Source: a virus. Taken from it: DNA of 45,330 nucleotides. The stretch lies in the IMG/VR virus record IMGVR_UViG_3300005529_000237, positions 1 to 45,330 of that record; one strand, written 5' to 3'. Positions 1-45,330 of this stretch are shown piece by piece. A program made the translations under genes and the position numbers. The notes below the pieces were generated by a model. That model was given only the letters and a program-made list of their open reading frames with translations, had not been told where the DNA came from and did no database searches. Every line of letters begins with the position of its first letter. Within the stretch, counting starts at the first letter, position 1.

Positions 1-30
1 GAGTCGCATCGAGCAATTACCCTGCGACTT
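1..30. repeat. 30-bp terminal direct repeat, left copy (circular contig overlap)
   Basis: Bases 1-30 are identical to 45301-45330. The coding frame passes through the join without a shift or stop. This is most simply an assembly overlap showing a circular or circularly permuted genome of about 45,300 bp, and not a packaged terminal repeat, because 30 bp equals a plausible k-mer overlap. Confidence 0.9.
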
Positions 31-3000
31 CGACTACGTTTTCCTTTCCACTTGCCGTTGGGGCCGGAGACGGAATTCTGGTTTGCATCGCACTGGAGCA
101 ATCCAGCCTCGTATCGGTCTCCGACAATATCGGGAGCACCTATCAGCTCATTTCCAGCGTTGGAGGCGTGAGCGGGACCGGGATTGACTTGTTCGTTTAT
201 CTGGCAACCAGCGTTGCCGGTGGGCGCGTGACCGTAAACGTGCAAACAGCGGTAGCGGGCGGCCCAGGCGGCCAAGCATGCACGATTGCGTGTCACGACA
301 TGACCGGGCTTGCTTCTGGATTGCCGATCGACCAAAGCGGTACAGCGGCATTCGGGGCGCAGACCATCGGGGAGCCTACCGGGACATTCAACACCGGAAC
401 GATCAGCACGGCCAATGCGAACGACTGGATCTTTACCTTTGCATTCAGCCAAGCCGGACCGCCGACCTCTCATCCCTCGCTGGGGCCGCCTGATTCCTTT
501 ACCAGCATTACAAACGGAAGCTCAACCGATCCGATTGGCGCGCTGTATCTGATTTCGACGGCATTGGAGCAGGTCAGCGCGACAGGAACATTTACGCCGA
601 CCTGGAGTACCAGGAGAATCCTAGTTGCTGGCGGCATCACCATCGGCTTGATGCTGACTCCGGCAACGCCGCCAACGCCGCCAACGAATTACTGGACCCA
701 GCTTACCTATACCTGCATGACTGAAGTTCCGGTGGACTGGATCGGTTCGATCATCACCGTGACTGGATTCGTGGGGGCCGGATCGGACGTAGCCAATATC
801 AGCGGGAACATTTCGGAGATTGACGGCGACAAATTCATAATCGACTTCACCACATCCGAATTCGTGAGCATTTCGCTGGCCAGCATGTTCGCTACCGGTA
901 CCGTTTCCTCCGGAGGCGGCAATTACATGGTGCGCCATAACAACTTCGTCACCGCCTATATTGGCCCCACGCTTCCCGATTCGGCATTTCTTGATCCTGG
1001 CTTCTGGATTTCCGTTCTGAATGCCGATAACTCATTGCTCAACGGCGATTCTTGGGAAGTGGCTTCCTTTTCCCGCGACAGCAACGGGCTTGTGACCATC
1101 ACTATCGGGACGCAGCTCACGAATCTACCTGTTGGCGCAAGCCTCTATGTAGACATGAGCGCGGAAATTATCACCGGAACGGCCACGGCGACCGTTGGCG
1201 ATCCCACGTTGATTATTACCGGAGGTCCGCCAGCCGATCAAAGTTGGGTTGGGCAACCGCTCACCTTTTCGGGCAATAACTACATCGTCGCCTCGGTGCA
1301 ATCAACGGGCGTCATCACCTTGACCGTTGGCGTGATCTCGGGAACTAGCGGCACGTTCGATTTGACGATCAATTTCTTCACGGCTGGCTACATCACCGTT
1401 AAGCAAGTCATTTCAGCCACCAGCGGCACTACCACTTTCACATTCGACACGCTGAATACGACGCCGATCAGCACAAACGCTAATGGAGGCGTCTATCAGA
1501 CGTGGAGTCCGCAATTCGGCACCTACGGAAATGCGGCGCAGATCACAAACGTCGGATTCGATCCCATTGCCGGATGGTTCTTTCAATTCTTCCAGCTTGG
1601 CCCCGATTATGCGCTCGTTGGAGGATTGCCGAATGCGCCTCTGGCGCGTGTGCAAGCGCAGGCAGCAGCAGGGCCGCGCAGCGCCGTGGTGATGTTCAAG
1701 TCCTTGGACGGAGCGATTACCGCGCCATCGGTTCCTGTGAGCCTGGCCGTGTCGGGCGGCACGAGCTTGATTCAGGCATCGAATATCCCGATTGGCCCTC
1801 CCGGCACCGCGCAGCGCATTATCGCGTTTACGCCGGCCAACGGTGCCAATTTCTATTACATTTCGCCGGTGACGGTTCCGCAGGTGGGCGCGTCGGCTCC
1901 GGTGACCGCAACCGGGACCATCATTGACGACAACGTGACGACTTCACAGGTGCTCGACTTCTCCGATACGCAACTGGTATCGGCAACGCAAATCGACATT
2001 GCCGGAAATAATCTGTTCAACCAGGTCGTACTCGCACCGTGTCTGGGCGTGATCGAGTATCAGGGGCGGCTCGGTTGGTGGGGCGAGATCAACAACGTAA
2101 AAAACTTCGTCAATATGGGATTCGATGGCGGCTTCATTGCGCCAGCCGGGGCGCTTGCGGTCACCAACGGAAGTTCGACGGCGACGTGGGTATCGGGGCA
2201 GAAGTTTTCGGCCGGATGGGTTGGCGCCGAGATCATCATTGCCGGGGCGATCTTCACCGTTTCCGGCGTGGTGGACGCGAATACGCTCACACTCAACGCG
2301 ACGTATACGGGAACGTCAAATACCTACCCGTTCACGGTAATCAGCACGTCTACCGCGCTGCCGCCGGGCTGGGACGCTTCGCAAGGTGATGGCAAAGGCA
2401 GCTTGACCGGGTATCCGTCCGAATCGCCTTATTTTGGATTCTCCTACGTGCTCCAGGGAGGATTCAACTGCCTGATTCAGCAAGGATGCGTGACCGACGC
2501 CTACGGCGCGCAGATCCTCAAACCTTCGACGCAATATACGATTCGTTTCCAGGCTGGCTACACCGGTAGCGCGCCGGGCGGCGCGGTGATTGTGGATATT
2601 TTCTCGCCATCGCAAGGCGTGCTCGCCTCTTCCAGTTTCCCGGTAGTCAATATGGCGAGCACGGGAAAGACGTGGCAGGCCGCGGAACTTTCCAACGTCA
2701 TGCCCGCGAGCATTCCGTCCGATGCGGTCTTGCGGCTCTACGGCTCGAATATCCCGGTGGGCGCTTCGGGCTTTACCGTCACCGTTGACGAACTGGAAGT
2801 GATTTACACCAATCAGCCCGTATCGTTCGATCAGATGCGCCTGAGCTATTTTCAGAATCCGTTTGGATACGATTCGATCACCGGAATTCTTTCGGTAGAT
2901 CCCGCCGAATCGCTGACGGCGACATTCGAGCAGCGCGGCTACCTGTACATCCTCTCGGATATTGGCCTGTTCCAGTCGCAGAACAACGGACAGGAGCCGG

Positions 3001-3983
3001 TAGATTGGCCGGTGATTCGCTATGCGTCGGCATGCGGGTGTTCGGGGCCGAATGCGATTGAAACCACCGAGGATATCGCCTATTGGGCGGGCCGCTACGG
3101 CGGGCGCGGATTCAACGGCGATCCAAGCTGCAAGAAGATCACGCAGGAACTTGCGCCCACTTGGGAATCCATCAACTGGAACGCGCAGACAACCATGTGG
3201 GTCAAGAATGACCCGGTAAATCGCGCCATCTATTTCGGAATTCCGACTGGCAGCGCGGCAACTCCCAACGTGATGCTCCAGATGAGCTATCGGCTTGCGG
3301 ACGCCGCGTTCAACGTGCCTGATCCGATTCACGTCTCGCAGTTTTCGGGTCGCATGATCTGCACCGACTTGGGGCGGCGCTGGTCGCCGTGGCAGTTGCC
3401 CATCAATTGCGCCGATATGTGCACGCGGCAGCTTCCCAACGGCCTCGCGCGCACGCTGGTTGTGGGTGGGGGCAATGGCCTGGCGCCGGGGACGGCCGGA
3501 TTCGGAAATCTGTACACGTTTGACACGACGAATTACCCGCCAACCAGTCCGCAATCGGAGACGTGGAATTGCACCGATGACGACTACGGCAAGATCAACA
3601 GCTATTACGTGACGTACTTCTTCTTCTCGCCCGACGTGGAGCAAAACCCGTTGCTCTCGCTGCACCGCAAGCTGTTCAACTATCTGGCGGTCCATGCGAC
3701 CGGCGTAGGTTCGCTCAAGATCACGCCGCTGATTGATTCGCTTGTGCAGCCCGCCAATTCGATCAAGGGCGGCTTGCTGCCGTTGCCCGCCGTGCCGCTT
3801 TCGCTGACGGACCCGAATTTCGACATCGAATGGCATCCGATCATCCGGGGTAACCGCGTGGCGTGGAAGGTGCAGCCGGTGGCGACCGAGGGAATCGCCC
3901 AGGCAATGGCTGTGACGCATTTCATTGTGAGCGGACGGCGCGAGATGATCTTCCCCTTGCGCGGGACCGTTTTCGGATACTGA
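1..3983 (+). CDS. Tail hub / packaged-DNA-stabilisation-like protein, C-terminal part (gene split by the window ends)
   Basis: The frame is already open at base 3. It continues the gene that starts at 44655, giving one protein of about 1542 aa across the circular junction. The N-terminal part has a GGVFTRP segment typical of podoviral hub proteins of the P22 gp10 / beta-propeller type. The middle (about 1-2.3 kb) holds repeated beta modules of the form 'W-V-G-x-x-(I/L)-x-(I/F)-x-G'. A jelly-roll, CBM-like domain lies near 2.35-2.8 kb, and the end (about 2.9-3.98 kb) is rich in Trp/Tyr strands consistent with propeller blades. There is no signal peptide, unlike the fibre genes just upstream. 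It follows the fibres and precedes the ejection-type genes, which fits a tail-hub role. The gp10-like assignment is by eye and moderate. A GTG at 168 is internal and is not the start. Confidence 0.6.
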   Translation, partial: VASSNYPATSTTFSFPLAVGAGDGILVCIALEQSSLVSVSDNIGSTYQLISSVGGVSGTGIDLFVYLATSVAGGRVTVNVQTAVAGGPGGQACTIACHDMTGLASGLPIDQSGTAAFGAQTIGEPTGTFNTGTISTANANDWIFTFAFSQAGPPTSHPSLGPPDSFTSITNGSSTDPIGALYLISTALEQVSATGTFTPTWSTRRILVAGGITIGLMLTPATPPTPPTNYWTQLTYTCMTEVPVDWIGSIITVTGFVGAGSDVANISGNISEIDGDKFIIDFTTSEFVSISLASMFATGTVSSGGGNYMVRHNNFVTAYIGPTLPDSAFLDPGFWISVLNADNSLLNGDSWEVASFSRDSNGLVTITIGTQLTNLPVGASLYVDMSAEIITGTATATVGDPTLIITGGPPADQSWVGQPLTFSGNNYIVASVQSTGVITLTVGVISGTSGTFDLTINFFTAGYITVKQVISATSGTTTFTFDTLNTTPISTNANGGVYQTWSPQFGTYGNAAQITNVGFDPIAGWFFQFFQLGPDYALVGGLPNAPLARVQAQAAAGPRSAVVMFKSLDGAITAPSVPVSLAVSGGTSLIQASNIPIGPPGTAQRIIAFTPANGANFYYISPVTVPQVGASAPVTATGTIIDDNVTTSQVLDFSDTQLVSATQIDIAGNNLFNQVVLAPCLGVIEYQGRLGWWGEINNVKNFVNMGFDGGFIAPAGALAVTNGSSTATWVSGQKFSAGWVGAEIIIAGAIFTVSGVVDANTLTLNATYTGTSNTYPFTVISTSTALPPGWDASQGDGKGSLTGYPSESPYFGFSYVLQGGFNCLIQQGCVTDAYGAQILKPSTQYTIRFQAGYTGSAPGGAVIVDIFSPSQGVLASSSFPVVNMASTGKTWQAAELSNVMPASIPSDAVLRLYGSNIPVGASGFTVTVDELEVIYTNQPVSFDQMRLSYFQNPFGYDSITGILSVDPAESLTATFEQRGYLYILSDIGLFQSQNNGQEPVDWPVIRYASACGCSGPNAIETTEDIAYWAGRYGGRGFNGDPSCKKITQELAPTWESINWNAQTTMWVKNDPVNRAIYFGIPTGSAATPNVMLQMSYRLADAAFNVPDPIHVSQFSGRMICTDLGRRWSPWQLPINCADMCTRQLPNGLARTLVVGGGNGLAPGTAGFGNLYTFDTTNYPPTSPQSETWNCTDDDYGKINSYYVTYFFFSPDVEQNPLLSLHRKLFNYLAVHATGVGSLKITPLIDSLVQPANSIKGGLLPLPAVPLSLTDPNFDIEWHPIIRGNRVAWKVQPVATEGIAQAMAVTHFIVSGRREMIFPLRGTVFGY

Positions 3984-3989
3984 GGATCT

Positions 3990-4175
3990 ATGTCAACCGG
4001 ATCAATTCCCTATCGCAATCAGAATTACCTGCGCACCACAAAAGACCCGGTGAAGGGCCATCTGGTCGCAGAGGATTTCGACGCGGTGCAAAACACCGTC
4101 ACGAGTCACGATCAGAGAATCGCGCTGCTGGAATCCAAGATTGCCGCGCTGCTGGCGGCCCAAAAGGGCAAATAA
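3990..4175 (+). CDS. Small coiled-coil virion-region protein, 61 aa
   Basis: Function not recognised. The ATG has an upstream AGGA and starts 7 bases after the hub gene's stop. The N-terminal half is polar. The C-terminal half (from about residue 33) is a heptad-like helix with Leu/Ile spacing (HDQRIALLESKIAALLAAQ), suggesting oligomerisation. Its place between the hub and the ejection-type genes suggests a small virion or assembly component, by position only. Confidence 0.6.
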   Translation: MSTGSIPYRNQNYLRTTKDPVKGHLVAEDFDAVQNTVTSHDQRIALLESKIAALLAAQKGK

Positions 4176-4185
4176 AGTTATATTG

Positions 4186-4593
4186 ATGAAATGGCGCAGA
4201 ACAACGAAAAAGGACATTCCCGCGATCCGCGAGCTGTGGGAACAGGCCGGTTACGGGTTCGATTTCCCCGATCTGCGCAGCGAGCATCTGATTTCGTCTT
4301 GGGTGGCCCTGGAAGGCGGCAAAATCGTGCTGTGGACCGGGGCGATGCAGATTCCCGAGATCGTCGCAATCATAGATCCCGAATGGGGCAGCCCGCACCG
4401 CCGCGTGAAGCTCATGGCCAGTTTGCACCGCCCTGTGGCCGAGGATTGCCGCGCCAAGGGACACGAACGCGCGTTTTGCAACATCGACCCGCAATTTTGC
4501 CGTTTCTGGAAGCGGCTTGAGCGGCTTGGCTGGATCAAGTCGTGGGAGACCATGTGGATTACCGCCGGACGGATTTTAGGGGCGAAAAAGTGA
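4186..4593 (+). CDS. GNAT-fold acetyltransferase-like protein, 135 aa
   Basis: Starts at ATG 4186. An in-frame TTG at 4141 lies inside the previous gene and is less likely. The N-terminus reads RRTTKKDIPAIRELWEQAG, the usual first strand and helix of GNAT proteins. Later come a central beta region with IVAIIDPEWG and a C-terminal helix ending CRFWKRLERLGW, where GNAT proteins carry the N-x-x-x-x-x-F-Y-x-K-x-G-F type segment. A clear acetyl-CoA pyrophosphate loop is not obvious, so activity is uncertain. Small GNAT-like proteins are common among podoviral virion genes. The next gene starts within its stop (GTGA), so the two are coupled. Confidence 0.6.
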   Translation: MKWRRTTKKDIPAIRELWEQAGYGFDFPDLRSEHLISSWVALEGGKIVLWTGAMQIPEIVAIIDPEWGSPHRRVKLMASLHRPVAEDCRAKGHERAFCNIDPQFCRFWKRLERLGWIKSWETMWITAGRILGAKK

Positions 4594-5219
4594 CATACGC
4601 TGAATTTGACGCATGGCTTCTGGAGCAGGCGCGCGCGCTGCCCGTCCCGATGAACAAGGGCGGAACGCAGCAGGCGCAGCAGAACATCAATACCGCGAAC
4701 GCGCAGAATAGCCAGCTTTTCGGTGAGAGCCAGGCCGAGCAGAACACCATTCTCCCGTTTTTGCAGCAGGAGATGACCAATCCGCAGGGATTCGGCCAGA
4801 CCGGCGTAAACGAGATGCTGACGGCCGGCGGCGAGGCGACATCGGGCGCGGTTGGCGCGGGCAACGAGGCAGCCAACCTGCGGGCCTCGCGGCTGGGCAA
4901 TCCATCCTCGACGGCCTCCATAATCGACGCTGTGGCACGTAGCGGCGCCGCACAGCAATCCAAGAACGCTTTGGGTGTAGATCAGGCCAACTTGCAGGAA
5001 AAGCTCAAGCAGCAGCAGGCAGGGGCCGCAGGCATCGAGAATATCGGAAACACGGACCTGAAAGCCGCGCTGGATTCGCTGGGACTGAGCAATCAGGCGG
5101 TGGGCGACTATACGAACGCTTATAAGGCGTCGAATCCGCTCAATTACATCGCGCCGATCATTGGCGGTCTGGGAAGCCTCGGCAAAGGCATAGGAGCAGC
5201 GGCTGGGGCATTCATCTAA
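4590..5219 (+). CDS. Putative internal virion / DNA-ejection protein, 209 aa
   Basis: GTG 4590 overlaps the preceding TGA by four bases. The protein is rich in Ala, Gln, Asn and Gly. It has a long helical QQAQQNINTANAQNSQ-type region, a second Gln-rich helix near residue 130 and a glycine-zipper-like hydrophobic end (IIGGLGSLGKGIGAAAGAF). This composition matches small podoviral ejection proteins such as T7 gp14 or P22 gp7, though no specific homology can be shown by eye. Its stop overlaps the next start (TAATG). The role is inferred from composition and from its position after the hub gene. Confidence 0.55.
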   Translation: MTYAEFDAWLLEQARALPVPMNKGGTQQAQQNINTANAQNSQLFGESQAEQNTILPFLQQEMTNPQGFGQTGVNEMLTAGGEATSGAVGAGNEAANLRASRLGNPSSTASIIDAVARSGAAQQSKNALGVDQANLQEKLKQQQAGAAGIENIGNTDLKAALDSLGLSNQAVGDYTNAYKASNPLNYIAPIIGGLGSLGKGIGAAAGAFI

Positions 5220-6865
5220 TGGCGACTGACGACACCACACAGGTACAGGACACCGAGGAAGAGAAGAAGCAGCCCTACGGACCGCCCGAGGACAAGGCAT
5301 ACGAGGCGGCGATTACGCCGATGCCCGCGCCTTCGATACAGTCGGCAGCCCAACAAGCTCCTGCGGCTAATCCCCCAACGATCACTGCGCCTATGGCGGC
5401 ACCATCACCCGTCACTGGCGCGGTGGCCGCAGGTCCGCTATCACCTGGGGAGGCCGCAATCCATCGCCTGTCGGGCGTCCAGCAGCAGAATCCGTTTGCC
5501 GTGCTGATGGCGCGCTCCGAGAACATCAGCAACCCATTCCTGCGCGTGCTGGCCAAGGCGGGCGGCGTGGCCGGGGCGGGCCTGGAGGGATTGTCCAAGG
5601 ATTATCCTGCCATCGAGCAGGAACGCATTGCAGAGGCGAATCAGCCTGGGGAGGCTGCGGCGCGCGCGGCGCAAACCGAGGCTACCACAGCCCATACCGC
5701 CGGGGAGAAGGCCCAGACTGCTGCGCTCCAAGAGGAAGCACCTGTGAAGCTGGCAGGCGAGAAGGCGACCACGGCCAAGACAGAAGCCGAAACCGCCATG
5801 ATGGGACGGCCTACGCTTCTGACCGGCGCCGACGACATTCAGATTGTGGGGCAAGGAACTCCGCAAGAACAGCGGTTCGATCGCTACAAGAACCCGGATG
5901 GCTCGACGCAATGGGTTCCCGAGGGGCAAGCTCCGGTTTGGCCTCCCCAGCAGTCCGCAGCAGGACAGCCGGCGGCAGGCGGTGGCACGGGTGGTGCTCC
6001 CGCTCCCGCGGCTGGTCCGGCCGGGCCCCAAGTTCCCGCCGCCGGGCCGCGCCCTGGGGCGCTTCCAGCGGGAGCAACGCGCATTCCCGCGCCGGTTACG
6101 CCCGCCGAACAGGCTGAACTTGCGCCGGTAGGTGCGGAAGCCGAACAGTACAACAAGCGCATTGCCTATGCCGTGGGAGACAAAGCCGCTGACTTTCAGG
6201 TTACGCCGCAGACGCCGCGAAAGCAGGCCGATGCAATAGAGGCTCAGGCCAAGAGTCAAGGAACGTTGGACGTTTCACAGGCCAATAGTAAGCGCGAAGC
6301 CAATACGGCAGCCGCGAATCTGGCGCGCCAGCCTGATGCGAGGCTGGACCGGAGTTATCAGTTCAATGCCACGCAATTAGACAAGGAACGCGTTCCCATC
6401 GAAGCCATGATGGGTAAAATCAGCGCGGCCACAACCAATGTGAACCTCAAATCCCCGCAGGCGGATGCCTTGCTGGCGCCGGAGATCCTTTCTATCGCAG
6501 CGGGCGGTGCGGGATCAGGTCTGCGCATGAATGAAGCTGAGATTTCCCGCATCGTCGGAGGCGCAACGCAGTGGACGCAATTGCAAACCGCGCTGAACAA
6601 ATGGAGTACCGATCCAGGCCATGCGACTTTTACTCCTGAGCAACGTGGCCAGATGGCCCAGATTCTCGATGCAGCCAAGGTAAAGGGTCAACAGAAGATG
6701 GCCGTAATCGAGTATGGCGAACAAGCGTTGAACGACGCCACGGACGTGTCACAGCATCGCTCGACGGTAGCCAATACGCGCAAGATGCTTGACGCGGTGG
6801 ACAACGGTAAAACCATTGAACGCAACAAGAAAACAGGGGAGTTGAGAATTGCCCCAGGACAATGA
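5219..6865 (+). CDS. Ala/Pro-rich putative ejection or internal virion protein, 548 aa
   Basis: ATG 5219 overlaps the previous stop by one base. Residues 1-80 are acidic then Pro/Ala-rich. Residues about 140-195 form an Ala/Glu/Thr helix (AARAAQTEATTAHTAGEKAQTAALQ), a likely coiled coil. A Pro/Gly/Ala linker spans about 240-300, and the last 250 residues look globular and helical. Low-complexity linkers between helical parts are typical of proteins that unfold to exit through the portal. It is the middle gene of a three-gene overlapping set (4590-8195) resembling the gp14/15/16 triplet of podoviruses in layout. No enzymatic motif was seen. Confidence 0.5.
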   Translation: MATDDTTQVQDTEEEKKQPYGPPEDKAYEAAITPMPAPSIQSAAQQAPAANPPTITAPMAAPSPVTGAVAAGPLSPGEAAIHRLSGVQQQNPFAVLMARSENISNPFLRVLAKAGGVAGAGLEGLSKDYPAIEQERIAEANQPGEAAARAAQTEATTAHTAGEKAQTAALQEEAPVKLAGEKATTAKTEAETAMMGRPTLLTGADDIQIVGQGTPQEQRFDRYKNPDGSTQWVPEGQAPVWPPQQSAAGQPAAGGGTGGAPAPAAGPAGPQVPAAGPRPGALPAGATRIPAPVTPAEQAELAPVGAEAEQYNKRIAYAVGDKAADFQVTPQTPRKQADAIEAQAKSQGTLDVSQANSKREANTAAANLARQPDARLDRSYQFNATQLDKERVPIEAMMGKISAATTNVNLKSPQADALLAPEILSIAAGGAGSGLRMNEAEISRIVGGATQWTQLQTALNKWSTDPGHATFTPEQRGQMAQILDAAKVKGQQKMAVIEYGEQALNDATDVSQHRSTVANTRKMLDAVDNGKTIERNKKTGELRIAPGQ

Positions 6866-8195
6866 TTGGGAGCCTATCTCTGGCCCTCAAGCAGCTTCTT
6901 CTACCGCCGTCGCTGATGGCGATTGGGAACCTGTAGCGAAGCCTGCACCAACGCCTCCGCCCGCCGCTCCGCGCGCATCCGGTCCTGCCATTGTGCAGCG
7001 TCACAATCCTCTCTACCGCACTTACGCGAATGCCACTCCGCAGAGTCGCCAACAAATCACCGATAAGGGTTTACCTGCACTTGAGGGCGTGGCTGTCGCT
7101 GCACCCTTGGCTATGACGGGAGTGGCCGCAATCGAAGCCCCTCTTGCAACTGCGGGAAGCGTGGCCGGAGGATACCTCGGTCAGAAGGCCGGCGGCGCAG
7201 TGGGTGGAGACGTGGGAAGCCTTGTCGGACACCCCGAAGTCGGGCGCACCATAGGCAAGATCGCGGGAGGTTTGGCTGGAGGGATTTACGGCGGCAGTGA
7301 AGCCGAACCCGCATTGAAACGTCTCGGCGTGCCGATTCCTGAATGGATGCGACCTGCGGCACTTCCAGCGGGAGCGATTCGTGCTCCTGTGGCTGGCCCC
7401 GAGGCTGGTCCGCAATTGAGTCCTGTATCTGTCCCTATGGCTGGCCCCGCCGCAGCCCAAGCAATTGATCCAGAAGTTCCACACGCACCAGTGGAAGGAC
7501 CAGTGGCAGGACCTGCGGCAGCGCAGGCCTATGCGCCCCTGCAAAGCTCCCCGCCCAGCGCGGCCGGCACGCGCGAGGTTACTGGACTGCGAAGCTCGCC
7601 GGAACAGGGCATCATTGCGCCGCGCACGCCTGAGCGTATCGCTGGAGATCGCACGCTTCCCCCGGCACCCGGACCGGCCGGTCCGACCGTGGAAGCGCCA
7701 GGCGAAGCCTATCCCGCCGCCGCGCCGCCCAAGACGACCAAGCAAGCCGTAACCGACATTGTGAATCAGGCTTACGGCGTGAAGCCGTTGGAGCCGAACG
7801 TGCCGCTGCGCGAGACAATCCCGGCCGCTGGTCCTACTCCTGAGCCGCAAGCCATTCCCGCGCCGGCCGGAGAACAGGAGCCGATGGTGTCTGAGCTTGC
7901 CAAGAAGTACCCGAACAAGGCCGTGCGCCAGATGGTGCACGTGCAGGGCGAGAATATGGTGAACGCGGTAGGCGACAATCCTGAGCTAATGCGTCAGATT
8001 CATGATCTGACGGCGGTAGACATTCGCCAGGCGCTTATCAACAGCGGCGAGGATATGGGGCAGACGCCGGTTACGAGTTCGAAGTTTGCCGGTCCAAAGA
8101 TCACGCGGCAGGAGGGATTTGACCGTCTGCTGGCGAAGGGGCTGACTCCGGCTGAGATTGTGAAGCTAGCGAAATCTTCCGAAGCCCCAAAATAG
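6849..8195 (+). CDS. Putative ejection protein with DWE repeats and glycine-zipper membrane segment, 448 aa
   Basis: Start chosen at TTG 6849, preceded by GGGGAG and overlapping the upstream gene by 17 bases. Two DWEP(I/V) motifs stand near residues 6 and 25, a pattern common in podoviral ejection proteins. Residues about 75-150 are a Gly/Ala membrane-like stretch (GSVAGGYLGQKAGGAVGG). After it come Pro/Ala/Gly-rich repeats (PVAGPAAAQ and similar) and a C-terminal helical domain of about 100 residues. A role in opening the host envelope during DNA entry is inferred. The last 95 bases overlap, tail to tail, the GroES-like gene on the other strand. Confidence 0.55.
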   Translation: MPQDNDWEPISGPQAASSTAVADGDWEPVAKPAPTPPPAAPRASGPAIVQRHNPLYRTYANATPQSRQQITDKGLPALEGVAVAAPLAMTGVAAIEAPLATAGSVAGGYLGQKAGGAVGGDVGSLVGHPEVGRTIGKIAGGLAGGIYGGSEAEPALKRLGVPIPEWMRPAALPAGAIRAPVAGPEAGPQLSPVSVPMAGPAAAQAIDPEVPHAPVEGPVAGPAAAQAYAPLQSSPPSAAGTREVTGLRSSPEQGIIAPRTPERIAGDRTLPPAPGPAGPTVEAPGEAYPAAAPPKTTKQAVTDIVNQAYGVKPLEPNVPLRETIPAAGPTPEPQAIPAPAGEQEPMVSELAKKYPNKAVRQMVHVQGENMVNAVGDNPELMRQIHDLTAVDIRQALINSGEDMGQTPVTSSKFAGPKITRQEGFDRLLAKGLTPAEIVKLAKSSEAPK

Positions 8196-8748
8196 CGTCT
8201 CGCTCATTCAGGATCAGGTATTCGCGCTCAATTCCGTCTTCATCAACCAGCCGAATCTCCGCGCCGTGGCTGGCGAACTTGTCAAAGAGCACCAGCTTTC
8301 CTTTTTGAACTTTCCTCACATCAGGGCCGACTTCCTTGACGTAGCCAATGTCGCTTTTGGCGCGCAGCGAATCCGGCAGTACAAGCGTGCTTGAATGCTC
8401 GCGCTCGACACGCTGCACAAGGATGGTTTCTCCAAAGGGTTCGCCTTCGTAACCGACTTGGGGCGAGATAGCAAATTCTAGAACTTCTCGTCCGGTCGGA
8501 GATTCAGCCCATGTTTTCATAACCGCAAGCTCTTCCGCGTGAATCGCAATAGGCTCCAAATTCGGTAATGGTTCAAACCGCGCCACCATCCCCGTCAACT
8601 CGCGGTATCGCTCCATCGTGATTCCGTACTTCTCCATCACGTAGGGAGCGTTCTGCACCTTCAAATCCTGTTCGAGTTCCGATTGCCCTGTGGCTTGCGT
8701 GAAAGTGGCACTGCGCTTTCCCGATGCGAGATCATCACCCTTGCTCAT
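8101..8748 (-). CDS. GroES-like co-chaperonin with long N-terminal extension, 215 aa
   Basis: Residues 105-190 match a GroES barrel: GETILVQRVERE opening, a mobile loop carrying the hydrophobic tripeptide L122-V123-L124, G-x-V-x-x-V-G-P, a K-G-K-L-V-L-F strand and the EREYLILNERDAILGL close. Residues 1-104 are an extension with no counterpart in the roughly 97-aa bacterial GroES, and the last 25 residues are a Pro/Ser/Ala tail. Start chosen at 8748: it has AAAGGA seven bases upstream and its ATGA overlaps the stop of the 68-aa gene. An in-frame ATG at 8820 would add 24 residues. It is third in an operon after GroEL and presumably caps that GroEL ring. Its 3' end overlaps the plus-strand ejection gene by 95 bp. 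Confidence 0.85.
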   Translation of the reverse strand: MSKGDDLASGKRSATFTQATGQSELEQDLKVQNAPYVMEKYGITMERYRELTGMVARFEPLPNLEPIAIHAEELAVMKTWAESPTGREVLEFAISPQVGYEGEPFGETILVQRVEREHSSTLVLPDSLRAKSDIGYVKEVGPDVRKVQKGKLVLFDKFASHGAEIRLVDEDGIEREYLILNERDAILGLRKISLASQSQPESAPSPADGQIPPAA

Positions 8749-8951
8749 TTTTGATCCTTTGGTCGAATTGGTACTCGGCACTTCGTCTTGGAAATTGGTT
8801 GAGATTCTTGAGTCAGGCATCCCCTCAAAAGACGTATGAATTGCTCGTCATCCGACTCTATCGTGAGAATTCCCCAATCCGAATCGGTATTCCCATAATC
8901 GGCGGTTATGCGAACAGGTCTGCTAGATTCGACCATGAAACCTGCGCCCAT
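8745..8951 (-). CDS. Small protein between GroEL and GroES genes, 68 aa
   Basis: Not recognised. The ATG directly follows the GroEL stop (TAA|ATG) and has a strong GGGGAGGG ribosome site inside the end of GroEL. Its TGA overlaps the GroES-like ATG. These couplings on both sides make it very likely translated. The sequence opens with mixed beta-type residues, has an acidic centre (ESDDEQFIRLLRG) and a basic C-terminus (PIRPKDQK). No signal, transmembrane segment or zinc motif is present. Position suggests a chaperonin-associated or substrate-adaptor role, which is inference only. Confidence 0.7.
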   Translation of the reverse strand: MGAGFMVESSRPVRITADYGNTDSDWGILTIESDDEQFIRLLRGCLTQESQPISKTKCRVPIRPKDQK

Positions 8952-10559
8952 TTATGCCCTCCCCGGCAAGCGATTCTTGGCCTTCTCTTCGGGTGATTCA
9001 ATAATCAGCGTCTCGGTGAGCAACATCGTCCCTGCTACGCTGGCCGCATTCTGCAAGGCGATGCGTACTACTTTCGTTGGGTCAAGGACGCCAGCTTCGA
9101 TCAAATCTTCGTAGGTATCGGTCAGCGCATTGTAGCCGCATGAGAAATTCGGGCAGCCGATAACTTTGGCGAGCACTTCCTGATCGTCCTGCCCGGCGTT
9201 CCGCGCGATGTGGCGCAGAGGTTCCTGCATAGCCGTGGCGACGATGTTCATGCCTTCGCTCTCAACGCCGCTCCCGTAGAAGTTCTGTACCAGCCGCGCC
9301 AGAGTGACGCCCCCGCCCGGCACAACGCCTTCCTCTACCGCGCACCGCGTAGCGAACAGCGCATCCTCAATCCGCGCTTTCTTCTCGCTCATCTCCACCT
9401 GAGATGCCGCGCCAACTTTGATGATGGATACGCCTCCAGTGAGCTTGGCAAGCCGCTCCTGTAAACGGTCCTTCTCGTACTCGCCCTGCTCAAGTTGCAA
9501 CTGTGTGCGGATGCCCTTGACCCGTAGCGCCACATCCATCTTGTGGGAATCGTCGGTGATGATCGTTGTGCCCGCCTTGGTGACGATGATCTTCTTGGCG
9601 CGGCCCAGATCCTCCATCTTCACATTTTCCGGCTTGTCGCCCAAGTCGTTCAGGATGGCGCGGCCGCCGGTGAGCGCGGCAATGTCGTTGAGCAGTTCCT
9701 TGCGGAAGGAGCCGACGCCGGGAACCTTCACCGCACACGAGCGCAAGCCGCCTTTGAGATTGTTGACCACCAGCAGCGGCAGAACTTCTCCTTCCACATC
9801 CTCCGCGATTACGAATAGCGACTTGCCCGACTTGGCGATGCCCTCGAAGATTCCGAGCACCGTTTTCATCGAGCCGAGCCGCTGTTCGCAGCACAGCACG
9901 TAGCAATCTTCCAGTACCGCTTCCTGTCGGTCCTGATCGGTTACGAAGTACGGGGAAATGAATCCGGTATTCAGCTTCATGCCCTCGACGGTTTCGAGCG
10001 TCGTTTCGAGGGTCTTGCTTTCTTCAACGGTGATAACCCCATCTTTGCCCGCTTTGCGTATGGCGGAAGCGATGAGGTCACCGATAATTGCATCGTTGTT
10101 GGCAGAAATTGTGGCCACAGAAACAATCGCATCACCGATAACGGGCTTCGAGACTTTATCAAGCTCGCCTCCCTTGCGGCAGATCAAGTCCACCGCGCGA
10201 TCTATGCCGCGCTTGATGGCTACCGAGTTCGCTTTCGCGGTGATGGCTTTCAGGCCCTCGCGGTAGATGGCGCGCGCGAGGATGGTTGAAGTTGTCGTCC
10301 CGTCGCCGGCATCGGAAGCTGTGTTTGCGGCGGCTTGCTTGACTAGCTGGGCGCCCGCGTCTTGTGCAAGGTCATCGAAAGAAATGTTCTTCGAGACTGT
10401 CACGCCATCGCGGGTTGAAAGCGGAAGATCGAATTTGTTGAAGATCAGCGCGTTTCGGCCCGCTGGCCCGAGGGTAGCGGCTACCGCATCGGTAAGTTTG
10501 TTGACGCCTTCGAGAATCTTTTCACGCGCTTCCGCGCCGTACAGGATGTGTTTGCCCAT
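8952..10559 (-). CDS. groEL: Phage-encoded GroEL chaperonin, 535 aa
   Basis: A near full-length group I chaperonin subunit (E. coli GroEL is 548 aa). Visible signatures include GPAGRNALI at about 31-39, R-D-G-V-T-V with D51, the ATP motif A-G-D86-G-T-T-T, SPYFVTD at 202-208, IAEDVEGE at 251-258, V-V-P-G-G-G-V-T-L near 412-420, and D399 where E. coli has the ATP-hydrolysing D398. Helix positions that bind substrate and GroES (L235, F238, L263, V264, V265) stay hydrophobic. The usual C-terminal Gly-Gly-Met tail is absent, and the protein ends in a basic NRLPGRA. It starts 3 bases after the scaffold-like gene and is followed without a gap by a 68-aa gene and a GroES-like gene. It presumably folds capsid or other virion proteins. 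Confidence 0.95.
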   Translation of the reverse strand: MGKHILYGAEAREKILEGVNKLTDAVAATLGPAGRNALIFNKFDLPLSTRDGVTVSKNISFDDLAQDAGAQLVKQAAANTASDAGDGTTTSTILARAIYREGLKAITAKANSVAIKRGIDRAVDLICRKGGELDKVSKPVIGDAIVSVATISANNDAIIGDLIASAIRKAGKDGVITVEESKTLETTLETVEGMKLNTGFISPYFVTDQDRQEAVLEDCYVLCCEQRLGSMKTVLGIFEGIAKSGKSLFVIAEDVEGEVLPLLVVNNLKGGLRSCAVKVPGVGSFRKELLNDIAALTGGRAILNDLGDKPENVKMEDLGRAKKIIVTKAGTTIITDDSHKMDVALRVKGIRTQLQLEQGEYEKDRLQERLAKLTGGVSIIKVGAASQVEMSEKKARIEDALFATRCAVEEGVVPGGGVTLARLVQNFYGSGVESEGMNIVATAMQEPLRHIARNAGQDDQEVLAKVIGCPNFSCGYNALTDTYEDLIEAGVLDPTKVVRIALQNAASVAGTMLLTETLIIESPEEKAKNRLPGRA

Positions 10560-10562
10560 AGA

Positions 10563-11951
10563 TCACCAGATGTAAATGGTGTCCCCTCCGCCCTTTTTGA
10601 GGAATTTGCGCTGGCCCAATAGTTCCTCTGTGCCCTTCCTGCCATACTTATTTCTCATCGCCGGATAGTCGATTTGCGATGGATCTGGGCCGCCCTGAAT
10701 CATCGGCCCGTTGTAGCGAATCTCTTTCGGCGCTGGCGTCGTCCCTGCCGGAGACTCCGTACGCGATTGCGCCTCGGCGCGCCGCGTCCCGGTATCGCCT
10801 GAGATTCCTTTGTACTTCCGCGCTTCGCGCTTGGCAGCCATCGGCATATTGCGAGCGATGGCCGACTTGAGCACGCGCAGGAATTTCTCGGTGTCACCCG
10901 AGCGCAACAAATCGTTGGCGTTCTGCTGGAACGTGGCGTCTTTCTTCTGGAGCGCGTTGAAGCTGTTTTTGATGTCGTTGAGCAATTCTACTTGAGCATC
11001 GCCGGAAAGCCGCATCCCCTTGAACGCGATCTTGATGGCTTGCCGCGCCGCGCTATCAATCAGCGGAGATGCTTGCAGGTTCACGCTCTTGAGGTACAGC
11101 GTGTGCTTTTCGATGTCGAGCTTCTTGCGATCATCATTCGCCGGACCGGAGCCAGCACCTTCGCCCACTTCCGCTTTTGCCGCCTTGTCTACCATGTTGA
11201 TCGTTTCAGCAATCTGATCGAGCAGCTTGCGCGCCGGGGAATCCGCGGGAACGTGGTTGTAAAGGTCATTGAACGCCGCGAGCGTGGACCGTCCTTGCTG
11301 ATTCGGCGCCAGAAGCGTCTGCATGAATACCTGGCCCATGTGCTTCGCCCATACCTGCGGAGCCGCTTTGTTGAGCCGCGCCAGCATCGGGCCGGACAGC
11401 TTCACCATGCCCTGCGGATTGTCCTTTATCCACGTGTCGAGCACGGATTCATCGCCCTGCTGAAACTTGCTCCACGTGTCAGACCATTCCTTCGCGTCGG
11501 TTTCGATCTGCTGGAGGCCGCCCAGGTCATCAACTTTCGTCTTGAAGGCTTTGAGTTCGGCCGGCGTCTTGAATCCATTGCCCTTCCACTGGCGCAATTC
11601 GTAGTGGCCCTGCTTGAGCGCCTTGAGCGCGTCGGGATGATCTTTCAGCGCGGCTTCGATGGCGGGATCGAATGGCTTGGCAGCGTCGTAGCCGAGGTCT
11701 ATTTCCTCGGTCTGTTTTTCGGGTTCTTCGTGGCGGTACTTTTCTCCGTCGCCCTCGAAGGTAAATTCGAAGCTATCCTCTGCTCCAGTATCCGCAGGAG
11801 GCGCAGCGGGAGTCTCTGGGGCTGATACGGGTGGCTCATAGCTGGGCGTGATCTTCGGAGGCGCTGGGGGTGCAACGGTTCCTGTTCCACTCGCCGCACC
11901 GCCGCCCGCTCCTGCGGCCGAGCCTGCACCTGCCGGAATGTCTGGTGTCAT
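10563..11951 (-). CDS. Putative capsid scaffolding protein, 462 aa
   Basis: ATG 11951 has GGGGAG seven bases upstream. The first 60 residues are Gly/Ala/Pro-rich, followed by an acidic stretch (about 60-90) and then mainly amphipathic helix to about 380. The C-terminus is basic (KYGRKGTEELLGQRKFLKKGGG). An acidic disordered start, long helices and a basic capsid-contacting end are typical of scaffolds. No scaffold lies between portal (ends 33470) and capsid (starts 33661), its usual place, so this gene is the best candidate. Scaffold identity is inferred, with no diagnostic motif. It is the first gene of the minus-strand operon with GroEL, behind the promoter at 12014-12041. Confidence 0.55.
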   Translation of the reverse strand: MTPDIPAGAGSAAGAGGGAASGTGTVAPPAPPKITPSYEPPVSAPETPAAPPADTGAEDSFEFTFEGDGEKYRHEEPEKQTEEIDLGYDAAKPFDPAIEAALKDHPDALKALKQGHYELRQWKGNGFKTPAELKAFKTKVDDLGGLQQIETDAKEWSDTWSKFQQGDESVLDTWIKDNPQGMVKLSGPMLARLNKAAPQVWAKHMGQVFMQTLLAPNQQGRSTLAAFNDLYNHVPADSPARKLLDQIAETINMVDKAAKAEVGEGAGSGPANDDRKKLDIEKHTLYLKSVNLQASPLIDSAARQAIKIAFKGMRLSGDAQVELLNDIKNSFNALQKKDATFQQNANDLLRSGDTEKFLRVLKSAIARNMPMAAKREARKYKGISGDTGTRRAEAQSRTESPAGTTPAPKEIRYNGPMIQGGPDPSQIDYPAMRNKYGRKGTEELLGQRKFLKKGGGDTIYIW

Positions 11952-11963
11952 TTTCTACTCCCC

Positions 11964-12000
11964 GCCGCGTTGCGCGGCACAATGGTTGCCCGTTCGGGCG
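11964..12000 (-). promoter_or_regulatory. Two short hairpins in the 5' leader of the scaffold-chaperonin operon
   Basis: Bases 11964-11978 form GCCGCG-TTG-CGCGGC, which ends just before the GGGGAG ribosome site on the minus-strand mRNA. Bases 11989-12000 form GCCC-GTTC-GGGC. Both would lie in the leader of the minus transcript. They could affect translation of the scaffold-like gene, or they may be chance GC palindromes. Confidence 0.35.
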
Positions 12001-12013
12001 ATTGACGAGAATC

Positions 12014-12041
12014 GTTATAGCACGAAAAGTTATGTTGTAAA
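12014..12041 (-). promoter_or_regulatory. Minus-strand sigma70-type promoter for the scaffold-GroEL-GroES operon
   Basis: On the minus strand, TTTACA (12041-12036) and TATAAC (12019-12014) are separated by 16 bp. Each differs from consensus at one position. It lies about 60 bases upstream of the scaffold-like start, in the only gap between divergent genes (11952-12060). No equally good plus-strand promoter was seen there. Confidence 0.55.
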
Positions 12042-12060
12042 AGCCGTACTTGGAGACTCA

Positions 12061-12465
12061 ATGCAAGTGAATATCGCCACTGAGGCGACCCCTGTCGTAA
12101 CTCACTTCCACCACCTGTGGGTTATCTGGGCGCTTTATTACTGGGGCCAACTCATGCACGCCGCGTTGCAGGTGGATAGCCAGGCGCGCAAGGCCAAGAT
12201 GGGTTACAGGGCGGTCATCAAGATTACCGGGATTCGCTTGCTCTACCGCATCACCGCTTCCACGGCTCTTTTCTTGCTTCTTTGGGACAACCCGCAACTC
12301 GTGGTGAAGGGCATTTCCATGATTCACCCGCTGACTCCCGATGAAGCGGCCGTGTTTGCCATTCCGATCAACAACGCTCTAGCATTGGCCTATGGGCTGC
12401 TTTCAGATTCCTTGCTGGGCTACATTCCTTGGCTGAAAAGCCAATTGCCAGACGTGGAGGATTAG
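12061..12465 (+). CDS. Membrane protein, holin candidate, 134 aa
   Basis: ATG 12061 has GGAG five bases upstream. Longer upstream readings run into the scaffold region and are unlikely. Three hydrophobic segments are visible at about residues 17-35 (LWVIWALYYWGQLMHAAL), 60-75 (RITASTALFLLLW) and 100-125 (AIPINNALALAYGLLSD). Basic residues lie between the first two, and the C-terminus is acidic. Three segments and this size fit a class I holin. The next gene is a one-span membrane protein, and a cell-wall hydrolase follows 1.2 kb later. The holin role is inferred from topology and context. Confidence 0.55.
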   Translation: MQVNIATEATPVVTHFHHLWVIWALYYWGQLMHAALQVDSQARKAKMGYRAVIKITGIRLLYRITASTALFLLLWDNPQLVVKGISMIHPLTPDEAAVFAIPINNALALAYGLLSDSLLGYIPWLKSQLPDVED

Positions 12466-12701
12466 TGCTTCATTTCGACTGGACGATAAATCTCACCACA
12501 ATACTAAGCGGCGTGTGGCTTTTGCTTTTCTCCATTGTGATTGGCCCGATCCGCAAGTTCGTCACCGATATTCGCAGCCAGTTGACCGAGTTGAAATTGC
12601 TAATCGAGGAGATTCGCGGCTGGCTCAAGGAATACCCGCCGCATCGCCATGCAGGAGGCGAGATCGTATTCCCAAAAGGCATGAACCCAGACAAAGGCTG
12701 A
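12465..12701 (+). CDS. Single-span membrane protein with C-terminal helix, 78 aa
   Basis: GTG 12465 overlaps the previous TAG by one base and has GGAGG five bases upstream. Residues about 8-27 form one membrane span (ILSGVWLLLFSIVIGPI). After it come an amphipathic helix (SQLTELKLLIEEIRGWL) and a short polar tail. A membrane anchor plus helix fits either an i-spanin-like protein or a second holin/antiholin, and its place in the lysis segment supports that. No lipoprotein partner was found, so the spanin idea is weak. Confidence 0.55.
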   Translation: MLHFDWTINLTTILSGVWLLLFSIVIGPIRKFVTDIRSQLTELKLLIEEIRGWLKEYPPHRHAGGEIVFPKGMNPDKG

Positions 12702-12846
12702 TCGGCGCGTTTCAGCGCAACAAGCGCAATAAGCTGGCGCGGGCCTTGCTCATGGGATATCTGGAATGGAGCGAACCGCTCCGCGACGATAAAAAAGAGA
12801 ATTCGCTTGGCGATAGCGCCGGGCTGGAATAAAGTAGGCAGCCGAG

Positions 12847-12922
12847 GCACCCTTAGCTCAACGGTAAGAGCGGCCGGCTCATAATCGGCGGGTTAAAGGT
12901 TCGAGTCCTTTAGGGTGCACCA
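12847..12922 (+). tRNA. tRNA with CAT anticodon (Met or lysidine-type Ile), CCA encoded
   Basis: Full cloverleaf: acceptor GCACCCT (12847-12853) with AGGGTGC (12912-12918), D-stem GCTC/GAGC, anticodon stem GCCGG/TCGGC (one G-U) with loop CTCATAA (12878-12884), T-stem AAAGG/CCTTT with TTCGAGT loop, discriminator A and encoded CCA (12920-12922). Anticodon CAT could be elongator Met or the Ile tRNA modified to read AUA. The D-arm region resembles E. coli tRNA-Ile2, but identity cannot be settled by eye. Confidence 0.93.
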
Positions 12923-12942
12923 ACTCCACGCGAGGTGAACCG

Positions 12943-13395
12943 ATGACCAACAAATTCGTGAGCTTTCTAAAGAAGGCAGGACAGATCCTTGCGGCTGGCG
13001 CGGAAGTGGCAATCGAAACAATCCCGATGCTGGCACCGTTTACCCCGCTATTGCCCTCAAAGGTCCAAGGAACAGTTTCGACAGTCGAAGCGACCGCGCA
13101 AAACGATGCAACCTGGCTGCTTCAATCCATCACCGGAATTGAAACGGCTGGCGCGGCCATCGGCACGCCTGGGCTGACCGGAGCGCAGAAGGCTCAAATG
13201 GCGGGCGCGGCGATTGCTCCCGCATTCTTGGCTGCCATGAATATCGCAGGGAAAAAGGCCGCAGACCCGGCGAAGGCAAATGCCGCACTGGTCACCATCG
13301 CCGGCGGCGTTGCCGACTTTATGAACGCCTATTCGGGTGATCCGCTTCCGAATCCTCCGGCAGTACCGGCTCCGGCGCCTCCAGCAGCCGCGTGA
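12943..13395 (+). CDS. Hypothetical Ala-rich phage protein, 150 aa
   Basis: Not recognised. The ATG is preceded by GAGGTGA. The N-terminus is basic and amphipathic (FVSFLKKAGQILAAG), the middle is Ala/Gly helix with moderate hydrophobicity (about 75-120), and the end is a Pro/Ala tail. It sits 20 bases after the tRNA, and the next gene's GTG overlaps its end by four bases. The mildly membrane-like helices and the lysis neighbourhood leave an accessory lysis or membrane role possible. Confidence 0.6.
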   Translation: MTNKFVSFLKKAGQILAAGAEVAIETIPMLAPFTPLLPSKVQGTVSTVEATAQNDATWLLQSITGIETAGAAIGTPGLTGAQKAQMAGAAIAPAFLAAMNIAGKKAADPAKANAALVTIAGGVADFMNAYSGDPLPNPPAVPAPAPPAAA

Positions 13396-13637
13396 GCGCA
13401 TACTTCACTCGTGTAGCCATTGCATTCGATGTGCTGTGCAATGTGATTTGCTACGGGAACAGCGACGAGACGTTATCGGCGCGGTCGGGACGCGCTGCTG
13501 CCAAGGGTAAGCTGTGGGGCCGCATCCTTGCGGGCGCACTTAACCGCTGTTTCCCAGGCCATTGCGCGGGCGCGGAACTCCACGATCAGTGGCGCGCCGA
13601 ATACGTGGTGTGGCTGGAGGGGCAGAACCTCAAGTGA
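13392..13637 (+). CDS. Small conserved-type phage protein, 81 aa
   Basis: GTG 13392 overlaps the upstream stop (GTGA). The pattern FDVLCNVICYGNSDETLSAR, then AGALNRCFPGHCAGAELHD, matches a small protein often found next to phage lysis genes in Proteobacterial phages, including the E-T-x-S-A-R and P-G-H-C motifs. Function is unknown. No signal peptide or membrane span is seen. It is coupled by GTGA to the hydrolase gene that follows. Confidence 0.65.
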   Translation: MSAYFTRVAIAFDVLCNVICYGNSDETLSARSGRAAAKGKLWGRILAGALNRCFPGHCAGAELHDQWRAEYVVWLEGQNLK

Positions 13638-14038
13638 CACAAGCGCAATGGGAAGAATCGCTCCTATCCCTCGTAATCTGGCGCGAATCCAGCAACCAGC
13701 CAATTCCTACGATGCTCGCCGTGGGCTGTTCCATTCGCAACCGCGTGGATAAGCCAAACTGGTGGGGCGGCACCTACGCTCAAGTCATTACCAAATATGA
13801 GCAGTATTCCTCCATGACGATTGCGCACGATCCTAACCTTGTGCGCTGGCCGTCCACCATAGACAAGTCGTGGGAAATGGCGATGAATGCTGCCTCGCAG
13901 GTCTACGCAGGCTGTCCCGACGCCGCACAGGGGGCTACGCATTATTTCGATAGATCGCTAGATGCTCACCCGCCGCTGTGGGCCTCGCAGATGACGCATG
14001 TGATGGATTCGGGAAACTTCCACTTCTATAGGCAATAG
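13634..14038 (+). CDS. Cell-wall hydrolase, SleB/CwlJ family (endolysin), 134 aa
   Basis: GTG 13634 overlaps the previous stop by four bases. Family features are the W-R-E18-S segment with the likely catalytic Glu, R-N-R-V at 35-38, an F/Y-S-S-type turn at about 57-61, the G-A-T-H-Y-F motif at 100-105 and the closing G-N-F-H-F-Y at 127-132. SleB-type enzymes cut the glycan backbone of peptidoglycan. There is no signal peptide, so a holin would be needed for release, consistent with the membrane proteins upstream. A promoter for the early region begins 17 bases after its stop. Confidence 0.85.
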   Translation: MTQAQWEESLLSLVIWRESSNQPIPTMLAVGCSIRNRVDKPNWWGGTYAQVITKYEQYSSMTIAHDPNLVRWPSTIDKSWEMAMNAASQVYAGCPDAAQGATHYFDRSLDAHPPLWASQMTHVMDSGNFHFYRQ

Positions 14039-14054
14039 TTCCACAAAAAACCAC

Positions 14055-14083
14055 TTGACGGCACATACGGACACTGGTATAAG
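14055..14083 (+). promoter_or_regulatory. Strong sigma70-type extended -10 promoter of the early region
   Basis: TTGACG (14055-14060), a 17-bp spacer, then TATAAG (14078-14083), with TG at 14075-14076 one base before the -10. It precedes the ribosome site AAGGAGGA (14093-14100) and the ribbon-helix-helix gene. All genes to 20768 follow on the same strand with overlaps, so this is probably the main early promoter. Confidence 0.8.
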
Positions 14084-14093
14084 TATGTCTGTA
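14063..14093. promoter_or_regulatory. Dyad operator candidate over the early -10 box
   Basis: TACGGACA (14066-14073) and TGTCTGTA (14086-14093) form an inverted repeat with one G/T mismatch, centred on the -10 element. A second overlapping dyad is ACATAC (14063-14068) with GTATGT (14083-14088). A repressor here would block RNA polymerase. The adjacent ribbon-helix-helix gene is the obvious candidate for autorepression. Confidence 0.5.
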
Positions 14094-14103
14094 AGGAGGA
14101 ACC

Positions 14104-14262
14104 TTGAAACACCTAGTCAATCACGAAAGCGTCAAAATCGAAACGATGCTGCTGGACAAGTGCCGCGCCATCGCCAAAGAGGAAGATCGCAGCTTGGCGA
14201 GCGTGCTACGTGCAGCAATCGGCCAATTTCTCGAAGCACGCAAGAACGGAGGGAAGAAATAA
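14104..14262 (+). CDS. Ribbon-helix-helix (CopG/Arc-type) DNA-binding protein, 52 aa
   Basis: TTG 14104 has a near-perfect AAGGAGGA four bases upstream. Residues 9-15 form a beta strand (SVKIETM), 16-28 helix 1 (LLDKCRAIAKEED) and 31-46 helix 2 (LASVLRAAIGQFLEAR). The strand-helix-turn-helix order and the alternating polar residues in the strand fit a ribbon-helix-helix dimer that reads the major groove. It is the first gene after the early promoter, whose -10 carries a dyad, so autoregulation is likely. Its TAA overlaps the next ATG. Confidence 0.7.
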   Translation: MKHLVNHESVKIETMLLDKCRAIAKEEDRSLASVLRAAIGQFLEARKNGGKK

Positions 14263-14480
14263 TGGCGATGTTTACCTGTTCTGGATCAAAAGAGCACGAT
14301 TTGTCTGGCTATTCCTCACCGAAATTCTGCCCTATATGCGGTTGCAAAACGATAGAAAAACGCTGTCAGAACTGTAATTTCCTGTTAAATGATCGTCAAG
14401 CCTACTGCGAAAAATGCGGCCATAAAGTAGGCGATCCCGTTGAGGCCGTTGCACACGCAAAGGAGAGTTCCGAATGCTGA
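14262..14480 (+). CDS. Double zinc-ribbon protein, 72 aa
   Basis: ATG 14262 overlaps the TAA of the DNA-binding gene. CPICG at about 24-28, C-Q-N-C at about 34-37 and C-E-K-C at about 49-52 give three CxxC-type knuckles, consistent with one or two zinc ribbons of the zinc_ribbon_2 type. The rest is short and polar. Role unknown. Cys-rich peptides recur in this early cluster, where host-takeover proteins are common in phages. Confidence 0.65.
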   Translation: MAMFTCSGSKEHDLSGYSSPKFCPICGCKTIEKRCQNCNFLLNDRQAYCEKCGHKVGDPVEAVAHAKESSEC

Positions 14481-14551
14481 CCTGTTCCGGCTGCGGTGGC
14501 GATTGCGAAGTGGGCGACGAAGGGAAGGGGGAAGAATATGAACTGGCTTAA
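14474..14551 (+). CDS. Possible 25-aa Cys-rich peptide
   Basis: ATG 14474 has AGGAGAG upstream and overlaps the previous stop. Its end overlaps the next gene by 14 bases. The peptide MLTCSGCGGDC then turns acidic. The compact CxxC plus C pattern could bind zinc. Very short, supported only by the ribosome site and coupling. Confidence 0.4.
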   Translation: MLTCSGCGGDCEVGDEGKGEEYELA

Positions 14552-14696
14552 CTGGCTACTTCCCCGCTGGTACATCGAAGCCCGCGACCTGTTTGTGGCG
14601 TGGAACCGCGAGTGCTGGGAAGAGGTCGAGAAGTGCAAGGCGATCACGGCCACAATGCCACAACCGCTGGTGCAGGGAAAGGAGCCGTTCCTATGA
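14538..14696 (+). CDS. Trp-rich small protein, 52 aa
   Basis: ATG 14538 follows GGAAGGGGGAAG. The sequence opens MNWLNWLLPRWYIEARDLF, a Trp-rich amphipathic segment that may lie on a membrane, and continues as a charged helix. Not recognised. Its TGA overlaps the next ATG (ATGA). Confidence 0.55.
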   Translation: MNWLNWLLPRWYIEARDLFVAWNRECWEEVEKCKAITATMPQPLVQGKEPFL

Positions 14697-14881
14697 AGGC
14701 GCCAAAGATGCAGTACTGCTCGTGGTGTGGAGAAGAACTTGGAATCTACGTGCAGCCCTATCCATATCAAGACACGTGCGGCCGTTCTGAATGTAACAGG
14801 GAAATGGCCGCATCAATGCGAGCCGAAGCGGAAGATCGTGCACAGAAAGCATACGACGACGAGATAGGAGGATCGTGGTGA
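14693..14881 (+). CDS. Small zinc-finger-like protein, 62 aa
   Basis: ATG 14693 overlaps the upstream stop, with AAGGAG 10 bases upstream. It has C-S-W-C-G-E near residue 8 and C-G-R-S-E-C near residue 27, a four-Cys zinc site, followed by a charged helix (MAASMRAEAEDRAQKAYDDE). The pattern resembles small phage proteins with a rubredoxin-like or ClpX-type knuckle. Function unknown. Coupled on both sides. Confidence 0.6.
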   Translation: MKAPKMQYCSWCGEELGIYVQPYPYQDTCGRSECNREMAASMRAEAEDRAQKAYDDEIGGSW

Positions 14882-14964
14882 AACGCCTTAACTGGTCTTT
14901 CCTAGGCTTCTGGGGCAGCTATTTCGGTCTGATGATCTTGTTCGCATGGCTGGTGCTGCGATGA
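14878..14964 (+). CDS. Possible 28-aa single-span membrane peptide
   Basis: GTG 14878 (or 14875) has AGGAGG five bases upstream. The peptide is basic at the start (KRLNW), then one hydrophobic span (FGLMILFAWLVL), and ends LR. It overlaps both neighbours by four bases. Such peptides occur in phage early regions. Function is not known. Confidence 0.5.
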   Translation: MKRLNWSFLGFWGSYFGLMILFAWLVLR

Positions 14965-15137
14965 CCGCATTTTATGTTCGCGGGTTTTGGTGGTTTCGGA
15001 TTTGTGGATATGGGGTTAAGTTTCACGATCACAAGAGATTTCCTCCTCTTTTTAGCGAGAGGCACGGATACGGTCCGAAGTGTTTCCGAATAGGCGATTG
15101 GTGCTGGTCATTGCTGCGACCGGAGGCATTCCGATGA
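14961..15137 (+). CDS. Small aromatic-rich phage protein, 58 aa
   Basis: ATG 14961 is coupled by ATGA. The pattern FYVRGFWWFRICGYGVKFHDH then PPLFSERHGYG matches a small protein seen in phages of Gram-negatives (W-F-R-x-x-G-Y-G-x-x-x-H-D ... F-S-E-R-x-G). Function is unknown. It is coupled by ATGA to the next gene. Confidence 0.6.
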   Translation: MTAFYVRGFWWFRICGYGVKFHDHKRFPPLFSERHGYGPKCFRIGDWCWSLLRPEAFR

Positions 15138-15310
15138 AACTTTCCACCGCCGTACTGTGCGTTGATTGTGAAAAGATTAGCTGGCCCAAGCACGACCGCT
15201 GCGAATTTTGTGGTGGCCGAGGCTTGCTCCCGCTGGCTCGCGTGCTCCAGCCCATGAACCAGCCCGAGAGCGCGGAAGTTCGTAGGCTCGAAAGGATGAT
15301 GGAGAAATAA
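15134..15310 (+). CDS. Zinc-knuckle protein, 58 aa
   Basis: ATG 15134 is coupled to the upstream gene by ATGA. CVDC at about 8-11 and C-E-F-C-G-G at about 22-27 form a four-Cys zinc ribbon, and the rest is a Leu-rich helix (EVRRLERMMEK). Similar to small phage zinc-ribbon proteins of unknown role. A hairpin starts at its last stop base. Confidence 0.6.
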   Translation: MKLSTAVLCVDCEKISWPKHDRCEFCGGRGLLPLARVLQPMNQPESAEVRRLERMMEK

Positions 15311-15332
15311 AGCCCTGCTTCCAACAGGGCTT
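15310..15332 (+). terminator. Hairpin without T-run between early small genes and recombination genes
   Basis: AAGCCCTG (15310-15317) pairs with CAGGGCTT (15325-15332) around a seven-base loop. No run of T follows, so it is not a classic intrinsic terminator. It may cause partial termination, RNA processing or 3'-end protection before the recombination genes. Confidence 0.45.
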
Positions 15333-15355
15333 AAACGAAAGGAAAGGTGAATGGG

Positions 15356-16204
15356 ATGAGTGAAGATACCGTAAAAGAGACGCCGACGCAAGCAATTGAG
15401 TTGATTCAGTCGGGGACACTAACTCCGAAGCAGGATACCGAGCAATTCCTCGAACGGGCAAACCAGCACATTCAAAAGCGGCGGGGATTGGTTCGGCTGA
15501 TTGCTGCCAACGTGGACCCGAAAGACGTTGTGATCTACGGGAACACCCCGGAGAAGATGACGGTCCATTATGCCAAGAATGCGTGCAAGCAGATTTTGGG
15601 ATGGATCGAAGCCGATATCGCCGACCTCAAGATTACCGAGAGCCGCTACGACGGCAAGGAAGGCCCATACATCATCTTCGAGGCTCATGGGACGCTGATT
15701 CTTCCGGGCGGGCGCCGCATCTCCGTGGTTGGCTCGCGGGCGACCTATGACGACTTCTTTGGCAGGAATTATGGCAAAGAATTGCCTCTGGAAGAAGTGG
15801 ACATCCCTTCCGTGCGCCTCGCGGCCATCACGAACATGTGGAATCACGCGCTCGAAGATGCCGGCCTCAAGCCATCACTGGCCGAACTAAAAGAAGCCGG
15901 CTTAGACCTCTCGAAGGCCAGCTATGTCACCTTCAAGGAGAAAGACGGCCAGAAACCAGCGGCAACGTCTCAGAATAGCCAACAGGCCGCACAGGAAGGC
16001 TCAGGAGAGCGGCAGGGGAGTTGGGAGCCGTGCATATCGGAGGCTCAGGCAAAACGGCTCTACGCGATTGCCAAGGGCGTAGGCTGGAAAGATTCCGAAA
16101 TGAAAGAATATCTCAAGGCCAAGTACGGAATCGAACACAGCAAAGACATTCCGCGCTCGAAATACGAGGAGATTTGCAAGGCGTTCGAGGGCGGTGTCAA
16201 ATGA
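15356..16204 (+). CDS. Putative single-strand annealing/recombination protein, 282 aa
   Basis: ATG 15356, with GGAAAGG upstream. GTG 15347 is an alternative. The core has strand-turn features of phage annealing proteins: I-L-P-G-G-R-R-I-S-V-V-G near residue 120, then Y-D-D-F-F and V-D-I-P-S-V-R-L-A-A-I-T-N at about 155-170. A linker of Gln/Ser (about 205-225) leads to a C-terminal module (SEAQAKRLYAIAKGVGW ... YEEICKAF) that ends many phage recombinases. The next gene, overlapping by ATGA, is a Cas4/RecB-type exonuclease, the usual partner. The exact SSAP family (Rad52-like, Erf or RecT) cannot be set by eye. Confidence 0.55.
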   Translation: MSEDTVKETPTQAIELIQSGTLTPKQDTEQFLERANQHIQKRRGLVRLIAANVDPKDVVIYGNTPEKMTVHYAKNACKQILGWIEADIADLKITESRYDGKEGPYIIFEAHGTLILPGGRRISVVGSRATYDDFFGRNYGKELPLEEVDIPSVRLAAITNMWNHALEDAGLKPSLAELKEAGLDLSKASYVTFKEKDGQKPAATSQNSQQAAQEGSGERQGSWEPCISEAQAKRLYAIAKGVGWKDSEMKEYLKAKYGIEHSKDIPRSKYEEICKAFEGGVK

Positions 16205-17217
16205 CCGGGGAGCCGATCACGCCCCAACAGCTTGTCGCAGACTGGGAGAAATACAAACTCTCTCAGTCCCACGGCTCCAGCATGGCTACTGCCAACTGGG
16301 TCACGGCGCTGGCTCACAAATGCACTGCATACGCGATTTACAATCGAACGGTGCCTCCCGAGAAACGCCGCGCCATTGATAACGGTCTGGCAATGATCTT
16401 TTCCGAGGGCAATGACCAAGCGCGGATGGTCAAACGCGACCTGGAGGACATGGGCTATGAGATCGAAGGGCAGGAAGGGCAGATGTCGTGGCCGAAATAT
16501 CAGATTACCGGCCGCAAAGACTTTGCCATTCGCCGACGAGGCAGCCCGAGGATTCGCGTAGAAACCAAGTCCTGCAATCCCTACACCTGGGAAAAACTGT
16601 CGGATGTGGCCTCCATTCGCCATTCGCGCTCCGACTGGATTCAGAAGTGGGACAAGCAGGTATGCCTCTACATGGTCCTGCAATCGGTAGAGGTTTACTG
16701 GCTTCTGCTGAAGAACAAATCCACAGGGCGAATCAAGGTGATCGAATACCGGATGGATGATGAAGTGCTATCCATCGCGGAGAGAATGATTAGTAAAGCT
16801 GCAACGGTCAATCTTCATATTGAAATGGAGGAGCCTCCGGGGGAGACAGATAAGATCGCTGATCCCGACGTTTGCTGCGAATGTGAGATGTACAACGCCT
16901 GTCTGCCATCGCTGGACTTTGGCTCTGGCGCCCGAATCCTCACTGACGAGATGGCCGCAGAGCTTGTGGCTAAGGCCGATCGCTGGACAGAGATTCGGCT
17001 TATCGGCAAGGAATTCGAGGATCTGGACGCCGAAATCAAGGACCGTATTAAGTCTCTCGCCGGCGAAGAAGCAACCGATGTTGTCTTTAGCGATTGGGTG
17101 GCCCATCTCAACCGGATTCCGACGAAGAAGGGTACCCAAGTGCGCGTGACATTTCTAAAGACTGGCAAAGCGCCAGAAGCCGAGGCATTGCAAAAGACGA
17201 TTGGAGAATCCCTATGA
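16201..17217 (+). CDS. Cas4/RecB-like PD-(D/E)XK exonuclease with Cys cluster, 338 aa
   Basis: ATG 16201 overlaps the upstream stop. The nuclease core has G-R-K-D107 and, on the next strand, V-E121-T-K123, the D...ExK signature. One Cys at 41 and C225, C226, C228 and C234 near the C-terminus give the split four-Cys pattern of the iron-sulphur site of AddB/Cas4-type nucleases. Together with the putative annealing protein it would form an exonuclease-annealase pair for phage recombination or concatemer handling. About 100 residues of helix follow the Cys cluster, longer than minimal Cas4. Polarity of digestion is not predictable here. Confidence 0.75.
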   Translation: MTGEPITPQQLVADWEKYKLSQSHGSSMATANWVTALAHKCTAYAIYNRTVPPEKRRAIDNGLAMIFSEGNDQARMVKRDLEDMGYEIEGQEGQMSWPKYQITGRKDFAIRRRGSPRIRVETKSCNPYTWEKLSDVASIRHSRSDWIQKWDKQVCLYMVLQSVEVYWLLLKNKSTGRIKVIEYRMDDEVLSIAERMISKAATVNLHIEMEEPPGETDKIADPDVCCECEMYNACLPSLDFGSGARILTDEMAAELVAKADRWTEIRLIGKEFEDLDAEIKDRIKSLAGEEATDVVFSDWVAHLNRIPTKKGTQVRVTFLKTGKAPEAEALQKTIGESL

Positions 17218-18026
17218 GCGAACCTGTGGGAGGGAAGTATCCGAAGTTGCGCTATTTGATTCAAAATTTTCACCGCGACGTTTGCGATGAGGGGCCACTG
17301 GAATCATGTAAGGAATGTGCTTCAGCTAGGGAAGAACTAGCCGCAGCAGAACGACTCGCGCGAGACGTGGAAGAACGCATGGCCTGCGGGCACCGGAAGA
17401 TTGAGGAATACATGAATCTGGAAGCAGCACCGGCGAATACCGTTCCTTCTCATTACTGCCGCATCTGCCGTGAGATCGAGTCAGTGAAAGTAGACTGTTT
17501 GCTAGATGGTGCCGAAGAAAGTATCTTCCAATTGGCTGAGACCAGACTGAAAGAGCTACGGGAACCTGTGAATCGTGAAACCAACGCCAATGCCGAGGCG
17601 GGTAACTCAGAAGCATCGCAAGATGCCACGTCGGCACAGGTTCCCTCCAATTTATCTGAACTGCAAGCCGCCAGCTCGCTACCCACTCCCGCTGCGAATA
17701 CTAACGGGGTAGCTATTTTCCTCTTGCGTCGTGGAATTTTAGCCATGAATGGCAGTGCGCGGATCGGATGGGCCAACGACGTTCGTAAGTTCCTTGCCGC
17801 CCTATCCGCCCCAGCGCCTCAGCAGGGGAGCGGGGACGAAGCTATTGCAGCATCCCTTGCCCGCATAGTTTCACAGCATCAATTTTGGGACACCGATGAT
17901 CTGACTCAGTGTAGCTGTGGATCTAAATTCGAGAATGACGAAGACTACACCTTGCACATAAGTATGGTGATCCGTGCCGCCTTGTCCCGCGCCAGTGCGA
18001 AGGGGAGCGAAAGGGAGGGGAAATGA
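17214..18026 (+). CDS. Hypothetical Cys-containing protein, 270 aa
   Basis: Not recognised. ATG 17214 overlaps the previous stop. Residues 1-90 hold CDEGPLESCKEC, a Leu/Ala/Glu helix with heptads (REELAAAERLARDVEERM) and C-x-x-C-R-E (about 84). The middle (120-170) is Asn/Ala/Ser-rich linker, and the C-terminus has a C-S-C-G knuckle with a His-containing helix. Codons are less GC-biased than in the virion genes. Cys pairs suggest zinc sites at both ends. The next gene overlaps by ATGA. Confidence 0.6.
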   Translation: MSEPVGGKYPKLRYLIQNFHRDVCDEGPLESCKECASAREELAAAERLARDVEERMACGHRKIEEYMNLEAAPANTVPSHYCRICREIESVKVDCLLDGAEESIFQLAETRLKELREPVNRETNANAEAGNSEASQDATSAQVPSNLSELQAASSLPTPAANTNGVAIFLLRRGILAMNGSARIGWANDVRKFLAALSAPAPQQGSGDEAIAASLARIVSQHQFWDTDDLTQCSCGSKFENDEDYTLHISMVIRAALSRASAKGSEREGK

Positions 18027-18373
18027 AAAAGCGGGCATACCCTGCACTACACCGCCTGTTAGTGGCATTTGGAACTTATACGATTAGTTTTCGAGACGAA
18101 ATATATCGTGAAGCGGAGGCTGAACTGAAAGACGCGGAGCGAGTGTGCTATGAAAGTACGATGGATGCTGGTTCTGAGCGTCAATGCGAGCACGGTTATC
18201 TGCATGGCCTTGATTGTGCTAAGTGCCATCCATATTTGGATAACGGAAACAAATGTGAGCGATGTGGAAAAGGTGATGCATCGAAAAAGTTAATTTCCCA
18301 AATAGAAACAATGAAAGAGGAACTTGTATGCGACGCATGTGTAATGAAAGCTCTGAGAGTACCTACAAAGTGA
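18023..18373 (+). CDS. Hypothetical Cys/His-rich protein, 116 aa
   Basis: ATG 18023 is coupled by ATGA. The N-terminal half is basic then charged helix (FRDEIYREAEAELKDAERV). The C-terminal half has C-E-H-G-Y-L-H-G-L-D-C-A-K-C, C-E-R-C and C-D-A-C, enough ligands for two zinc sites. Not recognised. The base composition here is lower in GC than in the flanking recombination genes. Confidence 0.55.
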   Translation: MKKRAYPALHRLLVAFGTYTISFRDEIYREAEAELKDAERVCYESTMDAGSERQCEHGYLHGLDCAKCHPYLDNGNKCERCGKGDASKKLISQIETMKEELVCDACVMKALRVPTK

Positions 18374-18507
18374 TGAGCAGTTCGGAGCCCCTCCCTGCGG
18401 TGGATGTGGCAAAGGTGCGGAAGGATGTGGCAAAGAAACTAATGCTGCAATTCCAGCTACTTGTGTCTGACCCGATACCACACAAACAGTGGGATGACCT
18501 TTTATAG
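18373..18507 (+). CDS. Possible 44-aa protein
   Basis: ATG 18373 overlaps the previous TGA by one base (TGATG). A charged helix (VAKVRKDVAKKLMLQFQLL) ends with a Trp/Asp/Leu tail. No motif. It fills the space between two coupled genes, and the next start lies 2 bases after its stop. Confidence 0.45.
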   Translation: MSSSEPLPAVDVAKVRKDVAKKLMLQFQLLVSDPIPHKQWDDLL

Positions 18508-18509
18508 CG

Positions 18510-18626
18510 ATGGAAAGAACCTGGTTCAGCGAACAAATTGGAATGTGGTCAACCGACTTCATCGTAGAGAAGTTACGAGAACTAGCCGCCCGCAAGCCTG
18601 TAGCGCAGCCCACGGAGACGAAATGA
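18510..18626 (+). CDS. Possible 38-aa protein
   Basis: ATG 18510 follows the preceding TAG after two bases. It begins MERTWFSEQIGMW and continues as a basic helix. Its TGA overlaps the ATG of the DUF4031 gene. Not recognised, supported by spacing and coupling only. Confidence 0.4.
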   Translation: MERTWFSEQIGMWSTDFIVEKLRELAARKPVAQPTETK

Positions 18627-18901
18627 GCGTGTACGTTGACGACATGAAGGCCGTATACGGCCGGATGCGGATGTGCCATATGCTCGCAGATTCCACCGAG
18701 GAACTGTTAGCGATGGCGGACAAGATCGGCGTGCAACGTAAGTGGATTCAAAAGGCCGGGACGCGCCATGAGCACTTCGATATTTGCTTGTCAAAAAGGA
18801 AGTTGGCCGTGGAAGCGGGAGCTATCGAAATACCGATGAAGGATGTCTACCGCAGAATACTGGCGCAGCGGGCGGCGCAGCCCACAAAGGAGAGCGAATG
18901 A
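18623..18901 (+). CDS. DUF4031-type protein, 92 aa
   Basis: ATG 18623 is coupled by ATGA. The opening VYVDDM, then G-R-M-x-M-C-H-M-x-A-D, E-L-x-A-M-A-D-K-I-G-V, and H-E-H-F-D-I-C-L-S-K-R match the DUF4031 family. That family is widespread in phages and some bacteria, and its function is unestablished. Conserved Asp/His positions at the start and middle hint at metal binding, as inference. Confidence 0.75.
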   Translation: MSVYVDDMKAVYGRMRMCHMLADSTEELLAMADKIGVQRKWIQKAGTRHEHFDICLSKRKLAVEAGAIEIPMKDVYRRILAQRAAQPTKESE

Positions 18902-19095
18902 GACGAAAGCCGAAATTTAAGATTGGCGAGAAAGTGATGGTCAATCGGACGCGCCGCACGTTCACCATAACCGAAGTCATTCCGTCCAAAGTCAGCATAC
19001 TCAAATGGTGGTACAAAGATCGCCGTGGAAATATCGCAGCGGAACCGGCGCTTGCGGTGCGCCCCATCGCGCAGCCCGAAGGGAGTAAACAGTAA
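18898..19095 (+). CDS. Small basic protein, SH3-like strands, 65 aa
   Basis: ATG 18898 is coupled by ATGA. It reads FKIGEKVMVNRTRRTFTITEV, then a KWWYKDRRGN turn and short strands. This pattern of a G-E-K-V strand followed by T-F-T-I-x-E resembles small SH3-like or YodC-type modules. Function unknown. Its TAA overlaps the next ATG. Confidence 0.55.
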   Translation: MRRKPKFKIGEKVMVNRTRRTFTITEVIPSKVSILKWWYKDRRGNIAAEPALAVRPIAQPEGSKQ

Positions 19096-19337
19096 TGCGA
19101 AATTTCCTCATCGTTGCCGCCATTCTCGCCGCACTATTCCTCGGCTATCAACTCGGCAAACGATCCGCCGACAAATGGTACCAAGCGCATTCGCGCTGCG
19201 ATGATCCGGTCACCGCCGCTTCCACGGCGATCTGCGACTCCCCGTTTTATGAGCCGCTTGATGTATTTTTTCAGGACGGGAACAACTGTTTCAGATTCAC
19301 TCAAGGCAAGTGGAAGGAATTCACCTGCCCGAAATAA
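19095..19337 (+). CDS. Membrane-anchored or exported small protein, 80 aa
   Basis: ATG 19095 overlaps the previous stop (TAATG). Residues 3-19 (NFLIVAAILAALFLGYQ) are an uncleaved anchor or signal, followed by a domain with four Cys (RCDD, ICDS, NCFRF, TCPK) and several aromatics. An even Cys number after an export signal suggests disulfides in the periplasm. It could alter the envelope, for instance in superinfection exclusion, which is inference. Confidence 0.6.
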   Translation: MRNFLIVAAILAALFLGYQLGKRSADKWYQAHSRCDDPVTAASTAICDSPFYEPLDVFFQDGNNCFRFTQGKWKEFTCPK

Positions 19338-19353
19338 TCACAGAGGAGCGGCC

Positions 19354-19539
19354 ATGAAATATACCGTCACAATCTACCCGCCAAGAAGTGAAGCGAGCGC
19401 GGGCGTTGGCATCACGTTCGAGCACTGTACTCAGCAGAGACTTCGGGGCTACGGCGATACTCTAGAATTTGTCGATGCGGAAGGCGTCTGGCACAGCGTA
19501 GGCTTCATGGGCTTTCACGTCACCCAGGAAAAAGAATGA
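19354..19539 (+). CDS. Small hypothetical protein, 61 aa
   Basis: ATG 19354 has GAGGAG nine bases upstream. It is beta-rich (KYTVTIYPP, VGITFEHC, LRGYGDTLEFVDAEGVWHSV). The final V-W-H-S-V-G-F-M-G-F-H-V resembles small phage beta proteins. Function unknown. The next ATG overlaps its stop. Confidence 0.55.
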   Translation: MKYTVTIYPPRSEASAGVGITFEHCTQQRLRGYGDTLEFVDAEGVWHSVGFMGFHVTQEKE

Positions 19540-19787
19540 GCGCGCAACGAATACCTGGGGCGCGACGCCTCACGCAATGCGACTGGCCGGGGTGCGGGAA
19601 TACAGGAACGGATATGGAGGAGTTTAATTCTCTCCCCGTGAAAGGGGAAAATTGGTGGCGAGCGGTAGTAGCAGGATATATTCCCCTACTCGGCCTGCTC
19701 GCACTTGTCAAACGACATTTCTGCCACGAGCACGCCGACCTGGCGCGGCAGATATTTGGAGAGAGAAGATGGCCGATAAACGCCTAA
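19536..19787 (+). CDS. Small membrane-associated Cys/His protein, 83 aa
   Basis: ATG 19536 is coupled by ATGA. It has CDWPGC at about residues 15-20, a hydrophobic stretch (VVAGYIPLLGLLALV, about 44-58) and C-H-E-H-A-D-L-A at about 63-70. The Cys2...Cys-His pattern around a membrane-like segment is unusual. Not recognised. The following membrane peptide starts inside its end. Confidence 0.5.
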   Translation: MSAQRIPGARRLTQCDWPGCGNTGTDMEEFNSLPVKGENWWRAVVAGYIPLLGLLALVKRHFCHEHADLARQIFGERRWPINA

Positions 19788-19864
19788 TGCTGTACCTGCT
19801 GCTCTACATCGTTGTGGTAACCGCGGCGTGGCTGTGCTTCGTGCCGGGGTGGGTTAATCAGTGA
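19769..19864 (+). CDS. 31-aa single-span membrane peptide
   Basis: ATG 19769 has GAGAGAAG just upstream. A short basic start (MADKR) is followed by one span (LYLLLYIVVVTAAWLCFV) and a short exterior end. It overlaps the upstream gene by 19 bases, and the methyltransferase GTG overlaps its stop. Function unknown. Confidence 0.5.
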   Translation: MADKRLMLYLLLYIVVVTAAWLCFVPGWVNQ

Positions 19865-20514
19865 GGATGCTAGACCTATTTTGCGGCCGCTGGGGCTGGA
19901 GTCGCGCATTCGCGGCGAGGGGATGGGAATGTGTTGGTGTGGACCTGACCGAACCGCCAGAAATTCCGGCGAACTGCAAATACATCCACTCAGACATTAT
20001 GGAGATTCATGTTCGCTGGGATGAAACGCCGTGGCTAAAGGGATTCGACTTTATCTGTGCCTCTTCTCCCTGCGAGGAGTTCTCGGTGCATGGTATGAAG
20101 CACTTTCACCCGAATCCGAAGTACCCGGAGAATGGCATTCGGTTATTCAACCACACACGCTCTATCTGCGAGGCTAGCGGCGTTCCTTACGTGATGGAGA
20201 ATGTGCGGCCTGCTCAAAAGTTTGTCGGGCGAGCGCAGAATCATTGCGGTCCATTCTATTTGTGGGGTTCTGGAGTCCCACCACTCATGCCACAAGGAAT
20301 TATCAAGGGCATGACGCGGGAAGCGATGGGTTTTCGAGAATTCAAGGGTTCCCCGGTGTGGAATCGAAAGCACCCGCTTATCAGCAGCGGAAGTAAAAGC
20401 AAAGATCGCAAAGAAATGACGGCGCAGAACGCGACCATTCCTCCAGAGCTATCATCGTGTGTTGCCACCTACGCAGAGCGCATCTGCGAATCTTCCACAA
20501 AGGTGAATCAGTGA
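19861..20514 (+). CDS. C5-cytosine DNA methyltransferase-like protein, 217 aa
   Basis: GTG 19861 overlaps the previous stop. ATG 19867 is an alternative. Motif I (MLDLFCGRWGWS, 3-14) binds SAM. Motif IV is S-S-P70-C71-E-E-F-S with catalytic C71. Motif VI is M-E113-N-V-R. At 217 aa it is short for a Dcm-type enzyme, and the target-recognition domain is small or missing, as in several phage orphan methyltransferases. It may protect phage DNA from restriction or alter host sites. No cognate endonuclease is adjacent. Confidence 0.75.
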   Translation: MRMLDLFCGRWGWSRAFAARGWECVGVDLTEPPEIPANCKYIHSDIMEIHVRWDETPWLKGFDFICASSPCEEFSVHGMKHFHPNPKYPENGIRLFNHTRSICEASGVPYVMENVRPAQKFVGRAQNHCGPFYLWGSGVPPLMPQGIIKGMTREAMGFREFKGSPVWNRKHPLISSGSKSKDRKEMTAQNATIPPELSSCVATYAERICESSTKVNQ

Positions 20515-20768
20515 GCGAAACTCGTTGGCAGCCTGCCCGCTTGCGCCATCCCGACAATTGGTGTTCCCTACACCAAGTCGCAGAATTTGAGCGCACGAAA
20601 GCAGAAAAATCCGCTGGAATGATAGTTAAAGTTCAGCCAGCACCAGGTGTGAAGCTGATCAGTAAACTGGATCAACACATTTCTTTCGATGGAAACTGTA
20701 CCCCACTTAGGATCGAGTATGAAGGTGAGATCTTTGGAGTGTATTCCTGTCAAGTTGACATCGACTAA
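20511..20768 (+). CDS. Hypothetical protein, 85 aa
   Basis: GTG 20511 overlaps the methyltransferase stop. Two Cys (WCSLH, NCTPL) and beta-rich C-terminal strands (LRIEYEGEIFGVYSCQVDID). Not recognised. It is the last gene before the second promoter. Confidence 0.5.
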   Translation: MSETRWQPARLRHPDNWCSLHQVAEFERTKAEKSAGMIVKVQPAPGVKLISKLDQHISFDGNCTPLRIEYEGEIFGVYSCQVDID

Positions 20769-20817
20769 ATTCCACAAAGATTTGCACAATGAGTAATACA
20801 GTTTTCCCTTATTCCTC

Positions 20818-20846
20818 TTGACGCAATACATGGTTCGCTGTATAGT
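20818..20846 (+). promoter_or_regulatory. Sigma70-type promoter for the replication gene
   Basis: TTGACG (20818-20823), a 17-bp spacer and TATAGT (20841-20846). The -35 is identical to that of the early promoter at 14055. A short dyad ATACA/TGTAT (20826-20830, 20839-20843) lies between the boxes, and TACGG, a half-site of the 14066 dyad, starts at 20846. It is the only promoter-like sequence in the 144-base gap 20769-20912. Confidence 0.75.
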
Positions 20847-20861
20847 ACGGCTCGCGTTCTT

Positions 20862-20900
20862 GGGAGCTGGGCGGCTGCGCAACCAGTTGCTACGGCTCCC
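20862..20900 (+). promoter_or_regulatory. Structured 5' leader of the replication gene
   Basis: GGGAGC (20862-20867) pairs with GCTCCC (20895-20900), and inner bases CTGG/CCAG can pair as well. The element lies between the promoter and TTG 20913. It may regulate translation of the replication protein. No known riboswitch class is recognised. Confidence 0.35.
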
Positions 20901-20912
20901 CGGAATCACCTG

Positions 20913-21572
20913 TTGCGAGGTGTTCTTACGTCCTCCTATTCTGGCTTCGCAAAACTCCGACGCGGGATAATCGAACACCTAATTGACGGTAGAATCACGG
21001 CTCAAGAATATGCTGCCTATGTGCTAATGATCCAGTTGGCCGATCACCGTTCCGGCTTCTGGAAAGGATCAGCCCGGGCACTGGCCGCGATCCTGCATAT
21101 CCGCAAGACGACCTCTGAACGCCTTGTAAATTCCCTGTCGCAAAAGAAGTATATTGAGCCTCATTTCACCCGGGGTCATCACGGAAACTACCCCATTAGA
21201 GTCTGCAAATACTTCCCAAAAGTGCCACTCCCAAATGAACCCACTATCAGTCAAGTGCCACTCCCAAATGAACCCACTCTGGTAAAAGTGGGTTCAAACC
21301 GGAGCGGTGAACAAGAAGTAATACAAGAAACAAAGAGACAAGAAGGGACAAAGGCATTTTTACCTTATGTGATTCCAATTCAAAAGACGGAGAAAAAACA
21401 TATGTTTGATAACGCGCAGCCAAAGACGGGATACAAGGAATTCGTGGCCCTACGTGACGCGGGCAAGGTCCCAGAAGAAATCACATGGGCCAAATGGAAA
21501 GGAATGACTCAGGACGAGAGGAATCAGGTAATCAGCCCGGGATGGGCAGAAGTTGAGGCGAAAGCCCTGTGA
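20913..21572 (+). CDS. Winged-helix replication initiator-like protein, 219 aa
   Basis: Start taken at TTG 20913, with weak GGA upstream. Residues about 15-100 form a winged helix: IEHLIDGRITAQEYAAYVLM, then helices with W-K-G-S-A-R-A-L-A-A-I-L-H-I-R-K-T-T-S-E-R (recognition helix) and a basic wing. This is the layout of phage replisome-organiser N-terminal domains. Residues 104-125 repeat VPLPNEPTISQ / VPLPNEPTLVK, encoded by iteron-like DNA. The C-terminal part (155-219) may contact host helicase or loader, as lambda O does. It is directly downstream of its own promoter, and no other replication enzyme is encoded. Confidence 0.6.
   Translation: MRGVLTSSYSGFAKLRRGIIEHLIDGRITAQEYAAYVLMIQLADHRSGFWKGSARALAAILHIRKTTSERLVNSLSQKKYIEPHFTRGHHGNYPIRVCKYFPKVPLPNEPTISQVPLPNEPTLVKVGSNRSGEQEVIQETKRQEGTKAFLPYVIPIQKTEKKHMFDNAQPKTGYKEFVALRDAGKVPEEITWAKWKGMTQDERNQVISPGWAEVEAKAL
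21220..21278 (+). repeat. Two 26-bp iteron-like direct repeats inside the replication gene
   Basis: The 26-bp unit at 21220-21245 is repeated exactly at 21253-21278, with a period of 33 bp (11 codons). The units begin AAGTGCCACTCCC and end TGAACCCACT. Exact repetition at the DNA level, including third codon positions, points to DNA function as well as protein repetition. Confidence 0.85.
21269..21415. other. Candidate replication origin: inverted repeat plus AT-rich tract
   Basis: TGAACCCACT (21269-21278) is matched by its exact reverse complement AGTGGGTTCA (21287-21296). After it comes about 115 bases rich in A and T, with long purine runs, which contrasts with the GC-rich genome. Iterons, dyad and an AT-rich unwinding tract inside the initiator gene follow the lambda-O model. 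This is inference from layout. Confidence 0.5.
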
Positions 21573-21597
21573 AGGCGAAATATCATGGGGGTGTGAA

Positions 21598-22116
21598 TTG
21601 AGCACGGTCAACCACAAGCCAAAAATCAAAGACGTGGATCTGCTGATGCACGACCATTTGTGCCTAGTATTCTGGGACGAAGAAATAGAGGCTGAGTATC
21701 GGGTTGATCCAGAGCGCAAGTTTAGATTCGATTTCGCTCTTCCGAGGCTAATGCTTGCGATAGAAATTGAGGGCGGCGTCTGGACCCGTGGAAGGCACAC
21801 AAGGGGACAAGGATTCCTGCAGGACATGTTCAAGTACAATTTGGCCGCCGTTCGCTGTTGGAGTTTGTTGCGATTTACGCCGGATCAAGTGAGGCGGGCT
21901 GAGGACGTAGAGATACTGCGGGCGTGGCGGCTATACCGAGAGATTTCTGCAAGCGAGCAATTCCGTGCGCATGTTTCCGCATTACCCACCAACGATTACG
22001 ACCAAGTTTCTTTGAAACAATCGCTTCTGAGAAAGATTCATTCCCGTCCAGTCCGTACAGCAGGGAAAGCACCGTCCGCTCGGTCGAAGGAAGTGAATCA
22101 AGGTGCCGCGAAATGA
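21598..22116 (+). CDS. DUF559/Vsr-like PD-(D/E)XK nuclease, 172 aa
   Basis: Start taken at TTG 21598 with GGGGG upstream. TTG 21553 would overlap the previous gene. The core reads F-R-F-D45-F-A-L-P, then A-I-E56-I-E58-G-G-V-W, G-R-H-T-R-G-Q-G-F and D-M-F-K-Y-N-L, ending L-L-R-F-T-P-D-Q-V, the layout of Vsr/DUF559-type nucleases often found in phages. It probably nicks or cuts branched or mismatched DNA, though the substrate is not shown. From about residue 93 onwards the gene overlaps, antisense, the sigma-factor gene for 242 bp, so the C-terminal tail of about 70 residues is constrained by another protein. Confidence 0.7.
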   Translation: MSTVNHKPKIKDVDLLMHDHLCLVFWDEEIEAEYRVDPERKFRFDFALPRLMLAIEIEGGVWTRGRHTRGQGFLQDMFKYNLAAVRCWSLLRFTPDQVRRAEDVEILRAWRLYREISASEQFRAHVSALPTNDYDQVSLKQSLLRKIHSRPVRTAGKAPSARSKEVNQGAAK

Positions 22117-22534
22117 AGCCAACGTCCACATGCACCAAATTCGGTGGCGCTGTAGATGGTTCGTTCCAGCAGGTACCTTTGTCCATATCAATTCCCGAAA
22201 GCGTCCAGTGCTCACCTTCAAAGTCACCTCTGAATGTCTCTCTATTTTCGCGCATAAGCCCTGCGGCCATTTCCACTTTGCTTTTCGTGATTCGCTTCAT
22301 CACGTCGAGCGTTTTGGTGCGGATCACCACGTTCATACCGGGGCCATTGCGATACGACGGCGCGGCCTTGCAGATTTCGGCGAAGACCGATTGCAGAGCG
22401 TCATCGTATTGCTCACGCGAGAGGCCGAACATGCGCGCATATCGCCGCACAAAGAATTTTGCAAGATTGCCGTACTGGAGTAGTATTCGCTCGTTGCTGC
22501 GCTTGAGTTTGTGGCCGTATAGACCTTTTGGCAT
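21875..22534 (-). CDS. Phage RNA polymerase sigma factor (sigma70/ECF type), 219 aa
   Basis: Start taken at ATG 22534. GTG 22549 would add five residues. No clear ribosome site is seen for either. Residues about 20-85 fit region 2: a helix with YARMFGLSREQYDDALQSVF for core binding, then VVIRTKTLDVMKRI. Residues about 143-200 fit region 4: LDSLPSTERTVLSLLYGL followed by the helix-turn-helix SEAIVSKKLGRNRWWVMRKH. A sigma factor would redirect host RNA polymerase, most likely to late genes. It is the only single gene on the minus strand in the right two thirds of the genome, convergent with and antisense to the nuclease gene over 242 bp. Confidence 0.75.
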   Translation of the reverse strand: MPKGLYGHKLKRSNERILLQYGNLAKFFVRRYARMFGLSREQYDDALQSVFAEICKAAPSYRNGPGMNVVIRTKTLDVMKRITKSKVEMAAGLMRENRETFRGDFEGEHWTLSGIDMDKGTCWNEPSTAPPNLVHVDVGFISRHLDSLPSTERTVLSLLYGLDGNESFSEAIVSKKLGRNRWWVMRKHAHGIARLQKSLGIAATPAVSLRPQPASLDPA

Positions 22535-22552
22535 GACGGGAGTGTACACGAA

Positions 22553-23473
22553 ATGAACGTACTTGTGACCGGGGCGTGCGGATTTTTAGGGCGTCACGTC
22601 ATTGCCAAATTGATTGCAAATCCAAAGTGCGAGACCGTTGTTGCCTTTGACAATCTTGATCCGTTGTGTGGTGGCGACGGTGATGCCACAGCCGCCATGC
22701 ACTGCCGAGCCTTCAAAGGCGACGTTACCAATCATCGTGATATTGAGCTAGCCATTCGCGAGAACGCGATTGACTCCATCGTCCATCTCGCCGCTTACGG
22801 CCGCAATCTGACCTGTCAGGACCGACCGCAAGAGGCTTGGCGCGTGAACGTCGGCGGTACGATGAACGTGCTGGAGATTGCGGCGCTGCGCGGCCTCAAG
22901 CGCGTAGTGGTGTGTTCAAGCAATATCGTGCTCTCGGATCAGTGGACGGTGTACAAGTGCACCAAGCGCGCCGTTGAATCGCTAGTGCGCACGAATGCGG
23001 AGTTTGGCCTGAGCGTGATGGGGCTGCGACCGTCGAATATCTACGGTGCCGGGCAATCCAAGACCGAATACCAGCTTTGCGCTTTTGCCGGCCTGAATAA
23101 ATCCTACGCCGAGAATGGCAAGTTCTTCATCTCTGGCGATGGCACGCAGTCGCGCGATTGGGTTCACGCCGAGGACGTAGCGCGCGCGTTTGAATTGGCG
23201 CTGTTCTCCGACTTCAAGGGCGACACGCTGGACGTTTGTACGGGCACGCTGACTTCGATGAACCGGATTGCTGAGATGCTGGGCGTGCCAGTCGAATACA
23301 CTGCGGCGCGGCCCGGAGATGCAAAGGAGTTGGTCAGTGATCGGTGGTTAGCTAAAGAGAAACTGAACTTTTGGGCAAAAATCAAACTGGAGGAACGAAT
23401 CCGGGACGCTTTCCCGGATGTGCCAAGGAGGGTGAATGAAGCTCACGAAGAAGCAACTTTACGATTACCATGA
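22553..23473 (+). CDS. NAD-dependent epimerase/dehydratase (extended SDR), 306 aa
   Basis: ATG 22553. The Rossmann start T-G-A-C-G-F-L-G (6-13) binds NAD. D-N-L at 33-35 lies at the end of strand 2. The active site has S122/S123 and Y134-x-x-x-K138. R-P-S-N-I-Y-G-A-G and the R-D-W-V-H-A-E-D-V-A segment are typical of UDP-sugar epimerases and dehydratases. It would supply a modified nucleotide sugar for the glycosyltransferase downstream. A weak promoter (TTGCTG at 22494, TATAGA at 22518, 18-bp spacer) may precede it. Its start faces the sigma gene head to head with almost no gap. Confidence 0.85.
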   Translation: MNVLVTGACGFLGRHVIAKLIANPKCETVVAFDNLDPLCGGDGDATAAMHCRAFKGDVTNHRDIELAIRENAIDSIVHLAAYGRNLTCQDRPQEAWRVNVGGTMNVLEIAALRGLKRVVVCSSNIVLSDQWTVYKCTKRAVESLVRTNAEFGLSVMGLRPSNIYGAGQSKTEYQLCAFAGLNKSYAENGKFFISGDGTQSRDWVHAEDVARAFELALFSDFKGDTLDVCTGTLTSMNRIAEMLGVPVEYTAARPGDAKELVSDRWLAKEKLNFWAKIKLEERIRDAFPDVPRRVNEAHEEATLRLP

Positions 23474-23687
23474 CATAGATCGCGGAGAGCTAAAGCTGGT
23501 GCGGATTGGGCATGCGCTGTGGGCTATGCTCAGAAAGGCCCGGAAATCTTACCTGCCCAAGGAAGAACGCATACTTATGGAGGCTATTGAGACGATCATG
23601 CGGCTTAAAAAGGAGAAACGAGCTGAATTGAAGGTTCAGAATGCCGCAAGATCAGCAAAATTGGCCGAGAGGTTTCGCACTGCGTGA
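23436..23687 (+). CDS. Small basic helical protein, 83 aa
   Basis: ATG 23436 has AAGGAGGGTGA just upstream and overlaps the epimerase by 38 bases. It is Lys/Arg-rich and helical throughout (WAMLRKARKSYLPKEERI, IMRLKKEKRAELKVQ). It may bind nucleic acid or act as an adaptor. Not recognised. Its stop overlaps the methyltransferase GTG. Confidence 0.6.
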   Translation: MKLTKKQLYDYHDIDRGELKLVRIGHALWAMLRKARKSYLPKEERILMEAIETIMRLKKEKRAELKVQNAARSAKLAERFRTA

Positions 23688-24244
23688 TTGGACCCGCCCA
23701 ACAGATTCCTGGTTGGATGAGCGAGACGGAACTGAACTGGCTCGCCAAACAGGCACGCTCCCATTGGATGATCTGCGAGATTGGCTGCTGGCGTGGCCGC
23801 TCGACGCGCTGCCTGGCCGATAACACGCAAGGCCGCATCTGCGCCGTGGATATGTGGGCCGACACGATGTACGGCTTTGGTGAGGACTCCTGGTGGCAGA
23901 AGGAAGAGGACTTGTGGCGCAAGAAAGACTGGCTGCTGCGCGAATTCCTAAAGAACCTCGGACCGCACATCGGCAAGACCGTTGCTCCGTTCCGCATTTC
24001 CTCGCTCGAAGCCGTGCAACTGTTCCGCGACGTGTTCGCCTTCGACATGATTTTCATAGACGCAGACCACGAGTACGAAAGCGTGCGAGACGACATTCTG
24101 GCGTGGAAGCAACTGCTGGCGCCGGGCGGCTTGCTCTGCGGCCATGACTTTTCACCTGATTACTGGACGGGGGTGATCCGCGCAGTGCAGGAGCTGGTAC
24201 CCGGATTCCAGACGGTTGATACGATTTGGTGGGCGCAACCGTGA
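23684..24244 (+). CDS. SAM-dependent methyltransferase, Methyltransf_24 type, 186 aa
   Basis: GTG 23684 is coupled by GTGA. Motif I E-I-G-C-W-R-G-R-S-T (32-41) is the SAM loop, A-V-D-M-W marks strand 2, and F-I-D-A-D-H-E (124-130) followed by L-L-A-P-G-G-L-L-C-G-H-D is the class-defining stretch. Proteins of this family often sit in glycan gene clusters and methylate sugars. Flanking epimerase and glycosyltransferase genes support a sugar O-methyltransferase, though a protein or small-molecule substrate remains possible. Confidence 0.8.
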   Translation: MIGPAQQIPGWMSETELNWLAKQARSHWMICEIGCWRGRSTRCLADNTQGRICAVDMWADTMYGFGEDSWWQKEEDLWRKKDWLLREFLKNLGPHIGKTVAPFRISSLEAVQLFRDVFAFDMIFIDADHEYESVRDDILAWKQLLAPGGLLCGHDFSPDYWTGVIRAVQELVPGFQTVDTIWWAQP

Positions 24245-24387
24245 TCGCTCATATTTGTGGTTGGATCAATGCGATAGCGTGTGTGACTTGTATTATCAGA
24301 GGTATTCGGGGTGAAGAGATTAAGTTTACTCCGTCAATAGCCGCAACAATATTTGCCACCGCTGCCGCGTTTTGGTTGACCCGATGA
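24241..24387 (+). CDS. 48-aa membrane protein between methyltransferase and glycosyltransferase
   Basis: GTG 24241 overlaps the methyltransferase TGA, and its own TGA overlaps the glycosyltransferase ATG. Two hydrophobic segments (WINAIACVTCII and SIAATIFATAAAFWLT) flank a charged turn (RGIRGEEIK), so it is probably a two-span hairpin membrane protein. Without it there would be a 139-base gap. It is more AT-rich than its neighbours. It could anchor the glycosylation enzymes at the membrane, which is inference. Confidence 0.6.
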   Translation: MIAHICGWINAIACVTCIIRGIRGEEIKFTPSIAATIFATAAAFWLTR

Positions 24388-25754
24388 AGCCTGTGATCCT
24401 CATCGGTGCGTCCAAGCACGATCTGGATAACGGCAATATCGAAATGCTGCGCACCACCTGGCTGCGCGACTGCAAGATCCCCTACCAAATCTTCGTGGGC
24501 CGCACCGTTGAAAACGCCGTAGGGGCCAATATGACGGTACTGGATGCCCCGGACGGCCTTTGGGTCGAACTCACGTACAAAACACGCCGGATGATGCGCT
24601 GGGCGGCGCCGCAAGCCTTTACGCACGTGTTCCGGTGCGACGTGGATACGCTTGTGCACATGGAACGGCTACTGGCCAGCGGATTCGAGGCGCATGACTA
24701 CTTTGGCTCGACGCTGGACGTGCCGACAAACTGGCCATTCTGTCATGGCGGGCCGGGCTTCTGGCTCAGCATGAAGGCCGTGCGAATCCTGGCCGACGCC
24801 GCGATTGACCAAAACTCCGAGATTCACAAGCTGCAGGATCAGTGGATCGGTGACACGCTGGGGGTGGCCGGCATCAATCCCGCGCATGATCCGCGTTTCT
24901 CGATGGGCTGGAGCTATGGCCGCGACGAGCCGCGCATTCTCCCCGACAACGATACGATCTCCTGCCATATGTCGAAAGGCACCGGAAACTATGACAAAAA
25001 ATGGATGCGCGAGGCTTATGACCGAATGACGACGGCGAACGCTTTCACATTGCAATATCCGTGGATCAAGGAACACGGCGCAAAGACTTCCGCGGTGCCG
25101 AATCCGAACCCAACGTCAAAGGTGTTGATCGCCTGCAATTCCTGCTGGAAGGATGTGCGTAATGGAAGCAATGCGGCGATCCGCGATACCTGGGGCAAGG
25201 AACTGCCGGCCGGATGGGACTTGCGCTTCTTCATGGGCGATCGCAATTTCTCGCCCGAGGAAGAAAAGCTGCTGCTTGATCCCAACTTCATTGGCTCACC
25301 GGGCACGCTGGGCGAGCTGGCACCGGCGACGGCCAAGAAATGCGATATCGGCGATGCGTGGACGCTGTGTCCCGATGAAGTCATGCTACATGATGTACCA
25401 GATGGTTACCTGGGGCTACCTTGGAAGACAGTAGAGAGCCTGCGCTGGGCACTGGAGCTTGGCTATGATTATATCTTCCGCATCTTCACAGATACTTATG
25501 TCTTTGTTGAACGCCTATATAAGTGTGGTTTCGAGTCTTATGACGCTCTTGGCGTGGTGCTTTTTAATTGCCCTCCTTGCCCTGCTCATCCTGACTCTAG
25601 CCATTTCTGTCCGCTGGGCGGCGACGGTTACTGGACATCGCGCAAAGCAGCGCAAGCAATCCTCTACTATACCGACGCCGAACTTGAGAAAATGACGGAC
25701 GACCAATTGCGAGCGTTAGGCGCGGAGTTCGAATATGTCGAAGTCGAAGCGTGA
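24384..25754 (+). CDS. Tandem-duplicated GT31/Fringe-like glycosyltransferase, 456 aa
   Basis: ATG 24384 is coupled by ATGA. Two copies of one fold are visible. Copy 1 (about 1-235) has T-W-L-R near 25, D86-V-D88, G-F-E-A-H-D and G-G-P-G-F-W-L-S. Copy 2 (about 245-456) has A-I-R-D-T-W, F-R-I-F-T-D-T-Y near 365-372, G-F-E-S-Y-D and G-G-D-G-Y-W-T-S. The DxD metal motif is intact in copy 1, but its first Asp is Phe368 in copy 2. The A-I-R-x-T-W and DxD pattern matches beta-1,3-galactosyltransferase (GT31) enzymes. Bases about 25380-25600 are clearly more AT-rich than copy 1, suggesting a separate origin of copy 2. Confidence 0.75.
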   Translation: MKPVILIGASKHDLDNGNIEMLRTTWLRDCKIPYQIFVGRTVENAVGANMTVLDAPDGLWVELTYKTRRMMRWAAPQAFTHVFRCDVDTLVHMERLLASGFEAHDYFGSTLDVPTNWPFCHGGPGFWLSMKAVRILADAAIDQNSEIHKLQDQWIGDTLGVAGINPAHDPRFSMGWSYGRDEPRILPDNDTISCHMSKGTGNYDKKWMREAYDRMTTANAFTLQYPWIKEHGAKTSAVPNPNPTSKVLIACNSCWKDVRNGSNAAIRDTWGKELPAGWDLRFFMGDRNFSPEEEKLLLDPNFIGSPGTLGELAPATAKKCDIGDAWTLCPDEVMLHDVPDGYLGLPWKTVESLRWALELGYDYIFRIFTDTYVFVERLYKCGFESYDALGVVLFNCPPCPAHPDSSHFCPLGGDGYWTSRKAAQAILYYTDAELEKMTDDQLRALGAEFEYVEVEA

Positions 25755-26148
25755 AAAATATCGCGATGGGCTTGCGCGTTCGAACAATTGGAAGAAGCGG
25801 AATCGTCCGAAGATGAACGACGCAAAAGCAACATGGCGATTGCAAACAAAACGCAGGGCGTTCGCAATCCTCGGAGACAAATGTTCAAATCCTGCGTGTC
25901 AGTGGTTGAACGGTGACGGCACTCGTGGTTGTACTGACCATCGTTGTTTGCAAATAGATCATGTAAAAAGCGATGGCCGTCTAGAGCGCGTCAGCGGGAA
26001 AAGCTACAATTCACTTTCCATTTATCGTAAGATCGTGCGCGGCGTTGAGATCGAACGGTATCAATTGCTCTGCGCGAATTGCAACTGGCTCAAACGATAT
26101 GAGCAAGAAAGGAGTAGCTGTGCCAACAAAACTTGTAAGGAGGATTAA
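25735..26148 (+). CDS. HNH endonuclease-like protein, 137 aa
   Basis: ATG 25735 overlaps the glycosyltransferase by 20 bases. The basic N-terminus (1-45) precedes C50-x4-C55, then I-D75-H76-V as the HNH first motif, and L-L-C113-A-N-C116-N at the end of the finger. HNH proteins near terminase genes often aid packaging or are homing nucleases. Here it lies 350 bases before the small-terminase candidate, which favours the packaging link. No intron is seen. Confidence 0.7.
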   Translation: MSKSKREKYRDGLARSNNWKKRNRPKMNDAKATWRLQTKRRAFAILGDKCSNPACQWLNGDGTRGCTDHRCLQIDHVKSDGRLERVSGKSYNSLSIYRKIVRGVEIERYQLLCANCNWLKRYEQERSSCANKTCKED

Positions 26149-26152
26149 AAAA

Positions 26153-26179
26153 CCAGTGGCGCGCCCCATCAGCCACTGG
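26153..26179 (+). promoter_or_regulatory. Hairpin and possible 9-codon leader before the next gene
   Basis: CCAGTGGC (26153-26160) pairs exactly with GCCACTGG (26172-26179). A strong AAGGAGG lies at 26138-26144, followed by GTG 26157, which could encode a 9-residue peptide (MARPISHWG) ending at TGA 26183-26185. That TGA overlaps TTG 26182 of the next gene. The hairpin also covers the CTGGGG ribosome site of that gene. Confidence 0.4.
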
Positions 26180-26181
26180 GG

Positions 26182-26487
26182 TTGAGCGAGGATACACAAA
26201 TTGGCTTCGCTCTAACTCAGGCCGGCATCGAATGCCCGCGCGATCCAAAGTTCCGCTACATTCCCGCGAACGATCCGGTGCGCAATCGCAATGCGCTGAC
26301 AATTCATCTCAACAGCCGCTTCACGCCGTGGGACCCCAAGCGCATGATCGAAGCGCACACCGAACAAGTTGCAGCGCGCCTCAAGTTTCCCAAGTGGGAA
26401 GGCTTGTGCAAGAAGTGCAATGGCCGCAGGTTCCGCGTGCATCCGATGGGACCAAGATGCGCTGATTGTGGTACTTTGGTGACATGA
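26182..26487 (+). CDS. Zinc-ribbon protein, 101 aa
   Basis: TTG 26182 start, with GGGG immediately upstream partly inside a hairpin. The C-terminus has C-K-K-C (about 76-79) and C-A-D-C (about 94-97), a zinc ribbon. The N-terminal part is not recognised. It is coupled by ATGA to the DUF5681 gene, so it may be a packaging or late regulatory factor. That role rests on position. Confidence 0.55.
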   Translation: MSEDTQIGFALTQAGIECPRDPKFRYIPANDPVRNRNALTIHLNSRFTPWDPKRMIEAHTEQVAARLKFPKWEGLCKKCNGRRFRVHPMGPRCADCGTLVT

Positions 26488-26906
26488 GCGAAGGCGCACA
26501 AATCGCCACAGGTAGCAATGGGAATTTGCGCTCTTGGCAGCCAGGTCAGAGCGGTAATCCTTCGGGCCGTCAGCGCGTCAAGGAATTCCGTGAAGCTCTG
26601 CGCCGCGTGTTCATCGCCAAGAAGCGCATGGCGCACGGCGAAGAAGTTCCGGACATAGATTATTTGCTGATGCAGCTCAAAGAAGCGATCATCAAGAATC
26701 TGGAAAGCAAGCGGCCCAACATCGCAGTCGTGATGCCGTTCTTATTGCTGTACAAAGAAACATTCGACGGAAAAGCTCCCGAAGTCGAAGTCGAGGACAA
26801 GCACGAACGCAGCGTAGTTCTACTCGAGGGCGGCGTGCAAAAGACCGAAGAGACGCACACGCAAACCGTGAGACTGGAGACTGGCGATGGCGGAACTGAT
26901 AACTGA
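26484..26906 (+). CDS. DUF5681-containing protein, small-terminase-position candidate, 140 aa
   Basis: ATG 26484 overlaps the previous stop. The motif W-Q-P-G-Q-S-G-N-P-S-G-R (about 18-29) defines DUF5681, commonly encoded just before large terminase genes. A helical region (30-90) and an acidic, Thr-rich end follow. It may act as or with the small terminase subunit. DNA recognition has not been shown for this family. Overlaps the next gene by 20 bases. Confidence 0.65.
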   Translation: MSEGAQIATGSNGNLRSWQPGQSGNPSGRQRVKEFREALRRVFIAKKRMAHGEEVPDIDYLLMQLKEAIIKNLESKRPNIAVVMPFLLLYKETFDGKAPEVEVEDKHERSVVLLEGGVQKTEETHTQTVRLETGDGGTDN

Positions 26907-27231
26907 TCCCGACCGCGCGAAAGCGGAACTAGACGCCAAAGAGATCGACATGGACGCGCCCTGCACGCGCCGCGAGATGGCGACCTGGTGCCAAAACTTC
27001 GTTCAGTCGCGCATCGTACCGTTGGCGCAGCAAGCCAACCAGACTGCATTCGTGCTCAACGAACTCATGGACTTCATGTCGCAACGCGGAATGCTCAAAG
27101 GCCGCGCTGATGGCCGCTGCCGGATGAGCACAGCCGAATGGAATGAATTTCTGCTGATGCGCAAGAAAGCGTTTGAGGCGCAAAAGGAATTACAGAAGAA
27201 AGCCGCAGAAGTCGCCAAGCAGGTCAATTGA
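26887..27231 (+). CDS. Helical protein upstream of TerL, 114 aa
   Basis: ATG 26887. Largely alpha-helical, with a charged end (KAFEAQKELQKKAAEVAKQ) and a mid-region LAQQANQTAFVLNELMDFM. No DNA-binding motif is clear. Position directly before the large terminase makes a small-terminase or packaging accessory role possible. Not recognised by sequence. Confidence 0.5.
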   Translation: MAELITDPDRAKAELDAKEIDMDAPCTRREMATWCQNFVQSRIVPLAQQANQTAFVLNELMDFMSQRGMLKGRADGRCRMSTAEWNEFLLMRKKAFEAQKELQKKAAEVAKQVN

Positions 27232-28932
27232 TTGTCGTTCCTGATTGACTTCACGGGCGTCCACGGCCACGACTGCCCCTGCTCCCTCGAAGAATACATG
27301 CACGAGTTTCATGGCACGCGCTACAGCGTGTATGAGACAAACGACGAAGGCCAGATTCTCCGCTGCATCTTCCATCCGCTTCCCAAGCAGCTTGTCTATT
27401 TCCTTGCGTCCGAGGTCTACATCCTATTCGGTGGAGGCCGCGGCCCCGGCAAGACTGAGGCGATCTGTTGGGACGCTCTGTTCAAAGCGTATCTGGTGCC
27501 TGGTTCGGTGCAAATTATCTTTCGCCGGACGATGGGCGAACTCAAGAAAACGATTATCAATCGCTTTAAGTCAATGCCTTCCGATCTGCGCGGCAAATAT
27601 ATTGGCGAACAGGGAAACGAGCGCGTAGAGCTTCCCAACGGCAGCAAAATCTATTTCTCATCGGCTCGCAGCGAGGATGACACGCGCAAGATGCTGTCGG
27701 GCGAATTCCTTTGCGTTCATTTCGATGAATGGTCGGAATGGCCGTACACGCAATGGAAGTTCATCAGCGGTTCGGTACGCGCGACCGTCGAGCGTGACGT
27801 GCTGGGCCGCAAGGTAATCGCGCAAGTCAAGGGCGCCACGAACCCAGGCGGCATCTGCGGCGATGTGTTGAATCACTTGTTCGGATGCGACATCGAGAAA
27901 TCCTGCCCGATCGGTGAAGATCCCGAATCTTACAACGCTGGCGAATACCTGTTCATCAAGACGCTGGTGGACGACAACCCGGCTTACTCAGCGGATCGGC
28001 CGGCGGGCCAAGCCTATCGCAAAATCCTGATGTCGATGCCGCGCAAGATTAGGGATGCGTGGCTGTACGGCAAGTGGAGCGGCTTCGAGGGCCAGTATTT
28101 CGATTGCTTCGAGCGCGAGGTTACCGAGGTTCCCCATGACGTGATTGTGCGGCTCATGTACAAGCAGTATTGGCAGCCGATCTGGATTGCATACGATTGG
28201 GGCAAAACACACCACAGCTACGCGACCTGGAACACCTTCGTCGAACTTGATCTGTACGACGGCAGCAAGAAGAAATTCCCTGTGACTTACCGGGAGCTTC
28301 TGATTCGAGGGCTAAGCGAGACAGCGGTGGCCGGGGAAATAGCGGCCATGACGCCAGAGGACGAACGCAAGCGCGTGGATAAGATTTATGGTGCGCCTGA
28401 TACGTTCGGCGGCGATCTGCTCTCGCGTGCGCGCCGCATGGGCGATGTGTTCACGGTCAATGATCTGCCGCGTCCGATGCCAGCATTCAACAAGCGTTCG
28501 GACGGCTTCACGCTGATGTACACGCTACTGGACCCGTTCAACCACATGCAAGAAGGCGACATCGCGCGCAATAACCTGAAAGACGGCTGGACGAAATTCT
28601 GCTCCGATTGGCTGATTAGCGAGGAGTGTCCGCATCTGTTTGAGGCGCTGGGCTGGGCGCTGGCGAGCAAGAAGCCTGGCAAGGATGGTGATATTGACGA
28701 TGAGGGTGATAGCCCTTTGCTTGACGTTCTGGACGGCAGCCGTTATGGGATCGCTTCGCGGATTAAGCCGGAGGAAAAGCCGTTCAAGGAAGTGATGCGC
28801 GAGGAAATTGGCGCACTGCCCGTGGTAGGCTCAAGCCGCTACATCAAGCACCTGCAACTCATGGCAGAGGAAAAGAAGGTATCGGCCCCATACTATTCGA
28901 CTTCGCGTAGATTCAAGCCGAGGAGGCACTAA
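27232..28932 (+). CDS. Terminase large subunit, 566 aa
   Basis: TTG 27232 follows the previous TGA directly. Walker A is G-G-G-R-G-P-G-K-T-E (67-76) and Walker B is C-V-H-F-D-E (161-166). The C-terminal nuclease domain starts near I-A-Y-D-W-G (about 323), and a second acidic cluster with D-V-L-D-G-S lies near 500. Length fits the family. It cuts concatemers and pumps DNA into proheads through the portal. The 30-bp end overlap gives no information on headful versus cos packaging. The TAA overlaps the next ATG. Confidence 0.92.
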   Translation: MSFLIDFTGVHGHDCPCSLEEYMHEFHGTRYSVYETNDEGQILRCIFHPLPKQLVYFLASEVYILFGGGRGPGKTEAICWDALFKAYLVPGSVQIIFRRTMGELKKTIINRFKSMPSDLRGKYIGEQGNERVELPNGSKIYFSSARSEDDTRKMLSGEFLCVHFDEWSEWPYTQWKFISGSVRATVERDVLGRKVIAQVKGATNPGGICGDVLNHLFGCDIEKSCPIGEDPESYNAGEYLFIKTLVDDNPAYSADRPAGQAYRKILMSMPRKIRDAWLYGKWSGFEGQYFDCFEREVTEVPHDVIVRLMYKQYWQPIWIAYDWGKTHHSYATWNTFVELDLYDGSKKKFPVTYRELLIRGLSETAVAGEIAAMTPEDERKRVDKIYGAPDTFGGDLLSRARRMGDVFTVNDLPRPMPAFNKRSDGFTLMYTLLDPFNHMQEGDIARNNLKDGWTKFCSDWLISEECPHLFEALGWALASKKPGKDGDIDDEGDSPLLDVLDGSRYGIASRIKPEEKPFKEVMREEIGALPVVGSSRYIKHLQLMAEEKKVSAPYYSTSRRFKPRRH

Positions 28933-29294
28933 TGTTCAAGCTGCAAATGAACGCGGAAGTGCGCAAGGAATTAGACGCACTAAAAGCGGATATTGAAAAG
29001 CTAAAAGCGGATGTTGAAAAACTGTTCGCTGGATGTGGGGAGTTGGCGCAAACCCAGCGGGCAATCGAAGCCAAACTAGACCAAATCCTCAAGGAACTCG
29101 AAAAGCCGGCCGATAGTTATGTTGATTCAGATGCCAAGAAGCCAGAGGTGGCCCAGGTGTCGAGCGGTCGCGTGGTCTTTACCCAGCGCAAGCAGCAACG
29201 GATTGCGAACTCGCGCGATCCTAATTTTGCCGAAAGGCTTGTCAAGAGCGCCGCGGCAACCAAACCAGCAGAGGAGCCGAAACATGAAGATTGA
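28932..29294 (+). CDS. Coiled-coil protein, 120 aa
   Basis: ATG 28932 overlaps the TerL stop. Residues about 8-55 form a coiled coil with exact heptads LKADIEK/LKADVEK, followed by a basic, Ala-rich end. Not recognised. By position between TerL and portal it may be a packaging or head accessory protein. Confidence 0.6.
   Translation: MFKLQMNAEVRKELDALKADIEKLKADVEKLFAGCGELAQTQRAIEAKLDQILKELEKPADSYVDSDAKKPEVAQVSSGRVVFTQRKQQRIANSRDPNFAERLVKSAAATKPAEEPKHED
28980..29021 (+). repeat. Tandem 21-bp repeat encoding coiled-coil heptads
   Basis: Two copies (28980-29000 and 29001-29021) beginning CTAAAAGCGGAT differ at two bases. Each encodes one heptad, so heptad number may vary by slippage. Confidence 0.8.
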
Positions 29295-29712
29295 TGGAAA
29301 AGAAACCGGGACTTCCAGCGTGGGCCGTAGCCTCGCGCGAAATCGCATGTCTCAGAAGCAAGAACCTGCTGGCGAGGGAGGTGATCCACAAGCAGAAGGT
29401 GGCGCAACCAGTATGCACGATCATGGCGGTCAGGAAGGGACGCACGAAGCAATCCAGCAGGTTGCTTCTGAGCATGGACCGGCCGAGAAAGCCGAGGTCA
29501 AGCCCGAGGGCGAAGGCCACACGGTTACCACGCATCACGGCGGCCACAAGCATGTGAGCAAAGGACATCCGCATGTCGCGCACGTCGCCGAGCACTTGAC
29601 ACACGCTTCGCAGAGCGGAATGGAAGAACCCAGCGAGCCTGGCGCGGGCCAGTCGGAGACCGAGGGCGTGAATTCGCTGGCAGCAATGGGCGTGGGCCAG
29701 CCGGAGGCGTAA
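29284..29712 (+). CDS. Histidine-rich protein, 142 aa
   Basis: ATG 29284 overlaps the upstream gene by 11 bases. It is low-complexity, Gly/Glu/Gln-rich, with His clusters (MHDHGGQEGTHE near residue 40; THHGGHKH, GHPHVAHVAEH near 80-105). It probably binds metal or is a disordered head protein whose charge shifts with pH. No homologue recognised. Coupled to the next gene (TAATG). Confidence 0.55.
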   Translation: MKIDGKETGTSSVGRSLARNRMSQKQEPAGEGGDPQAEGGATSMHDHGGQEGTHEAIQQVASEHGPAEKAEVKPEGEGHTVTTHHGGHKHVSKGHPHVAHVAEHLTHASQSGMEEPSEPGAGQSETEGVNSLAAMGVGQPEA

Positions 29713-29852
29713 TGCCGTTCAAATCCAAGGCGCAGCAAGGCTACATGGAAGCCCATAAAGAGGAATTGGAAAAGGCCGGCGTGAATCTCAAGGAGTGGGA
29801 AGACGCCAGCAAGGGCAAGAAGCTCCCCGAAAAGGTGAAGAAGCCAAAATGA
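29712..29852 (+). CDS. Small conserved phage head-region protein, 46 aa
   Basis: ATG 29712 overlaps the previous TAA. It starts MPFKSKAQQGYMEAH and ends W-E-D-A-S-K-G-K-K-L-P-E-K-V-K, a pattern typical of short proteins found between terminase and portal in many phages. Function unknown. The next ATG overlaps its stop. Confidence 0.7.
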   Translation: MPFKSKAQQGYMEAHKEELEKAGVNLKEWEDASKGKKLPEKVKKPK

Positions 29853-30250
29853 CGAAATACAACACAGAACTCCCCGTTTTTCACGTTGGCGGCACTGGCG
29901 ATTCGGTGCAGCTTGTCAGCCCAGGCGACGGCAACGGAATTGGTGCGGACAACTTTTCGCAGCCGGTGAACGTGACCGATTACATGCGCGACACCGCGCG
30001 GCCCATCGTGCTCAATTTCTTCTACGAGAGCGCGCCTGGCTCTGTGAGTTACGAAATCTACGTGGCGCAGTTCAACACCGATCCAACCGCGAATCCGTCG
30101 CAGTGGACGAAAGTTGCCACAACCACCAATACCGCAGGCGATCAGGTTACGTTGCAGCGCGCGGGTGCCGGAGCGCAGCAGTTCCGCTTCGTGTGCGTGA
30201 AGGAAGTCACTTCGCCGGGCGTGGCAGCGACCATCACAGCTTGCATGTAG
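29849..30250 (+). CDS. Beta-rich head or fibre-type protein, 133 aa
   Basis: ATG 29849 is coupled by ATGA. The sequence is beta-rich without signal peptide: T-G-D-S-V-Q-L-V, an S-V-S-Y-E-I-Y-V-A-Q-F strand and a final A-A-T-I-T-A-C. A jelly-roll decoration-like fold is plausible, but no family is recognised. It precedes a signal-bearing fibre protein and the portal. Confidence 0.5.
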   Translation: MTKYNTELPVFHVGGTGDSVQLVSPGDGNGIGADNFSQPVNVTDYMRDTARPIVLNFFYESAPGSVSYEIYVAQFNTDPTANPSQWTKVATTTNTAGDQVTLQRAGAGAQQFRFVCVKEVTSPGVAATITACM

Positions 30251-30257
30251 GGAGACC

Positions 30258-31001
30258 ATGAAAAAACTATTCTTTGCGTTCGGTGTAGCAATCCTGTTTG
30301 CAGCCGCGCTTGTGGCTCAGCAGGGCAATCAGGTGATCCCCGGCGCGGCAACATCGGCGGTTAGCAGCGTGTTCGGCCGCACTGGCGCGATTGTGGCGAC
30401 CAGCGGGGACTATTCTTGCGCATTGGTAACCGGCTGCCCCACAAATTCTGCCGCAATTGTGGCTTACTTTTCGACTTGCAGCGGTACTCAATATCTGGGC
30501 GCTGATGGATCTTGCCATACGCCGAGCAGCGGCATCAGCGGCTTGACCACAGGCACAATCCCGCAGGCTGCTAGTGCTACGTCTCTCCAAGATTCTCCCT
30601 GTTTGGATAGCGGCAATACGTTTTCCTGTGGCGCGTCGGATGAAATCAAATCCGGCAATGCCTACATGCACAACGGGATTATCGACAGCGTTATCTACGC
30701 CAGTTACGAAAATTGCGCCAGCGCCGCTTCACCGGCCGCCTGTGACATAGCTATTTCCGGCTCAGTTGTCGTGGCTGCTGGTACGACTAGCGTGGTTGTA
30801 GACACTGGCGAGGTAATGGCCAACAGCGTAATTCTGGTGACATTCGATTCCAGCCTGAGTACGAAACTCTCGGTGACGTGCAATACGACTGTGCCCGCGT
30901 TGTACGGCGTAAGCGCGCGATCGGGCGGCACCAGTTTTACGATTAGCGCGACGATGCCTAGCGTTAACCCAGCGTGTTTCAATTATTGGATCATCAACTG
31001 A
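30258..31001 (+). CDS. Sec-signal fibre-type protein, Cys-rich, 247 aa
   Basis: ATG 30258 with GGGAGA upstream. Residues 1-20 are a Sec signal (KKLFFAFGVAILFAAALVA, then QQ). After it V-S-S-V-F-G-R-T-G-A-I-V is the linker motif found in phage tail fibres, followed by beta-rich sequence with 10 Cys, an even number suited to disulfides. Located just before the portal, away from the other fibres. Export would be strange for a cytoplasmically assembled virion part, so it may be secreted or surface-bound. Confidence 0.6.
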   Translation: MKKLFFAFGVAILFAAALVAQQGNQVIPGAATSAVSSVFGRTGAIVATSGDYSCALVTGCPTNSAAIVAYFSTCSGTQYLGADGSCHTPSSGISGLTTGTIPQAASATSLQDSPCLDSGNTFSCGASDEIKSGNAYMHNGIIDSVIYASYENCASAASPAACDIAISGSVVVAAGTTSVVVDTGEVMANSVILVTFDSSLSTKLSVTCNTTVPALYGVSARSGGTSFTISATMPSVNPACFNYWIIN

Positions 31002-33470
31002 ATGCCCGACTTCAAGCCAGACGTTTCAACCGATCAGGACAGCACCAGCCTGCCCGAAGTTCCTAAGCTGTTTGCGCCCGGCGAGCTGACGCAGAACGAC
31101 GGCGCCGCGCTCTATGGATTCCGCAACGAACGCCTGCCCAAGCACTATCAGGACATCGCCAAGAATCTCGTGCAGAAGGTCGCGCAGACCGATATGTTCG
31201 CACGCATTGACGAGGTAAAGCGGGCGGGTGAGGCGCGATTCTACTGGCGATCCATGTTCGATGCGTATTTCGATGAGCGCAACGCCATCTGGGACATGCC
31301 CAGCAGCAATCAGGATTACGGCGACACCGGCGACGTCGCGCTGACCTACGGGTTCAATATCTATCAGGCATTCGGGCGCGGCTTTATTACGCAAGTCGGC
31401 GTGCCGCCCAGCGTCAAGTTCATCGCCACCGACATCAATAGCCCCGATGCGATGCGCATTTCCTCATCGGCTGATGCGCTGCGCAAGAAAATCGAGTATC
31501 AGAATCACGTGGAAGTGTTTGCCGAGGAAACCGCGCGGTATATGTGGACCGATGGCCGCGTGTGCTTCTATTCGCGCTGGGTTTGCGATGGCGCGCGCTT
31601 TGGCTATGACGATGAGGTTCACGTTGACGAAGCGCCCGAAGGGTTGGGCGAAGCTGGCCCACCACCGGCCAAAAAGCCGCGGCAGCCGCGCGGCGGCGAA
31701 GTCATTGATGCGTTTGGAGTGCTCGAAACGAAGGTTCCGATCAACATGCGACGGCGCAGCGACTTCCCCTTTATTCAGCTCTCCTACGAAATTGACCTGA
31801 GTTCGGCCAAGGCGATGTATCCGTGGATCAGCGCGACGATCAGCGGCGGCATGCCCGGCCCCGGCGAATACAACTTTGACCGCACCACGCGCATTGCGAC
31901 CACGCAGGGCATTCGGCTTCTGACCCAGACCGGCGATACCGTCGCGCAACTGCCGACCTGGCAGCGCACATGGCTGCGTCCCAGCTTCTTTGCGAACATC
32001 GAGGACAAAGGAGACCGCAAGTTCTTCGAGGAAAACTTCCCCGATGGCATGTTTGTGGCTTTTGTGGGCGATACTTATGCCGAATCGCGCAACGAGAGCA
32101 TGGACGATCACTGGACGGTGTGTCATCCGATCCAGGGCGACGGCCAGACCACACCGGCCAGCGGCTATCTCATCATGTCGGTGCAGGACTGCTTCAATGA
32201 CATGACCGATTTGCAGATGGAACGCTTTATGAAGGCGATTCCGGTGCTGTGGGGCGATAAAGGGCTGTTCGACTTCGCGGCGATGAGCAAGCAGCATGCC
32301 GGGCCGGGCGCACAGTGGCCTACCAAGCGCGACCTTGAGCCTACCGAGAACATCAACCAGAAAATGTTTGCCGAGCCGTTCCCGCCGCAAGATCCAAGCG
32401 TGGGATTGTTCTACGATCAGCTTTTCAACGCCATTCCGCAATTTCTCACAGGCATCAACGCTCCGACGCTGGGCGACTCTGACCCATCCAATGAGACCAA
32501 GGGCGGCATCCTGGCGCTCAGGGACGCTTCCAGGGGCCAGCAAGGGGTAGCTTGGAAGGCGTTTCGACGTTCCTACGCGCAATCAATGGAGCAACTGGTG
32601 CGGATTGGCGCTTATTTCCGTGCATCGGAGGCCGAGGATGGCAAAATCAAGATCACATCGCCGGAAACCGCCGAAATCGTCGTTGACCTCGAGGATTTGC
32701 ACGACGGAAACTTCTACTGCGTGCCCGATGGCGACGAAAGCTACCCACGCACCCATGAGGACCGCCAAGCAGCGTATAACGTGCTGGTGCAGGCTGCTAC
32801 TGCTGGCAATGCGGGCGCGGCGGCTGTCCTTTCCGAGCCTAAAAACGCCATTATCCTGAAAGATGTCATCGCCATCCCCGGTTTGGTGATCCCCGGCGCC
32901 GATGAGACCGAAAAGCAGCTTGGCGAGATCAAGGAACTGCTCAAGGAAGCCCCTATTCCCAACGTAGAGGCCGCCCAGACGTTCGCTGTTGCATCCATTG
33001 CGGCCAAGTTGACCGGGAAGCCTGCCCCGCCGCCTCTGACGCCCCAGCAGGCTCTCAGGCCCTCTATCGGCATAGACCCGGATTTCGACGTGCACGCCAT
33101 AGAGTTCAAAGCCGGGCAGGATTGGATTAATTCCCCGGCCGGCATTCGCGAGCGGCGCGAGAATCCAGACGGCTTTATGAACGTGCGGCTCCATTTGCTC
33201 ATGCACAAGCAGGCGATGGAAGCCCAGCAGCAACAGCAGATGCAGCAGGCCATTCAAGTCGAGGCGGGCAAGGCCGTCGCCAAGAGCGCGGGCGAGGCGG
33301 CGTCGACCAAGCCCAAGAGTCCGGCTGAGTCGATCAACTTCAAGGATGCAGGACCGGCATTGCGCGTGGCGATCGCTAATCAGGGCGGTCCGGAGCTAGG
33401 TCATGCTGCGCTGGCCGATGAGGCGTCGAATGTGGCGCACGAATCCTTGACAGGTCAACCCGTGCAATAG
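31002..33470 (+). CDS. Portal protein, 822 aa
   Basis: ATG 31002 follows the previous TGA directly. Size and position after TerL fit a podoviral (P22-like) portal. Residues about 60-200 hold helical clip and wing elements (A-R-F-Y-W-R-S-M-F-D-A-Y). A conserved-type stretch near 440-530 (Y-D-Q-L-F-N-A-I-P-Q-F-L-T-G-I, then S-N-E-T-K-G-G-I-L-A-L-R-D) matches portals of this group. A Gln-rich helix near 740-760 (QQQQQMQQA) and a Lys/Ala end suggest a C-terminal barrel. It forms the DNA channel at one capsid vertex. A strong terminator follows. Confidence 0.85.
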   Translation: MPDFKPDVSTDQDSTSLPEVPKLFAPGELTQNDGAALYGFRNERLPKHYQDIAKNLVQKVAQTDMFARIDEVKRAGEARFYWRSMFDAYFDERNAIWDMPSSNQDYGDTGDVALTYGFNIYQAFGRGFITQVGVPPSVKFIATDINSPDAMRISSSADALRKKIEYQNHVEVFAEETARYMWTDGRVCFYSRWVCDGARFGYDDEVHVDEAPEGLGEAGPPPAKKPRQPRGGEVIDAFGVLETKVPINMRRRSDFPFIQLSYEIDLSSAKAMYPWISATISGGMPGPGEYNFDRTTRIATTQGIRLLTQTGDTVAQLPTWQRTWLRPSFFANIEDKGDRKFFEENFPDGMFVAFVGDTYAESRNESMDDHWTVCHPIQGDGQTTPASGYLIMSVQDCFNDMTDLQMERFMKAIPVLWGDKGLFDFAAMSKQHAGPGAQWPTKRDLEPTENINQKMFAEPFPPQDPSVGLFYDQLFNAIPQFLTGINAPTLGDSDPSNETKGGILALRDASRGQQGVAWKAFRRSYAQSMEQLVRIGAYFRASEAEDGKIKITSPETAEIVVDLEDLHDGNFYCVPDGDESYPRTHEDRQAAYNVLVQAATAGNAGAAAVLSEPKNAIILKDVIAIPGLVIPGADETEKQLGEIKELLKEAPIPNVEAAQTFAVASIAAKLTGKPAPPPLTPQQALRPSIGIDPDFDVHAIEFKAGQDWINSPAGIRERRENPDGFMNVRLHLLMHKQAMEAQQQQQMQQAIQVEAGKAVAKSAGEAASTKPKSPAESINFKDAGPALRVAIANQGGPELGHAALADEASNVAHESLTGQPVQ

Positions 33471-33504
33471 ATAATCTCGCCGCACGACCCATGCACCTTC
33501 CACT

Positions 33505-33545
33505 GCCCCCGCCTTAGGTGGTTCGACCATCGCGGGGGCTTTTTA
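33505..33545 (+). terminator. Intrinsic terminator after the portal gene
   Basis: GCCCCCGC (33505-33512) pairs with GCGGGGGC (33532-33539), an inner stem GGTGGT/ACCATC extends it, and five T follow (33540-33544). The rest of the 190-base gap to the capsid gene shows no gene. Confidence 0.9.
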
Positions 33546-33660
33546 TTGCTCGCCGTTATATTCCAACAGTCGAGCGTTTGACCCATCGGGAACGTGCCCC
33601 GAGGCTGCTGAAGCCGAAAACGATAAGGTCAGCCAAGACAAATCTCATTCGAGGTGAATT

Positions 33661-35013
33661 ATGGCTGATGCATTGTCAGGAACTCCTCTAAATTCGGCTG
33701 CCGCCATCGGCGTCGAAATGGAAAAGCTCAAGGACAACGTTTACGCGCAGTGGAATCAAGACGATTTGCTGCTGACGCGCATCGCGGTCCGCAACGATCT
33801 CAAAGTTTCCGCGCGTCTGTGCCGTATTCCGCTGCTGGTTCAGCCGGGCGCAACCTTCGGGCAATTCGTTCCCGATGGCACTGGCGACAGCATGGGCACT
33901 GGCGGCGGTTCGATCTACGACGAGGGCGTTTGCACTCCCGTCTATTTCGTGCAGTCCTGCCAGGTGACCAAGGAAGCCGAGTGGGCGACTGACGCCGATG
34001 AAAAGGCGCTGGTGAACGTCTTCAAGGAAGAATTCAAGACCAACCTTCGGGAATTCCGCACCAACCTGGACGGCTTGGCGGCATCCTCGAGCGGCGCGGG
34101 CGATCTGGGCACGGTGACCGCAACGCCTCCGGTGTCGGTGGGTCAGAACTGGCTCAACGTTTCCAACGCGAACAACTTCCGCGCGGGCAGCACCTATCAG
34201 GTGCTCGCAAGCATCGGCGGTTCCAATCGCGGCACGATTCTGGTGCTCACCGCTGACTTGTCCAACAACATCATCTACCTGGTGGAAGTCTCGGGCGCGT
34301 ACTACCCGTCCGGCACGACCTCCGGCGACACCCTGATCGTTTCGGGCGCGAGCGGCGCGGCCACGGCCAGCTATTCTCCCGACCGCTACACCACGGCGAC
34401 CATTGCGGCTTCGCTCAACGGCGTGCCCGCACTGAATTATCAGTCCTCGACGGGTTCATGGTTCGGCATCCCGCGCTCCAGCTATCCGGGCGTGCTGAAC
34501 GCGGAATACGTCAACGGTGCGACCGATGCGCTAACCCCGCAGATGGTTCAACTCCTGCAATCCCTCGTGCAACGCGCCAATGGCGCCGAGAACGAGGAAA
34601 TGGAAGAGTTCATCTGCACTGCCAACGTGGATCAGGTCACGGCATGGGAAAACATCGGTCTGTACACCACGTCCGGCATCGCAACGGCATTCACCGAGCA
34701 AACCGGCGAGAAGCGCATGGATTATCTTGCCAAGGGTCGCGTCAAGACGATCAATGGCCACGAACTCATCACCAACATCAAGTCTCGCCCAGGGCGGCTG
34801 GATTTCATGTCGCTCAAGTATTATTTCCGCATCGAAACCAAGCCGGCCGCGCTGTATGACGTGGACGGCGTGACCGTGTTCCCGCTGTACGGCTCCGATG
34901 GCGGCGTGGCTCCTACCCAGGCATTCTATTTCGTCTGCGGTATGCAGCTGGCCATGAACAAGCCGCGCGGCGTGGCATACATCGACAACCTTTCACTCCC
35001 GGCCGGATTCTAG
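33661..35013 (+). CDS. Major capsid protein (HK97-fold type), 450 aa
   Basis: ATG 33661 with GAGGTGA upstream. It lies between portal and connector genes, flanked by two terminators, as expected for a gene needing a discrete abundant transcript. The N-terminal helix is V18-E-M-E-K-L-K-D-N-V. Residues about 140-235 look like a beta insertion domain (Gly/Ser/Thr strands). The last part (R-L-D-F-M-S-L-K-Y-Y-F-R-I, then F-P-L-Y-G-S-D-G-G) is typical of P- and A-domain strands. No obvious protease is encoded. A likely client of the phage GroEL, by inference. Confidence 0.85.
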   Translation: MADALSGTPLNSAAAIGVEMEKLKDNVYAQWNQDDLLLTRIAVRNDLKVSARLCRIPLLVQPGATFGQFVPDGTGDSMGTGGGSIYDEGVCTPVYFVQSCQVTKEAEWATDADEKALVNVFKEEFKTNLREFRTNLDGLAASSSGAGDLGTVTATPPVSVGQNWLNVSNANNFRAGSTYQVLASIGGSNRGTILVLTADLSNNIIYLVEVSGAYYPSGTTSGDTLIVSGASGAATASYSPDRYTTATIAASLNGVPALNYQSSTGSWFGIPRSSYPGVLNAEYVNGATDALTPQMVQLLQSLVQRANGAENEEMEEFICTANVDQVTAWENIGLYTTSGIATAFTEQTGEKRMDYLAKGRVKTINGHELITNIKSRPGRLDFMSLKYYFRIETKPAALYDVDGVTVFPLYGSDGGVAPTQAFYFVCGMQLAMNKPRGVAYIDNLSLPAGF

Positions 35014-35043
35014 TAGAATCTCGGCGGGCCACTTATCCAAGGG

Positions 35044-35076
35044 AAGCCCCTGGCGAAAGCTGGGGGCTTTTCTTTT
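35044..35076 (+). terminator. Strong intrinsic terminator with GAAA tetraloop after the capsid gene
   Basis: AAGCCCCTGGC (35044-35054) pairs with GCTGGGGGCTT (35059-35069) around GAAA, followed by TTTTCTTTT. It should end the capsid transcript efficiently. Confidence 0.93.
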
Positions 35077-35077
35077 G

Positions 35078-35086
35078 TGCTACAAT
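35078..35086 (+). promoter_or_regulatory. Extended -10 promoter for a probably leaderless gene
   Basis: TG-C-TACAAT (35078-35086) is an extended -10 that begins two bases after the terminator's T-tract. Only seven bases separate it from ATG 35094 and no ribosome site exists, so transcription would start at or next to the ATG. No -35 is seen. Confidence 0.5.
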
Positions 35087-35093
35087 TCGCCGC

Positions 35094-35384
35094 ATGGATC
35101 GCCGAAACTTTCTCAGGCTAACGATTGGCGGCGTTGCAGCAGCGGCAGCGGTGCGCACGTTTCCATTCCGCGTGTACAGCTTTCCGAGCGACGTAGAGCT
35201 TGTTCCTGTATACGGCATTGATGGTGGACTGCCTACTTCTTACCTTTCTGTAGAAATGGAAAAGATAAAAGAATCAGTATTCACGCAACTTGCATGGGAT
35301 AATTTTGCGCTTAAGAAGATTTCTGTTCATGGTCCGATACAAATCGGAGGAGGGTCTTCATTTAGAAAAATTTTGCACCAATAG
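35094..35384 (+). CDS. Tat-signal protein with capsid-like segment, 96 aa
   Basis: ATG 35094, no ribosome site. Residues 1-22 are a twin-arginine signal: R3-R4-N-F-L, then a Gly/Ala hydrophobic core. After F-P-F-R-V-Y-S-F-P, residues 37-45 (VPVYGIDGG) resemble the capsid protein's F-P-L-Y-G-S-D-G-G. Residues 53-79, starting VEMEK, match capsid residues 18-44 at 12 of 27 positions by eye. The gene is more AT-rich than its neighbours, so it is not a recent copy. Exported folded or with a partner, it could act outside the cytoplasm, or the motif may only mimic a Tat signal. A +1 shift near its end would join the next frame. Confidence 0.6.
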   Translation: MDRRNFLRLTIGGVAAAAAVRTFPFRVYSFPSDVELVPVYGIDGGLPTSYLSVEMEKIKESVFTQLAWDNFALKKISVHGPIQIGGGSSFRKILHQ

Positions 35385-36099
35385 GTTCCCCACGCAGTTA
35401 TCTTCCCCTGTGTACCATCGAAACGATCAGTTCCCCGGATCGCGCCGCGCGCCCGCCGAATATCAAGCCATCCTGAGCAAGTACGGACAGAACTTGCTGG
35501 GCGAGAATCTGTTGCGCCTGGTGTGGCTTCCGTCGCGCTGCTATTGGGTGGGCGGATGGTGGGAAATTGAGAACGAGTTCGGCTACAAGCGGATGCCCAA
35601 GTACGGAATCAAGAATCAGCGTTGGGCGATCGAGAAGTGGCTGCCGCCAGCAAGTTATGGATCTCCTCAGACGTGGGAGCGTCAGACACTAACGCCAGAA
35701 GGCTATCTGGGCGTGGGGCCATTTCCAGCATACGGAGAATATGAGAGTACAGCGGTGTTTTCTGTTGGAGCAGGGCCGCAAGGATTTGTCCCTCTTGAGC
35801 CTGGGACCGTCGATCTGCAAGCGCGGCTGATACATAATGGGCGATCAAGAAGCATCTGGGACATCCGCAACGCACTCCGTGACGAGCAAGAGGTAAAGAC
35901 ATTACAGGCCGACCGAGAATTTAACGAGATGTGGGATAGTGTGCAGCACAGCCGCAAGGGTATCACGATAGGGCCTTCCGGGCATTACAGCGAAGAAAAC
36001 GCCATCAACGAATACAAAATGCGCCTGCTCGCGCAAAAAGATTCCTGGGTCGATCAGAAGAACTTTCAGAAGGGTTTTGCCCAAACGGAGGAATTATAG
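35329..36099 (+). CDS. Conserved-type head-region protein, up to 256 aa
   Basis: Start uncertain: ATG 35329 overlaps the Tat gene and GTG 35410 lies just beyond it, neither with a good ribosome site. From residue about 30 it reads Y-H-R-N-D-Q-F-P-G, then L-L-R-L-V-W-L-P-S-R, W-V-G-G-W-W, M-P-K-Y-G, W-A-I-E-K-W-L-P-P and a G-P-F-P-A-Y-G-E-Y-E turn. The C-terminal 90 residues are charged helix. I recognise this pattern from uncultured phages next to capsid genes, without known function. A unit-length adaptor or capsid accessory is possible. Confidence 0.65.
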   Translation: MVRYKSEEGLHLEKFCTNRFPTQLSSPVYHRNDQFPGSRRAPAEYQAILSKYGQNLLGENLLRLVWLPSRCYWVGGWWEIENEFGYKRMPKYGIKNQRWAIEKWLPPASYGSPQTWERQTLTPEGYLGVGPFPAYGEYESTAVFSVGAGPQGFVPLEPGTVDLQARLIHNGRSRSIWDIRNALRDEQEVKTLQADREFNEMWDSVQHSRKGITIGPSGHYSEENAINEYKMRLLAQKDSWVDQKNFQKGFAQTEEL

Positions 36100-36303
36100 A
36101 TGCCTCGCGTATTCGATGAAGCATTCATCAAGAAAGGGATGCCGCTGCACCAAGTAATTGCGCAACTGCAAACGATTCAGAAGGGCGCAACGGAGGGCGG
36201 GTATGAAAATCCCGTTGTCGTTGAAATCGTTCCCGTTGCAGACAAAGGTTACCGAGTACCCATTCTGTTATCTCAAACGGAGGATGTAGATGCCGCCTCG
36301 TAA
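36100..36303 (+). CDS. Small hypothetical protein, 67 aa
   Basis: ATG 36100 directly follows the previous TAG, with CGGAGGA upstream. Short helix (MPLHQVIAQLQTIQKG), then beta strands (PVVVEIVPVADKGYRVPIL). Not recognised. The next gene starts inside its end behind an almost identical ribosome-site block (CAAACGGAGGA), so the two starts arose from a local duplication or share a conserved initiation region. Confidence 0.55.
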   Translation: MPRVFDEAFIKKGMPLHQVIAQLQTIQKGATEGGYENPVVVEIVPVADKGYRVPILLSQTEDVDAAS

Positions 36304-37078
36304 CGTCGCCTCGCCCGAGCAATCAGCCGCCGCGCGCGAGCAAGTCAGAAACATTCCCGGCCAGAACAAGCTCTCCAAGGTGCGCCCGCTCAGCCGCTTT
36401 GAGCGCGAAGCTCTGACCGCACCCATCGAATCGGTCTACATTTACAATATCAGCCCCATTTTCAAATGGCAGAAAGACTTCCCCGGCCTTGGCACGATGA
36501 CGATTCTTCCGGCGCCGTGGCGCACTGCATCGCAGTTTGGCAGCACCGCCCAGCTCTACAACGATCCCATTGAGCTGATTCGCCGGATGGTGCGTCCCTA
36601 TGACGGCGGCAATCGCGTGCAACGCCTCATGGTCGAGACGCCGCTGGAAATTGCGCAGGATATGCTGGCGTGCTCGCCTTACTTTCCCGGCCGGCCGGAG
36701 AACAACCTGCAACTTTACGGCTGCTTCTACACCATCGGCAAGTCACTCGATGACCATTCGCCGGACGAACGCCAGAAGATCCTTGATGAAGCCGAGGCCA
36801 AGCACGTGAATATATGCCTGGAATTCATTGCGCGCGCCGACGCCCTGGCCGACTCTCCCTTCAAGCCCGTTGAGGTCCACAAGAAATGCGCGCTGTTCAT
36901 GGGCGAGGAACGCGACTGGGTAGCGCGCCGCGGTAAGCTCAATGCAACCGAGGAATGCCCGTTCTGCGGCTTCGAAAACAAGCGCGGGATCGCCAAGTGT
37001 CGCAACTGCCATGAGGTGATTGACGCCGAGAAATACGCCGAACTCCAGAAGTCGGCCAAGAGCAAGAAAGCCTCCTAG
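36290..37078 (+). CDS. Head-region protein with C-terminal zinc ribbon, 262 aa
   Basis: ATG 36290 with CGGAGGA upstream. The first 210 residues look globular, with Y-I-Y-N-I-S-P and P-G-L-G-T-M-T-I-L-P near 50-75. Residues about 220-245 are a zinc ribbon: C-P-F-C-G ... C-R-N-C-H-E. The basic tail is KSKKAS. A zinc ribbon on a connector-region protein is unusual for virion parts but common to this gene position in uncultured phages. Function unknown. Confidence 0.6.
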   Translation: MPPRNVASPEQSAAAREQVRNIPGQNKLSKVRPLSRFEREALTAPIESVYIYNISPIFKWQKDFPGLGTMTILPAPWRTASQFGSTAQLYNDPIELIRRMVRPYDGGNRVQRLMVETPLEIAQDMLACSPYFPGRPENNLQLYGCFYTIGKSLDDHSPDERQKILDEAEAKHVNICLEFIARADALADSPFKPVEVHKKCALFMGEERDWVARRGKLNATEECPFCGFENKRGIAKCRNCHEVIDAEKYAELQKSAKSKKAS

Positions 37079-37105
37079 CGTTATTTTGTAGGGAGGTCTC
37101 TTCCT

Positions 37106-37876
37106 TTGGCCATTGCACCATCAACTCCGTATTCCACTGCGGAGCAAATCCTGAATACCGCGCGCGCGATCTCCGCTGACGCCGCGACTGCGAACGGCTT
37201 GGCTGGCGACATCCTAAACGATGCCCAGCCTTACCTGTTTCCGCTGCTGCAAAAGTGCTACCGGACCTTGCAGGGCCAGCTTATCTCCAAGGGTGTCGAG
37301 ACATTCAGCAAGTACGGCGAAATCTACAATATCCTGCCGACCGCATCGAATAACCCGCGCGTCAACGTCACAATCTCGTACCTGGGCTATTGGAACGGCC
37401 AGACGGTCAATCCAACGGTGACGCTGCCGGCCGATCTCGTCAAGCCGCTGGAGCTGTGGGAATGCTATCCGGGCGAGACGGCCTGGAAGCCCATGAAGCC
37501 GGTTTCCGATTCCATCTCCTCGCGGCCGACAACGAATCGTTTCTGCGTGTGGGACTTCGAGCAAGACATCCTCTCGATGCCGGGCAACTCGCAGACGGCC
37601 AATCTCAAGATGAAATATCTGCTTTACGCGCCTGCACTGACCAGCCCTGCATCGGTCGCCTACGTGGTGCAGTGCGAAAACGCGCTAGCGAATCTGTTGG
37701 TGGCTGCGGTGAGCAAGATGCTGGGCGGCTTGGAGATGAGCGCGGTATTTGACAAGGACGCCACGATGGAAATCAACATGATCGTCAATCGCACCGCGCG
37801 CAAGGAACAGTATCAGGCATTCAATCGTAAGCCGTTTCGCTCGCGCGGGCGTGGACGCGGAAGGGGCGCCTACTGA
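37106..37876 (+). CDS. Putative head-tail adaptor, 256 aa
   Basis: TTG 37106 with GGGAGG upstream. Opens with helices (A-E-Q-I-L-N-T-A-R-A-I), then L-Q-K-C-Y-R-T-L-Q-G-Q-L near 50 and W-E-C-Y-P-G-E near 115. The end has an Arg/Gly tail (RSRGRGRGRG). Size, helical start and position after the capsid accessory genes suggest the adaptor (gp4-like) joining portal and tail. The assignment rests on layout. The Arg/Gly tail could touch DNA in the channel. Confidence 0.5.
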   Translation: MAIAPSTPYSTAEQILNTARAISADAATANGLAGDILNDAQPYLFPLLQKCYRTLQGQLISKGVETFSKYGEIYNILPTASNNPRVNVTISYLGYWNGQTVNPTVTLPADLVKPLELWECYPGETAWKPMKPVSDSISSRPTTNRFCVWDFEQDILSMPGNSQTANLKMKYLLYAPALTSPASVAYVVQCENALANLLVAAVSKMLGGLEMSAVFDKDATMEINMIVNRTARKEQYQAFNRKPFRSRGRGRGRGAY

Positions 37877-38421
37877 TGAGTTCCAGCACTCCAATCCTGT
37901 CTAGCTGGCAGGACACGATACAAAACAGCATCGGGCAGGTGCTTCCCGGCGTGACCGTGATTGTGCTCTCGGGCACGGTCATTGGCTCGCAGGAAGTGGA
38001 CACCGATATGCAGCCCGGTAGCCCGCTGGCTTCGATCTTCTCAGATCCTTACGGCGACAATCCCGTCGACCAGGAGAACTTGCCGCTGACCACCGAGGCG
38101 GGCAATGGGACGTTCCAGTTCTGGGCGCAGCCGGGCTATTACGTGATTCAGGTCTATGGTCCGGGCATCAACGGCCAACTCGTCTACGGCATCTCCATCG
38201 GCGGCTCTGGCGGCAGTGGAGGCGCGATCGCTTCGGCTGTTCCTACCGGCGCAATCAACGGGACAAATGTGAGCTTTACCGTGCCGGCCGCGGGCGGCTT
38301 TCTTGTGCAGAACCGGGTGGTTCTGGTGCCTGGCGTGGATTACACGATCAGCGGGCTTGCGATCACGATGGCGAACCCTCCGGCGCCCGGCGATTCGCTT
38401 GTCTGGTTCTACATCGACTGA
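37876..38421 (+). CDS. Beta-rich tail/fibre attachment-type protein, 181 aa
   Basis: ATG 37876 overlaps the previous TGA (TGATG). A first beta domain holds L-P-G-V-T-V-I-V-L-S-G and W-A-Q-P-G-Y-Y-V-I-Q-V-Y-G-P-G, a carboxypeptidase-regulatory-like or BppU-like sandwich. A Gly/Ser linker leads to a second small domain (V-P-G-V-D-Y-T-I-S-G-L-A-I-T), common in phage baseplate and fibre proteins. It has no signal peptide and probably links fibres to the tail. Confidence 0.6.
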   Translation: MSSSTPILSSWQDTIQNSIGQVLPGVTVIVLSGTVIGSQEVDTDMQPGSPLASIFSDPYGDNPVDQENLPLTTEAGNGTFQFWAQPGYYVIQVYGPGINGQLVYGISIGGSGGSGGAIASAVPTGAINGTNVSFTVPAAGGFLVQNRVVLVPGVDYTISGLAITMANPPAPGDSLVWFYID

Positions 38422-38429
38422 GGAAACGA

Positions 38430-40751
38430 ATGCGAAAACTTCTCACGGCTTTACTGTTTCTGATTCCCGCGACGCTTGCCGCGCAGACGCCGCCGCAGAG
38501 CCGCATCACCATTGCGAACGCCAGTGTGACCGGAACCACGATCAACCATCTGGCCAAGATCACCGGAGCGCCGTCCACCGCGGTCATCACCGGCACTGGC
38601 GACATCTCCGGCGCGGTAGGCATTGTGGTGGCCGGGGCTGGCACTACGGGCAGCGCGCAGATTCAAACCAGCGGGCAAACGCCTTGCGTGTTCGATGGGA
38701 GCACACTGGCAGGGGATTACGTGCAATTGAGCACCACGCCGGGCGACTGCCACGATTACGGCGTCTCCTACCCGGTTACCGGGCAAGTGGTGGGCCGAGT
38801 TCTCTCGACCAATGTAAGCGCCGGGACGTATCAGATTGATCTGTTTCCTTCGGAGATCACGGGCAATGGCGCGGGGCAAGGCTATCCGTTCATCGGCCCT
38901 GCGCCGGAAACCGACAATAATAATTCCACATACGGCGCGGCGAACAATGGATCCACCGACGACGGCACCGCGAATACGTCTGGGGTAAACAATCGAGCGG
39001 CAAATGGCGGGAAATTCGTAATCGGCAACAATTCGTTGTGGACACCTCCCGGTTCCTGGACCGCTCCCAGCTTTTGGGAGAGTATTGCGCTGGGCGGTAA
39101 AACCATCATAAAGGGAACATTCGCGCTGCGTCCCTTGCAGGAATTGACTTGCGCCTCCCCTGGACTGGCCAACGAGAATTACAACTTCTCGGACCGCCCG
39201 GCATGCGGAATCTACCCGCAAACTTCGACGATCAGTCCTATGCTCAATCTGGCGATCGGCTCAGGCCCTTATCACGTGCAGAACATCGGCGTTTCGGGAT
39301 ACACCGGAGCGGTGGGAATTAATGTCGGACCGTTGGTCAGCAATATCCGCTTTGACAACGTAGTGAGCATTCCAAATTCAAACGCGAGTACGCCTCTGGT
39401 GGTTACCGGAGGATTTGGGCATCAATTCACGGGTGGTTCGTTTCAGGCACAAGCCGGTGCCGACTGTAGCGCGCACCCGAGCATGTTTTTTCACAGCGAC
39501 GGCGCCAATCAGGACTTCATCCGCTTGCTGGAGATTAAGGACACGTTCATCAATACCTGCGGCATTCATTTCGATACCGTGGGTTCGGCGTCAATTGGTC
39601 CGGTGGCCAACGGCTTCATCTTTTGGAATTCGCTTTTTGAGAATGGCAACGATTGCATGTACTGCTTCGACACCACGGGCACCAGCTACGTAGCCCCGTT
39701 TTTCGTGAACGACAACGTATCAGACAACATCGGCTATTCTCCGATGATTAAGGTCAGCAACTCATCGGGATCATTCGCGTTCAAGGATCCATTCATTTTC
39801 AATCCAGCGGCGACGACTCTGTTTGATGTCCGCCCAACGCCCAAATATCAACCCATAATCGAGGGCGCTTTCATTGTCGGCAAGCAGACATCGAGCTTGA
39901 CGATCGGCCTGTATGGTCCGCAAGCCTCCTATTACTGGTTTGAGCAGGGGCAAGCCGTGTTTAACAGCGGCGGCGCTAACGGTGCTCCTGCGTTCTCTTC
40001 TATCGGTGCGGTGGGCGTCGGCCTCGCGGAGCCTTACCAGCCAGCTTGCACGGCCTCCAATAGCGGCGGTTCGCTCACGGCGAATACCTACTACGTCATC
40101 TTGGCTTACGAGGATTCGCAGGGACAGGAAGGGCAGATCACCAGCGATTGGCAGGTAGGACCGCTCACCACCACCGGCAGCAGCGGTTCCATCGCTTGCA
40201 CCTGGAATCAATCTGTTCCTGGGGCTTTGCCGGCGGTCGCTACGCGCTTGTTTCTGGGTACGGCACTGATCGGACAGGCGACCAGTTACACGCGGTTCAG
40301 GACCACCAACGTAGGCTCGTACACCATTACTGGAAGCGGGGGCACCGCTGCGCAATTGCCAACGCAAGTCTCTCCGAATACCGGGAACATGGCTCTAACC
40401 GATCATTTCGGAGCCACTGGAAACGGCGGCACCGGAGAAGCGGATACGGGGAATGAGTGGCTTGGCACCACAGGGTGCGTGTCATTCGGCACGCAGGGTT
40501 GCTCGGGCGGCGACACAACTCCCGGCCACGTCCAAATGACGCAAGCGAAAACTTCGGGCACTTCGCCGCAACTCCAACTCGGCGCGCAACTGTTTTCCAG
40601 CTTGCCGACGTGCAATTCTGGAGCAACCGGAACGATAGCCACGGTCAGCGATTCCACGACGAATACCTGGGGCGCGACGATCACGGGTAGCGGATCAGAC
40701 GTGGTGGGAGCGTTCTGCAACGGTTCAACATGGGATGTGTATGCGAAATAA
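38430..40751 (+). CDS. Tail-fibre-type protein with Sec signal, 773 aa
   Basis: ATG 38430 with GAGG upstream. Residues 1-20 form a Sec signal (KLLTALLFLIPATLAAQ). The body is beta-rich with Asn/Gly/Ser repeats, about 14 Cys, and a fibre-type end (V-V-G-A-F-C-N-G-S-T-W-D-V-Y) seen in phage and soil-bacterial fibre proteins. Residues about 270-430 contain right-handed beta-helix-like turns. It lies in the fibre block before the tailspike candidate. Whether the signal is used is unknown. Confidence 0.65.
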   Translation: MRKLLTALLFLIPATLAAQTPPQSRITIANASVTGTTINHLAKITGAPSTAVITGTGDISGAVGIVVAGAGTTGSAQIQTSGQTPCVFDGSTLAGDYVQLSTTPGDCHDYGVSYPVTGQVVGRVLSTNVSAGTYQIDLFPSEITGNGAGQGYPFIGPAPETDNNNSTYGAANNGSTDDGTANTSGVNNRAANGGKFVIGNNSLWTPPGSWTAPSFWESIALGGKTIIKGTFALRPLQELTCASPGLANENYNFSDRPACGIYPQTSTISPMLNLAIGSGPYHVQNIGVSGYTGAVGINVGPLVSNIRFDNVVSIPNSNASTPLVVTGGFGHQFTGGSFQAQAGADCSAHPSMFFHSDGANQDFIRLLEIKDTFINTCGIHFDTVGSASIGPVANGFIFWNSLFENGNDCMYCFDTTGTSYVAPFFVNDNVSDNIGYSPMIKVSNSSGSFAFKDPFIFNPAATTLFDVRPTPKYQPIIEGAFIVGKQTSSLTIGLYGPQASYYWFEQGQAVFNSGGANGAPAFSSIGAVGVGLAEPYQPACTASNSGGSLTANTYYVILAYEDSQGQEGQITSDWQVGPLTTTGSSGSIACTWNQSVPGALPAVATRLFLGTALIGQATSYTRFRTTNVGSYTITGSGGTAAQLPTQVSPNTGNMALTDHFGATGNGGTGEADTGNEWLGTTGCVSFGTQGCSGGDTTPGHVQMTQAKTSGTSPQLQLGAQLFSSLPTCNSGATGTIATVSDSTTNTWGATITGSGSDVVGAFCNGSTWDVYAK

Positions 40752-43700
40752 AGCGTTTCTGATTATTTTCGCGCTGCTCGCCTTTTCCTCTCCGGCCTTC
40801 GCGTCATTCAATACTACGCCAATTCAGTCGCCCTACAATCAGGGCTGCTCGTCGGGCGTGGCGACTTGCACGATTACGTTGTCGCAGCCGACCGGATCGG
40901 GTCACCTTCTGGTGTTTTATCTGACTGGCGGATCGGCGACGACATCCAAGATCAGCGCCATTTCCAGCGGCGGCACATTCGTTGATTGCCCGAATTGCAA
41001 CGGGCAGGACAGCGGAAATGACTTCGTGGATCAAGGCTACGTGCTCAGCAGCACGGTATCGGCCTCAACCATCACGGTCACCGCATCGCCTACGCCGTCC
41101 GCTGGCTGGGGCGTCTATCTTCTGGAGTTTTCCTTTACCGGAAGCTCGGTCGCTTACGACACCTCGGGCAGCGCCGGGCTATCCAGTTGCGCAAGCTGCG
41201 TGGGCGTGCCGCTGACGCTTACCGGAAGCAACGATCTCATCGTCACGACACTGAATACACCTTCCACGGCTTCCACGGTCACGGCGACCACGGCGGTTTA
41301 CAACTATTCGCTCATGCCGACGCTGGGCAGCGCGTGGGCCGGGAACACCACGGATGGCAGCGCGCCCACAATCGTCAATACTCCCGCGGGCGTGGTGGCA
41401 ATCGCCGCAATGGCGTTCAAGGAAATGGCGGGTAGCGGCATCACCGTTGGAAGCCCGGAAATTGTGATGACGCCGGCGCAGAAGAGCGCGTTGGGCCTCA
41501 CCTACTTCCCCGATAGCAGCATGGGCGCATTCTTGAATGGCGGGAAGAATTACATCTTTGCGGCCAATGGCAGCGGCGGCAACGTGCAGGGCATCACGTC
41601 GGTAGACATCAACAACCTGCTGACCAACGCCGTGAATATCGGCATCACCACGAATCTCTCCAAGGGTGGGACGGGCGCATTCGATCAGAATTATGCGGGC
41701 GGCGGCTCCGTCTATTACGACGCTTCCAGTGGCATCACGCTGCTGATTTATCACGGCGAATACTGGTACAACCCGCCGAGTGGATCTCCCTTTTACGCGG
41801 GCCTGGGCCTCGCCTATTCGCGCGACAAGGGCGTGACGTGGACTAAACTCGGGCAAGTCATCTCGCCGCAGACCACGCGCAGCGGAAATTGCCAAGTGGA
41901 CACAGGGCCGGGAACTCTGGTGCCTGTAAATGTCGGCGGCGTGCTCTATTTTTATATCTGGTACGTGGACGAGAGCACTGGATGCAATACGGGGAATTTC
42001 AATCTGGCCGTAGCGCGCGCAACCGCAAGTTCGGTGATCGCGGCAGCGCAAGCGGGTACGCCTTTCACTTTCGGCCCTGGTTCGCTGTTCCAGAAGTATT
42101 CCAGCGGCTCATTCTCGCAGAATGGCGTAAACGATCTTGCCAATCCGCAGAACGGCGGCGGCAGCTTCGACGCGCTGCTTACCGGAAACACGACCTGGGT
42201 TCCGAATGTCGCGTTCAACTCCTACCTGAATGAATTCGTGCTGACGTACGCTTCGGGATGGAACGGAATCGGGATGCGCTTCTCGGGCGACGGCATCCAT
42301 TGGGGAAGCGAGAATCTGATCGTTCCGAACGCGGGTTCACAAGTACCGCCGAATGCGACGTTCTACCCCACATCGTTGAACACCAACGGCGGCGATCCTG
42401 AAACTCTGGGCCAATCCTTCTACGTGTATTACGTCGAACCGTTTGGCGATTGGAGCACTTCGAATCTAAAGCGCGTTTCCATCACCATTGGCGCGCCATC
42501 GTCCAAGCTGTTCGTATCGCAAGCGGGCGCCGGAACGCAGGACGGAACTTCCTGCGCGAATGCCAAGCCCATGAGCTTTTTCGGCAACTCATCGAATTGG
42601 GGAGTTTCCGCGCCCATCGGCCCCGGCACGACGGTTGCAATGTGCGGCACCATCACTTCGCAGGTGATCTTTCAGGGTGGTGGCACGTCGGGGAATCCCA
42701 TCACCTTGCAGGCGCAATCCGGCGCGGTGCTCACGCAAGCCGCGTCAATTGTGGTGAATTTTAACGGCCAGTCCAATATCGTGCTCGACGGAAACGGTAC
42801 AGGCACGATTCAGGAAACGGCGAACGGGCGGCTGCTTGCCAATCAGAACAACGTCCAACTGATCTACGCGAGCGGATCATGTAACGTCGAAGTGAAGGGC
42901 TGGACGTTGCCAAACGAATACATTGCCGTCCCTCCGACCGCTGCTCCGGGGATTGATGACACACTAAATGCGGCCTATTACGCAAATGGATATTGCGGCA
43001 AAATTTTCATCCACAACAACACGATTCACGACACCGGCTGGGCCATTAATGTCGGCTCGCCAGCAACCGGCTCATCGGTAACGATTGATTCAAACGATGT
43101 GTACAACGTGGATCACTGCTTCGTGGCCAATGCTGGGCCGAATCGCGCAGACGTAATAATCAGCAACAACCATTGCCACGACACGGCAAATTGGGACACC
43201 ACGACGAATTCGTACCACCATGACGGCTGGCACGTATATGGGACCCAAAATGCCGCAAGCACCTTCATGGCTTACGGAAACAAATTCGATGGCGATTGGG
43301 GCGAGAACAATACCGCGCATATTTTCGGAGAAGATGACCCTCCGAATGTGACGATCTTCAATAACATTGATCTGCAAAAACCCGGCAACCTGCTGCACGA
43401 CGGATTTTACGATTTGGGCGGCACCGGAATCAGACTCTTTGACAATACGCTGGTGTGTGATCCAACTTTGATGAGTATGGAAGGAACTACCAGCGGCTTG
43501 CACGTGCGGAATCAGGGATCATCGGATGTCACGTGGAAAAACAATGTGATGTCGGGATGCAATACGTTCGTCTCGATTGACACAGGCGTAACCGTTACAG
43601 CGGCCACAAACAACACTTACGCGCAGCAAGGTTCCGGTGGAAACTTCGCGTGGAACTATCACGGCAGCGGGACCAATTCTCCGATTACCGCGTGGCAAGC

Positions 43701-44322
43701 CATCTGCTCGTGCGATTCGGGGAGCAGCTACAGCACTACCGCTGATTTGGATGCTAACGGCGTGCCGATGATGGGGTCTCCGGCGCTTGGATCAGGTACG
43801 AATCTGACTTCGCTAGCGATTGCCGCGCTCAACTTTGGCACCACGGCGGGAAACTCGATTACCGCGCTACCCAGACCGTCGAGCGGTGCATGGGATGGCG
43901 GCGCATACGTTGGCACCGGCGGCACGGCTCCCGCGTTCAGTTGGAGCACAGGCGCGTCGTGGGCATTTGGCAATGTGCAATCGGGAAACACGTTCTCGCA
44001 GACCGGAACGCTTACCAATCCCGGCACCGCAACGCTGACAGGCTCGTTTGCAATTACCGATGGCACGTTTTTCTCGGTTATCGGCGGCACGTGCGATCCC
44101 ATGAGCCTATCGCTTATGGCTGGAAGTACCTGCACGGTATCGGTACAATTCGCACCGACAAACGTAGCGGCTGAGAGCGATGCACTGGTATTCACCACCA
44201 ACGATGCGGCCAGCCCGCATTCGATTTCGCTGAGCGGAACAGGAACGGCAATACCGCCTGTGGCAAACTTCTCGATCATCAAAGGCGGGGCAATCATCAA
44301 GGGAGGAGCGATACTCAAATGA
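40735..44322 (+). CDS. Large tailspike/adhesin candidate: signal, Asp-box, beta-helix and choice-of-anchor-D-like domain, 1195 aa
   Basis: ATG 40735 or 40741, overlapping the previous gene. A Sec signal (RNKAFLIIFALLAFSSPAFA) leads. Residues about 30-240 are beta-sandwich. Near 360 lies a full Asp-box, S-R-D-K-G-V-T-W, with a weaker one near 515, marking a sialidase-like propeller. Residues about 590-960 show parallel beta-helix turns (IFIHNNTIHDTG, VIISNNHCHD) with a His/Asp-rich region like polysaccharide lyases. The last 120 residues resemble a choice-of-anchor-D/ASH domain. The end repeats IIKGGA. It may bind or degrade host polysaccharide. Catalytic residues cannot be assigned. Confidence 0.65.
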   Translation: MCMRNKAFLIIFALLAFSSPAFASFNTTPIQSPYNQGCSSGVATCTITLSQPTGSGHLLVFYLTGGSATTSKISAISSGGTFVDCPNCNGQDSGNDFVDQGYVLSSTVSASTITVTASPTPSAGWGVYLLEFSFTGSSVAYDTSGSAGLSSCASCVGVPLTLTGSNDLIVTTLNTPSTASTVTATTAVYNYSLMPTLGSAWAGNTTDGSAPTIVNTPAGVVAIAAMAFKEMAGSGITVGSPEIVMTPAQKSALGLTYFPDSSMGAFLNGGKNYIFAANGSGGNVQGITSVDINNLLTNAVNIGITTNLSKGGTGAFDQNYAGGGSVYYDASSGITLLIYHGEYWYNPPSGSPFYAGLGLAYSRDKGVTWTKLGQVISPQTTRSGNCQVDTGPGTLVPVNVGGVLYFYIWYVDESTGCNTGNFNLAVARATASSVIAAAQAGTPFTFGPGSLFQKYSSGSFSQNGVNDLANPQNGGGSFDALLTGNTTWVPNVAFNSYLNEFVLTYASGWNGIGMRFSGDGIHWGSENLIVPNAGSQVPPNATFYPTSLNTNGGDPETLGQSFYVYYVEPFGDWSTSNLKRVSITIGAPSSKLFVSQAGAGTQDGTSCANAKPMSFFGNSSNWGVSAPIGPGTTVAMCGTITSQVIFQGGGTSGNPITLQAQSGAVLTQAASIVVNFNGQSNIVLDGNGTGTIQETANGRLLANQNNVQLIYASGSCNVEVKGWTLPNEYIAVPPTAAPGIDDTLNAAYYANGYCGKIFIHNNTIHDTGWAINVGSPATGSSVTIDSNDVYNVDHCFVANAGPNRADVIISNNHCHDTANWDTTTNSYHHDGWHVYGTQNAASTFMAYGNKFDGDWGENNTAHIFGEDDPPNVTIFNNIDLQKPGNLLHDGFYDLGGTGIRLFDNTLVCDPTLMSMEGTTSGLHVRNQGSSDVTWKNNVMSGCNTFVSIDTGVTVTAATNNTYAQQGSGGNFAWNYHGSGTNSPITAWQAICSCDSGSSYSTTADLDANGVPMMGSPALGSGTNLTSLAIAALNFGTTAGNSITALPRPSSGAWDGGAYVGTGGTAPAFSWSTGASWAFGNVQSGNTFSQTGTLTNPGTATLTGSFAITDGTFFSVIGGTCDPMSLSLMAGSTCTVSVQFAPTNVAAESDALVFTTNDAASPHSISLSGTGTAIPPVANFSIIKGGAIIKGGAILK

Positions 44323-44654
44323 ACAAAAGAAAAGATTTCTCCACATTCAGCGTTTTGCTCATCGCACTTTTTTGCATGGTGGCGGGAAGTTTTGGTGAAA
44401 AGGTTCGCGCCGCCCAAGTCGTTCCAGCCTCGACGCCGCTAACGATCTCCGCAACCGTGTCCCATGCGTCCTGCCCGGCGCCGATTCCCGCGACGACGCA
44501 GTATTGCTTGGCGAGCGATGGGCTGTACATTTCGCTGGGCGGCGGTCCCTACGCGCTCGCGGGCGCGGCCGCTGCGCCTGCTCCTGCTGGTGTGACTTCC
44601 GTGAATGGCAAGACCGGGGCTGTGGTGATCGGCGCAACCGTTACGTTGCAATAG
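44319..44654 (+). CDS. Small signal-bearing fibre-linker protein, 111 aa
   Basis: ATG 44319 is coupled by ATGA, and its ribosome site GGGAGGAG is inside the IIKGGA repeat of the preceding gene. Residues 8-32 are a Sec signal (FSVLLIALFCMVAGSFG ... VRAAQ). The end (V-T-S-V-N-G-K-T-G-A-V-V) is the typical phage fibre linker. Two Cys lie in the middle (SCPAP, YCLAS). The hub gene begins at the base after its stop. Confidence 0.6.
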   Translation: MNKRKDFSTFSVLLIALFCMVAGSFGEKVRAAQVVPASTPLTISATVSHASCPAPIPATTQYCLASDGLYISLGGGPYALAGAAAAPAPAGVTSVNGKTGAVVIGATVTLQ

Positions 44655-45330
44655 ATGGCGCTCAACGCAAGAGGCTCGTTCACTCTCGATCTGGCTCTGT
44701 TCGGCTCTCTCGTCCAAGATATTCAGGCGACGGATCTGCCGCCGGGCGGGTCACCGGACAACTCCGACTGCTTTTACCTTCCGGGCGGTGTTTTCACTCG
44801 GCCGGCCGTCAAACGCATCCTGCCCGTAGACACGCTGGCCAATTCCCCAACGATTATGTCGCTCAAGGAACTCCCTGGCGCGTCCGGCGACAATCTGACG
44901 GTATTTCTCGATTCCAACGGGCTGCTGTATTCAAACGATCCTCTCAATCCGGACGTGGTGACAGAACTGGACGCCGTGACGCCGGGCGTGCAATTCAAGG
45001 CCGAGAATTACGCGGGGAAGCAGTGGTACGCCTTTTACAGCTACCTGCAAGCCGCGGCATTCTCGGTGAATCCGTTTGTCGGCGTGGATGTGCCGCGATA
45101 TTTCGACGGTGACAAGCTCTGGCGCGTGACTTCGGATGCGCCGGGGATCTCGCCCACGTTCTCGAACCTGTTTACGACTGCGCTTCCGCTGTACGCGCCT
45201 CCCATTGCCGGAACTATCGAAATTGTATCGGTGCTTTCCACCGGAGAACAGAGCAGCGGAACGCCGGTGCCTTCTCCGGGGCCATCGGTCCTGCAATCGG
45301 GAGTCGCATCGAGCAATTACCCTGCGACTT
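44655..45330 (+). CDS. Tail hub / packaged-DNA-stabilisation-like protein, N-terminal part (continues at base 1)
   Basis: ATG 44655 directly follows the upstream TAG and the frame is open to the window end. It continues in frame at base 3, giving about 1542 aa in total. This part has F-T-L-D-L-A-L-F-G, then D-L-P-P-G-G-S-P-D-N-S-D-C-F-Y-L-P-G-G-V-F-T-R-P, the usual opening of podoviral hub or stabilisation proteins. Strands of the first propeller blades follow (L-T-V-F-L-D-S-N-G-L-L-Y; K-Q-W-Y-A-F-Y-S-Y). No signal peptide, in contrast to the three genes before it. Confidence 0.65.
   Translation, partial: MALNARGSFTLDLALFGSLVQDIQATDLPPGGSPDNSDCFYLPGGVFTRPAVKRILPVDTLANSPTIMSLKELPGASGDNLTVFLDSNGLLYSNDPLNPDVVTELDAVTPGVQFKAENYAGKQWYAFYSYLQAAAFSVNPFVGVDVPRYFDGDKLWRVTSDAPGISPTFSNLFTTALPLYAPPIAGTIEIVSVLSTGEQSSGTPVPSPGPSVLQSGVASSNYPAT
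45301..45330. repeat. 30-bp terminal direct repeat, right copy
   Basis: Identical to bases 1-30 and in the same reading frame of the hub gene. See the left copy. Confidence 0.9.

Follow-up and report, generated by a model that had tools for sequence, protein, structure and literature searches.

A family of compact phages keeps its own GroEL and a roofless GroES beside a candidate head-morphogenesis gene

Introduction

Most work on how chaperonins fold capsid proteins has used the host GroEL, as for lambda and T4, or the lid-free chaperonins of giant phages. T4 gp31, which works with the host GroEL, lacks the roof hairpin of GroES (PMC6318259), and the chaperonins of phages EL, OBP and AR9 function without a co-chaperonin (PMC9598537, PMC5934643). 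Phages encoding both GroEL and GroES have also been described (PMC11590407; PMC12063606); these reports and phage records place both halves in Flavobacterium phages elemo and immuto, Cellulophaga phage phi40:1, Bacteroides phage SJC03, Maribacter phage Panino and Vibrio phage Pv27. A preliminary reading of the DNA studied here, made from its letters only (hereafter the sequence-only reading), had held that phages usually supply just one half. The cultured phages carrying both contradict this and rule out the pair itself as a novelty. What is new is the phage group and the arrangement that we describe here.

The window (the whole stretch of DNA that we analyzed, 45,330 nt) is an IMG/VR genome of an uncultured virus, ~45 kb long, with a terminal repeat of 30 bp; a soil origin is a guess from the character of its sequence. 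Its family comprises the window and related contigs (among them G001, G003, G004, G005, G006, G036 and G038).

Results

The ORF list of the window contains four minus-strand genes between positions 8101 and 11951, as the sequence-only reading had described: P462 (462 aa; 10563-11951), a GroEL (Cpn60, 535 aa; 8952-10559), a 68-aa ORF (8745-8951) and a GroES (Cpn10, 215 aa; 8101-8748). Both of the gene couplings claimed earlier are confirmed in the sequence. GroEL leads into the 68-aa gene, which has its own RBS, through a TAA/ATG junction, and the 68-aa gene leads into GroES through ATGA at 8748, with AAAGGA upstream. In the window's clade GroEL precedes GroES, an order that differs from that of bacterial groE. 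The region upstream of P462 (11952-12117, minus strand) contains a promoter-like TTTACA-16-TATAAC that we read by eye; a pattern scan in which the second hexamer must end in T does not list it. P462, GroEL and GroES occur together in 7/7 related contigs of at least 27 kb, from several metagenomes, and searching all of IMG/VR with profiles of the window-clade GroES and P462 returned the known members and no further ones. With significant family matches for both chaperonin genes and purifying selection on GroEL, the four-gene observation is confirmed as well beyond chance.

The 68-aa gene is the exception. Its product has no match in Pfam or PHROG, and the gene is absent in 5/5 relatives tested; two of the window's closest relatives have nothing between GroEL and GroES, and a third has an unrelated GIY-YIG/methyltransferase ORF at that place. 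This absence rules out the 68-aa gene as a component of the chaperonin module, of which it had been counted a member, and the ORF appears to be a lineage-specific passenger.

GroEL matches Pfam Cpn60 (PF00118) over its full length (E=1e-61) and PHROG 5725 (E=4e-142). The ATPase residues picked out by the sequence-only reading, D51, D86 and D399, are intact; they correspond to D52/D87/D398, the catalytic aspartates of the E. coli protein, and all family members carry them unchanged. By full-length domain and catalytic aspartates, the protein is predicted to be a group I chaperonin (GroEL/Cpn60). Comparison with G001, the window's nearest relative, gives dN 0.12 and dS 1.8 (dN/dS ~0.07, with synonymous sites near saturation), which points to purifying selection. 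In the window's clade the equivalents of the apical groove residues Y199/S201/Y203/F204/L234/L237/L259/V263/V264 are mostly conserved. Several substrate or GroES contact positions have diverged in the GroELs of G004-G006, and therefore clients or docking may differ there from those of the other members. Every family GroEL differs from that of E. coli at the equivalents of the ring-interface residues S463/V464, G005/G006 have deletions of parts of this region, and the R197-E386 salt bridge is lost.

The GroES ORF extends from its first ATG over 8820-8101 (239 aa), and its residues 127-208 match Pfam Cpn10 (PF00166; E=1.7e-8). We chose the start at 8748 on the basis of the ATGA coupling, the RBS and a conserved N-terminus, GD-LASG. 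In the resulting 215-aa protein the Cpn10 domain begins near residue 100, and the AF2 model shows an N-terminal extension of ~100 aa with a three-helix mini-domain, a Cpn10 domain without a roof, and a C-terminal tail. The length of the 104-residue extension proposed by the sequence-only reading thus fits the 8748 start, but the extension is missing in two relatives, G004 and G006. This rules it out as a family-defining trait of GroES, and it therefore cannot be essential to the mechanism of the family.

The lid itself has a distinctive form. The mobile-loop tripeptide LVL aligns with IVL of E. coli GroES, and the roof beta-hairpin is missing in 7/7 distinct family GroES, whose alignment shows eight to nine residues fewer at this point; it is also missing in four other phage lids. 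A Foldseek search with the AF2 model finds Cpn10 structures at 2.9e-6, with T4 gp31 among the matches. Since the roof is lacking but the gap is common to gp31, we assign the family lids, from their sequences, to a gp31-type viral roofless subtype of Cpn10. We claim no descent from gp31 because the identity in the fold match is only 14%. The GroES sequences change rapidly, and the resolution of the GroES tree is poor.

The family GroELs form one clade (support 100/99) with long internal branches. This single clade rules out independent chaperonin captures within the family, at which a swap between ES-EL and EL-ES gene orders had hinted. The splits {G005,G006}, G004 and {window,G001,G003,G036} recur in the trees of GroEL, the capsid-like protein, the portal-like protein and P462, and at a deep level the chaperonin is best read as having been inherited vertically together with the virion genes. 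In one cellular scan the nearest GroELs, at 47-50% identity, are from Ignavibacteriae, Planctomycetaceae and Polaribacter; the cellular sample of the tree is mostly of one phylum and includes no known Acidobacteriota. Giant-phage GroELs are far more distant (OBP, 27% over 23% of the query; PBS1, 22%), and the window GroEL does not appear to be of the EL/OBP/AR9 type.

To place the pair relative to the virion genes, we examined the plus strand of the window. The terminase large subunit, TerL (27232-28932), matches PHROG 2 (7.9e-29) and Pfam Terminase_6N (1.5e-8). It is followed by a portal-like protein (822 aa; 31002-33470, plus strand) and directly after this by a major-capsid-like protein (450 aa, 48 kDa; 33661-35013, plus strand). 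Homology searches gave no significant family match for either protein, and the capsid-like protein has no relative among the 84,980 genomes searched. We infer the two identities from position, from conservation (the capsid-like protein is the most conserved of the family, at 55-90% identity) and from one motif, TGI...NETKGGI..L in the portal-like protein, of which TG...T.GGI..L is held in common with the head-tail adaptor of HMO-2011. In G004, G005, G038 and G006 the two chaperonin genes closely precede TerL, on the same strand as the structural genes and as part of the run of terminase, portal and capsid genes, whereas in the window's own clade the chaperonin module is antiparallel to the capsid genes and distant from them.

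P462 adjoins the chaperonin pair in the other members and sits in the portal/capsid gene run in G004. Its AF2 model, of low confidence, has a disordered Ala/Gly/Pro-rich N-terminus, a helical middle and a small C-terminal domain. Nothing significant was found for it in Pfam, PHROGs, PDB sequences or Foldseek (PDB, BFVD), nor by hhalign against the genes between portal and capsid of HMO-2011 and MQM1. The earlier description of P462 as scaffold-like therefore fits by position and architecture and finds no match to a scaffold family or fold; on those two grounds, P462 is a candidate scaffold or head-morphogenesis protein.

Discussion

Every family member that could be checked keeps its own GroEL and GroES beside a likely head-assembly gene, and so these phages probably fold their own capsid proteins. 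We propose, as the likely though not certain explanation, that the locus encodes a virus-adapted group I chaperonin in which the phage's own GroEL ring and GroES lid serve head morphogenesis. Ring and lid would be made as part of the head-morphogenesis gene set. ATP-driven GroEL would use its apical groove, which is largely conserved, to bind unfolded virion proteins, the client most likely being the 48-kDa capsid-like protein and perhaps P462. The phage GroES would dock by its LVL motif and close the cage, which, given a lid without the roof hairpin, would probably have a wider opening or more room at its top, as has been suggested for gp31. The self-contained capsid-folding module of the sequence-only reading is supported in part, as a complete pair beside a morphogenesis candidate, kept family-wide and near TerL in four contigs; the capsid client is a prediction.

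A less specific role would be that of a general folding or stress helper, with extra GroEL/ES serving many late proteins (adhesins, terminase, tail) or replacing host chaperonin that is lost during takeover, and with no special link to the capsid. Two products of the phage are very large (1195 and 1271 aa), and in the window's clade the operon stands apart as an antiparallel unit. In other phages chaperonin genes have neighbours of replication type: they adjoin DNA polymerase A in the case of Flavobacterium immuto and lie near it in Cellulophaga phi40:1. However, the pair lies near TerL and upstream of portal- and capsid-like genes in four relatives, and it is inherited with virion genes, P462 being alongside in all members; we consider the general helper unlikely. 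The altered S463/V464 equivalents, the partial deletion in G005/G006 and the lost salt bridge could instead indicate a single-ring or holdase-like chaperonin resembling those of EL, OBP and AR9, which manage without a co-chaperonin (PMC9598537, PMC5934643), with the GroES-like protein an optional or repurposed cap. This is improbable given that GroES is kept beside GroEL in all members with its mobile-loop motif, and that the GroEL sequence, ~50% identical to bacterial counterparts, resembles group I chaperonins far more than the giant-phage type.

Chaperonin genes captured recently from a host, or joined to the phage by faulty assembly, and without phage function would account for the antiparallel orientation and differing base skew of the operon in the window and for the position of the GroEL clade near bacterial sequences in the tree. 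Yet these genes recur, with differing local order, in seven related contigs that come from several metagenomes, which refutes the misassembly that the sequence-only reading had named as fatal to its claim; the long internal branches of the family clade, the purifying selection and the lack of a close cellular relative (best ~50%) likewise make recent capture extremely improbable. A bolder form of the head-morphogenesis proposal would be a dedicated capsid-assembly factory of scaffold P462, phage-only GroEL and roofless lid, possibly single-ring or separable, in which the lid extension recruits virion proteins and repeated loss of the roof in viral lids is a general adaptation to capsid clients. 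We regard this elaboration as doubtful.

With an intact two-part chaperonin, inherited alongside virion genes in a compact genome of ~45 kb, the family would make it possible to ask directly whether cage and lid have both been fitted by a virus to its capsid protein. That viral lids have lost the GroES roof recurrently points to a shared adaptation, one open to structural testing.

Among known systems, the Flavobacterium elemo phages (Elemovirus, for example MT497098) are similar in having genomes of ~60 kb, adjacent GroEL and GroES genes that form a short unit running against the genes around it, and a roofless lid. They differ in that this lid is a plain 83 aa, the GroEL forms a separate branch, and the region examined has no P462 relative or terminase/portal link. 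Flavobacterium immuto, Cellulophaga phi40:1, Bacteroides SJC03, Maribacter Panino and Vibrio Pv27 also have homologues of both proteins, but they differ in the order of the pair, in where it lies and in host group, their GroEL branches are independent where sampled, and no P462 relative was found in the fetched regions or by tblastn of phage records. T4 gp31 is likewise a viral protein of Cpn10 fold that has no roof hairpin (PMC6318259), but it lacks the N-terminal extension of ~100 residues and partners the GroEL of the host. EL, OBP and AR9 also encode GroEL-type proteins, which are far more divergent and are reported to need no co-chaperonin, whereas the window has an adjacent GroES and a GroEL with ~50% identity to the bacterial protein. 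Lastly, the bacterial group I GroEL/GroES have the catalytic residues, apical groove and mobile loop in common with the window pair, with GroEL identity of up to ~50%; the phage pair differs in its roofless, N-terminally extended lid, its altered ring interface and a GroEL without the Gly-Met tail.

A chaperonin operon in an uncultured phage

Four minus-strand ORFs were called in the window between 11951 and 8101. The first encodes a 462-aa protein, P462 (10563-11951), and the second a full GroEL (8952-10559; Pfam Cpn60, 1e-61; PHROG chaperonin GroEL, 4e-142). A 68-aa ORF follows, and the fourth (8101-8748) carries a Cpn10 domain (Pfam, 1.7e-8) and encodes the GroES, or lid; Cpn60 and Cpn10 membership both hold at domain level. 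A sequence-only reading had described these genes as tightly coupled with an intact GroEL ATPase, and it was right on both points: 3 nt separate the P462 gene from the GroEL start, the ATG of the 68-aa ORF directly abuts the GroEL TAA, GroES starts at ATG 8748 within an ATGA (with AAAGGA upstream), and GroEL retains its catalytic aspartates (D51, D86 and D399). The 8748 start is further backed by the N-terminus GD-LASG, which it shares with the lids of three relatives, and the lid is therefore 215 aa long with ~100 residues ahead of the Cpn10 domain. Its C-terminal tail is encoded in a stretch overlapping the convergent plus-strand ORF 6849-8195. This tail-to-tail overlap covers 95 bases (8101-8195), and the related contig G001 has a similar one (L002 11856-11953). 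A lone tRNA-Met gene (12847-12922) lies just past the operon start.

The window, a virus record from IMG/VR, carries a direct terminal repeat of 30 bp (1-30 and 45301-45330), so it is probably a complete, circularly assembled genome; 127-bp repeats in the relatives G003, G004 and G036 are consistent with circular assembly. On the plus strand (27232-35013) are a terminase large subunit (TerL; PHROG, 7.9e-29) related to those of HMO-2011-type podoviruses, a portal-like gene and a capsid-like gene; the window also encodes a cell-wall hydrolase. No relative of the capsid-like or portal-like gene was found among 50,697 phage records, nor of the capsid-like gene among 84,980 prokaryote genomes. Elsewhere, 22553-25754 encodes an NAD-dependent epimerase (Pfam, 7e-40) followed by proteins resembling sugar-modifying enzymes, several of which are conserved in relatives. 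A 1195-aa protein (40735-44322) opens with a segment resembling a signal peptide and carries an Ig domain of the Cep192/ASH type at its C-terminus, and a similar signal-like start occurs at 38430.

Conservation and history of the gene set

Portal and capsid searches identified seven related contigs, each 27 kb or longer (G001, G003, G036, G004, G005, G038 and G006), G038 being the same species as G005 as judged by GroEL. Local misassembly of the operon can be rejected because all seven carry P462, GroEL and GroES. The set is absent from a short fragment (G037, 8.3 kb) and from more distant portal relatives, mostly fragments. Gene order varies. The window and G001 have P462-GroEL-X-GroES, X being a passenger gene, and G003 and G036 have P462-PAPS-reductase-like-GroEL-GroES, in both cases antiparallel to the virion genes. 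On a single strand, G005, G038 and G006 have P462-GroES-GroEL-...-TerL-portal-capsid, and G004 has GroEL-GroES-TerL-...-P462-...-portal-capsid. Passengers also vary: the 68-aa ORF in the window, a 111-aa ORF in G005, the PAPS-reductase-like gene (G003 35206-35994, PHROG 424, 2.3e-30; G036 33988-34776) and, between GroEL and GroES of G001 (L002:10075-11409), a 444-aa ORF joining a GIY-YIG/NUMOD3 homing-endonuclease-like part to a C5-methyltransferase-like part. P462, GroEL and GroES are the constant members, and the passenger genes lie outside the machine.

In a 43-row tree with few cellular sequences, most of them of a single phylum, the family GroELs group into one clade (100/99) that is separate from those of Bacteroidota phages, a crAss-type phage and Vibrio phages. 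The deep splits {G005,G006}, G004 and {window,G001,G003,G036} are common to the capsid-like, portal-like, P462 and GroEL trees; finer branching differs between them, and resolution is lower in the trees of TerL and GroES. Between the window and G001, GroEL dN is 0.12 and dS a near-saturated 1.8. The simplest account is one old chaperonin capture, followed by descent alongside the virion genes with local reshuffling of gene order.

A candidate head-morphogenesis chaperonin

P462 (50 kDa, no Cys) begins with 90 disordered, Ala/Gly/Pro-rich residues, followed by helices and a better predicted C-terminal domain. It is found in every family member and lies inside the structural gene run in G004. 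Scaffold genes of tailed phages usually lie between portal and capsid, and the window has no gene there. No family, sequence or fold search backs the scaffold name. We consider P462 a good candidate for a scaffold or head-morphogenesis factor.

The apical positions through which GroEL binds client and GroES are largely conserved in the window's clade, with drift in G004-G006. The salt bridge R197-E386 of E. coli GroEL is lost, and the counterparts of its ring-interface residues S463/V464 are altered, part of this region being deleted in G005 and G006; these changes hint at weaker ring contacts but do not prove them. The Gly-Met tail is missing, as it is in several sampled bacteria and phages.

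In the lid, the mobile-loop tripeptide is kept as LVL in place of IVL. AF2 models the lid's Cpn10 domain with fair confidence (pLDDT mostly 86-94, loop lower), and the model matches Cpn10 structures and T4 gp31. The GroES alignment shows that the roof, normally part of a GroES, is missing from all seven distinct family lids and from those of elemo, SJC03, L102 and L103; it is retained in immuto, Vibrio D93 and one bacterial GroES. Roof-hairpin loss recurs across several viral GroES lineages that bring their own GroEL. In the AF2 model, the N-extension of the window lid contains a three-helix mini-domain (residues 24-56, pLDDT 79-88). The extension can be recognised in the window, G003, G036 and probably also G005; that of G001 is short and different, and G004 and G006 lack it. 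Our best reading, which we hold to be reasonably likely, is a virus-adapted chaperonin of group I that serves head morphogenesis; the pair would operate as GroEL/GroES with an open, gp31-like lid.

Comparison with known phage chaperonins

The view that phages encode just one half of the chaperonin pair is outdated. GroEL and GroES are adjacent and antiparallel to neighbouring genes in Flavobacterium phage elemo, and both are encoded by Flavobacterium phage immuto, Cellulophaga phage phi40:1, Bacteroides phage SJC03 (by HMM), Maribacter phage Panino (PMC11590407) and Vibrio phage Pv27 (PMC12063606). Environmental viral genomes had already been reported to contain GroEL genes (PMC5332604), and the EL, OBP and AR9 chaperonins function without a lid (PMC9598537, PMC5934643). 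In L100, L102 and L103, uncultured phage contigs (two of ~60 kb), a short GroES directly follows GroEL. The family lids are roofless like T4 gp31; folding of the T4 capsid protein is believed to benefit from the larger and more open cage that gp31 gives (PMC6318259). The novel elements are the phage group, the link of the chaperonin with P462 and with the terminase/portal/capsid run, and the family's roofless, often N-extended lid.
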